64,000 bases of DNA from Effrenium voratum. Taxonomy: Eukaryota; Sar; Dinophyceae; Suessiales; Symbiodiniaceae. The notes below the pieces were generated by a model, which was not told the DNA's origin, did not search any database, and saw only the letters and a program-made list of their open reading frames with translations. This document shows, piece by piece, positions 1-64,000 of this stretch (the stretch's first letter is position 1; every line of letters starts with the position of its first letter). The stretch covers positions 435,001 through 499,000 of the forward strand of contig CAUJNA010002768.1 of assembly GCA_963377175.1 (NCBI GenBank), written 5' to 3'. The translations under genes and the position numbers were made by a program.

Positions 1-337
1 AACTTGGATATAGCACAAACCGAGAGGATTCCTGTAAGACACGTGCATGTGAATGTTGAAATTGAGTGAGTCAACCCCCCCTTTGTTCCCCAACAGCTGA
101 AAGCTATGGGGTCTTTACTCAGATAAGCTCTGGAGTGGTTTGGAGCAGCTTTCAAGGATGGTTCCGAGGTTGTTGCGGGGCTGCTGGGTGGTTTTCAGCA
201 GAGCAGGGAATGAGGGAACGACCCCATGGCTTCCTGCAAGGGAAACCCTAGGTTCATTCCGAAGCACCAGCAAGATATATATTTGTTTACCTTGGGCTTG
301 ATTTTGGTTCACGTCTCTTCCGACGCTCTCGGGACAG

Positions 338-475
338 GACGTGGCAGGGTCGGCAGAGGCGGCAGCCAACGCCACGAAGTCGGCGGCCGCGGGGGCGGTG
401 GTCACCGGGGAGGCAGAGGCGGATTTGACGGTGCCCTTCACGCGGTCCGCCATCAGGAGTCCATCGGGACGAAGG
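338..475 (+). CDS. Candidate exon, Ala/Thr-rich segment of a multi-exon protein
   Basis: The segment begins after an AG acceptor (GGGACAG|GAC) and ends at a GTAAGG donor, giving 46 in-frame codons. The translation starts DVAGSAEAAANATKSAAAG and ends RSAIRSPSGRR. Its Ala-rich helical composition and AG|G start match the other mini-exons in the first 30 kb, so I group it with them. No domain family is recognised, and the phase to the next exon is not proved. The 337 bases before it contain nothing I can support. Confidence 0.45.
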
Positions 476-1013
476 GTAAGGGACAGTCCCATCCAGGGTG
501 CCTTCACCATTTTGAGTCTTGAAACATTCTGGGTAGATTGGTGGGTTTTGAAGGACACGTGTCAGTGCTGGCAAGCCAAGTGCCCAACGGAGCCACTTGT
601 GTGGCTTCCTAGGTAAGAGGTCCATTTCATGTCGCGGTGGATCCTCGAATTCCCTGCAGTCAGTGGACCCGCTTTGTGGGTGATACCAAAGGAGGTGGTT
701 CGGTAATTTGTGGGCATGTTCAAAAATGGGGGTTGGAACCCCCAAAATGTTTGGGTTCCTTTCGGTTTACCTTTAAAACAACCCATAAAATCGTACAAAA
801 AGGGACGGCCCCATATGGGCTTTCCGAGATGGCCTCGGACCCAAGCCGGCGAGGAGCAGCACAGAAACCCGCACCGGCGAGGGCATGTCGCAGGCGCATT
901 TTGTTTCCCCGAAACGGACGGCAGGGAACTCTCGTGGACGGGGAGGAAGGGTTCTACTAGGTTTCGAAGTCGGGTTCATTCTCATTGCATGGAGTCCCCG
1001 CTGAGTATGACTG

Positions 1014-1121
1014 GTGGTGGTGGTCGTGGTCGTGGTGGTGCTGGTGGTGGTGGTAGTAGCGGTGGTAGTGGTGGTGGTGGTGGTGGTGGTGGTGGTGGTG
1101 GTGGTGGTGGTAGTGGTGGTG
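1014..1121. repeat. (GGT)n trinucleotide array
   Basis: A nearly pure GGT/TGG repeat sits on the + strand immediately upstream of the ACACAG/GACA arrays. A complementary CCA array lies about 1 kb downstream at 2093-2180, so the two could pair as an imperfect inverted repeat. Long ORFs over it are translation artefacts. Confidence 0.95.
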
Positions 1122-1130
1122 GATGTTTCA

Positions 1131-1750
<620 letters not shown>

Positions 1751-2092
1751 ATACTGTATGGAGTTTGGCTCGGATGATATAGTTGCCAGTTCTCATCCAT
1801 TGACTCAGTCACGTTGTTGCAATCTTCAGAAATCACCCGTGGTCCGCAGGCCTGTCCCCCTTGGCAAGAAACAATCTTCCACAAGAGACCACGCGCCTAC
1901 CCACACAACTACACAAAGACCCGTAGCAAACAGAGTATCCTCCTTGCAGAATTACCAAAATTCCACCAACACAACAAGAACACTCAGCACACCATAGCAC
2001 GCCTACCCACACAACCACACGATGCGCCCTGCTCCGCACCACTTCCACCCCACCACCCCACCCAACCACCACGACCACCGCTGCCGCCGCCA

Positions 2093-2180
2093 CGGCCACC
2101 ACCACCACCACCACCACCACCACCACCACCACCACCACCACCACCACCACCACCACCACCACCACCACCACCACCACCAT
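2093..2180. repeat. (CCA)n trinucleotide array
   Basis: This pure CCA repeat is the reverse complement of the GGT array at 1014-1121. The arrays bracket the GACA block and ~340 bp of unique sequence. The gap from here to the next candidate exon (2621) holds only intron-like sequence. Confidence 0.95.
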
Positions 2181-2620
2181 CCATGGCAAACGCAGCCTAC
2201 AACCTATTCATGAAGTACGTAGAACCTCACCCGACCGATTGGATTATCAAACTGCGAGGCTGCCCATGTTATTTTTAGCTTCATGCCTGGGGTCCACCCC
2301 AGAAATGGTCTTTGCACCGAGCCACGGTTGTGAGAAATCGGGCTTGAGTATCACAATCTGTGATGCCTAGGGAATCCTCTTGCAAGTCACGAAGTAATCA
2401 TGGGGATGGGAATCCTGAATCCCGGTACCCAAGAAATGCAAAACTTTCGGTTCAATCGCTCGGTGCCCTTTGTTTGGGTTGGTTTGTTTAAACAAAGCAA
2501 ATAAAACAAGGAAGAAACAAAACGAACGGAAAACCGATGCCATGTCAGAAGTCCCCGCAAAAAGACGCGTCCACGCCACGTTTCGTGCGTTTGCCAAGCC
2601 ACGGACCGAAGCCAGCGCAG

Positions 2621-2741
2621 GGCGTCAGCGAGGCCACGGCCTGCGCGCCGCCTTTGGAGATGACCAAAACGCCGGACGCCAAGGGCGCCGCGCTGGCGGC
2701 GGCAGAGGCGGGCGAGAACACGCCGATGTCGGGCGGCAGAG
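2621..2741 (+). CDS. Candidate exon, Ala-rich segment
   Basis: The segment runs from an AG acceptor (CAGCGCAG|GGC) to a GT donor (GGCAGAG|GTCGG). The frame containing LEMTKTPDAKGAALAAAEAG is fully open and has the Ala-rich composition of the neighbouring candidate exons. The alternative frame is Gly/Arg-rich and looks like a GC-driven shadow. Function is not recognised. Confidence 0.4.
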
Positions 2742-3767
2742 GTCGGTTTAAAGTCTCCGATCCCAAAACTACGCTCTTTCCAACAATCCTGGAAGTGGAC
2801 AGGGGGTTCCCCTAGGCTAAATACGAAGCAGACACAGGAAAGACACTCGTGCTACTGTGGATAGTGACGCAAAATCCGCGAGTCTCGCACCGTTCAGAAG
2901 CCCCTGGAGTGTTGATTCCCCTGTAAATACCAATTCATAAACAATGGTCAATCATGGTTTCAAAGTGGTGCGAAATGGATTTGTGCAACCATCCACAGTA
3001 TTGAATTTATGTGTACAGCACTACTCTGCGCACAACATATACCAAACTCACCTGTCGGGGGTAAAACGAGCTCGGGCCCGCTGGGGGATCTTTAATTTCC
3101 AGTTGGCACTGATGATGTCTCAAAAATCAGGAACCCCGGAATGGTTGCATTCCCTTTGGTTTCCAGTGAAATCCTTATAACAGGGGCGGTGTCTGAACCA
3201 CTGCTTCAGACGCGGTTTCAAGGTGTAAGGTTTCTTCGCCCGAGCGGGGACAGCTTCCTTCGACTCCCGCTAAACTGCCCATAAGTTGTGTGAGAGGACG
3301 CAAACGTGTTGGTCTGCTTGTTAGCAATTCGCCATGCGTTTTGCCTGGTTTCTCTCTCTGAAGGGGGTTCGGAGATTTCTCCAAGCAAGTTGAATTGCTT
3401 GTTTTCTTTTTGTTGGCTCTATCTGTGTCTGTTTTTTTTGTGGGTACCCTTGTTGGTGGGTCTTGAAAGGGAAACCAGCGGCAAACCTGCCCATTTTGTG
3501 GGTCCTGCCTTGGAGGATTCCACTGGTCCAACCTGGAAGAGACACCCTCATGCAGGGTTCCACTTTTCACTACCCCAGGTGGAGCTGAACCAGATTATTT
3601 TTTCTGATCGGGAAATCGACCCCTGGGTTTCGTCTACCTCGTAGTCAAAAAGTGGAATCCCCTCCTGCTAAAGAAAAAAAACGGTTGCCCCAAAGCCCAA
3701 ACCGGGGGGGGGTCCCGGGAAACCCGGAAATCCCGGGGGGGAGGGGGGGTTGGCACGGGCTCGCGAG

Positions 3768-3845
3768 CCGAAGGCTCTGGAGCTGGCCTTCCGCTACGCC
3801 GCCAACACGGCCATGGGCCGCGCCATGGCGGGGCCGTCGCCCGGC
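3768..3845 (+). CDS. Candidate exon, helical segment
   Basis: The GC-rich island in otherwise AT-richer intronic DNA encodes EPKALELAFRYAANTAMGR, which has amphipathic helix spacing. The upstream boundary CGCGAG| is plausible but the 3' boundary is uncertain. It is grouped with the Ala/Glu-rich mini-exon series. It is flanked by a G-run and by a hairpin repeat copy at 3995-4026. Confidence 0.35.
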
Positions 3846-4733
3846 CGTTCGTCCTTTGGGGAACTGATGCGCGTTCCTGGGGATGGTCAAGCGACATCCG
3901 CTTCTTGCACTGACGAAGAAGAAAAAACAGCTGGAATGATACGATTTTCTTGTGAATACCAAGAAACGTTATGATTTAACCATGGTGTCATTTCGTGGCG
4001 CGAAATGGATTTGTCCATCCACAGTAAGTGAGGAGGAGTTAAAGCCACTCAACCAAACCACATAGATGGGAAGTAAATATGGGAAGGCGTGGGTATGGGT
4101 CAAATATACACCACCAGGAATCGGACCGCAGGTTTTAGTCCTTTCCATTTACCAGGGCAGCCCATTTTGGGTACCTATGTTTTACACACGGCCAAGTGAG
4201 GAGGGTACCTAAGGTCAAAACCAAACCAAGCCACCAACGAGATGGTCAGGAAAGGAAAGAGCGGAAGGCAGAAAGGCCTTGAGTAAGGCAAGGAGCTACA
4301 GAGCGGGGTCTTATTCCCTGTCCTTTTTGGCTTCGGGGAACCATGGGGTGTCTAAAGCAAGAGGCATCCATTCAGGGGGCTTTCTTTTTTGTGGGGGAAC
4401 AACCATAGGTGGGCTCTCATGACCAGTGCCGGGTGGGGATCTTCCCACCGAGGACGAGGGGAAACCACACCAGCCACAAGCACGGGGGTGCCCTGTCCCT
4501 CTCGAACACCCTGCAAGGAATCTCACTTTGAACTGGGCCAAAACCTGAACATCACGCCGCAAGTGATGTTGAACGCGTTTGGCACCCTGCCAAACGTCAA
4601 AAGTGAAGTTCAGCACCACAAGGGCCCAAAAGAGAAGCCACAAACCTTCCAAGGGACCACATAGCTCGCGTTTTCGGAACGGCTCCCAACACGCCGTTGA
4701 CGGCGCTCATCGTGCGAAACGCCAAAACGCCAG

Positions 4734-4800
4734 GCCAGCGCGCACGACCGCGCCAAGGAGCTGGCGCTCCAGTCCGCTGCGCAACAGGCGAGCAGTCGAT
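4734..4800 (+). CDS. Candidate coiled-coil exon
   Basis: It starts directly after AACGCCAG|GCC and reads ASAHDRAKELALQSAAQQAS, a good heptad-compatible, Ala/Gln/Glu-rich sequence. Other frames here are open but basic and unstructured, as usual for GC-rich coding DNA. The 3' boundary was not fixed. Confidence 0.42.
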
Positions 4801-5009
4801 GCCTTCGACACTCGGGGGGTGTTGCGTCCCGATTGTTGAATTGTTTTTTGAAACGGTATGGTTGCCTTTAACCGGTAATTAAGCCTTAGTTAGTTTGGAT
4901 TGGTGATTTGGGGAATTGAACCCCTGGCTTTTGTGGATCTTCAACACGGAGCAGCACAAAGTTTGCTGTGGAAGAGCCTGACATGGTCAGAGCTTCAGCT
5001 TCACCGTGG

Positions 5010-5225
5010 CTCGCAGGCGTATTTGTCACCAACTTCGCTCAAGCACTCCACATGCGCGACAAATCGCAGACACTTCACTCTTTGGCTAAGACCCAAGCCC
5101 GTTTTGGAGGGGGATCTCTTGCATTCGAGCCACTCCAAAGCGGTTTCCCATTTTGGGCGCCCTCCTTCGACGTGGCTCGATTCGGCACGGACCAGCTGGG
5201 AGCGGCGCAGCCTAAAGAGGCCATG
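5010..5225 (+). CDS. Possible exon, no recognised family
   Basis: One frame from about 5010 reads through HMRDKSQTLHSLAKTQARFG and then FDVARFGTDQLGAAQPKEAM. The second part has ordinary coding composition and lies in a GC-rich patch. Splice sites are not clear and the middle part resembles intronic repeat sequence, so only a short portion may be exonic. Confidence 0.25.
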
Positions 5226-5789
5226 TTAGTTGATGGTAAGGCGTATACCGTATAAAAACCTTCATGAGAATGTTGGTAGAACCAACAGTCAATGGTTTTG
5301 GGCGCTGCTCAATTGGTGATTGGGATTTGGAGGTGTTCAGATAGTTTCCCATTTGCCTTCAGGAACCAGAACCCAATCCAAACACCCATTAAGGTCTACC
5401 TGATCGAGGGCGGTTGGTCAGCTAATGTCGATCCAGACACTCAACAGGAGGAAATTTATTTACACGTGCTTCGGTGAGCAGATCCCAGGCGACATTCTGT
5501 GCCCTTTTGACCGGGAACCCGGAAGGCCTTTTGTTCCCAGAATATCTCACCAGGATTCTGCTGCATTCCTTTCAACTTGGTTGGCCAGCAAAAAGCACTC
5601 TCATGTACTGACTTGTTGCCTTTGGTTTTCTTTTTGGAGCCAAAAAATGGCACCGACTCCAACAAATACACCCTTTGCCTGGCCTTCTTGCCCTTTTCAT
5701 GGAGGCCCTTTTGGGTTTCCCTTTTGGGTTTCCCCATGTTTCCACAAGAAACACTGGCGTTCCCATTTCGCATTGAGAGCGGGATCCGC

Positions 5790-6652
5790 GTCTGCCGCAC
5801 CATCCGCAGCATCCGTAACATCCGCACCATCTGCTCCATCCGCTCCATCCGCTCCATCCGCACCATCCGCACCATCCGCTCCATCCGCACGATCCGCACC
5901 ATCCGCACCATCCGCTCCATCCGTTTCATCCGCATCCGCACCATCCATCCGCACCATCCGCACCATTCGCTCCATCCGCACCATCCGCGCCATCCGCACC
6001 ATCAGCGCCATTCGCACCATCGGCACCATCCGCACCATCCGCACCATCCGCGCCATCCGCACCATCCGCACTATCCGCGCCATCCGCGCCATCCGCGCCA
6101 TTCGCGCCATTCGCACCATCCGCTCCATCCGCACGATCCGCACCATCCGCACCATCCGCTCCATCCGTTTCATCCGCATCCGCACCATCCGCTCCATCCG
6201 CACCATCCGCACCATTCGCTCCATCCGCACCATCCGCGCCATCCGCACCATCAGCGCCATTCGCACCATCGGCACCATCCGCACCATCCGCACCATCCGC
6301 GCCATCCGCTCCATCCGTTTCATCCGCTCCGCGTTCGCGCCATTCGCACCATCGGCACCATCGGCACCATCCGCACCATCCGCACCATCCGCGCCATCTC
6401 CGCGCCATTTGCACCATCTGCACCATCCGCACCATCCGCACCACGCGCTCCATCGCTTCATCCGCACCATCCGCGCCATCCGCACCATCCGCACCATCCG
6501 CGCCATTCGCTCCATCCGCACCATCCGCGCCATTCGCACCATCGGCACCATCCGCACCATCCGCGCCATCCGCACCATCCGCACCATCCGCTCCGCGCCA
6601 TCCGCGCCATTTGCACCATCTGCACCAGCTGCACCATCCGCACCATCCGCAA
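5790..6652. repeat. 9-bp minisatellite, CATCCGCAC-type
   Basis: About 860 bp is built from degenerate 9-mers such as CATCCGCAC, CATCCGCTC and CATCCGCGC, with occasional TTC and GGC variants. Because 9 is a multiple of 3, all frames are open on both strands (for example IRT, HPH or SAP repeats on +, and ADG or VRM on -). That makes the long ORFs here uninformative. Higher-order duplication is visible: a stretch near 5880-6050 recurs near 6120-6300. Confidence 0.95.
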
Positions 6653-6654
6653 TG

Positions 6655-7030
6655 TAGACGTACCAGATGCTTCTTTGTTTGCCTGCCACAAGAGTTTGGT
6701 ACCTTTCGGCCCGTACAATGAAGACATCCAAGGTGCTTCTCTCTTTCGCCTTCTTCGGCCCTTTAGAACTTGTGCCGTGTTTGCCCATTCTTGCGGTGTT
6801 TAGCCGGGATTTGTTCCTTCTTTGACACAGCAGATGCTTCTGGTTATCTCTTCGCCTGCTGCGGCCCTTTTGAATTAGTGCTCCGGTGACCGCCCCCCAA
6901 ATGTAGACCTAGCGGATGCTGAGTTCTTCGCCTTCTGTGGCAGAGTTTAGTGCCGTTTGGCCCGCGCTACACTCATGGCAGATTCGTCTGCCTGCTGTGG
7001 CTTGATTGAATTTGTACCGCGGTGCGCGCT
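6655..7030. repeat. Degenerate ~110-bp tandem repeat
   Basis: Four diverged units share the order GATGCTTC, then TTCGCCTTCTGTGGC-like, then a GCCCTTT or GTTTGGCCC segment, then TTAGTGCCG-like. They follow directly from the minisatellite. No ORF is supported. Confidence 0.55.
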
Positions 7031-7339
7031 CATTTTCAAAGGAAGTTCAGAAGAAATTCCGTGTTACGGCACTTAGTGGACGGCTGGCTCTCTGAGGCAG
7101 ACGCCAAGAGAAGGAATAGGCACGTGGGAAAGAATAGCGCACGCGGGAATAGAAATGTGAACAAATTGAATTGCGCAGCCCTCTCCGGGTTTCGTCGGTG
7201 CTTTGGAATGCTCGAAAGTTAGCCTGATCGCAACGCCTGGTCGGAGCGATCTCGGCTCACCTGCGGACGCGTTCGAAGCGCGTTCAGATCGGGTTCGGCG
7301 CCGGACCCATTGGCACGGACGCCCGCGCTTTTTGCAAGC

Positions 7340-7565
7340 TGGGCTTTGCATGGCAGGCGCAGCGCTTTCGCAAGGCCAGGCGCAGATATTTCGTGGCAGG
7401 CGCAGTGATTTCGCGAGGTCGTGACAGGCGCAGCACTCGCGAGGTCAGGGCAGATTTCGCAGCAGGCGCAGCGCGTTCCCAAGGTCAGGTGCAGATTTCG
7501 TGGCAGGCGCAGCGCTTTGGCGAGGTCAGGCAAAGATTCCGTGGCATGCGCAGCACTCTTGCAAG
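7340..7565. repeat. GC-rich ~30-40-bp tandem repeat
   Basis: Units share GGCAGGCGCAGCGCTTTCGC followed by an AAGGTCAGG-like and a GCAGATTTCGTG-like segment. At least five diverged units are visible. No coding function is supported. Confidence 0.7.
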
Positions 7566-7589
7566 TTAAGTTAAAGAGAGATATGAGGA

Positions 7590-8230
7590 AAGTGGAAAGA
7601 TAAATCGAAAGATAGAAAGAGATGAGTTAGATTGATAAATAGATGGGTAGAGGGGGTCAGTAGGTAGGTGGATTGAAGGATAGAGACGAACAAGGTTGGA
7701 TAGATGGATAGATAGATAGAGAGAGAGAGAGATAGAGAAGTAGATCGACATCAGCATTTTTCTGCTGCAGGAAGCCGTAGATAGATGTCTAGACAGGTAC
7801 AGAGAGAGAGGGAGAGAGAGGTAGATATAGACAGATGCATAAGTAGATAGAGAAGATAGAACGCTAGTGATAGATAGAAAGAACAAGACAGTGGAAAGGT
7901 AAATGAAAAGATAAAGAGATAACATAGATTGAAACATAGATAGATGGGTAGAGGGCGTAGGGTAGACTAATATAGACAAGACAGGTTAGATAGACGGATG
8001 GGCCGACCTTTTTGTATCTCTCGCTCTCTATCTACCTAGCTACCTGTCTACTTATCTATCTATCTACCTGTTTATCTACGATGCCAACGAAATTTACCCG
8101 ACCTTGCGAAAGTTCAGCGCTTGTCACGACATGTGTACTTGACCGCTTGATCGATAGGTAGAGAGATAGAGAAAGAAAGGTTTGAGATGAGAGAGAGAGT
8201 TTGAGAAGAGAGAAAGATCAGACCGATCAG
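7590..8230. repeat. GATA/GAGA-rich degenerate simple repeat
   Basis: TAGATAGA and GAGAGA tracts dominate on the + strand, with an inverted patch (ATCT/CTAC) at about 8015-8080. The minus-strand ORF of about 137 aa over it is composed of repeated YLS and SIY-type tracts and is an artefact. Confidence 0.85.
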
Positions 8231-8253
8231 ACCGATAGGTTAAACGTCCGGAG

Positions 8254-8339
8254 GCCTTCGAGGCGGCCAAGGAGGAGGCCACCGCGCTGGCGAAGAAGGC
8301 GGCCACGGACCAAGCCGCCGCAGGGGTGCAGGCGGAGGG
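8254..8339 (+). CDS. Candidate coiled-coil exon
   Basis: After CCGGAG| the frame reads AFEAAKEEATALAKKAATDQ, a strong Ala/Glu/Lys amphipathic helix, followed by an Ala-rich tail. It starts with GCC after AG like several sister exons (4734, 11111, 22799), which supports one exon-duplicated helical protein. The donor is uncertain. Downstream to 9190 lies intron-like DNA with a dispersed repeat around 8410-8490. Confidence 0.5.
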
Positions 8340-9193
8340 ATCCGGTCGAAGCCGGGGATGGATCCGGGGGACGGAGGGAAGACATGGGTGGCTCGTCTTT
8401 TTTGTTGGGGGGACACCCTGGGGTAGGAGTTGCCTTTTTGCTTCCTTTAAAAACGACCAAAAAGGGGTACCTTCAAAAAGACATACCCACATAGGGAGCC
8501 CTGTGGCCCTGAAATTTCTCAAAATAGAATTCGGACCCCGTTTTTGGTTGGTTAAGGAGAAGCAACAAATCATACCGCCACAAGGAGACCTAATTATTTC
8601 TTGGACCACTTTGAGAAACATGACTGTGGATTTCATGACACAACATGAAAAAGAGTGACAATCGGCGAACTCAGATGGTTGAAACATCATTTCCTGCCAA
8701 CTTTAGGGGAGGTTCCTTTCGGGTGTTCGAGGAAATAGAGGCAGCAGTGTGTTGGTGAATTCCCCGTGTACAAAACGAGGACTGACAATTAATTGGTGAA
8801 CTCAGCAGGTGCACTGGTACACCCGAACTGTTGTCAAGGTGTCGTTTCAACTTGGCGATGTGAATCGAACCCCAGAAGGAGAGACCCGTTGGAAACAAAT
8901 GTAATGTGGCTATGAAATGGAAACGGGAGCCCCGTGAAAAGCGGTTGGTGGACATGAATCCCCACAGGGTCCCCTATTATAGCGCATACCGCATACCGCC
9001 GCATACCCATTTGGTGTTTTCCAAAACCTACAGAAGGTGATCGACCGTGTGTTTCCCACCTTTGTTCATTTGTTAATTCGACTGAGAAATAAGAGTTGAG
9101 CAAAGAGACCACCAACTGAAGGTGGTGGCGTCAGCCTCTCGCCGACCCGCGCTTTCCTGAGTCGATTCGAGTCGGGGGAATCATTGCGTGCAG

Positions 9194-9229
9194 GAGTATG
9201 CAGACCAGATGGCGCAGAAGCAAGCCAAG
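9194..9229 (+). CDS. Candidate 12-codon micro-exon, coiled coil
   Basis: The 36-bp segment is bounded by GTGCAG| and by AAG|GCCTGT, a possible GC donor of the kind dinoflagellates use. It encodes EYADQMAQKQAK, matching the composition of the other helical mini-exons. Its short length means chance occurrence cannot be excluded. Confidence 0.35.
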
Positions 9230-11110
9230 GCCTGTTTGCTTTCACTCGGATTTGGCTGTTACCCTTTTTCCATCAATGGAAGCGGACAGTGACAGGATGG
9301 TCTTGGAGGACTAAAACATCCTTTTGAAAAGACAAACGTCCACTTCAATGGCTGGAGAAAGGGTGCTCAATTGCAACCAAAGCGAATCGACCTCTCGCAC
9401 TATTTGAATTTCTGGTTGCTTTGGTCTCTTGTTGGGTTTGGACAACTTTAGTTGTAGGTCAAAGATAGGTACACAACATGGAACTCTGGCAAATGGAAAC
9501 TAAGGACGAACAACTGCTGTCCTTGGTTTACTTTTGACCCATACCCAACCAAATGTGTGTTGGCTCAGAAAGCGAGACCTGAACTGACCGTTGCATTTTT
9601 GGGACGCTCGATTTGAGTGAGACCCAAACGCTCAGACCTCCAGAAGGGTGTTTTTGTGGCAAGGGTCAAGGTAGCCCGGTTTCTTGGGTTGGCTGCCTGC
9701 ATAGGGTGAGAGCTCCTTCCTCATGAAACGTACTGTTGGCCATGGGCCCCCAAAGTCAACCAAACCCTTGCCTGGGTCCGGCCTGTCAGGTATGACAAAT
9801 GGGGAGGCTAGAAGGGTGTCCTGTTCGTCCCAAGAGTCCACTGGAGGTCTGGTCCTGAGTGATATTCTGGGGAGTGTTAGAATAGGGATTTGGACACAGC
9901 CACAGGAACCCGGCGACCCAGCGTGGGTCAGTTGTGTGAATCGGAAGAATATCCATTGTAGTTGCTACGACGTGTTGACAATCCTGCTGGTGTGGCTGCG
10001 AGTTCACTTTGAAGATGGGAAAGACCTTGATCAGACAGGACGAGGTTGGTACCTTCCGGAAAAATAATATTTGCTTGAGAAGCTGAAGGCTCATGATGAT
10101 TCTGGGTAGTGAGGTTTCAGAGAGAACATGCGGCGCAGATGCCGCAGAAAGCTTCGAAGAGCCGATTATGGATGATCCAACCCCCTACTCCCCGTTTATT
10201 CCATGTAAAGCCTTAACAAACCAACAGTGTCCTAGTGGATTTCCTTCCATTGCAAGAATAGCACCTGTTCTTGCATCGGGTCCCCCCGCCTAAACAAAAA
10301 TGAAAGAGCAACCCGCTGGTTGCAATTGCAACTCTTGTTTCAGACACCCCAAAAAACTTACTCAAAGCCTTTCTGCCCCTTTCCTTTCCTGACCATCTCG
10401 TTGGTGGTTTGGTTTGGTTTTGACCTTCAGTACCCTCCTCACTTGGGTGGTCCTTTTTTGACGTCACTCTTTTTGTTGTGGTTGAAAGAGAAGCCAAAGG
10501 AAAACCACTCATGCCCGTCCATGTTCAACCAAACAAACCAACAAGTTGCATTTGAAGAAATTTGAAGGGCTTTGAAGCCAACCACCAGGAATGTGGGCGT
10601 GTATCGAAATTAAGACATGGAACTCCTTGAATTCTGTTATCCCTAAGCCTCCCCAAGGGTAACCTCAAAACAAAGGGCGCATCCATTTCAGCAACCCGCC
10701 AAAGTAGACTCGGAGGTGGTATGGCCCCTTTGGACACCCGCTTCCGTGCTGCCAAGGCGGCGCCTTTAGGGGATACCAAAAAGAACCCTAATCGACATCC
10801 CTCAAAATAGTGATTTGGACCCCCAACAATGAGATTCGATGTTCCCTGAGAAACTATATTATTTCACTGTTGGGTGGGGGGGGAAGGATGATCATCTTTG
10901 TGTTAGGTTGCTTTATGTGCTGCGCTTGTGTTCTTTGATGACACGTTTCTGTTGTAAACCTCCTGAATCTCTCTTTTGCATTTGTTTCAGACCCCCTAGC
11001 ACCTCACTGGTGTCTTCCCATGTGCCGTGTATGCCCACGTTTGCCCACGTTTCCCCGTGCTTTTCCCGTCTTTCCCGTTTTCCCGCCCCTCCCCCCGCGG
11101 TTTTCCACAG

Positions 11111-11203
11111 GCCAAGGCCCTGGAGGTGGCCCGCGCCGCGGCGCGGGACATCGCGGAGGCCAACGCGCGGCGCAAGGCGCCGACCGACGCGCGACTCGGA
11201 GGG
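11111..11203 (+). CDS. Candidate coiled-coil exon
   Basis: A pyrimidine-rich tract ends TTTTCCACAG| and the exon runs 31 codons to a GT donor (GGAGGG|GTCGAC). It encodes AKALEVARAAARDIAEANAR and then RKAPTDARLGG. This is one of the best-bounded exons of the helical series. The upstream 11020-11100 tract is a long polypyrimidine stretch as expected before an acceptor. Confidence 0.55.
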
Positions 11204-13466
11204 GTCGACGTGCTTTCGGTTCCCAAAAAAAGAAAATCCATGTTTCGGGCTTTTAGCTGCATCAACTTTCTTTAGCAGCTTTGGCTTTCGAGCCATTGCT
11301 CGAGAAATCTGTGTGTGTCGATCAAATTTGCTCAAGGCTGATGGACAAATCCCATGGAGCACCAGTTGGGATGTATGAAGCCCTGCAAATTTTGGGATAC
11401 ACCTCAGAACCGGTGCAGGATTTTGTCCATCCACAACAGGTGTCCTCTTTAGGTTAGTTTGGTTCAATTAGATATAGACCACTCGAAACCACCCAAGAAG
11501 GCCTGGAATGCCGATTCGATTCCCCTGCAACTTGGCGATTCCCAGCCATGTGGTTCCTTAGGTTTTTAGAGGTTTTGAGTTAGTTTAGTGGTACGTAGTT
11601 TGACTGGGAATAGCCCGGTTCCGATGCTTCAAAGGACCGCATTAATTTTTGTGGGTTTCGGGTAGATCATTTTTTATAGCCGGTCTTGTTTGGTCCCTGG
11701 AGAAAATCCGCAATCGGCACCAGGCATTGGTGGATTATCCCATTTGCCGGATTCCATTGGTACGTTTTGTGGATTTTGTCCATCAGTTGTAGAATTGAGT
11801 CAACGTTCGGGACCATCTCACTTGTTTGCCGAATATTGATGAACATCAAATATGCAAAACTCCTTGATTTAGGATTGAACCCTGAGCAAGTGCATCGGGA
11901 CTTAAAATTCCTTGAAAGGGGGCGTTCAAGCAGAAATTTGGATGTCTTCCCTTTCAGGATTCGAGGTCCAATGGTATTGTTTTACCCAGAAGTCGACGAG
12001 CTTCGGCATGCTCGGGCTTCGAATCCCGCACACGGGATGTGAGCTTCCAAATCGGAACTCATAGGGTTCCCCTGAAGTCACGACGTATAAATCTGAAGTC
12101 AGCATGGTTGGAGTATCTAGATAGGTTGCCTGATTTTGGCTGGCAGCTCAAAACCAGAATGGACATCGACCGAACCGTGCCTGCCGCGCAACATGCAGCT
12201 TTAAATCTGAACCCAAACTTGTTTGCCGGCATGCTATATGCCGAGCCGAAAGAAGTTCAAGATCCGGTTCCCGCTCGGCTGCCCAATGCAAACCATGTTT
12301 ATTCCTCACCAAGGACTGTACGACTGCGAAGGCGAAACAACGGCCAACACGCCGTGGATGGACAAAATCCTGCACCACCTCAGAAACCTTGGAATGATTT
12401 GTTTGCCTGTAAATGCCTTCCAACAGTCGGTTCCCATGGTTTCAAAATAGTACGAAATGGATTTCACAACCATCCACGGCGGGGTCCAAGCAAGGAGCAA
12501 CGTTCTTTTGTTCCTGGTGCCGAAGGTTCAGTGTGACAATGCTCAGTATGGCTGTGGTCGGGTATTGGAGCGGATTGGGTCTTGGGGTTTTAGGCATCGG
12601 TTGGATCATCGTGTGAGTGAATTCGAATCAACAGGGCGAATGAAGCCGAAAGGGTTTGTCTGTTGAGTATAAAGTGCTGCAAAGCGTTGGTAAAATGGGA
12701 ACCAAAAGGCAGACCACGAAAATGTACCCTTTGAGACAATCATATACCAGTGTAAGTCTCTAGGTGCAGCTGAAGGAACCTACCCAGGTAATGAGGGAAG
12801 CCACCACTCCTCGAGTTCCTGGACACATTTTAGTGACCTTGTTTGTTCAATTCACTTCCCAGCATTGGATTGGGGATGTGACCGGACGAGCAAATAAGTT
12901 CAGGATAGCTCTGACGCTGCACATCGGCGGCTCGTATCGGATTGAGGCTACCCCTTTTTGGGACCCATAGTTTTCGCGGGAAACAAGAAGGACAAACATC
13001 ATTTGGGTCCCCTCTATGTTGGCACACACACACACACTCACATGCAATGGTCAATGGCTCGGGTCAGCTACAGCCCGCCCCTTTGCAAGACTCTCTTCGC
13101 GTAGTTTGGGGTTTCCAGCTCTCGCTTTCGCCGCAGAACCCGTCTTGCCCTTGCTGGGCAGCTAGGTTGCCAGACCTCCTGAAAGAACGCATCTCTTTTG
13201 TTTGCCCAATGGAGCCAATGGGCGGACAAGGTGAAGTCACATGAAAGCGGGCGGCCGAGTTGTTTGACGGGGGCCTTGCCTCAAGAAATGGACTCGGCGG
13301 TGTTGCGGGCTTCTCTTCCTTTTGGGAATTTGTTTGTTTGACGCAAAGGCCAGTTGGCCTGGGAAGTTTGCCGAAGTTCGACCAACATTCAAGCTTAAAA
13401 AAAAAACTGTGAGTGCCCTATGTTTGCTAGCGGCTCAGGTCATTTGTAGTCGCTTTGTGTTCGGCC

Positions 13467-13822
13467 ATGGATCGACTAGATGGCATCAAGGTCGACATCC
13501 TGGTTGCCCAGCAGAGCTTGCAGAAATGGGTCCATGATGGAACAGAGTATGTTATCGGGCAGGCAGGTCAAGCATATACCATCAGGGTGAGCAGGGCTCG
13601 GCTACCTGTGCGGGCTGCTTCTGCCGATGGCCGTATGGCGCCGGGTCAACCGGTGGCCTTGCGTGCCTTTGTGGATGGCAAGCGGGTGCTTTGCCGAGAG
13701 GCAGACTTCCTTCCGCTTTGGCCGAAGAAGTCCAGGACGCTTGGGTTTGAGAAAGCTGAGGTTCAAGGCTGGGGAACCGGAACCACTCCAAGAAGCATGA
13801 AATTCAGGTTGAAGCATACAGG
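13467..13822 (+). CDS. First exon of a DUF7918-like protein
   Basis: The start ATG follows TTTGTAG|TCGCTTTG and the frame opens MDRLDGIKVDILVAQQSLQK. It continues with YVIGQAGQAYTIRVSRAR and a later VALRAFVDGKRVLCREADF. The order (short beta-strand opening, 'Y.I....G..Y.IRV', then 'VDGK') resembles the N-terminal half of DUF7918, a beta-sandwich domain of unknown function known mainly from fungi. The resemblance is judged from memory of the family pattern and would need a profile search. A GT donor lies at CATACAG|GTCAGAAG, where I end the exon. The frame stays open to 14075, so read-through is possible. Likely partners are the exons at 14004, 14791, 15336, 15690 and 17813. Confidence 0.5.
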
Positions 13823-14003
13823 TCAGAAGGCACTGGTTCCCCAACTTGCATGCGACTCATGCTTTTTCAACAAATCCTGCAAAGTGGAACCTGTGGCTTG
13901 CCTCTTCAGCAAACGTTACGCGGCAGAAAAATGCTTCGGTCTATTTCACCTTGAGCCGCTCAACGCACGGATTTTCGACGGCTGCCCATCAACACCACTG
14001 CAG

Positions 14004-14118
14004 GACCTTCGAAGGATTCGAGGAACGTGTCCGTCGCACTCCCTTGGCGGACGGCGGCAGCGAGCGTTGCAATGACTTGCGGAGCTTTGAGTTTGTGATC
14101 CCGGAAGGCCGAGGATAG
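14004..14118 (+). CDS. Candidate second exon of the DUF7918-like gene
   Basis: The acceptor is CACTGCAG|GACC. The frame reads TFEGFEERVRRTPLADGG and then LRSFEFVIPEGRG, ordinary soluble-protein composition, before a TAG. A donor inside CCGGAAGGCCGAG is possible. The phase with the first exon was not confirmed. Confidence 0.4.
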
Positions 14119-14790
14119 AAAGCAGCTGTTGGAATCAAACTGAGTTACTGATGTTGCCGTATGGGGGTTGATGAAAAGGTCCGTGATACATGGGATGCCC
14201 ATTAAAAAAACAAAATCAAGATGAGATGTCCTGCTCAGCAGGCATATTGATCAACCCTTGTAATATATAATATATATGTTCTTACCTTGGTTGCCAAGGT
14301 CGATGCTCTTGCAATGGTTCAGGTAGTGTTCTTTTGCGTTATTTGTTTGGCAAACGTTGTTGGGTTCTGGTTTGGTGTTGTGTTTGACTTCGAGCCGTTG
14401 TTAAATTGCTTACATTGGCTTGGCTCCAAACAGCTTGAGATTCTGTTAAGAGACCTGGTGATCCCAGAGCATGTCTCAAAGCTGGTATTCAAACATACGT
14501 ACACGAGGTGTGTTTGTTTTAGGCAAAACGGCGTTTGTCCTTCTTCTTTCCAACCCCAAATGTTGGTTTTGGGGACATGTGTTACTGCTTGCATTCTCGT
14601 CTCGACTTGGATGTCTTGTGGAGCCGGTAGACTTGCGTCATCACCAGATGTTCGGTGATAAGCAGCAGTTTCCGGTAGATGCCAGTGGTATGCCTTCCAA
14701 GACATGACCTTGGTGAAGGTCAAAAAAAAGAAATAGCTGCGGTTCAATCTGGTCTTTTCCTCGAAACTTTCTCTTGTGACTTCGCGCAGG

Positions 14791-14860
14791 CGAAGTGGCT
14801 TCCGGATCTGAAGAGCAAAGATGTCACTTGGAGAGTCTTGAGGTGCCCTCCTGTCCACCG
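14791..14860 (+). CDS. Candidate exon of the DUF7918-like gene
   Basis: After CGCGCAG| the frame reads AKWLPDLKSKDVTWRVLR. There is a clear acceptor, but the donor is uncertain. It is short and tentative. Confidence 0.35.
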
Positions 14861-15335
14861 ACATGGAACCCACCAGAGGGCCTCTTTTGAAGGAAAATAG
14901 TCTTCTTGGACCCCTCAGTCAGGCATGTTAGTAACCAAGAGAATGTGCTTCTTCTGCTTCAGTGATTCGCGCGTTGTCCTGGTGTCATAGGTTCCCGGCC
15001 ACTCTCACACTTCCTTCTCCCAGCAATTAGCAGTGCTTTCCTGAATTTCAGAAAGTCCCGTTAGTGCCCCATCAGCGTTCCTCTAATTCTAGTAGTAAAG
15101 GCCACTTGGCGTATGACATCGGATAGCACGACGGTAGCTTCCATTTGCTTAAGAGAATGCACATGTATTCCCTATGTTTAAAACACATCTATGACTGGAA
15201 ATGGAGGGTCCCCTATTTTGAGGCAAAACCACATATGGCATGCGACATTCACTTATTCAACAGGGAAGTCGGGGATGCGTGAACCAGCACTTTGTAGATT
15301 GATCGGCTGAAAGCTGAGTAGTCTGAGGTGTGCAG

Positions 15336-15371
15336 GTGGAGATTTGGACTCTGGAGGAAATCAAGAGGAAG
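15336..15371 (+). CDS. 12-codon micro-exon
   Basis: The 36 bases between GTGTGCAG| and AAG|GTGAGT encode VEIWTLEEIKRK with canonical AG/GT borders on both sides. It probably belongs to the DUF7918-like gene by position. Confidence 0.45.
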
Positions 15372-15689
15372 GTGAGTCACCATGCTTGCAGTGTGGATGT
15401 CAACCGGATTGACGACCCAAGCATGCCGACCCTAACCGCGATTGAGCGGAAAAGGCATTGGGGAGCAGGGGAGGCGCCTATAGCTACAAGGCCAGACCAC
15501 GATCGAGAAATTTAACAGGACGCCTTCTGCAGGGAACAATTACATGGGTGTTTTGTAGGGTTCCTTTTTCTGGGGCTGTTTCGAAAAAGGAAGTAAAAGG
15601 AGCACCACGAGTTTGTGGGAGTCTACCTTTTTGAATAAAGATGTTTCAACAGCTGGCCCCCGAGGCCGGGAGAAGCAAGGACAATCGTG

Positions 15690-15800
15690 AGCCGCTCTGG
15701 CCCGGGATATCAGACCGATGTGGAGAAAGGCCTCAGGAAAGGCGATCTTCTTGATACCATCACCATCCGCTACGTTGGCCGCTACTCAGCGAAAAACGTT
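15690..15800 (+). CDS. Candidate exon, DUF7918-like gene
   Basis: The frame reads SRSGPGYQTDVEKGLRKGD and then LLDTITIRYVGRYSAKNV. The 'TI.YVGRYS' strand-like segment looks genuinely coding and runs straight into the GT-rich repeat at about 15811, so its 3' boundary must lie close to that border. An upstream AG at GCAAG|GACAATCG is possible. Confidence 0.4.
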
Positions 15801-15810
15801 AGAACACGCA

Positions 15811-16521
15811 TGTGTGTGTGTGTGTGTGTTGTGCGTGTGTTGTGTGTGTGTGTGTGGTTGTGTGTTGTGTTGTGTGTTGTGTGTGTGTGTGGTTGTGTGT
15901 TGTGTTGTGTGTTGTGTGTGTGTGTGTGTGGTTGTGTGTGTGTGTGTGGTTGTGTGTTGGGTTGTGTTGCGTTGTGTGTTGTGTTGTGTTGGGTTGTGTT
16001 GCGTTGTGTGTTGTGTTGTGTTGTGTTGTGTTGGGTTGTGTTGCGTTGTGTTGTGTGTTTGTGTGTCTCTGTGTCGCCTCTGTGTCTCTGTGTGTCTCTG
16101 TGTGTCTCTGTGTATTTCTGTGTGTCTCTGTGTGTTTCTGTGTGTCTCTGTGTGTCTCTGTGTGTCTGAGTGTCTTCTCTGTGTCTTCTCTGTGTCTTCT
16201 CTGTGTCCTCTCTGTGTCTTCTCTGTGTCTCTGTGTCGCCTCTGTGTCGCCTCTGTGTGTCTCTGTGTGTCTCTGTGTGTCTCTGTGTGTCTCTGTGTGT
16301 CTCTGTGTGTCTCTGTGTGTCTCTGTGTGTCTCTGTGTGTCTCTGTGTCTGTCTCTGTGTGTCTCTGTGTCTGTGTGTCTGTGTCTGTGTCTGCGTTTGT
16401 TTTTGGGGCCCCCACAATGATGGGTCCGCTCGCCCTCCCGGCCCCGCCCGCGCCCGCCCGCCCGCCCGCAGGCCCGCCCGCCCACCAGCACCCACCCACC
16501 AACACATACACAACACACACA

Positions 16522-16553
<32 letters not shown>

Positions 16554-16605
16554 GACACGCACACACACACACACACCCACCCGCCCGCCCGCCCGCCCGC
16601 CCGCC

Positions 16606-16665
<60 letters not shown>

Positions 16666-17640
16666 CGAACGCGCACACACGCGCACGCACACGCACACGC
16701 ACACGCGCACGCACGCACGCACACACACGCACACACCCACACCCGCACCCGCACGCACGCACGCACCCACCCACTCACGCACCGACGCAGCCACGCACCC
16801 ATGCACCCACGTACGCACGGACGCACACGCGCACATGCACCTGTTCCTGCACCTGCGCCAATGCGCATGCACATGCGCATGCGCATGCGCATACACATAC
16901 CCATACACCTACGCATACACAGAATCATGCACACACCCGCACCCACCCGCACACGCAGGCGCACACACACACAGACCCACACATACACACACATACACAC
17001 ACACACACACACCAATCACACCCACACACACACACACACGCCACACGCACACGCACACGTGCACGCGCACGCGCGCGCGCTCCCGTGCACGCGCACACCT
17101 GCACCCGGACACACGCGCACACGCACACGCGCGCACGCGCGCGCGCGCGCACCTGCAAACAAACAAACAAGCAACCAATGAATTAAGCCAACAAACAAGC
17201 ACACGCAGACAGCAGCCATCACCACACACCACGCACCACCCGCTGCACACCAGACATTCACACACACAGAGGCACACAGTGCTCACACATACGTGGACAA
17301 CCACACACACAAAAACAAGCACAAGCAACACACACAAACAAACACACACAAGCACACAAACACACAAACAAACACAAGCACACACAAGCACAAGCGCAAA
17401 CACAAACACAGACAGACACACACACACACACACGAACACACAAACACGCGCAAACACTCACAAACCAACAGACGCGCAAGTTCGCACAAATGCACAAACG
17501 CACAGAACAACAGACTCGCAAACACATGAGCGCACAAACACACAAGCGCAGAAGCGCACAATGGAACAATCGCACGAGCGCACAAACACACGAGCGAGCG
17601 TGCAAGCAAACGCACAAGCACACAAACACACAAATCTTCC
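15811..17640. repeat. 1.8-kb GT-rich to CA-rich strand-switching simple-sequence block
   Basis: From 15811 to about 16395 the + strand is GT-rich (GTGT, GTTGTGTTG, then TCTCTGTG octamers). After a CG-rich hinge (about 16405-16500) it becomes CA-rich with ACGC arrays and diverse CA-based repeats to 17640. The two arms have complementary base bias, so intrastrand pairing is possible. All long ORFs here (up to 487 aa) are repeat translations. Confidence 0.95.
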
Positions 17641-17812
17641 CTGCTGCAAACCAAGTATGGCCGGGCGTCCTTCAAACTATGCAGAGTTCAGGGCCGAACG
17701 CATCAGCGTCCGGAAAACCAGCCCAGCTCATATCCAACAAACAAATATGGACACTCAGACGTTCAATCGGGCTTCTTTTCCCGAGGCGAAGAAGCCACAC
17801 GCCTACAGCGGA

Positions 17813-17931
17813 TGGCTGGGGATTCAGCGCTGCCCGCCCCAGCTGTTTCATGGGCCGGGGCGTTTGGAGCTTTGCCAAGAGACTTGGACTTAGAGAACAG
17901 AATGCTCAAATGTATATCTGATCTTGTTTGA
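17813..17931 (+). CDS. Candidate terminal exon
   Basis: One frame reads MAGDSALPAPAVSWAGAFG and then ALPRDLDLENRMLKCISDLV before TGA. The end is compatible with a C-terminal helix. Two other frames are also open, so frame choice is a judgement. By position it could finish the DUF7918-like gene, whose introns would include the whole 15.8-17.6 kb repeat. Confidence 0.3.
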
Positions 17932-18146
17932 ATGTAGTATCCGAATTTTGCTTTGCGATGTTATATTGCATGCTTTGTACTTTCCAAGCAAGAGACATGC
18001 AAACACATTGAGGTCCCCGGAAGGTCTTCGAGGGCTTTATCGTGGTTTTACAATTGCTTCATATTTGCTTTTCAACGTTTCGGTAGTGCGGTATTTTCTT
18101 GTCGTTTTGGGGGATCATGCCATTCTATGCTGCTCGTCGGACTCAG

Positions 18147-18742
18147 GAGATGGATGTCAAATCGTGGTGGATGCCATGAACGTGGCCAACTATTTCGGCG
18201 CACAGGGGGATACTGCCGTCCTTCCTCTTCTTTTGCAAGAGTTGTCTGCCCGCGTGCCAGCCGCCCGGATAGTCCTGGTCTTCCCCATTTCTGAGGCTCA
18301 AAGACTAGACACGCGCAGCCTGAGGGAGCGCTTCAGGAACTCGAGCCTTTGCTGCTGCCCAAACGGCATGCACGACGACGTCTTGGCATTGCAAGAGGCA
18401 GCAGCGCCAGGGGCAAGGAGTTGTATACTATCCAATGACCGATTTCAGGATCACATCGATCAAGGAGATGTTTCCAGTGAGTGGGTTTCCAAATTCCGGG
18501 TGGCGTTTGAGGTGCGCGGAAATGAAATCACCTTCCGCCCGCCGCTGCCCTGGACAGACCTTGCTGCCTTTGTTGCGGCGTTGCCGCTGCAAGGGCAGGC
18601 ATTGGCTTCCGCAAGTGCACCTGAAGAAGCCTTGCCGCAAGCAGCGCGTGCGGCGGAGGCAAATCCAGGAGTGACAGTTGAAACGACAAGCCCGGCACGG
18701 AGTTTACAGAACCGTAATCAACTACGCCCAACTCAGCATTGA
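18147..18742 (+). CDS. NYN-domain (Zc3h12a/Regnase-like) ribonuclease, exon
   Basis: The acceptor ACTCAG|GAGATGG precedes a frame reading CQIVVDAMNVANYFG, then IVLVFPISEAQRLD, MHDDVLALQEAA, and CILSNDRFQDH. These match the acidic catalytic set of the PIN-like NYN/Zc3h12a RNases: D..N in the first strand (Asp at 18170-18172), a D-D pair (18374-18379), and the S-N-D...D motif (Asp at 18437-18439 plus Asp four residues later). The last part reads WVSKFRVAFEVRGNEITFRP, as in the family's end. Expected function is a Mg-dependent endoribonuclease acting on RNA stem-loops in the cytoplasm; that is family knowledge, not seen here. After the domain comes an Ala-rich tail and a stop at 18740, or an internal donor. 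The frame is open upstream to 17924, but that part is probably intron. Confidence 0.8.
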
Positions 18743-18870
18743 TCTTCAGTTATGTGACGTTTTGAAAACCGCGGGTGAAATAGATTGACAAGGTTGACGT
18801 GAAAGTGCCCATCTATGAATACCTTGGTGCAAATTTGCTAATGAACATCTAGACACATGCCCATCTCCAG

Positions 18871-18926
18871 GAGACGTCGACGCCGTAGAGGCGGAAATGC
18901 TGCGTTTGGCCCTTCAAGACTCTTGA
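18871..18926 (+). CDS. Candidate terminal exon with a UIM-like helix
   Basis: After CATCTCCAG| the frame reads DVDAVEAEMLRLALQDS followed by TGA. The pattern acidic-x-Met-Leu-x-x-Ala-Leu-x-x-Ser matches the ubiquitin-interacting motif. It lies 130 bp after the NYN exon and could be its C-terminal exon, giving an NYN-UIM protein. The join was not proved. Confidence 0.45.
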
Positions 18927-19072
18927 CATTGATCTTAAAGGATTAGGGTCGGAGTCTCTCTACAGGGCACAAAGGGACCACTGTTTGTTTCGGATTGTTG
19001 AAGAGTTATTCAGCACCCTCTTCCGGGCTTTCACTACCCATGTTATGAGATTCTAAGGAGAGCGAATGGGCC

Positions 19073-19216
19073 ATGGAGGACGCCGATCTGGATTGGGCTG
19101 TGGCTGCTAGTTTGCAGGAGGCGGATGTTGTGGAGGAAAACATGTGGCGCTTCGCAATGGAAGACGCTTGGCGTTTGCCACGTGGAGATTGTTCTGCAAT
19201 AGTTCATACCATTCGG
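19073..19216 (+). CDS. Candidate exon with UIM-like motif(s)
   Basis: The frame from ATG reads MEDADLDWAVAASLQEAD and then VVEENMWRFAMEDAWRLP, ending at a clean GTATGG donor (ATTCGG|GTATGG). The first helix fits the UIM consensus (acidic, Leu, Ala, Ser-Leu-x-Glu). The second is a weaker match. It may start a gene or be internal, and the upstream AG at GGAGAG is an alternative boundary. Confidence 0.5.
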
Positions 19217-19335
19217 GTATGGATGTATAATATAAATATAGATATAAATATAAGTAGATATATGTATGTATTGTACATATTTATGTATATGTATGCTTGG
19301 ACGAATGCCCTTCTGCATAAACACCCCCCCTCGAT

Positions 19336-19460
19336 ATGCGGGACAGAGTGCGCGACAAAGTCCGGGACAAAGTTTTCGGAAAAAGTGCGGGACAAACTGC
19401 TGGACAAATCGTTGTCCGGCAAGTTGTCGTTGTCCGGAGGGTTGTCCGCGCACTTTGCCG
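19336..19460. repeat. GGACAAA / TTTGTCC inverted-repeat cluster
   Basis: Several GACAAA-type words (from ~19348) are followed by their complements TTGTCC (to ~19450). AGTGCGCGACA near the start pairs with TGTCCGCGCACT near the end with one bulge. It could fold into a long hairpin. It lies just before the polypyrimidine block. Confidence 0.6.
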
Positions 19461-19509
19461 AGATTTATGCTGCAAACCCCCCTCCCGCGAGAATACTTCC
19501 CTCCGAGTG

Positions 19510-21310
19510 ATTCCCGAGTGGTTTCCGAGAGGGCCTTTCCCCCCCTGAGATCTTCTCCATTTTGCTCCCTAAAATCTGTTCCTCCCCTTTCCCTGTCCAG
19601 ATCCTTTCCCCTAATGCCTTTCCCCCCCAAGGTCTTCTCCCTTCTCCTCCCAAAGATCTTTTCCCCGGCCTTTCCCCCCTCTCGAGATCTTCTCCCTTTT
19701 CCTCGCTAAGATCTTTTCCCCCGTTTCCCTGTTGAGATCCTTTCCCCCTTTCCCCCCTAGACCTTTCCCCCCCTGAGATCTTCTCCCTTTTGCTCCCTAA
19801 AATATTTTCCCCCCCCTTCCCTGTCGACCCCTTTCTCTGTTGAGATCCTGTTCCCCCTTTCCCCTCTGGGAGGAAAAGGGAGAAGATCTCAGGGGGAAAG
19901 GGAGCAAAAGGATCTCAGGGGGGAAAGGCCTTTGGGGGGAAAGGGGGGAAAGGATCTCAACACGCAAGGGGGAAAAAATCTTAGGGAGGAAAAGGGAAAA
20001 GATCTCAGGAAAACAAGCCTTAGGGTGGAAAGGGGGGCAAGGATCTCAAGAGGGAAGGGGGGGGGGGGAAAAGATCTTGGGGAGGAACTCGCGAGAAGAT
20101 GTCAGGGGGGGAAAGGCCTTAGGGGGGAAAGGGGGAAAGGATCTCAACAGGGAAAGGGGGGAAAGATCTTAGGGAGGAAAAGGGAGAAGACCTTGGGGGG
20201 AAAAGACCTTAGGGGGGAAAGGGGGGAACAGGGAAAGGGGGGAAAAGATCTCAGCGAGGAAAATGGGGAAGATCTGGGGGGGGAAAGGCCTTGAAGATCT
20301 TTTCCCCCCTTTCCCTGTTGAGATCCAGTCCCCCCCTTTCCCCCCTAAGGCCTTTCCCCCCCCTCGAGATCTTCTCCCTTTTCCTCGCTAAGATCTTTTC
20401 CCCCGTTTCCCTGTTGAGATCCTTTCCCCCCTTTCCCTCCTTTCCCCCCTAAGGTCTTTTCTTCTCCCTTTTCCTCCCTAAGATCTTTTCCCCTCTCCCG
20501 GTGAGATCCTATCCCCCCTTTCCCCCCTAAGGCCTTTCCCCCCCTGAGATCTTCTCCCTTTTGCTCCCTAAAATATTTTCCTCCCCCTTCCCTGTCAAGA
20601 TCCTTTGCCCCCCAAGGCCTTTCCCCCCCCCCCCCCCCAAGATCTTCTCGCTTCTCCTCAAGATCTTCCCCCCCCCCTTCCCTGTCCAGATCCTTCCCCC
20701 CCTTTCCCCCCTAAGGCTTTTTTTCTCCTGAGATCTTTTCCCTTTTCCTCCCTAAGATCTTTTCCCCCCTTCCCTGTTGAGATCCTTTCCCCCCTTTCCC
20801 CCCTAAGGCCTTCCCCCCCCTGCGATCTTCTCCCTTTTCCTCCCTAAGATCTTTTCCCCCCTTCCCTGTTGAGATCCTTTCCCCCCTTTCCCCCCTGAGG
20901 CCTTTCCCCCCCTGAGATCTTCTCCCTTTTGCTCCCTAAAATGTGTTCCTCCCCTTTCCTTGTTGAGATCCTTTCCCCCCTTTCCCCCCTAAGGCCTTTC
21001 CCCCCCTGAGATCTTCTCGCTTTTCCTCCCTAAGATCTTTTCCCCCCCCCTTCCCGGTTGAGATCCTTTCCCCCGCTTTCCCCCCTAAGGCCTTTTCAGA
21101 TCTTCTCCCTTTTCCTCCCGAAGATCTGTTCCCCTCTTTTTTTGTGTTGAGATCCTTTCCCCCTTTCCCCCGGCCCTTCCCCCCCCCTCAGATCTTCTCC
21201 CTTTTCCTCGCGAAGATCTTAAGGCCCTTTGTCCCCTCAGACCTCTCCGACGATCTTCTCCCCAGTTCCCCCCTTAAAATCTGTTTCCCCCCTTTCCCCC
21301 GAAGATCTTT
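19510..21310. repeat. Polypyrimidine/polypurine minisatellite with inverted central segment
   Basis: Repeating modules such as CCTTTCCCCCCTAAGG, GAGATCTTCTCCCTTTTCCT and CCCTAAGATCTTTTCCCC occur on the + strand at 19510-19865 and 20295-21310. Between them (19866-20294) the same modules are inverted (purine-rich + strand). Module length is roughly 80-90 bp with many embedded AGATCT sites. No coding potential is credible. Confidence 0.95.
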
Positions 21311-21969
21311 TCCTTCACTTTCCTTCACTTTCCTTCACTTCGGCTCATGTCCCTGTATGTCTGTTTTTGTTCCTTTTCTTTCACTTCATGCCATTCATTT
21401 CCATGCGGTTTCCCCGGCAACATCATCCCCAGCAATACTTGCATCATCCGCATCATTGGCAGGCGCTGATGCGGATGATGCAGGGGATGCTGGCGATGTT
21501 GTCCAGGAGATGCTAAGGATGCAAAAACGGACCCCCCCAATGTTTTTACGCAACTGTGTCCCAGAGGAAAGGATTTAGAAGACGTCTTGGAATCACCGCC
21601 CCCAACCGTGCCCTGGGGAGGGGTAAGGGGAGGGGTAACACGTAAAGAAGTAAGGAGCATTTCTTATGTCCAACACGCCGCCTGTTGTCGGGGGATATCT
21701 ACATATTAATATATTTTGTTATGTATGTCTGGATTTTTTAATTTGCTTAGTTATTTGTATACCAGCCAACTGTAGCTGGAACACGCATGCTTCAAGTGCT
21801 TCCCACCAATCAGTCTGCAAATGTGGCAATTGCGGGGGTATTTGTCCCCCGTAACATTTTGAAAGAACCGGATGCGTCGAAGGGCTCTTTCTCCAGTTCT
21901 TAACAACACTGCCTCGCCTTGCTGCTCTAACTGGAAGGCCAAACATATCCGTTTTTGAAAGTTTGAATG

Positions 21970-22074
21970 ATGGATTGTGAGGACTTCAGACCCGCCTTGC
22001 CAGAGGAGGAGCCTGATTTGGCCTGGGCAATTGCTGCCAGTTGGGCAGAGCGCGGTGTTGCTATGGGCAACTGA
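21970..22074 (+). CDS. Candidate exon with a UIM-like helix
   Basis: The frame reads MDCEDFRPALPEEEPDLAW and then AIAASWAERGVAMGN before a stop. 'EEEPDLAWAIAASWAE' follows the UIM pattern and closely resembles 'DADLDWAVAASLQE' at 19073, suggesting exon duplication. An AG acceptor at GACTTCAG is an alternative start. Confidence 0.4.
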   Translation: MDCEDFRPALPEEEPDLAWAIAASWAERGVAMGN

Positions 22075-22798
22075 AAGCTGCCCTGTCTTCAGCTGATGGC
22101 CGTGGAAGATCCGCTGATTTGCTAATTCCCTCCCTGTGAGAAAGACATCCGTGTCTCAGTCTGTCGGCCTTGACTTGCAAAGACCAACCGTTGGTTGATG
22201 GTAGATGTCAAGTATTGTTTGGTCTAAGTGTTTGCTTGTCTTGTGAAGGCCCGTGTGACAAGCCGACCCAAGGTTAAGCACGCGGTGCGCGTGTGGAAGT
22301 GTTTAATCTTATTTTTGAGGCAAACGCGTCCTTGGCAAGCAACGCCAATCAGCAGACGCCATTGCGCAGAAAACGGGTGTGGACCGGAGATAGAGGCCGA
22401 GCTTGATGACAGACATGCAGGTGTGTCTTGCGCAATGGCGACATCTCCTAGCGGATATTTGTTTGCGGCGTGTATTCAGTTTTTGGTGAAATGTGTTCAA
22501 TTGGTTTCGGGCAGCCAAGACGCCAAAGAGAGTTTAACCCGGCAAGGGGAGAAGAACCTTTTCCCTCACCTCACTGGGCTCCTGGATTTGATATATAGTT
22601 TTGAGGTCCTGGTGGTATAAGCAAATTGGATTTGCTCTGACCACTCCACTCACTTCCATTTTCTTATGCATATGTTGATCTTCCCTTGTTGGTTTTACAC
22701 GGGACCTGACACTGGACATAAGCAAAAGGTTTTTCCAGGCGGCTTAAGCAAATGGAAGCTCTGGAAGTGCCCACTTTCCCGGCAAAAACATCAGCCAG

Positions 22799-22833
22799 GC
22801 CTCCAAGCTGGCAGAGGAGGCCGCCGAGGCCGG
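22799..22833 (+). CDS. Candidate short coiled-coil exon
   Basis: The segment between CAGCCAG| and GCCGG|GTGGCT encodes ASKLAEEAAEAG. It has the composition and AG|GCC start of the helical exon series. At 35 bp the call is tentative. Confidence 0.35.
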
Positions 22834-23717
22834 GTGGCTTTCAGATCCCATTCTACATAATTTGGCAGGCTACAAGAGCAAACAATCTTCCCTTCCATGG
22901 CCAGCTGGCTAGTGTAGAGAGGAACAGAAGCCCGATTGCCCAAGTTTAATGAAACTGGACCGCTGCCCTACTAGGTTGGGCTTTGTGCTCCAATCAGTTT
23001 GCGACGCAGCCTCCCTTTAGAAGCCATTCAAAGAAAGGGTTCAACTCATGTTCATTTAACTTTTAGGGGTTTCAGAAATGTAGTTGATGGTGTGAACTTT
23101 AAACAAAGAACATGTTTGGCGTTAAACTTCAATTGTTGACGGTTAGTAACTCGTTTTAGTTCTACTATTGTGAGTACGAAGCTTCAGTACGCGGACAGGT
23201 TCACCCATGAAGGTCCCCTTACTTGCGGATTCCTGTTGACCCAAGGGTATGCGTCAAAATCGGAAACCGCCCGAAAATGGAGGGTTTCCTTTTGGTTGCC
23301 TTTTTTAACCACCCCAAAAAGGATAACCTCAAAGAACCTACACACACATGTCGACTCACCAAGGTCAACCTGTTCGGCTTTGATTAAACATGATGGCCAG
23401 GGCTTCCGTTTTCTCTACACCCGAACTTGTTTGTTGCATTTTGTTGCCCATAAAACAGCCTTTTCTTACGAACCTTTCAAATGTCCATCTCGTATAATCA
23501 GCGTCCCTTAGCTTTGGGCCAAGAAAAGGTTACCCTCAAAGTGCGCGATGTCCCCTTGGTTCCCTGCTCAAGCCCAACAAGGGTAACACAAGGAACTGAA
23601 TGAATCTTATAACAATTACGCCTCGAATTGTCCCATGCCTTAACTTGGTCTTGTACCCCAAAGCCCCCTGCTAATCTAGATATTTTCCTTAGATTTCCCT
23701 CTCCTCCCGTGTCTCAG

Positions 23718-23814
23718 GCGAAGGCTCAGCGTTTGGCTGCGGCCAGGGCCCGCGAGGACGCCCGGCGCAACGCGCGCAAGGCGGCGGAGAAGGCCGCGGA
23801 GGCGCGGGCGGGCG
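23718..23814 (+). CDS. Coiled-coil exon (Ala/Arg/Glu-rich)
   Basis: The acceptor GTGTCTCAG| follows a pyrimidine tract, and the donor is GGGCGGGCG|GTGTCC. The 32 codons encode AKAQRLAAARAREDARRNAR and KAAEKAAEARAG, a highly charged single-helix or coiled-coil sequence. This is one of the clearest exons of the series. GC content jumps sharply relative to the flanking introns. Confidence 0.6.
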
Positions 23815-24932
23815 GTGTCCGCTTTGAGCAACGATGGCACCAAGTCGCTTTTTTTTTAGGTCCACAAATCGACGTTTTGTAGCTTCTGGCAAAACCTGAA
23901 AGGGTTTCTGCATGGGTGTCTTTTGTAAGGGAAGATGTTTTTGTTCTAGGGGAATCTCTATACTGTCAGAGAACCTTTTGATGGTTTGGAGTGGTTTTTG
24001 GATTGGGTTTGAAGCTATGAATCGGCAGTCTTTTCTTGGTTCACTCGCACAACATGCCCTGCAAACCATGGTTGAGGTGCTTGCCTTGAGAAGCCTTATC
24101 ATAATATCCGGTACTCCTTTTCATTCGTGGGGATTTGAACACCTGAGTCTTCGTAGAGGGAAAACCACCCCGAACCACGAAACCACCCTCTCATATGACT
24201 TGAAGGATCCCAACCCCCCCTTTCCCCCCCCCCCCCCCAACGATACCCCAAAGGGCTCATTAGCGAAATACGTGGGCACATGATTGTTTCAGGGTACCCC
24301 CTTTTTTGCTTTAAAGGCAAGCCAAAAAGGGAAACCTCGCCCATTTTCAGGGTCTGTTATTTTGAGACACGCACACATGGACTTCCGGAGGTTGTCCAGT
24401 CTCCTTTTTTGAACCCAGGCTTGACCAGCCCTTTTTGCCCAGTCCTTTTTGATCAAACCATTGTTGACCAGGTTCATGGACCTAGTTTTCCTGTTCGACA
24501 AGAAACTCACTTGTCTAGAGCAAATTGAACTGAAATGATGTTTTGGTTTCCTTTTTTGGTCCATGTTGAGGGTCCCAAAAGGTTGACCTTTCATTTTTGA
24601 GTCCGAACCGGCCTGAGGGAAAGATGACGTCCAAGTCCTCCTCCAGTAGTATTCAAGGGTCCAAAACGAACCATGCGAACCTTACATTTTGGGGGTTTAG
24701 TGGTTTCCACTTCACCCACTAAAAGTAAAGCTTTTAGCAGGGGATCAGTTTGGACAGCCCAGAAACCTGTTTGCTGGAGTGAGCACGAGCGCGGAACGCC
24801 TCCACCGCACTCCACCCTTTTCGGGGGAAACTGATACAATGAGGGCTGGGTAGCAGGCTTGTTCATATTTAGGGGCCAAGAACATGATTCGTTGTCACAG
24901 CTTTCATCTGTGTTCGAAGCCGGCACCCTGAG

Positions 24933-24990
24933 GAGGCTGCAATGCTAAAGGCCCGGTTGCAGGCCAAGGAGCCCCTTGCCAGAGAGATGC
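24933..24990 (+). CDS. Candidate coiled-coil exon
   Basis: From CCTGAG| the frame reads EAAMLKARLQAKEPLAREM, matching the helical series. It is followed by a GGTGGGTGGG run. The donor was not fixed. Confidence 0.42.
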
Positions 24991-26542
24991 GTCCAAGCAT
25001 GGGCGGGTGGGTGGGTAGGTGGGTGGGTGCTTCCCTTAAAATGGTTAGTTTTCTTTTGGTTTCCCTTTAGCCAACCAAAACGAGTCCACCGTTTTGAGAA
25101 ACGCTGCGTTTACTCACTCGCCAGGTTGTCCATTGTAACATGAGCCACCTTTTGGCGGGGTGATGGTGGGCATGCAAGAAGCTCACTTGCCCAGATCCTC
25201 GTGTTGGGAAGACAAAACCTTGGTGACAAACAACACATTTATGTGGTTTTGGCCAACTTCAGAAGTCAGTTTATTGGTTCATTGACTCATTGTGAACACA
25301 GGTCGTACCCCAATGTGTTGCCCAAACCATGGCGGCCCAACTGGCAGTTGCTTCCCTGGAAATCGTTGTTTGTCTTTCATTTGCTTGTTATGTGTTATCT
25401 TCCACTGTTAATTTGATGGGAATCTACCACTACAGTGTCTTGTTGTTCCATGTGATTTAACAGCCGTTTGCTCAATACGGATCATGGACCGACATCCTGC
25501 ACCAGCTAGGATAGATGAAACCCTGCAAAGAATGGGATAAACCACCTATCAACTGGTGCAGGCTGTTGTCCATCCACAGTATGTGTTATTTCCCCCTGTT
25601 GGTGTTAGAGAGAATCTATCACTACTGGGTTGTTATTTTGTCCACGGGACGTAAGAGCAAATGGAAGTTAGCTGCCTCACCCCAATTTGGGTTTTGTTGA
25701 ACCGATGTTTCCCTCCTTAAACTTCCTCCCGAGAAACTCTTGCTCTGCCCCAGGAGTATCTTGGCCTTGGCACAAACCCAGCACTACACTGTGGGTGGAC
25801 GAAATCCAATTCGCATCACTTTGAAACCATGGTTGAAACCGTTGTTTGTTGGTATTTACACTGAATCATCATTCCGGGCGTTCTTTGGTGGCGCAGGATT
25901 TCGTCCATCCACGGTAGCTGCCCTTTTGAGGTTAGTTTGGTGAGAATAGATGGCACTGGTTTAGATGGGTTTTATTCCTTTACCAGGGCCGTCTATTTTT
26001 CCTGTGCGAACAACGTTTCTCCCCCACCCATTCGGTCGAAGAAGGGCAATTTTTGCCTCGGATAATCCGATTAATACCCCCAACATCCCCTGGGATCGAC
26101 CACCATAGCTGGCGCTGGGGAAGTTGAAACACTCAATCTCCCAAGAGGACAAGAGATTCATTACTCTGGCCATGACTTACAATGTTCAAATTCACTGTCA
26201 AAATACTGCACTCAGTTAATCCTACCTGAACAATATCCCCCCAGTTCCCTCAGTCCCCTCAGTCCAAGGGTTGTTCCCCAACAGTGGCCCTGTTCAGTGA
26301 ACATGGTCCCAAAAATGAGTGACTCAGTCTTCCTTTTTGTTTGCCTGGCGGGCTGCCCTCCCATCCAGAAGGAGCCTCACAAGGTGTCCTGGTTTGGACC
26401 ATTTTCCTTTACAAGGGACCTGTGGGTTCCAACCACGTCTCAGTTCTTCAAACCCGACCTTCTAACCTCTTGCTATTCTTTTTTGTCGCTTTGGGCAAAG
26501 GCCTAAAGGCGATCGCCGGATTTTGCGGCCCAAAACGGGCAG

Positions 26543-26697
26543 ATGTCGGATGCCGGGCTGTCGTTTCGGGCGCTTCGGGCGCCGAGGCTGGCTGAGGTGG
26601 AGGCCCAGCGCCAGGCCCAGGCGCAGGCGGAGGAAGCCGCCAGCGCCGACGCCAAGCGCCGGGCGGAGGCGAAGCTCCGCGGGTTGTGGGAAGGAAA
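26543..26697 (+). CDS. Coiled-coil exon (Ala/Gln/Glu-rich)
   Basis: After AAACGGGCAG| the frame reads MSDAGLSFRALRAPRLAEVE, then AQRQAQAQAEEAASADAKRR and AEAKLRGLWEG. It is strongly helical with heptad-like spacing and follows the same composition as 23718 and 28319. The 3' end is placed where coding character fades. Confidence 0.55.
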
Positions 26698-28318
26698 GAC
26701 GGCGTCCAAGGGCGAAATTCCTGAGAGCTCTCTCTCCAAAATAAAAATCCAAGAAGGAACCCTGAAGAGCCCATTTTTCCATCTTGTTTTGAGGGTACCC
26801 CAGTTTTTGTTGGGCCATAAAGGAAAGACCACAGTTTTATGTTTATGTTATTTATTGTTTTTTTTTTGGGGGGCCATAGGTTTGTCTCAAGGGGCACCCA
26901 CCACAAAACGAACATGGAACCTCCACAATCCCCGTAAAAGGAAAGTGGGTCCCAAACATGCGCGGGTTCCTGTTGCCACTCCAAAGGACCGAGCCTCAAC
27001 AAAAAGACAAACGTAATTGGCTGTGTCTTTTTTGATATGGGTAGACCATTTCAATACCAGGTTTTGATTGTCACACTGGGCGGGTCGTTTTGGAGGGTGC
27101 CCTTTTTGGATGGATTGAAGGTGAAACCAAAAGGAAGCCAACCGAAGGGGTCACCCAGTTGGACATCTAGTTGGAACCAACCCTTGGGCGTGTTGAGTAG
27201 GAAGCAACTGGGGAAACCACGAGTTGGGGGTGTTCTATTTTTGAAACATGGCCATTTGTTTTTGTAAGTAGTCTCCTCAAGCAGTTGGTTTCCTGTTGAA
27301 CTCGCGTCAAATATATTTAGATATATAGGCGGGGTTTGCTCCAAAATTATGTTTCATGTGTAAAAGGTTGACCTTGTATTCACGGCCCCTTTAATTGGAA
27401 GTCACTTTTTTGTATTTTGAGACACACCCATTTGACCAAAATGGTGTCATTTTGAGGTTGGCTAAATATGGAAGGCAATTTGAAAGTATTTGTGTACACG
27501 GAGCTTAAATGGGGGTACGCACGCGCAACCTAGCATGGAACCCACGAAAAGGTCCCACGAGGAAAATGCCAGGCATGTTTCTGATTCAGGATGGACGTAC
27601 ACCAGGGGTTACACTTCTTGGGAAATCAACAACCCCTGGGTTGAAGTCTATCTTGGAGCAGCATAATAGCCGAAGTCATTACTATTACTCCAATCTGTGT
27701 GACTACTTGTAGATTTAAGGTACCCCTTCCCCCCCATTGTAGTTATTCAGCCTCGTGTATTAGTTCTCAGGCGGGATTGCTCCGAGCCTTCAAACGACGG
27801 ACCATGAACCCCAAAGATAGGACGTTCGCTTTTTGTTGGGTTCCCCTCTGCGTGCACTTCGGATGAATCTGGAGGACCCTACTAGTCAGAGGATCCCCGT
27901 AATTACGTCCTCTGGATTAATTAATCCGAAGTCGTGGCACCTGGAGGGTTGCCTGGAAGATTGGCTTCCTCTTGAAGGGACATGTCAGGTCTGTGGACGA
28001 AATCCACTTCGCACCACTTCGGATAGATGAAGCCCTATAGATAAAGGTTGAGTCTCCAAGTACCAGCAGGTGGATTTGGTCCATCCACAGTACTTGGTGG
28101 TTCCGGTTCCTTAGCTTTAGAGTTGGTTTAGTGCTTGGATTTGTCCGCAAAACCCACAAGTGTTCGACTTTCAGCAGAGGAAACTGATCTGAGAACAGCG
28201 CAGAGTGTCAGCAAGGCGGGTCTGACCCCCCCTCACACAAAGGAAACAACATGAACAGGACACAACAATTAGTGATGTTCCCGTGGCTGCCTTTTTACAA
28301 CCCCGCCCCCGACGGTAG

Positions 28319-28427
28319 GCGGCGGCCTCCAAGATGGCTCGCGCGGAAGCGCAGGTGGAGGCCGAGAGCCTGGCGCGGATCCAAGCCCAGCGGGAGGCGG
28401 AGGACGCCGTTGGGAACTGGTCCGAAG
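28319..28427 (+). CDS. Coiled-coil exon (Ala/Glu/Gln-rich)
   Basis: Bounded by CGGTAG|GCG and TCCGAAG|GTTGGG. It encodes AAASKMARAEAQVEAESLAR and IQAQREAEDAVGNWSE in phase 0 with one trailing base. Splice borders and composition agree well with the other exons of the series. Confidence 0.55.
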
Positions 28428-29197
28428 GTTGGGATCTCTGTTTGAAGCCAAAAGGGCTGACCACCCCTGATGGACAGACTCCATTTGGCAGTTAGGATGG
28501 ATAAAGCGAAACAAATATTGGGATAAGCTGCCCACCAACCTGACAGCGCGGGTCCCCTCAAAAAGAAAATGGTCCAAACCAAGACCCCCCTAAAGGTCAG
28601 GTTCCATGTTAATTGGTGGGAAGGTATCCCTTTTAGGTTTGGTGAGAGAAATAGACCACTGGAAACCCCCGTTCAAAAATCATGGAAAGTTGATTCCCCT
28701 GTAATTTGGCGGTTCCCAGCCACCCCTTAGGTGTTTAGTCAGGGTTTGCAGGATTTCCCCCTTCAATCAACAAACTCCAAAAAAGGATCAATGCATGGGC
28801 TGGTTTTTTTAGGGGACGCCCCAAATTGGTGCTTTTCCGTTTGTTTTCCCTACAAGCAGACCAACAAGGGGTTCTCTCAAAGAAAAGGAACGGTAAGGAT
28901 TGTTGGTGGTTCCCAGCCGTCCGATTCCTTAGGTGTTTAGTTTTTTTAGTTGGTTTAGTGGTTTGGTGTCCATTTAACCCACAAGTTAAACTGTTATCAG
29001 GGCATCTGAGGACTGCCCACAGAAGTAAATACTGTCGTGTTCTTTCCAACTTGTTTGTAGTTTATAGTGTTTACGACTTGTTGTCGTTTTTTTTTTTGTG
29101 AGAATTAATCGTTTGACTTGTTTATAGTTTCCAACTTGTTGTATTGGGACCCAATTGCAACTTCTGATCTGGGGTCCGGCCGCTTCGGGATTCCCAG

Positions 29198-29240
29198 GAG
29201 GCTGCGCAAGAGGGCGCCGAGATTATGACGAGACTCGGAC
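29198..29240 (+). CDS. Candidate short coiled-coil exon
   Basis: After ATTCCCAG| the frame reads EAAQEGAEIMTRLGLG. It is a short helical segment, and the donor is unresolved. It is the last member of the series before the retroelement. Confidence 0.38.
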
Positions 29241-32200
29241 TCGGAAGAAGTTGGAGCCCTGAGTGCGGGCAGATGCCTCGCATCCTTTTGACAATGTGGA
29301 AACTGGGTCTCTGTCAAAATAGGGAGATGCTTTTCCCACTAAGGTTCTTAGCCACAAGCTCAAATCTTTACACCCTTAAGTTGTGTAACTTCGAGCTCAA
29401 GCTGATGCGACATGGACACATTCAAGTTTGGGGTTGCCTGTCCGTCACAGACTGCTGATTTTCCCGCTTTGGTGCAATCTTGCTCAGTCCGAGGTGAGTC
29501 GGAGCTTTTTATTTCTCCTTTGGCCCGAAAGGTCGAGCCCAATGTCTGAGGTCTCGTGGTTTGGAGATTTGAACCCTCTGTTTGTCCTTGAATCTTAAAG
29601 GGCAAGATAACCCTCTAACCTCTAAACCGGTATTCCAAAGCTAGAATACTATTTGCATGTTGGAGGTGACCAACAGCGTTTTGGTTTGATTTGCAACATT
29701 GTTTCTGAAATAGGGGCTGGGGGACCCACCAAGCAAAGTGGAAAAAGAGTTTGTACCAGAAACAGGAGTGACGACACCCTTGTAGCTGGGGGGGCTTATT
29801 GACAAATTGGGTGTGAATTTGAATGCGGAACGCGTGGAGGTGGACATCATTCACATGGGAAGTTGTGACCGCCAACCATACTTGACGGATAAGCATCCCA
29901 ATCAACTATCTGCAAATCTAAGCCCCTTTCCCCTAGCGGACCCATTCCTATGGATTCCCTTCTTGCCTTGATAGGATCTGAGAGTTTGTGTAGAACAACT
30001 ACAACCCTCACAAAGTAAGCCCTTTCGTTTCGGTGAGGGCGAGGGGCTTCCAGCAAGGTCCCTGGTTATAAACATAGCTTCGATCCGCTGTCCTAGCGGC
30101 ACCAAAATGGAATACCCCTTTTCGGGCCATTTAAAACCACCAGTGACTGAAAATCATGATGGGTGAAGAGCGGAGATTCATTTTTAGAATCATGGCCGCA
30201 CATGTGGGAAGACCCTCTGCCAAGGACCTATGGTTGAAGTGGAGGTGCCCCAAACATATCCACCATCATATTCCTGATGGTTGCCTTACACAAAAACAAG
30301 AAGCACCCAAATATGTTGGGGATGTGCAATGGTTGTTTTCGCATGTCTTGGGGGCGCATCGGGTACATGACCCAGTTATTGACTCTCCATGCGTGGGTTC
30401 AACAACTGCTTCAGCATGTTAGGATGAAGGACTTTGGTGAGCCGATTCGTGCAACAAAAATGTAGGAAGATCCCTCGTCATGAACTTTGTATGACAAGCT
30501 GGTGCTTTTCGCTCGTTTCTTGGGCTGCTACTTCTGGATTCCAACATTGACAGGCTTGATGATAGAAAATAGGTTCGGCGTCCTTTGGTTTCCGCTTTCC
30601 GTTGGTTTCCGTTTTTTGCCCTTTGGTTTCCCCAGCCCTCATGAGAGGCCAGGACCATGCTGGGAAGAGGGAATCCGAGCGGCACCCTGGAATTCATAAG
30701 TCCGTCTACGATCCGACTCTCCTTTTGTGAAATCTACAACATGTGTGTCCTGTTTTGAGGCTTGGCGTGCGTTATTGCAAAGGGAAAGCAATAGGACATT
30801 CAATAGGAAGCCACCAGTGCTTCGGGCCCCACTTCACCCCCTTGCGAGAGCACAGGTGGGGCGTGTCGTTTTGATCGTACCTTTTTTAAGTTGGTTTTTC
30901 CGGGAACCCCAAACGAAGGCCGAAATCCGCTTAGGAAGATGTCGATGCCGGGGGGCGCACTGGGTGACGAAGAGTTGGAGCCGCTGGTGGCTCGGCACAA
31001 GTTGTCTCATCCCCGAAAAAGAAAAGTGCAAGGGTTCCTCCATTCCCATTTTGGAAGTGCAGTTTCAATGGAAACCACCTGTAAGTTGCGACTTGTGAAG
31101 GGGAAATCCGGAGACCCTGCGGTGGTCGTTTCTCGTGATGGCCAAAGGCAAACCGCCATTTTTGGGTGTCGACGCCCCCCTACTGATCCTATTCCCTGTA
31201 GAACAGGTAATCAATGGAACCACATGTTCACAGCTAAGAAGCAACTGGCAGGTTGCCTGCTATTTCGGGAACTGGGGCCAACTCGTTCCTGGACTGTATA
31301 CTGTTACAAAGATCGTGCAAGTGGCAAACAGCAAGGTTTACTTCCTTTAAGGCTGCTCCTTTCTTTACAGCTGACAATGTGGGGACATGTTGCAGCTGGC
31401 ATGCTGCAACTCAAGTGGGTGTGAATCTTACTTCGGGACCCTTCGGTGGACATCATTTTGGGGGTTTACGTTCACCAGCCACTTGAGGTGGCTCCCTAGA
31501 AAAATTCAAGCCAAGTGACCATTTGGGGATTTATTAACGGTCCCATAGAGTCTTCGCCTTCAGGGTTGAGGGGCCATAAAACGTCAAGCCAAGAACACAC
31601 TAGTTCCTGGACTTCAGTCATTTGGGTTTGGACCATAGCGGCCAACGAAAAAAGTGTGGTCACTTTGTTTATTGCCATCCACTCACACCGCTTCAAAGCG
31701 GAGCTTGCCCATAGGCCATAGGCTTCCTGCCTTTCAAAGGGGGGTTCCATCACTTTGGCAAAAAAACATGGACCCTTTCGCTTGGTGGGCAAACCAAGAA
31801 AAAGTCACTTGGGTCGAATCGAGTGGCCCATAAGCGAAACAGGTTGAACGTCCACCTGGCAGGGGCACGACAGCACTCAACCCAAGGAGCGCCCCCCTTT
31901 GTTTCCACACATGGAAATACTGAATTGTACCCCGTCCAAATCTCGTATATGTTAAAGTGGGCGTTGAGGAACCCTCCAAAAAGCGCCTTGGATTGAAAGC
32001 TCGAAGACACGGTGGTGCGAAATGGATGTTGTCCATCCGTTTTGTTTTACCTAGTTAGGATAGTAATAAGCAAGATTTTACAAAAGGCGAATCGTGACCT
32101 TACAAACGGCTCCGGTGCCTTGTTTGAAGGTTCATCAAGATAGGTTGCTTTGCCCTGATGCCTCTCAAACATCGGGTCCTTGCGCCCTTGAAATTGGCGG

Positions 32201-34235
32201 TCGCTGAGCTACCTTGCTGTCCACGCACGAAATCCCAAGCCATTTTGCAGGTGGTTTATCAAACAATTATTTGCAGTGTTATCATCTATCCGAAGTGTTG
32301 CAGGTGTTTGTCCACTCACAGTATATAGGTGAAAGGACACCTTGGCTTTTTGGAGGGACCCCTGGTTTTGGTTTCTCTAAAAGCCCACAGCTGCAAATGA
32401 TGTTGGATGTTCGGCTTCAAGCCATCCGGTTCTGAGGTTGGGGAGGGGCATACAAGCCAAGCATCTGCAGAACCGGGGGACTTCAACTCGCCCAAACAAG
32501 CTGGGACCTCTGTGTGGATGTTTCTATTGGGGGGGGGGGGTCGACCGGAAACCAGGCATTTTAGGGGTCCACCTTTGACACATACCTACAATGAACCGAA
32601 ACAAATTGGGCACGCACAAATGGTCTTTGCTGGAGGTAATTTGTGTTATGCTCCCCTGTTGGTTTTAAAGGTAATCTATCACTACTGGAGATATGTGTTC
32701 ATTTTCCCCAGGGGACGAAAAGCAATTAAGGTAAGGTACAAGGTGTGTAGTTGAGAGACCCGAAGCGGGTTCCTTTGGGTTTTGTGTCAGGAGTCTTAGG
32801 CCCCCCCCCTTGGACCACCCCCTCCGAAGCCGAAAGGAGCCGGAGAAGCCGAAGCCGATGCTCCGCAAGCAGGGCTGAGAGATCGAGTGCTCGCTTCGAG
32901 CCGCTTCCAACGGCGAATCCAAAAAAGTCGCGGCTGTGTTTCTGGCGCGGACAGCCTGTCCGACAGGTGGCATCAGGCTTTTGCGTGCTTCTGTTTGTTG
33001 AGTTGGCACCAAAAACAAACGTGGACCTGACAGAAAGTCGCTTAGTGTCTTTTGAGGTTGCCTTTTGTCGGGCGGGACTTACGGATGATGCAAAAAGCAA
33101 ACTATCTCAAGGCAGTTTATTCTTTCGTGGCAATCAGTTCCAACATGCCTGGGTAGCAAAGCGGCCCATTCTTCACATGGAAAATGGATCTTCTTGAGTT
33201 TGTCGCCTTCTAATTAAGACATTGTCTTGAGGGGAAATCACGGGGACATGGGCCTCCCTTGTCTGGTCCTCAGGTCAAAGGTGAAACCATGTGGAACCTT
33301 TTGAGCCTCGATTTAAAAACCGACCAACCTTTCGGTTTTCCCTTGGTCCGTATTCAGTCATGGCCCCCAATGGTGGTCACCTTGTATTTCCACGTCCGAA
33401 CTGGGCAACTGAGACCTTGATCAAACATTACAAATAACATCTAGAACGCACTCTGGAAAACAAAAAGGATCCCTTGCGAAAGAAAGTTGCGAATAGCCTT
33501 TGCATCATAAATTATGGTCGCAAATGAATTATGTGCGTCACGTGCAGTGTTTCTGACAGTCCACTGTCGTTTCGGGGAATAGCAAAATTCCAGACATATT
33601 CCTGGCATGATAGCTGGTCGAAGTGGGACCCCTTTGAATGGCAGCCCGCCATGACACCAATATTTGTCAGTTGGTAGGTTGTTTATCCCATTATTTACAG
33701 GCCTTCATTCATGCCGACTGGTGCGTTTTGTGGATTTTCTCCATCAGCAGTGTTTCTGGCACCACCTTCCATTTTCCTCGTAATTGTTACATGTGTGGAT
33801 TGTGCGTTTTCCACAAGCTCCCGCTTGAGGTAAGGGCACCAGCAAAGCGTTCGTAACTTTTCTCCTCATGTACACTTGACGTATGTGACATCCACTAATG
33901 CATCGGCGGGTCCACATATGTAGGGGGCCTCTTGTACAAATATCCTTACCTTGGCTTGAAAATCAAGAAAAACCACGGGAGGCCCTCATGTTTCCAGTTC
34001 GTCGTGTTACCATGAGCTAGTGAATACTGTTGATGTGAAGGTGACAGGGGTGAATGAGGCTTGGTCAAACTTTGCGGTCTATGGCCGGGGGGCAGCTCAC
34101 CAAACTGTAAAACCAGGGGGCAGGCCCGAATTGTCAAATGTCCTGCTGGGGAACGTTCGTAATTTTGGCCATTGCCCATATTTGGTCTCTTAAACGGAAC
34201 CTAAAGGCACACGCGTCCAACCCCGGACACCCCAT
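29241..34235. other. Intron-like/intergenic DNA before the retroelement
   Basis: This stretch holds mostly AT-moderate DNA with dispersed repeats (hairpin repeat at 32011-32040, the 'TTTAAAGG(T)AATCTATCACTACTGG' module near 32660). Two weak possible exons occur: about 30939-31010 (MSMPGGALGDEELEPLVAR) and about 32830-32930 (EAEADAPQAGLRDRVLASSR). Neither has confirmed borders. Nothing else is supported. Confidence 0.4.
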
Positions 34236-34257
34236 AGTTAGGTGTGTGTGTGTGTGT

Positions 34258-34617
34258 GCGGAGTGACAGAATGCCCTGTCACCACCCTTTCGGTTTCGCA
34301 GCAGGGGCGTGTGGCACTCTCATCCTACCACACGCAATGAAGCTGTGGGTGAGAGTGGGAAGCAAGGCCTGATCAGCCTTGTGTACCTGCACCTTTTGAG
34401 TGATTCTGAAAGTCTTTTTGGCCCTCTTCTTTGCCGCTGTGTGTGCTTCATGTTGAACCCTGTAACGGTTTCGTCTCTAGAGGGATATCACGTGACGGCA
34501 AGCCGAACTTTCTTTTACTCGAGACTCATCGGTTGTACTCGAGACTCATCAGTTGTACTCGAAACTCATCAGTTGTACTCGAAAGATTAGCACTCTCCAT
34601 CTGGAGTTCAAGTGTGT
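34258..34617 (+). repeat. Left pseudo-LTR of the retroelement
   Basis: A 360-bp direct repeat of 46101-46460 at a constant offset of 11843 bp; no mismatch was noticed by eye. It starts GCGGAGTGACAGAATGCCCT and ends TTCAAGTGTGT. The (GT)n tract lies immediately before it. Four 20-bp tandem units (consensus TTGTACTCGAGACTCATCAG) occupy about 34512-34585. The 93-aa ORF inside occurs in both copies and is probably incidental. Confidence 0.93.
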
Positions 34618-35014
34618 ACACCCCATTCGTGGGGAATCCTCGGGTGTACCCATTGTGTGACCCCGGGCCGGCTCTGTCGGAAAATTTGACCTCAACGTGC
34701 GTATCATAGAACAGCGGAATTTCACATTTAACCAGGAACGAGGTTTCACTAAAGGGAAGAAAGCCGTCAGTTCATAGCGACGTCTCACCACAGTTGATAG
34801 CTGCCGATTTTCATTGCCTACCCTGACCATTGGTTGAACTTGTTGCTCGTTTCACTGCGGTTGTCGATTGTTGACTTGTATTTGCTTTGCCTTGTACATT
34901 TCGCTTGACCATTGCAGTTGAGGGCCGCTAACTTGCATTTGCATGGATTTGAATATTGTCGGGTCTGATTCTCTCAAGGTGGAAGTGTGCAAATTCCGAT
35001 TTAGTTGCGTCACC

Positions 35015-36514
35015 ATGTCTCGACGTGATGATCGTGATAGATCCAGGACTCGACGCAGACGTGATCGGAGTCCGTCCCCTCAAGCTCACAAAGCACGCCG
35101 ACGTGAGCACAATGACAACCAGGTCTCGGAGAACATGGATTGGAACAACTTGGTTTCATGGCAACACAACTCCGGCTACAATGCTGCTAACAACTTTCCG
35201 ATGGTGCCTACCAATTTTCAATCGACTCACAACCCCACACAGCAATTCCAATACCCGGCGATCAACTACATGATGCCGATCCCTCCTGATCCCACACCAT
35301 CCAAGTTCATGCCACCAATGATGCCACCACCGGTCACTACTTCCCAACCTACACCTTCACCTGGACCTCCTGCAGCTCTACCGGTTCGTCCTCAGAAAGC
35401 CTGGCTTACTCCCTCGCCTGACTGGACACCTGCAGACGGCATGTTTGATGTCAATCAACTCTACAACTTCAGCCTGCCCATGACTGTTGCCAACACTCCA
35501 CATGGCAACCTTCGCGACATGTCAGGCATGGATATTAGGGACGTACGCCTGGTTCAGGTTATCCACGGGGGCCTCACCAACTGGCTGCTCAGGCCGTTTG
35601 CACACGGCCGATTCGTGACGTGGGAAGGCTTTCGCACCCGCACTGAGGCCTTACTTTGGAGTACCTGCTCCAAATTACTACGAAGATCGCAGTCACTCAA
35701 CCTGCTCACCCTGGAAAAGGACCTTGCCAACACGCTGGGTCTCAACATTGATGACTTCAATCAGCGCATCAAGGTCCACGACCATTTGGCCAACCTGGTA
35801 CTTCAATTTCTTCAACAACATCACACCTCTCTCGCACCTGCTGCCCAGACCGATGACATGGTCAAGAAGTTCAATGATTTGAATCGTGCACATGAACTTC
35901 TCCAAGCTCAGTATTCCGCATCACTTCGCGCATCGACCTCGCCCACGATGACAAACCAGAAAGATGATGCAGAGTTGGTTACACCGCCACCGGTCAACCA
36001 CACACCATCCTCGTCACCTGCCAGCTCCCTTCCCACAGCCAGCGCGGCCGCCCTGGATGGCAAGTCGTTTGATAGCGTGGTGCAACCTCGGATCATGCAG
36101 TCTCTTCACGGAGTGTCGTCACCGCCGTCCAAACCGGCGGCGTCACAGTTGCTCACCATGCACAGCACGCCGGATGAAGTTGTCAAGTACTACACATGGA
36201 CCAGTGACCAACCTCGCCTTTTCCTCAAGCAAGCACCCACAACAACCACTTTGGCGTCGCTGGTTAAGTGGGCCAATCACCCGTCCCGGCTCAACGGCAA
36301 CAAGTCGTTAGATTCTATGGCGACGCAGCTTCTTCAGGCCAGGCAACGCATGCCGAAGGGCGATGCGCCCACACTCGGTGCAATGGCAGCATTATGGGGT
36401 CTTGAACCCGGGTACCTTACCAAACTCACTGAGAAGGCATTGAGTCACCTCATCGTGACCGCTCGCCTGCTTTGTGGATGGGAAGGCATCATATCGACCT
36501 TCGTTCTCATGTGA
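35015..36514 (+). CDS. Retroelement ORF1, SR-rich structural/nucleic-acid-binding-like protein
   Basis: The chosen ATG (CACCATGTCTCG) follows an AG at 35003-35004 in CGATTTAG|TTGCG; an in-frame ATG exists upstream at 34943. The 499-aa product opens with MSRRDDRDRSRTRRRRDRS, an SR/RD-rich basic segment typical of nucleic-acid binding or nuclear localisation. A Pro-rich linker follows (about residues 90-150). Two predicted globular parts come next: one containing VIHGGLTNWLLRPFAHGRF and NIDDFNQRIKVHDHLANLV, and a C-terminal part containing VVKYYTWTSDQPRLFLKQ. I do not recognise a family; a gag-like role is inferred from position. It ends 178 bp before the ORF2 start. Confidence 0.75.
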   Translation: MSRRDDRDRSRTRRRRDRSPSPQAHKARRREHNDNQVSENMDWNNLVSWQHNSGYNAANNFPMVPTNFQSTHNPTQQFQYPAINYMMPIPPDPTPSKFMPPMMPPPVTTSQPTPSPGPPAALPVRPQKAWLTPSPDWTPADGMFDVNQLYNFSLPMTVANTPHGNLRDMSGMDIRDVRLVQVIHGGLTNWLLRPFAHGRFVTWEGFRTRTEALLWSTCSKLLRRSQSLNLLTLEKDLANTLGLNIDDFNQRIKVHDHLANLVLQFLQQHHTSLAPAAQTDDMVKKFNDLNRAHELLQAQYSASLRASTSPTMTNQKDDAELVTPPPVNHTPSSSPASSLPTASAAALDGKSFDSVVQPRIMQSLHGVSSPPSKPAASQLLTMHSTPDEVVKYYTWTSDQPRLFLKQAPTTTTLASLVKWANHPSRLNGNKSLDSMATQLLQARQRMPKGDAPTLGAMAALWGLEPGYLTKLTEKALSHLIVTARLLCGWEGIISTFVLM

Positions 36515-36692
36515 GCCCGGAGCGGCAACAATGTCACGGATGAGTCCGGGTGAAAACTCGTCCGCCAAGTGTTTGCGTTGCACATGATTGATCTTGTACT
36601 TGCTTGGTCTTGCATTGCCTCTTGTGTGATTGTCTGTGATGCTTGTATTCATGTCGCCGCCTTGTGGTAGATTTCGTTGGTTGCATCTCACC

Positions 36693-39600
36693 ATGTTGGA
36701 TGAACTTCGCCGCTGCGGAATCTATGATGATGTTGCACAATGGCAGTCGCTGGACGACCTTCTGCACTCGTTGACTACATTCTCGACGTGCTGGCATTAC
36801 TGTTTCCCTGGACTACCACCACCGTCGATTCCAATTGAGGAGTACGAATCCATCACACAATTGCCGTGGCTGGGTCTCATCCTCGAGGTCTTAGTTGTGG
36901 TCCGGATAGCCCTCCAGATTCCGAATTGCGCTATGTCCAACTCTCAGCACACCGTAGCCAACAGGTACGAACTTCACAGATGTCGGTGCGCTGCCTATTT
37001 ATTGATCAGTTTCTTACAACGTCTCATTTCACAGGATCACGGCTACTTCCCGCCGTTCTTCGAAGTCCTTCACTTCTACAAGACTTCTCTCTTGTGTGAA
37101 ATCATGCACTCAACTTTCGCTGACACGCGACATCTACGCTCATTGCGGGCGCGATTTCCTGACCTCTACGACTTCATACATGATCCAGGTCATCACCAAC
37201 AACCGTGCGTCTACATTCGACTTTCCCCATGGCACACACCATACTATGTTGGGGCGACTGATCAGGATGTTCTACGTCGTGAACACTCACGCAGTCGCAA
37301 ATTTCTACAACTACTTCGTGGACGGCATGCCTTCTTTGAACCGGCGCTTCACTACTGGAAACGATCCAATACTTACTGGCTCTTCTGTGCTGTACCAGTG
37401 GAAATCAAACTTCCAGTTTCCTCGGTATGGGTTCAAGAAAGCAAATGGCAATACCTGCTACGCCCGCATCTGAATGCGCCCTGGGTACACAGAATCTTGC
37501 GCAAGGTGGGCTTCCGGGAACATCTTGTAGATTTTCGACGCCACTCGTTGTCGTCGCCCACTTCCCTCGGCTTGCACAAGCGCTTTCGACGACGACTACA
37601 TCCGGATCTCCAACGGCAACTACGACCTGACACCCTGGATGACATTCAAGCCCACTACTCGATCCTCTATCAGCTGGGATCCAATACAGGAGCGTCGTTC
37701 CAAGTCATGCGTGACCTACTGTCAGCCGCTTTCCCTCCCACTCAGCTGTACTACTTATTGCGGCTCGCAGTATTTGTCAACGAGCCCTTCCGCTCCAAGG
37801 CCCAGAAGCTCCTCGCCCAGGTACTGCGCAAACGACGGCTACAACCACCCACCACTTTAACACAGCTACTTTTGCCGCCGCTGCATGTCCAGAATTGGAA
37901 AGCTCTACTGGGCACATGGTTACAAAGCTGGATTGCTTCTCATCGGGATCTGTTCCCTTCTCTTTTCATTCCAAAGATCCGGGTTGTGGAAACTCGCAGC
38001 GCCACATTGGGCGACAGGATATACAACTATCGCACATGGCAGCGCAAATGGGCGCCTGACACATCTTTTCCGTGTCGCTGTTTGGACATCGATGATAGCC
38101 ATCTACACCGTGCACATGGTCACGCAGTAATGGTGGATGAGTTTTCTCGCATCAATGCGGACATTAACATTGAAATCATGACCGCCTCAATGAAGGATCA
38201 GTTTTTCGGTGATGTCGACTTATTGCATCAACGTTTCACCACACAACTTCGCAAACTTGCTCGCCGCTGGCATGTACATGGTTCCGGTCTGCTTTCAGAT
38301 CTACAGCCAGTTGTGTCTCAGTTAATGGATACTCATCGGACCAACCTTCAAGATCGGGCTTATTGGTCATCGACATCGTTGCAACGCACTGTGGCTTCTT
38401 TGTCTTCGTGGGTAGTCATCCCGGCGGATCATTTCCCCTCCCGCGCACATGTGATGTGCCCGTCCCTGTTTGCCATATTGATGCGGAAGACATTCTGCGC
38501 GGGGGATGTCTTCTCACTTTGCCGCGAATCTGCAGCATCCTTTCGCTCTGAAGTGGTAAACACAGTACCTTCTCTCCTACGTCAACGATATGCATGGGGC
38601 CTTCGACTTCAAGCACCGTTGCCCACAGCGCGCATCCTCCCAAAGCCGACCAAGGACTGGCAGAAAGCTCGACCCATCATCTCATTCTTTCGCACATGGG
38701 CAGCTCCCTTCCTCACGGTCTTCGGTGCACTTATATTTGAACTCACCAAGGCGGCCTTCCCCGACATTGCAGGTCAACTCTCAGTACAAGAACTTATCCA
38801 GCAGCTGTGGGAAGCACTGTCAAAAGCAGATCCTGATGAGTACATCCACCTGGTGTCGCAAGACTTGTCAGGCTTCTTCACGTCCATTCCTACGGAACGT
38901 TTCCATCAGGCGCTTCAAGTGCTTCTCCATCGCTATGATCAAGTTGTTGGCCTTCGCGGTTCCTCGCAATGGTCCGTGTACGAAGTCAAGTCAGATCATC
39001 GACGCCGTATGTTCAAAGGAAAGTGGCGCCGTCAAACCAAGATCCCTCGAATTTTTCGTGAACAAGATCTCCGGCACCTTCTGGACTTTGTCATTGACAA
39101 CAGTCACTTCGAGATCAACGGATACTTGTTCCGCCAAGAACGAGGAGTCGCTATGGGATCACCAGCCGCGCCACCGTTGTGCAATTTGGTTGCTACGGTT
39201 GAGGATTTCTTCTGGCACCGAACCATGATTTCTCTGCGGTTTTGCATGCCCGACATTGGTGTGATTTGGCATGAGCGCTACGTCGACAATCGTTTCATTC
39301 TCCTTCGAGACTCAGCCCCACACTCACCCGTGCTCATGAACTTTCTTTCCCTGGAATTTTATCGACCACCAGTGATGCTTGAGGTTCAACATGATGACAA
39401 AGTACTGGGTTACCGATGTGATTCTTCCTCCAGAACTATCACTCCACAGCTACCTGATCATCCCTCCCAAATCAAAGGAATTCGGAGTGCCAATGATCGG
39501 ATGTTCACTTATTCTTCTTGGTCTTCTCGCTCGTGGCTCATCATACGTGGTGCGCAACCGGCGGTTCAGCAACAACATGGGCTCGACGCTCTCAAACGCC

Positions 39601-39776
39601 TTTATGAGGCCAAAGGTTTTGAATCTCACCTTCTGCGGGACGTTCGCCGTCGACTTGGGACAAAATCTGCATGTGAGCTTGTCCTTTTGTCTCTTCTTGT
39701 GCATGCTTGGGACTGCTGTCGTTGCATTGCGCTTGGTTTGCATGTAGCTGGCTCAGAACTATGGCGGAATATATGA
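36693..39776 (+). CDS. Retroelement ORF2, GIY-YIG endonuclease-reverse transcriptase (Penelope-like)
   Basis: The ATG (CTCACCATG) follows GGTAG| at 36670; the frame is open from 36630. Numbering from this ATG (1027 aa), the GIY-YIG domain spans about 172-264: VYIRLSPWHTPYYVGATDQ, R-R-E-H-S at 195-199, and a catalytic-type Glu at 249 in QESKWQYLLRPHLN. A CxC motif (FPCRCLDIDD) has Cys 461 and 463. RT motif A is VSQDLSGFFTSIP with Asp 724. Motif B is RGVAMGSPAAPPLCN from 817. Motif C is RYVDNRFIL with Asp 865, where the usual second Asp is Asn. A thumb-like segment, WLIIRGAQPAVQQQHG, follows. The domain order is that of N-terminal-EN Penelope-like elements, relatives of telomerase RT. It would nick target DNA and prime reverse transcription of the element RNA. 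It overlaps ORF3 by 16 bp. Confidence 0.9.
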   Translation: MLDELRRCGIYDDVAQWQSLDDLLHSLTTFSTCWHYCFPGLPPPSIPIEEYESITQLPWLGLILEVLVVVRIALQIPNCAMSNSQHTVANRYELHRCRCAAYLLISFLQRLISQDHGYFPPFFEVLHFYKTSLLCEIMHSTFADTRHLRSLRARFPDLYDFIHDPGHHQQPCVYIRLSPWHTPYYVGATDQDVLRREHSRSRKFLQLLRGRHAFFEPALHYWKRSNTYWLFCAVPVEIKLPVSSVWVQESKWQYLLRPHLNAPWVHRILRKVGFREHLVDFRRHSLSSPTSLGLHKRFRRRLHPDLQRQLRPDTLDDIQAHYSILYQLGSNTGASFQVMRDLLSAAFPPTQLYYLLRLAVFVNEPFRSKAQKLLAQVLRKRRLQPPTTLTQLLLPPLHVQNWKALLGTWLQSWIASHRDLFPSLFIPKIRVVETRSATLGDRIYNYRTWQRKWAPDTSFPCRCLDIDDSHLHRAHGHAVMVDEFSRINADINIEIMTASMKDQFFGDVDLLHQRFTTQLRKLARRWHVHGSGLLSDLQPVVSQLMDTHRTNLQDRAYWSSTSLQRTVASLSSWVVIPADHFPSRAHVMCPSLFAILMRKTFCAGDVFSLCRESAASFRSEVVNTVPSLLRQRYAWGLRLQAPLPTARILPKPTKDWQKARPIISFFRTWAAPFLTVFGALIFELTKAAFPDIAGQLSVQELIQQLWEALSKADPDEYIHLVSQDLSGFFTSIPTERFHQALQVLLHRYDQVVGLRGSSQWSVYEVKSDHRRRMFKGKWRRQTKIPRIFREQDLRHLLDFVIDNSHFEINGYLFRQERGVAMGSPAAPPLCNLVATVEDFFWHRTMISLRFCMPDIGVIWHERYVDNRFILLRDSAPHSPVLMNFLSLEFYRPPVMLEVQHDDKVLGYRCDSSSRTITPQLPDHPSQIKGIRSANDRMFTYSSWSSRSWLIIRGAQPAVQQQHGLDALKRLYEAKGFESHLLRDVRRRLGTKSACELVLLSLLVHAWDCCRCIALGLHVAGSELWRNI

Positions 39777-41098
39777 TCACTAGCACTCTGCGTTCGGATG
39801 GATCAATACAAACAACGAGCCGCGTGACGCTCGAGCACCTCCCCAACTTCATCAACGGCAATGAGATCCAAATGTTCATCCGGACCCATGGCATAGCACA
39901 CCAGCAAAGTGTGCAATCCCACGGCTCGTCACGTGATGCACCAGCACTCACTGAGCAGCCCAGATCGCGTTCCCCCCGGTCACGAATTCCGCGGATCCAG
40001 CTCACACCGGGCCCGCAAGGGCATTCAGATGAGGAAGAAGACTGGGGTGAATGGAGGAGTGATGGCAGACACGCTCATAGTGATCAAAGGAGGCCACGTT
40101 CGCCTCCGTTTCCCCCTGCTCATGCCAGTCCTTCTGAGAACCGCATCGCGCTGGTGCCTCTCTCAGTTCGTCGGCAGGTGCCTGATTTGGGGGTTCATCG
40201 CTTCAAGCTACGCACTGGGTGTCGGATCGAGGAGATCGCCATCGAAGTGAATGACGTCCTCTACTACACCTTACCTTCGATTGCCGCCTTGGTATTCCCT
40301 GAGCCGGAGCTGTTGAAGAAATCATGGGAGTCTGTCTACAGGAGCCTCATGCCACACCGCCGCAGCATCATAGAAGATGAACAGCGGGTCATGTCCATTT
40401 CGGAGTTTCCGTTTGCTCAGCCGCCGCATGGGGTTCCGGGACGCTGGACGGCGCAAGTGGTCAAAGACATCTCGGACTACTTCCAGGTCTCTCGGCGGTC
40501 ACTACCGCAGCAACTCATCGTCCAGCTCGGCATTTGCGAGGAGAAGTGGCCATATATCAGCAGAACCACGCGGACGTTTCACCACTTCTCCGCGGACAAA
40601 AAGAACTCCCAGAAGAACCTCTTTGGGATCATCTTCTCATTTGAGCCACGCCGATTGTTGCCGGACAAGCAGCGCACTCAATCGCAGTCCACATTTTTCT
40701 GGTCCCACAACACCAACATACAGGCTGCCATGCAAATCCTGCGTGATGAGGAACTGATCCGACCTTCGAAGTGGCAAGAACACCCTTCCCCCAATCGTGA
40801 ATGCTCCAACTGGAACGAAGTTTGGTTACCTCCGATGGGATTCTACTGCAGAGGCAGCCTCCAGTCTCAGGAAGCGGCAATCCAATCTGCAGCGCAGTTC
40901 GGTGGAATCCGGACGGACCGCCCGGTGTGCATTGGTGGCTCTGCTCGTCTCCGACAACAGCATTGCACTATACCCCGCGGCGGCGTGTACGCGGACATAG
41001 CAGCCTCCCACTACTATGACTGCATTCATGCCAAGGATGGCAGGTGGAAACTAAGATCTTCGATCGCAGTGCCCAGCTACATGGGCATCTTCTGGTGA
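39761..41098 (+). CDS. Retroelement ORF3, unknown protein with possible ADP-ribosyl-transferase-like C-terminus
   Basis: The ATG (GAACTATGGCGG) lies inside the end of ORF2 after TGTAG|CTGGCTCAG|. The 445-aa product begins MAEYMITSTLRSDGSIQT. It has a basic/acidic low-complexity linker (about residues 65-125), then a folded region. Near residues 311-330 it reads TFFWSHNTNIQAAMQILRDE, followed by LPPMGFYCRGSLQS and later VCIGGSARLRQQ, IPRGGVYADIAASHYYD. The spacing 'x-H-x-T...A..IL...I.PS...G.Y' recalls the PARP/KptA-like ADP-ribosyl-transfer fold. This is a weak pattern-level resemblance and I would not name an enzyme on it. Confidence 0.7.
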   Translation: MAEYMITSTLRSDGSIQTTSRVTLEHLPNFINGNEIQMFIRTHGIAHQQSVQSHGSSRDAPALTEQPRSRSPRSRIPRIQLTPGPQGHSDEEEDWGEWRSDGRHAHSDQRRPRSPPFPPAHASPSENRIALVPLSVRRQVPDLGVHRFKLRTGCRIEEIAIEVNDVLYYTLPSIAALVFPEPELLKKSWESVYRSLMPHRRSIIEDEQRVMSISEFPFAQPPHGVPGRWTAQVVKDISDYFQVSRRSLPQQLIVQLGICEEKWPYISRTTRTFHHFSADKKNSQKNLFGIIFSFEPRRLLPDKQRTQSQSTFFWSHNTNIQAAMQILRDEELIRPSKWQEHPSPNRECSNWNEVWLPPMGFYCRGSLQSQEAAIQSAAQFGGIRTDRPVCIGGSARLRQQHCTIPRGGVYADIAASHYYDCIHAKDGRWKLRSSIAVPSYMGIFW

Positions 41099-41354
41099 AC
41101 CATGGTGGCATGCCAGTACAATAGCGTTGCTGCTGACCCGACGTGTTGTGCGCTTTGTTTTTCATGATGTACATCATGACGCCCCTCTTCCGGAAAAACG
41201 CATTGAGTTGTCCGTGGCTCATGGTTGACTTTGATATTTCCTTGTGCGGTGTTGCTTGCATGATTGGTTGTCTGCCTTCTGAATGCTTGCCGTCGCCGCT
41301 TTTAGTCATCACTGGTTGATTGAGCCCTGGTTGTCTCATCTTTCCGGAATTGTG

Positions 41355-41858
41355 ATGGATCATGGGGATCTGCTACGTGATTGTCGGCACATGCTACTCG
41401 CTATGTCATCGCAAATCAATTTACTTTTGGCTGGACTGCAGCGTCTTGAAGGCCAGCAGCGACATCCACAGCCGCCCCCACCGCCACCGATTCCGGAAGT
41501 TCACCCCCCGCCGCTGCCTCCGCCGTCCACGGCGCCGCCGTACTTGCCAGCAACATCGGTCAGACCTGACCACATGGCAACGCCGGTCACTCTTGTGGCC
41601 ACCACGGATAGCCGTGCGGAGCACCCTGCTCACGTGCGCACGGTGAGTGTTAGCACCTCCTGGGAGCACAGACGAAGGCGAAGATCTAGACATCGAGAGC
41701 CGCACCGGAGACGATCCCGCAGCCATCATCGTCGGCTACCAGACCGTCCTGTTGATGCGGTTCCCGTGGTCCGCCGTCATGCTCACACACCTAAGTATCC
41801 ACCGGCGGTCAAAGCCATGCCAGCTTGCAGACCATCCGGTCTGTCTTATGAACGGTGA
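41355..41858 (+). CDS. Retroelement ORF4, helix plus Pro-rich and SR-rich protein
   Basis: The ATG (TTGTGATGGATC) is the first after GCTTTTAG| at 41307; the frame is open from 41283. The 167-aa product has an N-terminal amphipathic helix (HGDLLRDCRHMLLAMSSQIN, LLLAGLQRLEGQQ), then a polyproline stretch, then a basic SR/RH-rich segment (RRRRRSRHREPHRRRSRS). This layout resembles ORF5, so the two may be diverged duplicates. RNA binding is plausible from composition only. Confidence 0.6.
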   Translation: MDHGDLLRDCRHMLLAMSSQINLLLAGLQRLEGQQRHPQPPPPPPIPEVHPPPLPPPSTAPPYLPATSVRPDHMATPVTLVATTDSRAEHPAHVRTVSVSTSWEHRRRRRSRHREPHRRRSRSHHRRLPDRPVDAVPVVRRHAHTPKYPPAVKAMPACRPSGLSYER

Positions 41859-41900
41859 CGGAGCAACAGCGACAAAAGTACCTCAGCGTTTGCTTCGTTC

Positions 41901-42716
41901 ATGCTTGCATGCACCGTATCTCTGTCATGCCGCAGCATTATCGCTTTGCAGCTTTGCGTGAGTTGCCCTTGTGGTTTGATTGGTTGCCATGCAGTTGTCG
42001 CTGAGTTTGTGAACAACCTGGTGGCTGTGCTCAATGTTCTTGCATCCCAAGTTGCGACAGCTTTGGACACACTGAACTTTGCCTTGATGACGGAGCGTGG
42101 TCGTCCGACAGACACGGTGGTGACCCCGAGAGCACCAAGAAACTCCAGACATGGGTTGCGGCCCCGCATCATCACGGAGCTCGCCTCCTCTGACCGATCT
42201 CGATCCCCCACACGCATTCGGGCTCGACCGGTGGACACGTCATCTACCTGGTACATACCGGCTTTGTCCCCGCCTCGAGCCGCACATCGTGATGCTAGTG
42301 AATACAATTCTGGTACTCGGCCCGAATCTGTGTTAGATCGACTGCCACCGCCTCGTCCTCTTGCTCCTTTCGCGGCACACGGTGGACGAGAACCAGGACA
42401 GACGACGCCCACGACACCGGATTCGGATTCTGATGGTTCGGTACATCCGCATCCAGGTGCCTCGTCGTTCCGGCCGTCGCCGACGGTGGTTCATGGTCCT
42501 CGGGAACTTCTACAAGAATTTACCATTGCACTTCGCAATGCATACCGTGAACCTTTCACGGCATGGACACAGGGCGAGCTGGATGAAATGGTGAGACGGA
42601 AGAAAGATAAGGATTCCAGGCCCACCTATAAGACCATTGCGCGGTTTCTTCAGAAGCCGATTGAGGAAGTCAAGCAGGCATGGAAGGTCTATCAACAACT
42701 TGAGGCTCGCAGCTAG
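41901..42716 (+). CDS. Retroelement ORF5, SR/Pro-rich protein with Myb/SANT-like C-terminus
   Basis: The first in-frame ATG is at 41901. An ATG at 42087 (MTERGRPTDTVVT) is an alternative that would follow the CAG acceptors at 41951 and 41994. The upstream part contains a helix-like segment (FVNNLVAVLNVLASQVATAL) similar in character to that of ORF4. The centre is SR/Pro-rich. The C-terminal ~50 residues read FTAWTQGELDEMVRRKKDKD then RPTYKTIARFLQKPIEEVK and QAWKVYQ. The W...E...(14-16)...T-I-A...(8)...V..AW spacing is that of Myb/SANT or related helix-turn-helix domains. DNA binding, perhaps for targeting, is inferred. Confidence 0.65.
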   Translation: MLACTVSLSCRSIIALQLCVSCPCGLIGCHAVVAEFVNNLVAVLNVLASQVATALDTLNFALMTERGRPTDTVVTPRAPRNSRHGLRPRIITELASSDRSRSPTRIRARPVDTSSTWYIPALSPPRAAHRDASEYNSGTRPESVLDRLPPPRPLAPFAAHGGREPGQTTPTTPDSDSDGSVHPHPGASSFRPSPTVVHGPRELLQEFTIALRNAYREPFTAWTQGELDEMVRRKKDKDSRPTYKTIARFLQKPIEEVKQAWKVYQQLEARS

Positions 42717-42896
42717 GAACAAGCCCGGCAAATGCAGCAGCGACCATTGATGGACCAAATGATAAGCGGCGGCGGTGTGTCCGGTTTGAGTTGTTGATCA
42801 CATGATACTCGCTTGCTTGCACGTGACTCAATCTTGCTTGTCGTGTCGCGAGATGTCGTTGACATGCAGTGATGTCTTGCCTGAGTTGCTCAAATC

Positions 42897-43466
42897 ATGT
42901 CAGAACAAGTTGTACAGACGTACATTACCTGGACCCATGGAGCGCAGCCGACGTGGTTACAATTTCATGGACCCGGGGCTCTACTCGACAGACCCATTCG
43001 GCTGACTACGTCGCCTCCGCCCCCGCCAAGTCTGCCACTGCTTCTTCCACCTCCTCCTCCACCACCACCACCACCACCGGTGATTCTACACCCCCAGTTT
43101 ATGCCCTCGGTACGCAGCCCCTCGATCTCAGCCCCTCGCGGACAATCCTGCCCTACCTCTTTGAAATCGCAGCGCACACGCCGCTCGATCTACAGCACTG
43201 ACCCTTCCCGTGATGAAGTACCACGCAGTCCAGGCCGCTCGTCCAAACGATCTCGGACAGCATCAGCTTCAGCGCCGCGGCGATCTCGACGGCCCTTTAC
43301 AGTGTTTTATTCCAAACGTGCTGGCCGTTCATCGCGATCCCCATCGGCAACATGCAAACATTACTGTCACGCCATCCTGCGCCATGGACGGAAATGTCTT
43401 TCCCCTTGTGCACGTAGACGACCAGGTCATTATCATTGCAGGTGTGCGCGACATCAAAGACAGTGA
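42897..43466 (+). CDS. Retroelement ORF6, diverged W-x-x-x-x-x-PG family N-terminus with Pro/SR-rich tail
   Basis: The ATG (CAAATCATGTCAG) opens MSEQVVQTYITWTHGAQPTW followed by LQFHGPGALLDRP. 'WLQFHGPG' aligns with WIRIYSPG, WIRIYVPG, WVKIFHPG and WVRIYTPG of ORFs 7-10, so I take it as a fifth, diverged family member. The FREW and RDW...GYQR blocks of those proteins are missing. Instead there is a polyproline stretch and an SR-rich basic region (SKRSRTASASAPRRSRRPF). The last third overlaps another open frame (43210-43599) with better coding character, so a frameshift or overlapping gene is possible. Confidence 0.5.
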   Translation: MSEQVVQTYITWTHGAQPTWLQFHGPGALLDRPIRLTTSPPPPPSLPLLLPPPPPPPPPPPVILHPQFMPSVRSPSISAPRGQSCPTSLKSQRTRRSIYSTDPSRDEVPRSPGRSSKRSRTASASAPRRSRRPFTVFYSKRAGRSSRSPSATCKHYCHAILRHGRKCLSPCARRRPGHYHCRCARHQRQ

Positions 43467-43599
43467 AAGCCAGGTGTCAGACATTTCAGACCTCGTTGAC
43501 CCGTTTCACCTTGTGTTTGAAAAGTTGCCTCGCTCCTCAGTGGATGTGTGCGGTTGGCAATGCATGTGTGTCCTTGCCGCAGATTTTCGATTGGTTTAG
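43210..43599 (+). CDS. Retroelement ORF6b, overlapping frame
   Basis: This frame is +1 relative to ORF6. Its second half, from AMDGNVFPLVHVDDQVIIIA to DISDLVDPFHLVFEKL, has a balanced acidic/hydrophobic composition typical of a folded protein, unlike the Cys/His/Arg-rich shadow in the ORF6 frame. It may be a separate small protein, or the true C-terminus of ORF6 reached by frameshift or by a sequence error. I could not decide. Confidence 0.35.
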   Translation: MMKYHAVQAARPNDLGQHQLQRRGDLDGPLQCFIPNVLAVHRDPHRQHANITVTPSCAMDGNVFPLVHVDDQVIIIAGVRDIKDSESQVSDISDLVDPFHLVFEKLPRSSVDVCGWQCMCVLAADFRLV

Positions 43600-43625
43600 C
43601 AGTCGTGCAAGCCCGTATTGCTGCT

Positions 43626-44048
43626 ATGAACCCCCAGTATTTCGAGTACCAGATCGAGAGAGGAGTGGAATGGATTCGAATTTACTCTCCGGGCATTTGG
43701 AGGCCCGTTCCTGAGGAGGCGCCAGTTCCGGACCCACTCTACGCTTCCACGTTTCGGGAGTGGCGCAGATCATATCACTTCCAAGCGTACTGGTCTGAAG
43801 ACAGCACCGGAGGCACCACAATGGATCCTATTGCCACGCCCAGTTCCTATGTGTCCTATCACGTGTGGGAGTACCGAGACTGGCAAACGCGAGGGTACCA
43901 ACGACTTGGACCTCCTGTCCAATCCATCGGACTCGCGATGCTCGCCAACGCAGACATCGAGTCCTCGGTGGGCTCGTCGGTACCTGATGGAGCGTGGCGG
44001 GAACCGTCACCGCCACCATTTCATGATCCTTGGAATGATTCGGATTGA
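43626..44048 (+). CDS. Retroelement ORF7, small-protein family member A
   Basis: The ATG (TGCTATGAACCCC) is the first in-frame one after GGTTTAG|. The 140-aa product has three shared blocks: VEWIRIYSPGIWRPV, TFREWRRSYHFQAYW plus STGGTT, and VWEYRDWQTRGYQRLGPP. The DNA word GTGGAATGGATTCGAAT is identical to one in ORF8, so duplication was recent. The C-terminus is low-complexity and acidic, ending HDPWNDSD. There is no membrane segment or signal peptide, and no known family is recognised. Confidence 0.75.
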   Translation: MNPQYFEYQIERGVEWIRIYSPGIWRPVPEEAPVPDPLYASTFREWRRSYHFQAYWSEDSTGGTTMDPIATPSSYVSYHVWEYRDWQTRGYQRLGPPVQSIGLAMLANADIESSVGSSVPDGAWREPSPPPFHDPWNDSD

Positions 44049-44193
44049 CACTTGAGTTGCATGTTGGACAAAGATGCGGTTGTGCGTGCTTTGTATGTGA
44101 GTTCTCATTGGGTTGTCTTGCTTGGTGCTGTGCATGTCGTCTCTATGTGTCCGCCGCTCTCTGTGATAACTTTGAGCAGCTTGTCGGGTTGAA

Positions 44194-44637
44194 ATGTTCA
44201 ATAGTACGGTGCAGGGTGCAGCACGATGGGTCCTACCTCGCTATTTTGACTATGACATCGTCAATGGACCAGCAGGAACGAGGGTGGAATGGATTCGAAT
44301 CTATGTGCCGGGTCAGTGGCATCCAGTAGCCCCTGACACCCTGGGACCGGCCCCGGATGACCCGACCGCCTATCGGGAATGGCGCAAGGTCTACCACTTC
44401 GAAGTGTACTGGCCCAGGGAAAGCACGGGCGGCACAACTATAGGCACGGCTCTGCAACCGGTATCCTACGCCACCTTCTACACTTGGTATTACAGGGACT
44501 GGGTCACCAGGGGGTACCAACGCCTGGGTCGTCCACATCCCAGCATAGCGAGGCCAGTTTTCGCTTCGGGTGCACCGGACCTCATGTATGCTGGAATGAC
44601 CTCCTCTTCGGCATCATCTAATTCACATGATAGCTGA
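44194..44637 (+). CDS. Retroelement ORF8, small-protein family member B
   Basis: The ATG (TTGAAATGTTC) follows TTTGAGCAG|. The 147-aa product carries RVEWIRIYVPGQWHPV, YREWRKVYHFEVYWPR, ESTGGTT and YYRDWVTRGYQRLGRP. It is the closest relative of ORF7, sharing the STGGTT segment missing from ORFs 9 and 10. Ser-rich C-terminus (TSSSASSNSHDS). Function unknown. Confidence 0.75.
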   Translation: MFNSTVQGAARWVLPRYFDYDIVNGPAGTRVEWIRIYVPGQWHPVAPDTLGPAPDDPTAYREWRKVYHFEVYWPRESTGGTTIGTALQPVSYATFYTWYYRDWVTRGYQRLGRPHPSIARPVFASGAPDLMYAGMTSSSASSNSHDS

Positions 44638-44792
44638 TGCCCGTCCTCGCCTCCCTGGAGAGTCTGACTGTGATGTTGGCGCCGCACAGTGCTACAAAAG
44701 TGGTCTTTTGCATTTTGATAGTTGATTTGCTTTCACTCGTTGTTGTCTGCAGCCGTACACCTATCAACTTGTCTTTCCGTGGTTGCGTTGTC

Positions 44793-45374
44793 ATGCCGTG
44801 GCTGGAATGGTGCCCGGACCCTCAACAACCAGATGCCCAGTGGGTCAAGATCTTTCATCCGGGACCATGGACGCCTCAAGAAGAACATGATGCTCCACCT
44901 CCTCCGCATACTTTCAGAGAATGGCGGGAGTTCTATGCTCCCAACCAGGACTCAGTCGAAGGGCAAGTCCAAGTCACTACGTGGTACAAGCGTGACTGGG
45001 CCACAGAGGGCTATCGGAGAATCGCTGCTCCTCACGCTGGTCATGAATTTGATTCCATGTATCCCTCCGATCACCATAACGTGGCCACGCAGTCTGCGGC
45101 ATTGAGTATGTCACCGGAGCTGTTAGACGCGATTCTCAGGTCCTCGGATGCGGCTGATTTCTCCACTGAAGAACTGACTCGTCTCCAGGAGGGGATTTCT
45201 CAACAACTGACGGCCCGCGCACGTCTGACCTCCCATCCTCATCAACCAGTACGTGCATCGCGTGGCAACACACCATCGGAGACGATTGGGGTCTCCGACC
45301 CCTACAGGCCCGTGAATCCGTCCGACAGCGGCCAAGACAAGATGAGGCCCGTCTTCGAGCTGACTGAAGACTAG
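44793..45374 (+). CDS. Retroelement ORF9, small-protein family member C
   Basis: The chosen ATG (TTGTCATGCCGTGG) gives MPWLEWCPDPQQPDAQWVK. It follows a T/G-rich tract ending TGTCTGCAG|; the frame is open from 44637. The 193-aa product has WVKIFHPGPWTPQ, TFREWREFYAP and WYKRDWATEGYRRIAAP, then an extra helical C-terminus (SMSPELLDAILRSSDAADF, EELTRLQEGISQQL) absent from the other copies. It is a family member with an added oligomerisation-type tail, which is inferred. Confidence 0.72.
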   Translation: MPWLEWCPDPQQPDAQWVKIFHPGPWTPQEEHDAPPPPHTFREWREFYAPNQDSVEGQVQVTTWYKRDWATEGYRRIAAPHAGHEFDSMYPSDHHNVATQSAALSMSPELLDAILRSSDAADFSTEELTRLQEGISQQLTARARLTSHPHQPVRASRGNTPSETIGVSDPYRPVNPSDSGQDKMRPVFELTED

Positions 45375-45524
45375 CCTTGCATGAGCAGCGCAGCGTACAA
45401 AATAAGGGTGGCCTCTACACTTGCATGATCTTGCTTTGCTGTTGTTTGAACATGGTTGTGCATGGTGCTTGTTCATCTACCAGCTGGATCGGAGCCCGCG
45501 ACCATCCTTGCCTCTTGCCTCGAC

Positions 45525-46025
45525 ATGGACATCGATGATTCCAAGCAGCATCCATGGCTCGAATATTCGGTCTGGCATGATCAGGAGTGGGTGCGGATAT
45601 ACACTCCGGGACAACCTCAACGATGGCACCGTGGTGACGCCGTACCTGATCTACCTGAAAACTCTTTTCGTGAATGGCAGCGGGTGACGGATCCCGAAGC
45701 GCCAGTCCAGGCATGGGACATCCGTGACTGGCAACACCAAGGGTACCAGCGCATTCTGTCTCGGATTGAGTCCTTCGCAACTCACTATTCACATGATCAG
45801 ACTCTTGGTCAAGGTCGGAACTCCGATGCCGTTCAAGTTGAGGAGACCTTCACCTATGCCACTCCGTTTTCTCATGGTGATCGCCCGGCTGCTTCGCAGA
45901 TCGCTTCAGTCCTCTATGGCGACACTCGCAATGCTCAACGTTGTGATCTTTCGTTCCCGTCTTCTGAGCGGTTTAGGGCAGTGTCTCGCTCCCCTCGCCG
46001 TGGTGGATATTTTGGTCAACGATAG
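45525..46025 (+). CDS. Retroelement ORF10, small-protein family member D
   Basis: The ATG (CTCGACATGGAC) gives MDIDDSKQHPWLEYSVWHDQ. It follows TCTACCAG|CTGGATCGGAG|. The 166-aa product has WVRIYTPGQPQRW, SFREWQRVTDPEA and WDIRDWQHQGYQRIL, then a Ser/Arg-rich C-terminus ending SRSPRRGGYFGQR. It is the last ORF before the 3' hairpin and the right pseudo-LTR. Confidence 0.72.
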   Translation: MDIDDSKQHPWLEYSVWHDQEWVRIYTPGQPQRWHRGDAVPDLPENSFREWQRVTDPEAPVQAWDIRDWQHQGYQRILSRIESFATHYSHDQTLGQGRNSDAVQVEETFTYATPFSHGDRPAASQIASVLYGDTRNAQRCDLSFPSSERFRAVSRSPRRGGYFGQR

Positions 46026-46074
46026 TGATTTGAGTTTGAGCATGTGATCTTCCTGCAGGAGAAAAGAGAAACCT

Positions 46075-46093
46075 CGCCCCTCGTAGAGGGGCG
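46075..46093 (+). other. Perfect 8-bp stem, 3-nt loop hairpin at the right pseudo-LTR
   Basis: CGCCCCTC-GTA-GAGGGGCG forms an 8-bp perfect stem 8 bases before the right pseudo-LTR. The left copy lacks it. It could be a 3' RNA structure recognised by the RT or a processing signal. Confidence 0.6.
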
Positions 46094-46100
46094 TGTGTGT

Positions 46101-46454
46101 GCGGAGTGACAGAATGCCCTGTCACCACCCTTTCGGTTTCGCAGCAGGGGCGTGTGGCACTCTCATCCTACCACACGCAATGAAGCTGTGGGTGAGAGTG
46201 GGAAGCAAGGCCTGATCAGCCTTGTGTACCTGCACCTTTTGAGTGATTCTGAAAGTCTTTTTGGCCCTCTTCTTTGCCGCTGTGTGTGCTTCATGTTGAA
46301 CCCTGTAACGGTTTCGTCTCTAGAGGGATATCACGTGACGGCAAGCCGAACTTTCTTTTACTCGAGACTCATCGGTTGTACTCGAGACTCATCAGTTGTA
46401 CTCGAAACTCATCAGTTGTACTCGAAAGATTAGCACTCTCCATCTGGAGTTCAA

Positions 46455-46460
<6 letters not shown>
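46101..46460 (+). repeat. Right pseudo-LTR of the retroelement
   Basis: Direct repeat of 34258-34617 including the four 20-bp tandem units (~46355-46428). It runs into GTGTGTGTGTTTGTGTGTGT host-like microsatellite sequence, whereas the left copy continues into the element's 5' region. Confidence 0.93.
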
Positions 46461-46486
<26 letters not shown>

Positions 46487-46499
46487 TTGCAGCTGGGAG

Positions 46500-46660
46500 G
46501 TTTTGCTGGTTCCTCCCACCCAAAAAGGGCAGCTTTCGCCTCAACAAGAGAGGAGCCACGCAATCTGGCCGAGGATGGCGCGTGGCTCCCATTGCTCAAG
46601 CGCATCATCTCTCAGGAAGGGAGAAAGACACACTTGCTGCGAATGGGAGGGGGGGCTTGT
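46500..46660 (+). CDS. Possible host exon next to the insertion
   Basis: After GTTTGCAG|CTGGGAG one frame reads EEPRNLAEDGAWLPLLKRII and then SQEGRKTHLLRM, with coding-like composition. If real, the element sits in an intron just before this exon. The donor was not found. Confidence 0.28.
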
Positions 46661-47838
46661 TCCAAGGGGGGAGGGCAACGTACCCACCCCGCGGATAAGA
46701 TTTCATGCGGTGGGGCTGCTAGCCAAGAATCCAAAGTTGTCATTCGCCCACCGCAAAGGCCCTTTCAGGCGCGCTTTTAGACAAGGCCGTTCTTGGGGGC
46801 CAATAGGGTTCTTTGTAAATGCCTTTTGGGGGCCCTAACAATCACGCAAATGGCAGCCAATTCGCAGGGCCTCCTAAAGCAGGCAGCTTTTTGCAACTCA
46901 CCCTGGGCCCTTGCAAGGGAGAACCTGAGGGCATCCGCCGAAATGTGACGTCAATGTCAACCTCACTTGTGGATGCTTGTGAAATCCGCTAGCACCACGA
47001 AGAGGGGAATTGAATCATTCCAGGGGTTCTGAAAGGTGGTGCGAAATGGATTCGTCCATCCGCAGTATCACAATGGTTTTGCAAAGCCCCACTCAAAACA
47101 AGCTCCATCCATGAGTGAGAACGTGCTGCATGTTCCACCATGCGAGATGGTCATTGAACCTGGTTGAGGATTGGCATTAGGTATGCAACCCCGTCCCTAC
47201 CCCTTCCTTCAGTCCAAAGGCAAACCATACCTGAAGAAGGCCTAAATAAGCAAAAGCCCCAGACAATTCACCAGCTGGCCTCTATTTGCTTATGTCCTGG
47301 AGCAAACATGGCCCATGTGTCCAGCATTTTCCAGCAGTGATAAATTCCCCTCAAAACCCACAGGGAAAATAGAATCCAAGCAAACGGAAATTGGAATGGC
47401 TGACTTTCTATGAATAGTGGTTGACAAGCCACCAATCGCAACTCATGCCGATCGGCATGGATTTCGTCCATCCGCAACTGATTTCGCCACGCCAGGAAGG
47501 CTTTTTTGCGTCTGCGCCTCAGCCTTTCCCAGACTTCAGGCAGGTACAGCCCTGTAGCTCTTGTCACAAAACAACAGGGGTCTTGAAATTGATGCATTTG
47601 AGGGTAATACGAGGGGCCCAATAATTGCAGTAACATGATGTTCCCAAGGTCATGACTTAATTCAGCTTGATGGTAACCCAAACCCCCATAGTCATGTTAT
47701 CCCTGATAGGCTAAATATCAAACAGACTCTGAACAGATATGGGTGTGTCTCCAAATAGGGGACTCCAACAAATGATGGTGTCCCTTTGGTGTTCCTTTCA
47801 AGTAAGCCCAAAAAGGGTACCCTCAAAAAAGACACACC
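46661..47838. other. Intron-like DNA with dispersed repeats
   Basis: It contains a hairpin repeat copy at 47036-47067 and an inverted copy of the AATCTATCACTGCTGG module at about 47310-47370. A copy of the GGGTACCCTCAAAAAAGACACACC module lies at about 47810-47838, directly abutting the TIR element. No exon is supported. Confidence 0.5.
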
Positions 47839-48515
47839 TATAGTATCGGGCTAGCAGATAGAATATATATTTTTAGAGTAAATGAAAATGCACATTTCAA
47901 AAGTATATTCAAAACATGAGTTAGAATAAATATGAAAAAATACAGTTAGAATATTAAAATAAAATAAAATAGAATATATCAAACAAAAAGAAAACAACAA
48001 ATATAATATTTCAAAATAAGGGTTTCTGCTATGAACAACTACTCTGCGATAAATGTCCTAGCTGCTAGCCCGTTGCTAGATATTTCTATATGCGGCTTTC
48101 AGCAAACCATGTGGGTCCCATGATTTTCCATTTGGGTCCGTCTCTCTTTCAAGGGTATATGCAAAACCAAACGGAGACCAACCGTTTTGAGGGGTCCCCC
48201 TAAGAAAGACACACGTGATTTACCAGAGGAATGCATGGCTTCTCCTTTTTTTCGGAGCTCAAATGCTCAGCCCGACGGGCCATGCCCCTCTCCCACAAAC
48301 AGATAGAATATTTCATATACAGCAAATTCTCCAGAGACTCAAGCGGTACCAAGCCCAAAAAATTAATGAACACCATTTGGGGGGGCACAAATAGAATATT
48401 TGCTTTTGCAAACCTTCATCAGGTGATTCATCGTATGCATAAATTACTAAATATACAGATAGTAAATATTGGATTGCTTATGTTTTGAGGGTACCCCAGT
48501 ATATTCCAACAAGGG

Positions 48516-49505
48516 GTGGCCTTCCTTTCCCTTTAACCCAACCACAAACGGCACCGAGCCCAAAATATGCATGAACACCATGGAAGCGCACAGTTAGAAT
48601 ACTTGTTTTTGGCAAAACTTCATCAGACGCATAATAAAAGATATAGAGATAGTAAATGTTGATTTGTTTATTCTTTGAGGGTCCAAAAGCGTGGCCTTCC
48701 TTTCCCTTTAATCCAACCCCAAACGGTACCGAGCCCAAAATACGAATGAACACCATGGGGTGGCACAGTTAGCATATTTGTTTGTGGCAAAACTTCATCA
48801 GGTGATGAAGCGTAGGCATAATAAAAGATATAGAGAGAGTAAATATTGTTTTGTTTATTCTTTGAGGGTCCAAAAGCGTGGCCTTCCCTTCCCTTTAGCC
48901 CAACCCCAAGCGATACCGACCCGAAGCTATACATGAACACCATGGGGGGGCACAGATAGAATATTTGTTTTTGGGCCGGAAAACCTTCATCAGGCCACAC
49001 TTTAATATGTATATATACATATATATATATATAATAGAGAGAGATAGCAAGCATTGGATGGCTTATTTTTTAAGGGCACTTCGGTACACTCCAACAAGGG
49101 GTGGCCTTCCTTTCCCTTTGACCCAACCCCAAACGGTACCGAGCCCAAAATACAAATGAACACATGGGGTGGCACAGTTAGAATATGTGTTGTTGGCAAA
49201 ACTTCATCACGTGATGAATCAATCGTAGGCACAATGAAAGATATAGAGATAGTAAATATTGTTGTGTTTATTCTTTGAGGGTCCAAAAGCGTGGCCTTCC
49301 TTTCACTTTAGCCCAACCCCAAACGATACCGAGCCGAAGCTATACATGAACACCATGGGGGGCACAGATAGAATATTTGTTTTTGGGCCGGAAAACCTTC
49401 ATCAGGCCACACTTTAATATATATATATATAATAGAGAGAGATAGCAAGCATTGGATGGCTTATTTTTTAAGGGCACTTCAGTACACTCCAACAAGGGGT
49501 GGCAC
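48516..49505. repeat. Tandem ~175-220-bp repeats inside the TIR element
   Basis: The word GTGGCCTTCCTTTCCCTTT (or a close variant) recurs at about 48513, 48691, 48879, 49100 and 49291. Each is followed by CCCAACCCCAAACGGTACCG-like sequence, an ATGAACACCATGGGG segment, a CTTCATCAGGTGATG-like segment and TTTATTCTTTGAGGGTCC. A longer variant with TTGGGCCGGAAAACCTTCAT occurs twice (about 48965 and 49380). Short ORFs here repeat one another and are artefacts. Confidence 0.85.
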
Positions 49506-49609
49506 TTCAGTCCAGCAAAGCTACCCTCTCTTCTTGTAGTCAAAAAACCTTCCAGGATACGTTTTTAAATACATAATTTTGCAGTTCAAATCCTTGCTAC
49601 ACTTTACTA

Positions 49610-50000
49610 GGCTTAGCATTGGCAATTCAAAGTTTATATTGGCAATGCTAAATTCAGTACCGGCAATAGCAAGAATGTCCTGCCAATACTAAATTTACAA
49701 TTGGCAATGCTAAAATTAGTACTGACAATATGAATGTACTATTCTCAAACTAGTACTGGCAATGCAAAATTAAGTACCGGCAGTGCTAAAATTAGTCCTG
49801 GCTCGGAGGACCGGATTTCACCGCCCGCGTGCAACTCCAAAGTTTCTACCTTTGAGCTTTTCGTGAAAGCGTTCGAGCTTCCCCCCCCCCCCTCTAAGCC
49901 AAAAAACCTTCACTAGATTTAGTATTGGCGATACTAATCTTAAATATTGGTAATGCTAATTTAAGTTCTGGCAATACTAATTTAGTCCTGGCAGTCTAAA
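49610..50000. repeat. TTGGCAATGCTAAA-type degenerate tandem repeat
   Basis: About 15-25-bp units such as AGTACTGGCAATGCTAAAAT recur in this stretch, with an unrelated GC-richer insert at about 49800-49890. Confidence 0.7.
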
Positions 50001-51045
50001 ACCTTGGAGAAGTGTGTTGTTATCAGAACAGGATTATTTTGAAATATCCTATCTGTCAAAGCATATTCTATCTGCTGGCCACCTGAAAGGGTGCTCAAAT
50101 TTCAAGGATTTGCGCAAATGTGAATTATTCTAAGTGTCACTCTCCTAAATATTCTAACTGCTGTTTGGGGATATTTTCGGAGTAAATTATATTCTAAGTG
50201 AGGATCGGACGGAGTAAATTATATTCTATCTGCTAGCCCGATACTATATATGTTGTTTGGTGGCGTTTCGCCCCCCAAGGACGTGTTGTCCATGCGTTCA
50301 CCAATCTCCTTTCGGGTTGCGCATCCTTCGGATCCCTGCGTAAAACTATTCATTCAATGGCTCCTCCCGTTATGTGAGTGGCCAAAACCCGAGACGTTGG
50401 TTCTAACAAGCTCATCTCACTTGCCCAACGGACCTGGAAATACAAGGATCACCTGTTGGGACCATGGACCAAAAAGGGAAACGAGAAGGCCAAATTTGGC
50501 TTTGGGCAAGTGAGTTACGTAGGCCATGCCGAAATAGCCCAGATAGAAGCCGAACCCGCTAGCATACCGCATACCGGCCCCTTGTGAAATCGGTGGGGAA
50601 CAGTCCCAGCAGCCTGCGGAGCTTGAAGATGGAATCGGTTTTGGGCACCAGGCCCCACAGATTTTCTGAAATCGTCCCGAGAATTTGGACAACTACGACA
50701 AGGATTCCTGGGGATGCCATGACCATGGCCTACAGTGTTACATGTGAGGAGCTGGTGAGCAGGATTCTTCACTTTCTATTGTGACCGAATTCCTCTTTTT
50801 CGGAGCGGCGGGTTTTTCACCTCCACAGCCCTTCAATTGATTCGCCTCCCTGGGGTTGTACTTTTTGCGGAAGACCTCCAATGCCCTCCAAGCCTCTTGT
50901 AGGTCCCTTAGCAGACTTCCCAAAAATAGAATGCGCGCCCAAGCAAAGCGGACTCTGAAGGTGGACAAAACTGGCCTTTATGGATATCCTCCTTCCCGAG
51001 GTCTGGGACCCGTTAACACCCAAAACTTCCGACTGCGAATTTCAG

Positions 51046-51105
51046 TCGCCGGTTTCCCGAGGCTGTACCGGGGTCTCTTGCCCTTCTCCGCTCTGGAGGC
51101 GGATG
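51046..51105 (+). CDS. Candidate exon, mitochondrial-carrier-family protein
   Basis: After AATTTCAG| the frame reads AGFPRLYRGLLPFSALEADG, matching the conserved 'EG...LYRG..p' element that ends each matrix helix in SLC25-type carriers. A GC donor (GATG|GCAAAG) may end it. A hairpin repeat copy follows at 51115. Confidence 0.55.
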
Positions 51106-51684
51106 GCAAAGCGAGAACCGTGGATGGTTGTGAAATCCGTTCGCACCACCTGAGAAACCACCGTTGAAACCATTACGTGTGTGGGTGTTTACAGGGGAAT
51201 CATGATTCCGGGGTTCTGAAAGGTGCAGGATTTTTATCCACAGCATTGATGGGGCCCATGAAACATATGGGCTTAAACATCGAGTAAAGTTTCTCAAACC
51301 CATCAGAAAAAGGTGTCCTATAAATTCAGATGGGCTTGTCTCAAAACTGGATGTGGCGTCGGTGGTTTTCCCTTTAACACCATCCCAAATTCCAAACGGG
51401 TACCCACAAAAAAGAACACACCCAATATCATCGACAAACACACAGAGAGACAGGGGGGTGGTTTGATGCTGGGGCAAAGTGATGACTGATAGTTCTCTCC
51501 CATGTTTACTAATTTTGATGTTACACCCAAAAAAACAATTCCATGGTTCCATGCCCATTTCCTCAACAGGAGAACCCCTCGATTTATGTTGACCTTAATG
51601 TACAAATTCCAACCCTGGTTCGATGTTTTGTTTGAAAACCGCCCGTGCATCTGAAAACGTCCCCGGTCTGCGGGTCTCCGGCAG

Positions 51685-51769
51685 GCCACTGAGCAAAAGG
51701 CCCTGTACGTGCTGAACTACATGGCCGTGAAGTCCCTGCACCGCAGGCCGGAGCGATTCAACCGCCTAG
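51685..51769 (+). CDS. Candidate exon, mitochondrial carrier transmembrane helix
   Basis: The acceptor is CTCCGGCAG| and the donor CGCCTAG|GTTGAT. It encodes ATEQKALYVLNYMAVKSLHR and RPERFNRL. 'Ai.f..Y...K' after an LYRG exon corresponds to the even-numbered helix of a carrier repeat. Phase with the 51046 exon is not continuous under the borders I chose, so an exon may be missing or a border wrong. Confidence 0.5.
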
Positions 51770-52345
51770 GTTGATGAACAGTTATGGCTTTGCTGGGGAC
51801 GAGCAAGTGAGCAGGGGGTGTTTATTTTGCCACAAACACCGAGCAACAGTTGGGCTATCAGGAAACCAAAAAGGAAACCGCTTCGGCATTTTGGGGGTCT
51901 CCATATTTGACGACGCCCCATGGCTTGAACAACCTGCTTTAACCTTGAAGGGGTACCAACCTCGGGCCAACATTTATGCGGGGAACGCAGCGAATTGAAG
52001 GAGATCGAAGCAAGCAGAGGACCGCTCCAAAACGCCTCTACAGGTGCAAGTTGGGTATGTGCCAAAACTGTAGCCCCCCCAGCCCCAAAATACTGTGGAT
52101 GGACGGAATCCTGCACCACCTAAGATGGAAACAGGGTTCCTTGAAGGGTACATCTAAACACCACCTACTTTACAAGGGAATGCTCCAAATCAACTGGAAG
52201 TTATTCTTGAACTAATCCCAACTGGTATCCTTTAAGGGACCCTGCCCTCCCCCCCCCTCCCCCCCAAAAAAGGGCTGATAACCCTTAGGGAGGGATTGGG
52301 TTTGTGTGAGGGGACGCTTCGCTTCGAACATGCGCGAGGCTGCGA

Positions 52346-52412
52346 GGCTGTGAGCCGGGCCTGCTGGTGGCGACCTCAGCCAGACCGGGATCCACGAACG
52401 AAGGCGACCGAG
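52346..52412 (+). CDS. Possible exon in the carrier gene region
   Basis: A GC-rich patch ends at a GAG|GTGGGT donor. In one frame it reads AVSRACWWRPQPDRDPRTK and in another LLVATSARPGSTNEGD, the second recalling a carrier odd-numbered helix. Frame unresolved. Confidence 0.25.
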
Positions 52413-53660
52413 GTGGGTGTCAAAATTAGGAATTGGAGCCCAAAGAAAACGGCTTGGTGTCATTCAAAGTTGGCACACCAAGAGCGTGTGTCGTTGAGTT
52501 GGTAGACATTGTGTAAACAACTTAGTGTCATTGACATATTCTTGGTGTCAAACCGACCAGGCACTGCATGAGGTTCAAACGCAAAAGCAAATCAACGGGA
52601 GGATATGTCAACTGACTTACCATGGTGCCTCCTTTACAGAGGCAAACTGGGTGCTAAATAGCCCATATGTTTTAGTTGACCCAAATGAGTATTTCAAAGT
52701 ACAGGCCCCTTTGTGTAGCACCCAACTAGCTCGGGTATTATATTTTCCCGTTCACCCATCACACACCTCAAAGATGGGCAAACAGGCGATGTTGCAAACA
52801 AGAATCTATTGGTTCGACCAATAACATTACATTTTTGGGATGCTCCCAACTAGCACGCGGTGAGGCACAAAGATCAACCCTGGTATATACATGAGAAGTT
52901 AATAGAAAGGGCAGCCGCACTGATTTATGGTTGGGGTTGCTTGTAACCTTCACTTACCCGAGTCTTAATTGAGGCCCATTTGACACGCTTGCTGCAAGGG
53001 GTCAGTCTGATGGACCCAATTCACAAACATAGACGGGGTGGATATCGGCTTTGATCGCGATGTAATTTTCTTGCGCGTGCGCGTCTTGGCGGCTGATCAG
53101 GCCACTGTTTTCTGCGGCTACCTGAGCCGCTTGGCCGATTTGAGAGCTTCAGCTTGTGGCAATTTGATGATTCTTACATCTTGAGTTGGCAAACTTCAAA
53201 CTTTTGGCAAGTCCCTTGCTAACAGATTTGTATAGGGTACTCCCCAGCAAATTAACATGTTGCCCAAAAAGTGGAACCGTCCCCCAAAAGGAGATTCCTC
53301 CCGAAATGAAGGCGGTTTAGGTTCCAATGCTAATTTGCAGAGATTGGTTTTTTAACATATAGGGACTGGATATGAGAAAAGACCCGACATATTATTTTCT
53401 GTGAACCCCAAGGCCAAGGCGAAAGGGGTCCGCAAACTTTGCAATTGTTTCTTACTTCTTCCCACTCTTCTGATTGACACAAGCAAACCTCGACGTGCAT
53501 AGAAGCTCTAGGAAGACTTTTAGCCCCCTGTCTGAAATCCATGTCAGCTCTTATGCGGGTGTTAAGTTGTGTGTGGATGTATCCTTAGAGTACCTTGTCA
53601 AGAAAATATGTACCCCGCCCCCCCCTTCCCGAAAGTGGTCACTGGTTGCCAAACTCTCAG

Positions 53661-53711
53661 GCGACTTGCTGTGCGTGCCCACCAGCATTCCCATGGAGGC
53701 CCGAGCCAAAG
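53661..53711 (+). CDS. Candidate exon, carrier odd-helix signature
   Basis: The borders CTCTCAG|GC and AAAG|GTAAAA are canonical. The 17 codons encode GDLLCVPTSIPMEARAK, which fits the 'G......P.e..R.K' signature closing an odd-numbered helix of mitochondrial carriers. Confidence 0.55.
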
Positions 53712-53863
53712 GTAAAATTGATTTCACATGTGCAATGTCCTCCACTGCTAAATCTGTAGTTCTGCAACCTTCATGCGGTTGACATTCAAAATAAGGGCAT
53801 CCAAAATGGGTGGTTCCTTTAGATTCCCATTAAAACTACCACGGCCGCTTGTCTGCGCGCCAG

Positions 53864-53985
53864 GCCTGCGTGACCCAGCTGCAGACGGCCCCCAAGGGCG
53901 CCGACCGCAAAGAGATCGTCCGCCAGGCGCTGCTCACGCGTCAGGGGCTGATGTCCGCCTGGGCCTCCGGCAAAGCGTGCGCCCA
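53864..53985 (+). CDS. Candidate exon, carrier matrix loop
   Basis: After GCGCGCCAG| the best frame reads ACVTQLQTAPKGADRKEIVR then QALLTRQGLMSAW. The 'LQT' followed by a basic amphipathic stretch and 'G.....W/Y' corresponds to the matrix loop after the preceding signature. Joining to 53711 needs a one-base shift of a border, so a non-canonical donor or another frame must be considered. Confidence 0.5.
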
Positions 53986-54499
53986 ACAACGGGGAGCTCC
54001 AGTTGTCCGCGCGGTTCCGATTCGGTTCGTTCATGAGATGATGGATGTGGGTCTGAAATTGGGGGATGCCAACTTGTGTTTGTGGTTTTAAAGGGAAGCC
54101 AAAGGGAAACAAGGAAATTGTGTGATTCCCTGAAAACGACACACCCAGATTTAGGGAACGGGAGGTGACTGTGTTTTCTAGGGTACCCTTGTCACATTGG
54201 TTTGAGTTTTGGGGCATTGTCCTGGTTTGGAGCATGTCTGTCTATCATGGACCCCTTGAATGTGACCGAGTTATTTTCAGGCTTGGTACCCTACTTAGGG
54301 GTGGGTTTTAAAGTTAAGGCAAAAGGACAACACCCATTCCCGGGGTCGATTTTGACACATCAAGCGCGTTCCCCTATACACTAGGTCGAAGTAGATGGCA
54401 CACTTTCGCTTTATTACTCCAGGGTGTCCATTAGTTGGTTCGGTGGTTGGCTGGTTGGCTGGTGGGCAGGGTGCGGCCGTCCATTTGCTGAAGAATTGT

Positions 54500-54600
54500 T
54501 GTTTTCCCGTGTTGGTTTTAAAGGGAATCTATCTAGTCTATCACTGCTGGGACTATGTGTTTTTTTGTCTTTTTCTAGGGGACTTAAGCAAATGGAAGGT
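54500..54600. repeat. TTTTAAAGGGAATCTATCAC dispersed module (representative copy)
   Basis: GTTGGTTTTAAAGGGAATCT followed by ATCACTGCTGGG and later AGGGGACTTAAGCAAATGGA recurs at about 25380-25470, 25590-25665, 32650-32730, 59610-59690 and inverted at about 47275-47370. No ORF. Confidence 0.7.
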
Positions 54601-54831
54601 GACTTCCTTATTTTCCTGTGGTTGTCAAGGGCCGCCATGGAAAGTTCCATGAAATCTTCCAGCAAGGTTGGCGGGTTGGGAGGTTTTATGGAATTCTTAA
54701 GCGGGGTAGGTACGAGGAGGGTGGGTAGTTGATGGGCATAGGGTTCCTTGAGGTCCCCTAGTTCTCAAGGGGCCTTGTAGAACCCCCCCCTTGAATTGAC
54801 ACCAGGGACGGGGTTCCCCACATGTTGCCAT

Positions 54832-54908
54832 GGAGGTACTTTGTGCTGTCCTTGAAGCCGGGCGTGGAGTTTGCGCTCTTTGACTGGGTCAAGGCCATGA
54901 TCCTCCAG
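54832..54908 (+). CDS. Candidate exon, carrier even helix
   Basis: It encodes WRYFVLSLKPGVEFALFDWV and KAMILQ, ending at CTCCAG|GTGCCG. 'P..e..ld..K' is the typical even-numbered helix of a carrier repeat (repeat 2 by order). Confidence 0.55.
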
Positions 54909-55172
54909 GTGCCGAAAGCGCTTCGCGCCTTTTGCCGCGTTTTTTGTTCTCGAAACGCGGCCGTTTTCGGAGATCAGCAGGTACGGGGTCCGTAGATGTG
55001 GGGCAGAGTTATTTCGAGGGAACCCCCTGTTTGGAGTGGGTTTAAAGGGAAACCAAAAGGAAGCCATTGGGGTCCGGCTGTGCTCCTCTTCGGGTGAAAA
55101 AGGGGAAGACTCTACTCGGAAGGCCCCAAAATAGACAAGCCCCGTCTCATGTGGAACATTTCTTGGCTTTAG

Positions 55173-55245
55173 GAAGCTGAAGGCTGTGGGCCAAGTGAAG
55201 CCTCTTCCAAGTGACAAAGTAGCTCAGCTGTTGGCGTTGGAGTTT
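55173..55245 (+). CDS. Candidate exon, carrier inter-repeat loop
   Basis: After TGGCTTTAG| one frame reads KLKAVGQVKPLPSDKVAQLL, plausible for the cytosolic loop and start of the next odd helix. The alternative frame (EAEGCGPSEASSK, then stop) fits the phase of 54908 better. Unresolved. Confidence 0.35.
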
Positions 55246-56297
55246 TCGGTTTTCCCATGTTGGTCCATTTTTCATCATGGCCCTAAAAAGTTAACCTTTT
55301 TGTCCAGGTCCTTTGGGCAACTGTAGCAATCATTGGGACGGGCCGTGACGGGCCGTTGTGGGTTGCAGGTTGGCAAGAGAGTGCCATGTCCGTTTTGTTG
55401 CTTTCCCTGTTGCTTGCTTGAACAAGTTTCCCACCCCCCCCCCACACCCCTTGTGAGGTCCGCTGAAACCTCCCAAAAGCTAGAGGTTCATGGCGACCCT
55501 CATGCGGCTTTTTCGGCTGGACCATTCCTCGTAGGGGTGTTTAGTTGGATCTCATGGTGAAATGGCAGTCACAGCTTCAAACGTTTGAAGCTGTTTGAGA
55601 TGTGTATATATTTTTTCAAGGGAACCCATTTTCGGTTGTATTTTAAGAAAAGGGACACCAACAAATCTGAGACAATGTTGGGGTTCCCTGGAAAAGACAG
55701 CCATATGGACCATGGATGAAGAATATGTGCCATGCTCAAGCCATCCGTTTTTCTTGGTCGATGGTCATCAACCTCACAAGGGGGGGAGTTCGGACAACCA
55801 TATCAGTTGTCCAAGGTCGACCATTGTGACATTGTGGTTTTTTGTCAAGTCATGGCCTCAAAAGGTGATCACCCTTTTCATATCCAGGTCTTTTGGGCAA
55901 CTGAGCCAGAACTATGGCGGGTTCCTAATTTTAGTTGCGGAATCTCAAGCCCCGGTTTCCTGAAGCTTCGAAGAACACCTGGAAGACGAAGAAATGCGTT
56001 TCGCTAGGCAATGGGCAATCAATCGAGCGCAAACCGAGTCCTCTTGGCCGTTTGAGCAGGCTTGGTTCCAGGCTTAGTGCGGTTATACTACGGCCCATTT
56101 TCAGCTTTTATGACCATGCTGGAACCCGAAGTCAACGAGTGTCGGGCGCTACTCAATTTACGAGGGTGCGAGCCTAACCACAGCAAAAGGGCGGACAAAC
56201 CATTCAACGGCGTCCTTTAGTTTCTCTTTACCAGAATTGTCATTGTTTATCCTTCCAGGGTCCCATGCTTGATGTGGCTATTGGATAAGCCAAGGAC

Positions 56298-56332
56298 AAG
56301 CCCCTAAGGAGCTCATCCGCAGCGCCTTCAAC
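56298..56332 (+). CDS. Possible micro-exon
   Basis: The frame APKELIRSAFNAE ends at CGCGGAG|GTAGCA. Helix-like and with a good donor, but very short; it could belong to the carrier gene. Confidence 0.25.
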
Positions 56333-56449
56333 GCGGAGGTAGCACATAATTGTCCTGGACTTGAAAGCCCTTAGCAGTCTCCGAGACACGGGTCCTAGCT
56401 GACGCCGTCGAAGCGCAGTCACGTCAACTCGCAGCCAAGTACGAAGGGC

Positions 56450-59400
56450 GACAGCTAATCCGGCCTTTCATCTATTTCTTGTTTGTATTGTTTGTAAGCT
56501 TCAGAATATCTTTCTAATTCCCTTTCTTTTTCTATGTTTATATCTTTAATGTAATTCTATTTAAAATGTATCTTTGTTGTCTGGTTTTCTTTTACAGTTT
56601 TTATTGTTTGGTTTTTTCTTTTCTTTATTGTTGCAACTCATCTTAAAAGCAACCAAATGTAAATGATAAGACACATGATGGACAAGGAAAGATAGTAAAC
56701 ACACAGTACGTCGTGACGGCGATAGACGAGCCATGACAAGCCATCCCCTTTCATCCACACGGAAGTGTGTGAATGCTGACCCAAGATTAATAAACCCTAT
56801 TTAAATCGGGATTGGGGGGCCCCTCCAAAACTCACGGATCCCGACTCAGCAGGGAGACCCTATCAAAATCAAGCACAGGTTCTGTTTAATCCAGGGTTAC
56901 TATTACCCAGTTGAATTTCGCTGAGAGGGGAAGTGGAGATGGGAGGCCTACCAATGGCACATGTTTGCTTTTCATTTTCTCCATCGTTTCGCGATCAAGG
57001 CCTCCCCGTGGACACCCCGGATCTGAATAGAACTGCTTGATTTTGATGGGGGGGTGTCCCCTTCGTGGGACGCTTTTTTTGGGGGCTCCCCTGAGGCTCC
57101 CCTCCCAGGATCTGTTCACTGCTTCATTCGGGGTTCCCAGAATCTAGGCTTTGACCCCAGGCGCAAGGCGGCCAGGCCAAGGCGCGGATGGACTGTTTCG
57201 TATTCCCAAAAAGCCGAATAGGGACTAAAGTGACTAAACGACCAAAAGGCTTCCCCAACTTTGTGCATTGCTTTTACTTTCAAAGCCCCCTTTTGTTGGC
57301 CCACCAGACTTTGTGACTCACATAATCCAAAACAACTGAGCAAAGTTGCAACAATAGCTGTGGAACCTTCTCAGCAAGAGTGGTTGCAATACTAACGTAG
57401 TAGAGCAAAAAACATGCTCAACACGAAGCGGTTGCAAGACTAAAGTAGTATTCAACAAAAATCGCTCAGGAAGAAGTGGTTGCAAGACTAAAGTAGTATT
57501 CCAACAGCATATGCTTAGCGAGAAGTGGGGGCAAGACTAAAGTATTCTTCCCACAAGTCTGCTCACGAAGAAGAGGTTTCAAGACTAAAGTAGTATTGGG
57601 CCCTCCCCTATTCTGACGAGTCCATTGTTCAGGAGGGGAGCCGTTTATGAATCAAATACCAACATTAGGAGTCATTCCCTGCTGAGCACCAGCAAGAGGG
57701 GTTTCCCCAAAAATGACACCATTTCCACCACGGACCTGTTTGCTTCATTGGCTGTTCGTTTGGCATGTTGGTCGAGGCTTCTTTGCGAGAACCTTGTTCA
57801 GGGCAAGTAGTGACCTTATCAATGGCATGTTGGTTTGAGGTTGCCCAAAACCTGCCAGACATATTCTCGGGGGGTGTCCTCAAGTAACGAAAAACAATTT
57901 GCATGGTTTCAAGAAGGAGAAAAGGGTAGGTGTGTCAAGAAACGCCCATTTGGGCTGGGGATTCAAACTCCTGCGGCGACAGAAGGATTCGAGAAGCACT
58001 TGTTTGTTCTCGGTTCTTTGTTGTCCATAAGGGTGCGAAGATGGTCACTGCGTGGGAACTTCAGTGAGAACACAAAGCTCACGAAATCTAAGAATTGTCC
58101 ACATGGAGCGCAGATGGCGTTGTCATTTGCAAAAGAGCACCCGATTTCCGTTTTGATATGCCAAACTTGTCGACCGTACCCGTTGAACAGGACCATGGAC
58201 AAAAAACCGATTGAATGAATGAAGCGATTTTCGGGAGTGATCCGTATGCTTTGCCTTGTGACCCGACCACACTTTCAGGGTGTCCCTTTAGTTCACCACA
58301 AACAAGCAATTTTGTTGTGTCTTTTTGTGGGCAAAACCATGGGCTGCTTCTGTGGGCATGCAGAACCGGCGGGATTTTCGGGGCGAACGTTCGCCGCAAA
58401 AGCGTTCCAGGTCCCCTCGAGCAAGGGGGCACCCTCTGGTGTCAGCATCATATTAATGATCAATCTGATGTTGACACTAGGGGGCGTGATTCGTCCGGCC
58501 CTCCATGCTGAACCTGATTAGGGTCCTCAGGGTTACGCGATCCAAAGTGACATTAGCTCGAACGCATTTTGAGGTATGGGTGTTGGAGGTATGAAGGTTC
58601 TATACCGCATATATGAGGGGGGTTGGGGATGCATCAGCATCCGTACCTCCAAAACCACATGCCCTTGATTAGGGTGTTTTTGTTCCAACAACAAGCCTCC
58701 AATCCAAAACCGCAAGCATCAAGCATCAGGCCCAAACCTCCAATCCCAGCTAAACCACAAAGCCCTAACCTCCGCTCCGAAACAACATTGCTTTAGTCCA
58801 AAGCCACTGACTATTTGAGGGTAGACTGGACATGAGACATGCTGGCCAAGATTGGCGGATTTAAAGTCAACTACCAAAAGAGGTGCCATTTGTTCCCCCC
58901 AAATAAACATCTACTGGGACCCGCTCTGGGGTAGGAATTGCGGAGCATCACGGCCTTCTTTCTCGGCGCAGGCGGGGTTGAACATTCACGAAGCACCCAT
59001 CTGCGAGGTCCATGAATAAAGGGATCTTTATAAGTCAATGATGGTACAGTATCTACCATTTACTGGTTCTGAGTAGGAATCAACAAGGGCTTTGGGAACG
59101 AGCCAAGGCATCCTCTGAAACAAACCATAGTACATGGTTCATTCCCTGCCTATCGAACCGGCAAGAAACCAGGGTTGGGATTCAACCTTCATGTCCCAAC
59201 TGTTTGGGCTTCACTCTTGGGAGAACCAGTTTGGTTGTATATAACTGGGTCCATTAAAGTGAAATCCTCAAAATCATTATGTCCATGATGTTTGTAAAGG
59301 GAAACCACCCCAAAAGAAGGCTTCGGTTTGGTTCTACCCCACATCCGCTTCATGAGTGGCAAAGCGAGTGAAAAGGCTTTTAGCCACCCAAAAGTGGTTC

Positions 59401-59518
59401 AAACCCAGAGCCGCCAAAATGGCAACGGCTTCCTGTCAGTTCCCTTCAAACCAACTTCAAGGGGAAATCACTCGAGGACCCTGAGCCCCCTCGATTCCGA
59501 TTCCGCCTTCCGCTTCAG
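56450..59518. other. Long intron-like stretch, no firm exon
   Basis: It includes an AT-rich patch (56480-56700) and four ~55-bp degenerate repeats with GTTGCAAGACTAAAGTAGTATT (57370-57600). There is one weak GC-rich patch near 57160-57200 (AQGGQAKARMDC). The rest is repeat-bearing intronic DNA. Confidence 0.4.
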
Positions 59519-59572
59519 TTGCCCGGGGCATCGCCACCTGCCTGGTGTATCCCTACGCCGTCGCCTCGGAAG
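59519..59572 (+). CDS. Candidate exon, carrier third odd helix
   Basis: The acceptor is CCGCTTCAG|. The frame reads ARGIATCLVYPYAVA, a close fit to 'aG.iAt...yP.d' that opens the third repeat of mitochondrial carriers. The donor after YPYA is unresolved. Confidence 0.55.
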
Positions 59573-60547
59573 ATCCAGAGATGTCTTCCATTTGCTGAAA
59601 CAAATACTGCTTTGTGTTCCCGTTTTGAAGGGAATCCATTTCACCACTGGACAGATGTTCTCATATTTTTTCAGAAGGCGGAAAAGCAGTTGGATGGGGT
59701 TGTGCCCTTCTCCTGCCCGTTTCTGGGTGGTTTCCTCTGAAATGAAGGGACTTCAGGGAAGAAGGTGGGACAGCACAACAAATATGCGGGATGCTTCAAG
59801 GATCCCCGCCATTTTTGCCGACATGAATATTTGTTTCTTGGCGATTAGGGTGTCCGAATTTAGCCCACAAGTGTTCGACCTTTAGCAGGGATTTGACCGC
59901 CAGCTTAGACTGGGCAACACAGGGGTACACTAGCCGACGAATTCAAGTGGAGTCGACTCCAAATCAGATGATCCACCCAGGTTTGTGCGTGTTTTCACAG
60001 CTGGAAGCCTACGATAGGCCCAACAAATGCTCTGGGGCGGGGCAGCTTTCATGGGGATACCACCTGTCCTTTTGACATCCACCAAAACAAGGGTGTCCTT
60101 TTTCCCAGGCATGTCCCTTTAAAATCAAGCACCACAATTTCCCCTTGCTGGACCTCCCAAAGTGGCAGTCTTAGTGGAGCCCACTGGTAAACTGCAACCG
60201 TCAAGGGGGAAATCCAGTGACAGGGCCATTTCCACCAGCCCAGAAACATGGTGATTCTGATTCCCTTGCCCGTCCTGCGCTGCATGCGGGAAATGGTGGG
60301 GTTCGGCGTGGTTTTCTGTGATACCGTGGGTGGACGAAGTCCACTTCACACCATCGTTCTGATTCGATTCCCTTGTAAGTACCAAAAAACAATGGTTTTG
60401 ACCATGGTTTCCAAGTGGTGCGAGATGGTTTCGTCCACCCGCAGTACCAAGGGAGTGCCCTTTAAAGTGACAAAGTATACGGTGGATAAACGAAATCCTG
60501 CACCTAATCATCGATGGACCCCCAGCGAATAATGATTGACCAACCGA

Positions 60548-60577
60548 TAGTGCGAAATGGATTTTGTCCATCCACAG
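60548..60577 (+). repeat. Hairpin dispersed repeat (representative copy)
   Basis: The core TGCGAAATGGATTTTGTCCA followed by TCCACAG is repeated across the window. Same-orientation copies: 2960-3000, 3995-4026, 25887-25917, 32011-32040, 47036-47067, 60409-60449 and 60936-60969. Inverted copies: 12351-12380, 51119-51157, 52092-52120 and 60322-60351. ATGGA and TCCAT pair across a short loop. Many copies lie within or at the edge of inferred introns. Confidence 0.85.
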
Positions 60578-60649
60578 GGATGGGAATCCCACCTTACTTG
60601 GTGGTTCCCCGCCATCCCCGTGGGTGTTTTGGTTTTTAGATGGTTTGGT

Positions 60650-60712
60650 GGTCGGATTTCCATTTAACCCACAAGTGTCCGACTTTTAGCAGGGGATCAG
60701 TTTGGACAGCCC
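60650..60712. repeat. CCCACAAGTGTTCGACTTTTAGCAGGGGATC module (representative copy)
   Basis: Copies with AACCCACAAGTGTCCGACTT then TTAGCAGGGGATCAGTTTGG occur here and, more diverged, at about 24715-24765, 28145-28185, 28970-29005 and 59858-59890. Non-coding, dispersed. Confidence 0.65.
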
Positions 60713-62029
60713 ACGTGGGTGGCAGATTTCGAGTAATGTTACTATCCACCCGCGCTGAGGTGAGAGGAAAGGCTTTGATGCAGGCCTTGGGCTTTGAGAG
60801 AACCGGCCAAGTGTCATTCCGCGGATGGTCCGAAATCATGCAAAATCCGCTTCTCGCGCCACGAAATGAAGCCATGGTTGAAACCCAGTGTTGCTCGGTA
60901 TTTGCAGGGGAATCATCAGAAACCAGGGTTGCTTAGGTGGTGCGAAATGGATTTTGTCCATCCACAGTAGGTCCATGTGTTGCCTCACGCAGGGGAGTGA
61001 TAGTAATAACCAAACAAATGCCAAGCCCATTCGAGAGACGACAATATCTTTGTAGTTTTTTCTGATTTTATTGCAACCTTGTCAATTGGCCTGTGGCTGA
61101 AAGTGAGCGTATCCCTCTCCATAGCAGCATTGCAGACATGATGTTTGACAGGCAGGTCGACACTCAGAATGGTATCGCGTGTATCGCTCAGTCCGAGAGC
61201 GCTGCGCTTCCTGGGGGCCACAACTCCCACGTGGCCTCTTTGGCCTGCATGCGTTTCCCCTTTTAATCCACTTTCAGTCCTGACCCCAGAAGGCGAACGG
61301 TTTATATTTCTCCGAACTGGGCAACCGAGTGAATAAAGCTCTCAGAGGGACGAAAGGCAAATGTGTCGAGCTGCTCGGTGTTCCGTCCTGTTTGACGTGC
61401 GTCCTTGGGTCCTGTTGGCCCCTGGGTCGGGTTCCTAGATCATCTGGGCCACGTTTGGAGTTCCCTCTTGGCAAGGTGGGATCCCTGAGTTAAGAGTATA
61501 AAAGATTTGCGGAAGGCCGAAAACCGGCCCCAAAGCCAACGCAGACTCGGGAGGCGGCATCCTTTTCGGGGTGGCTTTAAACCGCTCATTTTTTGGTTCC
61601 CCTACTTGCAACGCGACTGAAGGAACATCATCTTGTGCCGTTCCTCCGAATTACTTGAAGCGACCCGGTCAGGTGGCAGGGATGTCCATCGATATGATAT
61701 GATCATGACTTATTTTGGTTTTAGGGTACCCCAGAAATTATCGAACGGCCCTTCAAGTTCTATCGTGGCAACTTCTCCATTTCCAGCCACAAAACCTCAA
61801 AACATGAAGGCTTTAAACCACAAAAATACCATGTTTTTTTAGAATTAAACAAACACAGGATTTTATAAACTGTTGTCTGCTTTATGTTTCAAAAGCATGC
61901 ATTCCCAAGCTGGGTGGATTTGAAACATGGGCGTATGTATAATACATGTAAACCCTTGCTTGTTTTGTATTCAAGCAAAATAACAATGCATGTCCAAGCT
62001 GTTTTCAGTCGGCATGGCCAGGCCAAGTT

Positions 62030-62080
62030 GGCGTCGAGCCCCACCGAAGCTCTGCGCAAGGCGTTTTCGGATCGTGGGCA
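62030..62080 (+). CDS. Possible exon, helical segment
   Basis: After GGCATGGCCAG| the frame reads AKLASSPTEALRKAFSD, resembling the amphipathic matrix-loop helix of carriers. It lies between the 59519 and 63399 exons. Donor unresolved. Confidence 0.3.
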
Positions 62081-62109
62081 TGCGAAGCAAAGCGGGATTT
62101 CGCCAACTG

Positions 62110-62205
62110 GGTGTGTCTCTTTTTTGAGGGTACCCCTTGTTTGGTGGTTTGGGTTGGGAAACCAACAGGAAATTCACCGTTTTGGGGGCCCCCAAGAAAA
62201 AGCCC
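62110..62205. repeat. GGGTACCC-module dispersed repeat (representative copy)
   Basis: The pattern GTGTGTCT-TTTTTTGAGGGTACCCC, then GGTTTGGGTTGGGAAACCAA, then TTTTGGGGGCCCC recurs in both orientations, for example at about 8410-8490, 23275-23355, 24288-24355, 47780-47838, 51345-51425 and 54060-54150. It looks like a mobile, non-coding intronic module. Confidence 0.7.
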
Positions 62206-62659
62206 CCCAAATGTTGGCCCAGCATGACATCAACCCCTTGGATTCATAGGTTCCCATTCGGCACCCGCGGCCTTGTTTCGACCGGATCAAACAGAATCCC
62301 TGCTTGATTAATAGGCGTGGAGATTTCGTTCCGGGGTCAACAGAAGTCGGTTTTTTGGTTGAGACGGAGAAGGACACGTCTCATCTTCGTGAGCACCTCT
62401 TCCGGGCCCGACTCGGAATTTCTAGGGCCAACCACACCCTCCGTTTAAGGGTATTTTCTGGACAGGTTTCTCAAGGCAAATATCTGACTGTAGTCAGGGG
62501 ATAGCATGATATTAAGCAATGGTATTTGGAGGAAAGGATAAATTCCCCTTACCTGCTAGTTCTGTGTGAGTGTCCGCCTGAAGGATTGTCTTTCCATAGG
62601 AACACACACGGGGTGTCTCAACTAAGCGTCCCCTACACGCTGGTTGAATCCTTTCTGGT

Positions 62660-62790
62660 CTCCTGCAGAGAAGCTTGCTTTCGCACCCAGCCCGGCGGCC
62701 GGACTGCCAGACGGTTGATGGCCTACAGTGCACGTTCAGGAAGAAGATCAGGGAGGCCGACATCCATAGGCACCTGTGACCTCCGCACCA
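62660..62790 (+). CDS. Possible exon, unrecognised
   Basis: One frame reads RPDCQTVDGLQCTFRKKIRE then ADIHRHL. The following ~200 bp are open in another frame with Cys/Arg-rich content (HCRGTCRGTCSAQ). No family is recognised and borders are unclear. Confidence 0.22.
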
Positions 62791-63398
62791 GGCGGCAGTG
62801 CCAGGTGGATGTCCGCCAGTCCAGGCAGCTGGCTCGAAGCATCAGCTGGGAGGATGTGGCAATCTCACACTGTCGTGGCACTTGTCGCGGAACGTGTTCC
62901 GCTCAGCGTGACTGGCCTGCGAGTACTTGGACGCTGCGCACTTTGAACAGCACCAAGGCGCAGACGAGACAATTTGCAGCTGTTCAAACTATATATGTCC
63001 CATGGGTAGGGTCCCCTCTTTGGACCCCATTGGCCCCAAACAACAACGGCCTTAGTCTCTATTGGCCCCTGTTTGGGATTGAGGAATCAGCACTTGTGTA
63101 TGGAAATGGGGGGGGGGCAACAAAAAGAGGGCCGGATTCATTTTGGCTTCGCGCCCTTAAGAAACATACCCATATGTGCCTTTAAAGGGTAACCTCTTTT
63201 TTGTAGTTAGAAAGGAAAACAAAACAAACACCACCCATTTTGGGGGTCCAAATCCTACAAAGACACCCACACACACACACACCCGTAGCTTCACTGTTCT
63301 TGGCAAGTTGTTTTTTGTTTCTCGGTGTTTGGTTCAAAAACAAATCCGGGGCTGACAAAACAACAGCCATGAGGCCATACCGTTTGGGTTGTGACGAG

Positions 63399-63533
63399 AT
63401 CGCTCGAGGCGTCATGCGCTCGCTCCAAACCGACCCTCCGGAGCCTTCGCCCTCGCAGATCCTCGAGAAGGAGGGCTTCCCGGCGCTCTACCGGGGCCTC
63501 AGCATGGCCGGCGGCCTCAGCGGCCGTGCCGAG
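63399..63533 (+). CDS. Exon, mitochondrial carrier third repeat
   Basis: The 45 codons between GACGAG| and GCCGAG|GTGTTT read IARGVMRSLQTDPPEPSPSQ then ILEKEGFPALYRGLSMAGGL. 'R....Q' followed by 'IL..EGf.aLYrGl' is the diagnostic matrix-side sequence of mitochondrial carrier repeats. With 59519 it forms most of a third repeat. The final helix would lie beyond the window. Substrate cannot be told from these fragments. Confidence 0.65.
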
Positions 63534-64000
63534 GTGTTTTGTTTGTCAAGGGACTTCCACTTGCCCTCACTCCCCGAGTTCCTGGACTTTGCACTTGTTG
63601 GGAATAGATCGCTGTAGTGGTAAAGAAAAAGTTTGAACTTTCTCTGGCCACTCCACTCAGGAAGTGAGTACCTCTTGTTTGTTGGTTTTAAAGGAAAGCC
63701 CAAGAGGTTGGTTCAGGGACGACAAAGCAATCCAAAACACAGGGACGCGAACTTTCGGGAGCTCCATGAAAGGCACTTGGGGTGAGTGACCGGGCTCGAA
63801 ATGGGCATCTTTGCGCAAGCGAGGAGACATGATGATTCCTCGTTCAACTGTTTCTGCTCTGGAGCAACTGCCCCAGACAGGGCCCATTCCTCCAGCTTCC
63901 CGGAAGCGTTTCGTTTACTCTTGCGTCCCAGGTTTCTATATGATGCTTGGGAAGATGTTTGTTCAACTCCTCCAACTCCCATCCTTTGTTCCTTTTTCTC

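Follow-up and report, generated by a model that had tools for sequence, protein, structure and literature searches.

The locus described here raises the question of whether a Penelope-like element (PLE) that encodes an endonuclease can form a unit of ten genes, or whether a smaller retroelement has come to enclose unrelated DNA. It lies in a 64-kb stretch of DNA deposited as Effrenium voratum (the window), and all positions given are those of the window. The repeats, the reading frames, the motifs and the GT location of this copy can be read directly from its letters. The first-pass annotation had described terminal direct repeats, GT microsatellites on both sides, an SR-rich ORF1 and an ORF2 that combines GIY-YIG, CRC, DLSGFFTSIP and AMGSP in one frame, and each of these is present at the positions given below. 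The two pseudo-LTRs (pLTRs), both in plus orientation at 34250-34617 and 46093-46460, are 368 bp long and 100% identical, which suggests a young insertion. The left pLTR starts within (GT)8 (34242-34257) and contains a 20-bp tandem repeat in 3.3 copies (34516-34582), and the right pLTR extends into (GT)7 TT (GT)8 at 46455-46486 (that is, 46455-46468 and 46471-46486). GT tracts bound the 12.2-kb unit on either side and, because its ends lie within them, a target-site duplication is not definable. The pLTRs are those of this copy, the relatives discussed below being proteins, and a possible microsatellite bias is likewise illustrated by one insertion, in GT tracts. The element was without a blastn match elsewhere in the 64-kb window, and its interior of 11,475 bp has a G+C content of 51-56% compared with 41-50% in neighbouring intervals.

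The surroundings are rich in repeats. Just downstream of the element, at 48340-49508, lies a tandem array of units of about 187 bp that are 65-94% alike, and large simple-repeat or minisatellite blocks occur at 1012-2179, 5795-6651, 15811-17631 and 19616-21220. The latter include long TG/CA stretches, and such stretches of the window could be further targets for an element of this kind. At 17894-18742, a plus-strand ORF matches an NYN ribonuclease domain of the Zc3h12a type (E 4.5e-05, slightly above the threshold) and, more weakly, PRORP.

Bordering the right pLTR, an 8-bp hairpin, CGCCCCTC-GTA-GAGGGGCG (46075-46093, plus strand; z -3.10, with one of 200 shuffles equally stable), might be a candidate RNA mark recognized by ORF2, though this is a guess. 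Two other candidates are not claimed. A loose pattern for the hammerhead ribozyme occurred four times in the window against 5.84 expected, two of the four being minus-strand occurrences within the two pLTRs, and Rfam detected no hammerhead. TTGCTT, considered as a shared trans-splice acceptor or promoter motif, is found in seven of eight intergenic gaps, and three of 200 shuffles had a 6-mer reaching seven. The best 7-mer (four gaps) and 8-mer (three gaps) were equalled in 82 and 122 of 200 shuffles, respectively.

Ten plus-strand ORFs occupy the interior between the repeats. Those of at least 150 aa amount to 3862 aa, compared with a mean of 676 aa and a maximum of 1939 aa in 200 first-order Markov sequences and with 374 aa on the minus strand of the interior at the same length threshold. 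ORF1 (35015-36514, its frame open from 34922) begins with MSRRDDRDRSRTRRRRDRSPSP, has an SR-rich N-terminus, a proline-rich middle and a conserved C-terminal half, and shares this start with relatives including P0071, which represents a cluster of 190 members; conservation extends to the middle and end of ORF1 as well (alignment A7). ORF2 (36639-39776, with the start as in P0001) shows the order GIY-YIG motifs, CxC and then reverse transcriptase (RT). The GIY-YIG signature (37203-37484) comprises CVYI at 37206, YYVG at 37242, R-R-E-H at 37275, the Glu of VQES at 37437 and PHLN at 37464. It is followed by the CxC motif, here CRC, at 38073 and by the RT motifs (38637-39413) LPKPTKDWQKARPIIS, QDLSGFFTSIP, RGVAMGSP, RYVDN and VMLEVQHDDKVLGY, with DLSGFFTSIP at 38862 and AMGSP at 39150.

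The motifs of ORF2 are retained in its relatives. The GIY-YIG motifs and 12 invariant residues are present across six relatives, and CxC appears as CRC, CTC or CCC in 10 of 10 alignment rows that have residues there, two of the 12 rows being gapped. Statistically, profile searches supported this domain weakly: the best match of the GIY-YIG profile among PDB sequences was I-TevI at E 0.47, Pfam GIY_YIG_2 matched one of five segments (E 0.042), which was not that of the window, and on the window's ORF2 protein Pfam detected neither GIY-YIG nor RT. The RT model is predicted to have a telomerase-like fold, the top 18 Foldseek chains, its closest solved structures, being telomerases. This is expected for a PLE and agrees with the initial assignment to the Penelope-like RTs. 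Over the GIY-YIG segment the model quality is poor (block means of 31-43), and GIY-YIG chains were absent among the best 50 matches of each of two fold searches with the whole ORF2 model, where the RT fills the lists. Motif C of the RT (39276-39296) reads RYVDN rather than YVDD, so that the second catalytic Asp is an Asn. VDN stands in place of VDD in all 12 rows of alignment A1, in close and distant relatives alike, and judging from the substitution, the activity could be reduced.

Relatives of ORF2 comprise 20 clusters at 70-96% identity and nine clusters at 25-28%. A tree internal to these RT proteins does no more than set 18 closely related rows, a tight family, against nine distant ones. 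The distant proteins P0021-P0029 (25-28% identity) represent four further related RT subfamilies, three clusters of which have 26-49 members, and GIY-YIG is present in them wherever the N-terminus is present.

ORF3 (39761-41098, its frame open from 39677) encodes a conserved orphan protein whose homologues are recognizable down to 44-47% identity (P0061). Its ATG (39761) precedes the stop codon of ORF2 (39774-39776) in a different frame, and the next Met codon of ORF3 shares bases with that stop (ATGA). In seven relatives, P0003, P0020, P0043, P0065, P0066, P0067 and P0068, a single predicted protein runs from the ORF2 end into the first residues of ORF3. Because of this overlap and these joined proteins, ORF3 is likely either coupled to ORF2 in its expression or fused with it. 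The model of ORF3 has a mean pLDDT of 35.6 and gave no Foldseek match at E≤1e-3. A resemblance of its C-terminal half to ADP-ribosyltransferases was an idea formed by eye that we do not claim.

The remaining ORFs are smaller. ORF4 (41355-41858) is proline- and SR-rich, takes its start from gene model P0143, in which it is joined to ORF5, and matches this model over 37 aa at 75%. ORF5 (41901-42716) is SR-rich and unsure in its start position; a C-terminal stretch of about 70 aa is strongly conserved (alignment A6) and, by eye only, appears SANT/Myb-like. ORF6 (42897-43466), which is proline- and serine-rich, is the least certain of the ten, with the open frame as its sole support. ORF7 (43626-44048), ORF8 (44194-44637), ORF9 (44793-45374, with the start as in P0162 and the frame open from 44634) and ORF10 (45462-46025) are four small tandem paralogues: all six blastp pairs score, from E 6e-35 for ORF7 against ORF8 to 8e-6, and 14 columns are invariant across 14 rows of the family. 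For the accessory proteins tested, neither Pfam nor the PDB yielded a credible relative. Profiles of ORF1, ORF3 and ORF5 gave no match each to PDB sequences at E≤1, and the ORF7-10 profile gave one, a ribosomal protein at E 0.81.

An SR-rich ORF1 that resembles gag, together with direct repeats that are identical, might suggest an LTR retrotransposon or an element akin to endogenous retroviruses. This reading is highly improbable and was rejected in view of an RT fold nearest to telomerase, the GIY-YIG motifs, the ends in GT tracts and a Pfam search of all ten ORFs that, at E≤1, matched neither integrase nor RNase H nor protease families, although it could miss divergent versions.

Whether the accessory ORFs belong to the element was addressed through their recurrence elsewhere. 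ORF2, ORF3 and a chimera of parts of ORF1, ORF5, ORF9 and ORF10 served as protein queries, with ORF4, ORF6, ORF7 and ORF8 left out; the chimera matched 197 clusters, and 187 proteins were mapped on the element, including 120 among these 197. Counting the matches listed, joined models included, ORF1 has at least 68 clusters with at least 354 members, ORF2 at least 35 with at least 577 (170 of these members from distant relatives), ORF3 at least 40 with at least 313, ORF5 at least 22 with at least 183, ORF9 at least 20 with at least 258 and ORF10 at least 10 with at least 148, member counts that do not equal copy numbers of one genome. ORF4, ORF7 and ORF8, none of them a query, have one cluster each among the matches listed. 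As judged from these proteins, ORF1, ORF2, ORF3, ORF5, ORF9 and ORF10 recur elsewhere, and their linkage and order are shown in part. The first-pass annotation had proposed a multi-ORF PLE in which GIY-YIG precedes the RT and pseudo-LTRs form the ends, and would have abandoned it if other copies consisted of ORF2 and pseudo-LTRs only; at the protein level, ORF1, ORF3, ORF5, ORF9 and ORF10 instead each have homologous members by the hundred (148-354), and relatives of these additional ORFs are found again alongside ORF2 or ORF3 on other contigs and in joined models, which supports the proposal. No relative was confirmed in viral contigs or GTDB contigs. In 21 stretches (202 kb) of the window's assembly, neither the element nor its relatives found a match, which at this low coverage says little. 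The G+C content across these stretches ranges from 0.27 to 0.65, and the assembly may be mixed, from more than one organism. Scaffold L017 (G000:C80:1-10000) has three short interspersed repeats in common with the window at 76-79% identity.

These counts bear on the most serious alternative, in which a compact PLE consisting of a pLTR and ORF1-ORF2-ORF3 trapped unrelated host genes, ORF4-ORF10, between its pLTRs in this copy or in one sublineage. Such capture has a precedent, as Penelope elements of the rotifer Adineta vaga take up long host DNA between pLTRs (PMC3846280), and ORF4-ORF10 are without a link to known retroelement proteins. Still, we regard this explanation as unlikely, because ORF5, ORF9 and ORF10 are themselves widely repeated in the numbers given above and share contigs with ORF1-3. 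For example, an 11,790-bp contig carries ORF1 and ORF9, whose outer ends are 10.4 kb apart in the window, a 21,511-bp contig carries ORF1, ORF3 and ORF5 together, a 46,054-bp contig carries a joined ORF2-3 plus ORF9, and a 91,378-bp contig likewise has accessory sequences of ORF5, ORF9 or ORF10 with ORF1-3. An ancient capture that has since been made part of the family merges with the explanation that we prefer.

Somewhat less probable still is a nesting or chance abutment of two or more mobile elements, for instance a PLE of ORF2-ORF3 and a separate element of ORF1 or of ORF5-ORF10 that would have amplified independently of each other. Of 148 contigs, 35 carry at least two different ORFs, the contigs being told apart by their exact size in bp, and our controls on the resulting pairs do not discriminate between one unit and several: 38 pairs involve different ORFs and eight the same ORF (83% compared with 77% expected from label frequencies), and divergence ranks across the 38 pairs are uncorrelated (rho 0.08, with 1482 of 5000 permutations as high). 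Two ORFs on a long contig may therefore stem from different copies, and each ORF was sampled through cluster representatives. Since long contigs may hold several copies, the claim of a single unit rests on short contigs, those of 11,790, 21,511 and 46,054 bp being the telling ones, and on joined gene models. Ten models join different ORFs, nine of them neighbours in the window (2-3, 4-5 and 8-9); besides the seven ORF2-ORF3 models, these are P0143 (ORF4-ORF5), P0185 (ORF8-ORF9) and P0117 (ORF1-ORF9). A single pair of identical repeats encloses everything, and nothing else in the window matches the element, which also argues against nesting. Overall, we consider it likely that the 12.2-kb unit is a PLE of the N-terminal-endonuclease type that inserted recently and may be autonomous, and that its family carries some nine accessory genes in addition to the one for the GIY-YIG/RT protein.

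How this element works, from its promoter and the expression of its proteins to its activity, the target that it nicks and the roles of the accessory proteins, we infer as follows. A promoter in the pLTR would yield a long RNA, from which several proteins would be expressed, ORF3 perhaps by coupling or fusion to ORF2. By analogy to PLE biology (PMC11167929, PMC3846280), the RT protein would bind the element RNA and the pLTRs would arise from a tandem arrangement. The GIY-YIG domain of ORF2 would nick GT/CA microsatellites, to whose repeats the GT-rich element ends could anneal, and the telomerase-like RT would prime cDNA at the nick in target-primed reverse transcription. The SR-rich ORF1 as well as ORF3, ORF5 and ORF7-10 may bind, condense or protect RNA or guide integration; our best guess is that the accessory proteins are RNA coat, packaging or delivery factors.

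The permuted order of GIY-YIG before RT, a CxC between them, pLTRs and a microsatellite bias are traits of the clade of PLEs with an N-terminal endonuclease, Chlamys and Naiad, reportedly described by Craig and colleagues in 2021. The element resembles them in having GIY-YIG before RT, CxC between the two, pLTRs and a GT/CA tract at its insertion, and by its domain order a placement in this group fits. Members of Chlamys and Naiad usually have a few kb and one main ORF, whereas the element has 12.2 kb and ten ORFs. We regard it as a real, and probably new, gene-rich variant of these PLEs. The Penelope and Poseidon elements also have pLTRs, GIY-YIG plus RT and, probably, target-primed reverse transcription in common with the element, but their endonuclease follows the RT and they are compact with a single ORF (PMC11167929, PMC3846280).

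A literature search covering few subscription papers returned no multi-ORF PLE with its own endonuclease among the matches listed. PLEs have long been described as compact, typically with 4-6 kb and one or two ORFs, and the same source presents Terminons as endonuclease-deficient, telomeric PLEs of up to 40 kb (PMC6431247). These Athena-based giant elements of rotifer telomeres are further linked to hammerhead motifs (PMC6431247, PMC12477314), and Rfam detected none in the element. Compared with Terminons as so described, the element likewise has a telomerase-like RT in a large multi-gene unit with accessory ORFs. However, its endonuclease is part of the RT protein, and it has GT tracts at its ends instead of telomeric repeats, two-copy runs of TTTAGGG or TTAGGG being absent from both strands of the whole window. 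A 2025 paper states that PLEs were unreported in TSAR before Ectocarpus (PMC12477816). We see about even chances that the element represents a virus-like, many-gene branch of PLEs with an endonuclease, independent of the rotifer Terminons and distinguished by ten genes, a gag-like SR protein, a fourfold-amplified new family and a VDN fixed in the RT lineage. If this is true and the host is a dinoflagellate, it would be a PLE in alveolates. PLEs are mobile relatives of telomerase, and with identical pLTRs and a large family one can test whether the element is active, which targets it prefers and whether it needs each of the accessory proteins. Given a PLE with an endonuclease and about nine accessory genes, several orphan protein families would be tied to retrotransposition, the plan of one or two proteins would not be a limit of the PLE class, and gene-rich PLEs would have been reached by a second, independent route.
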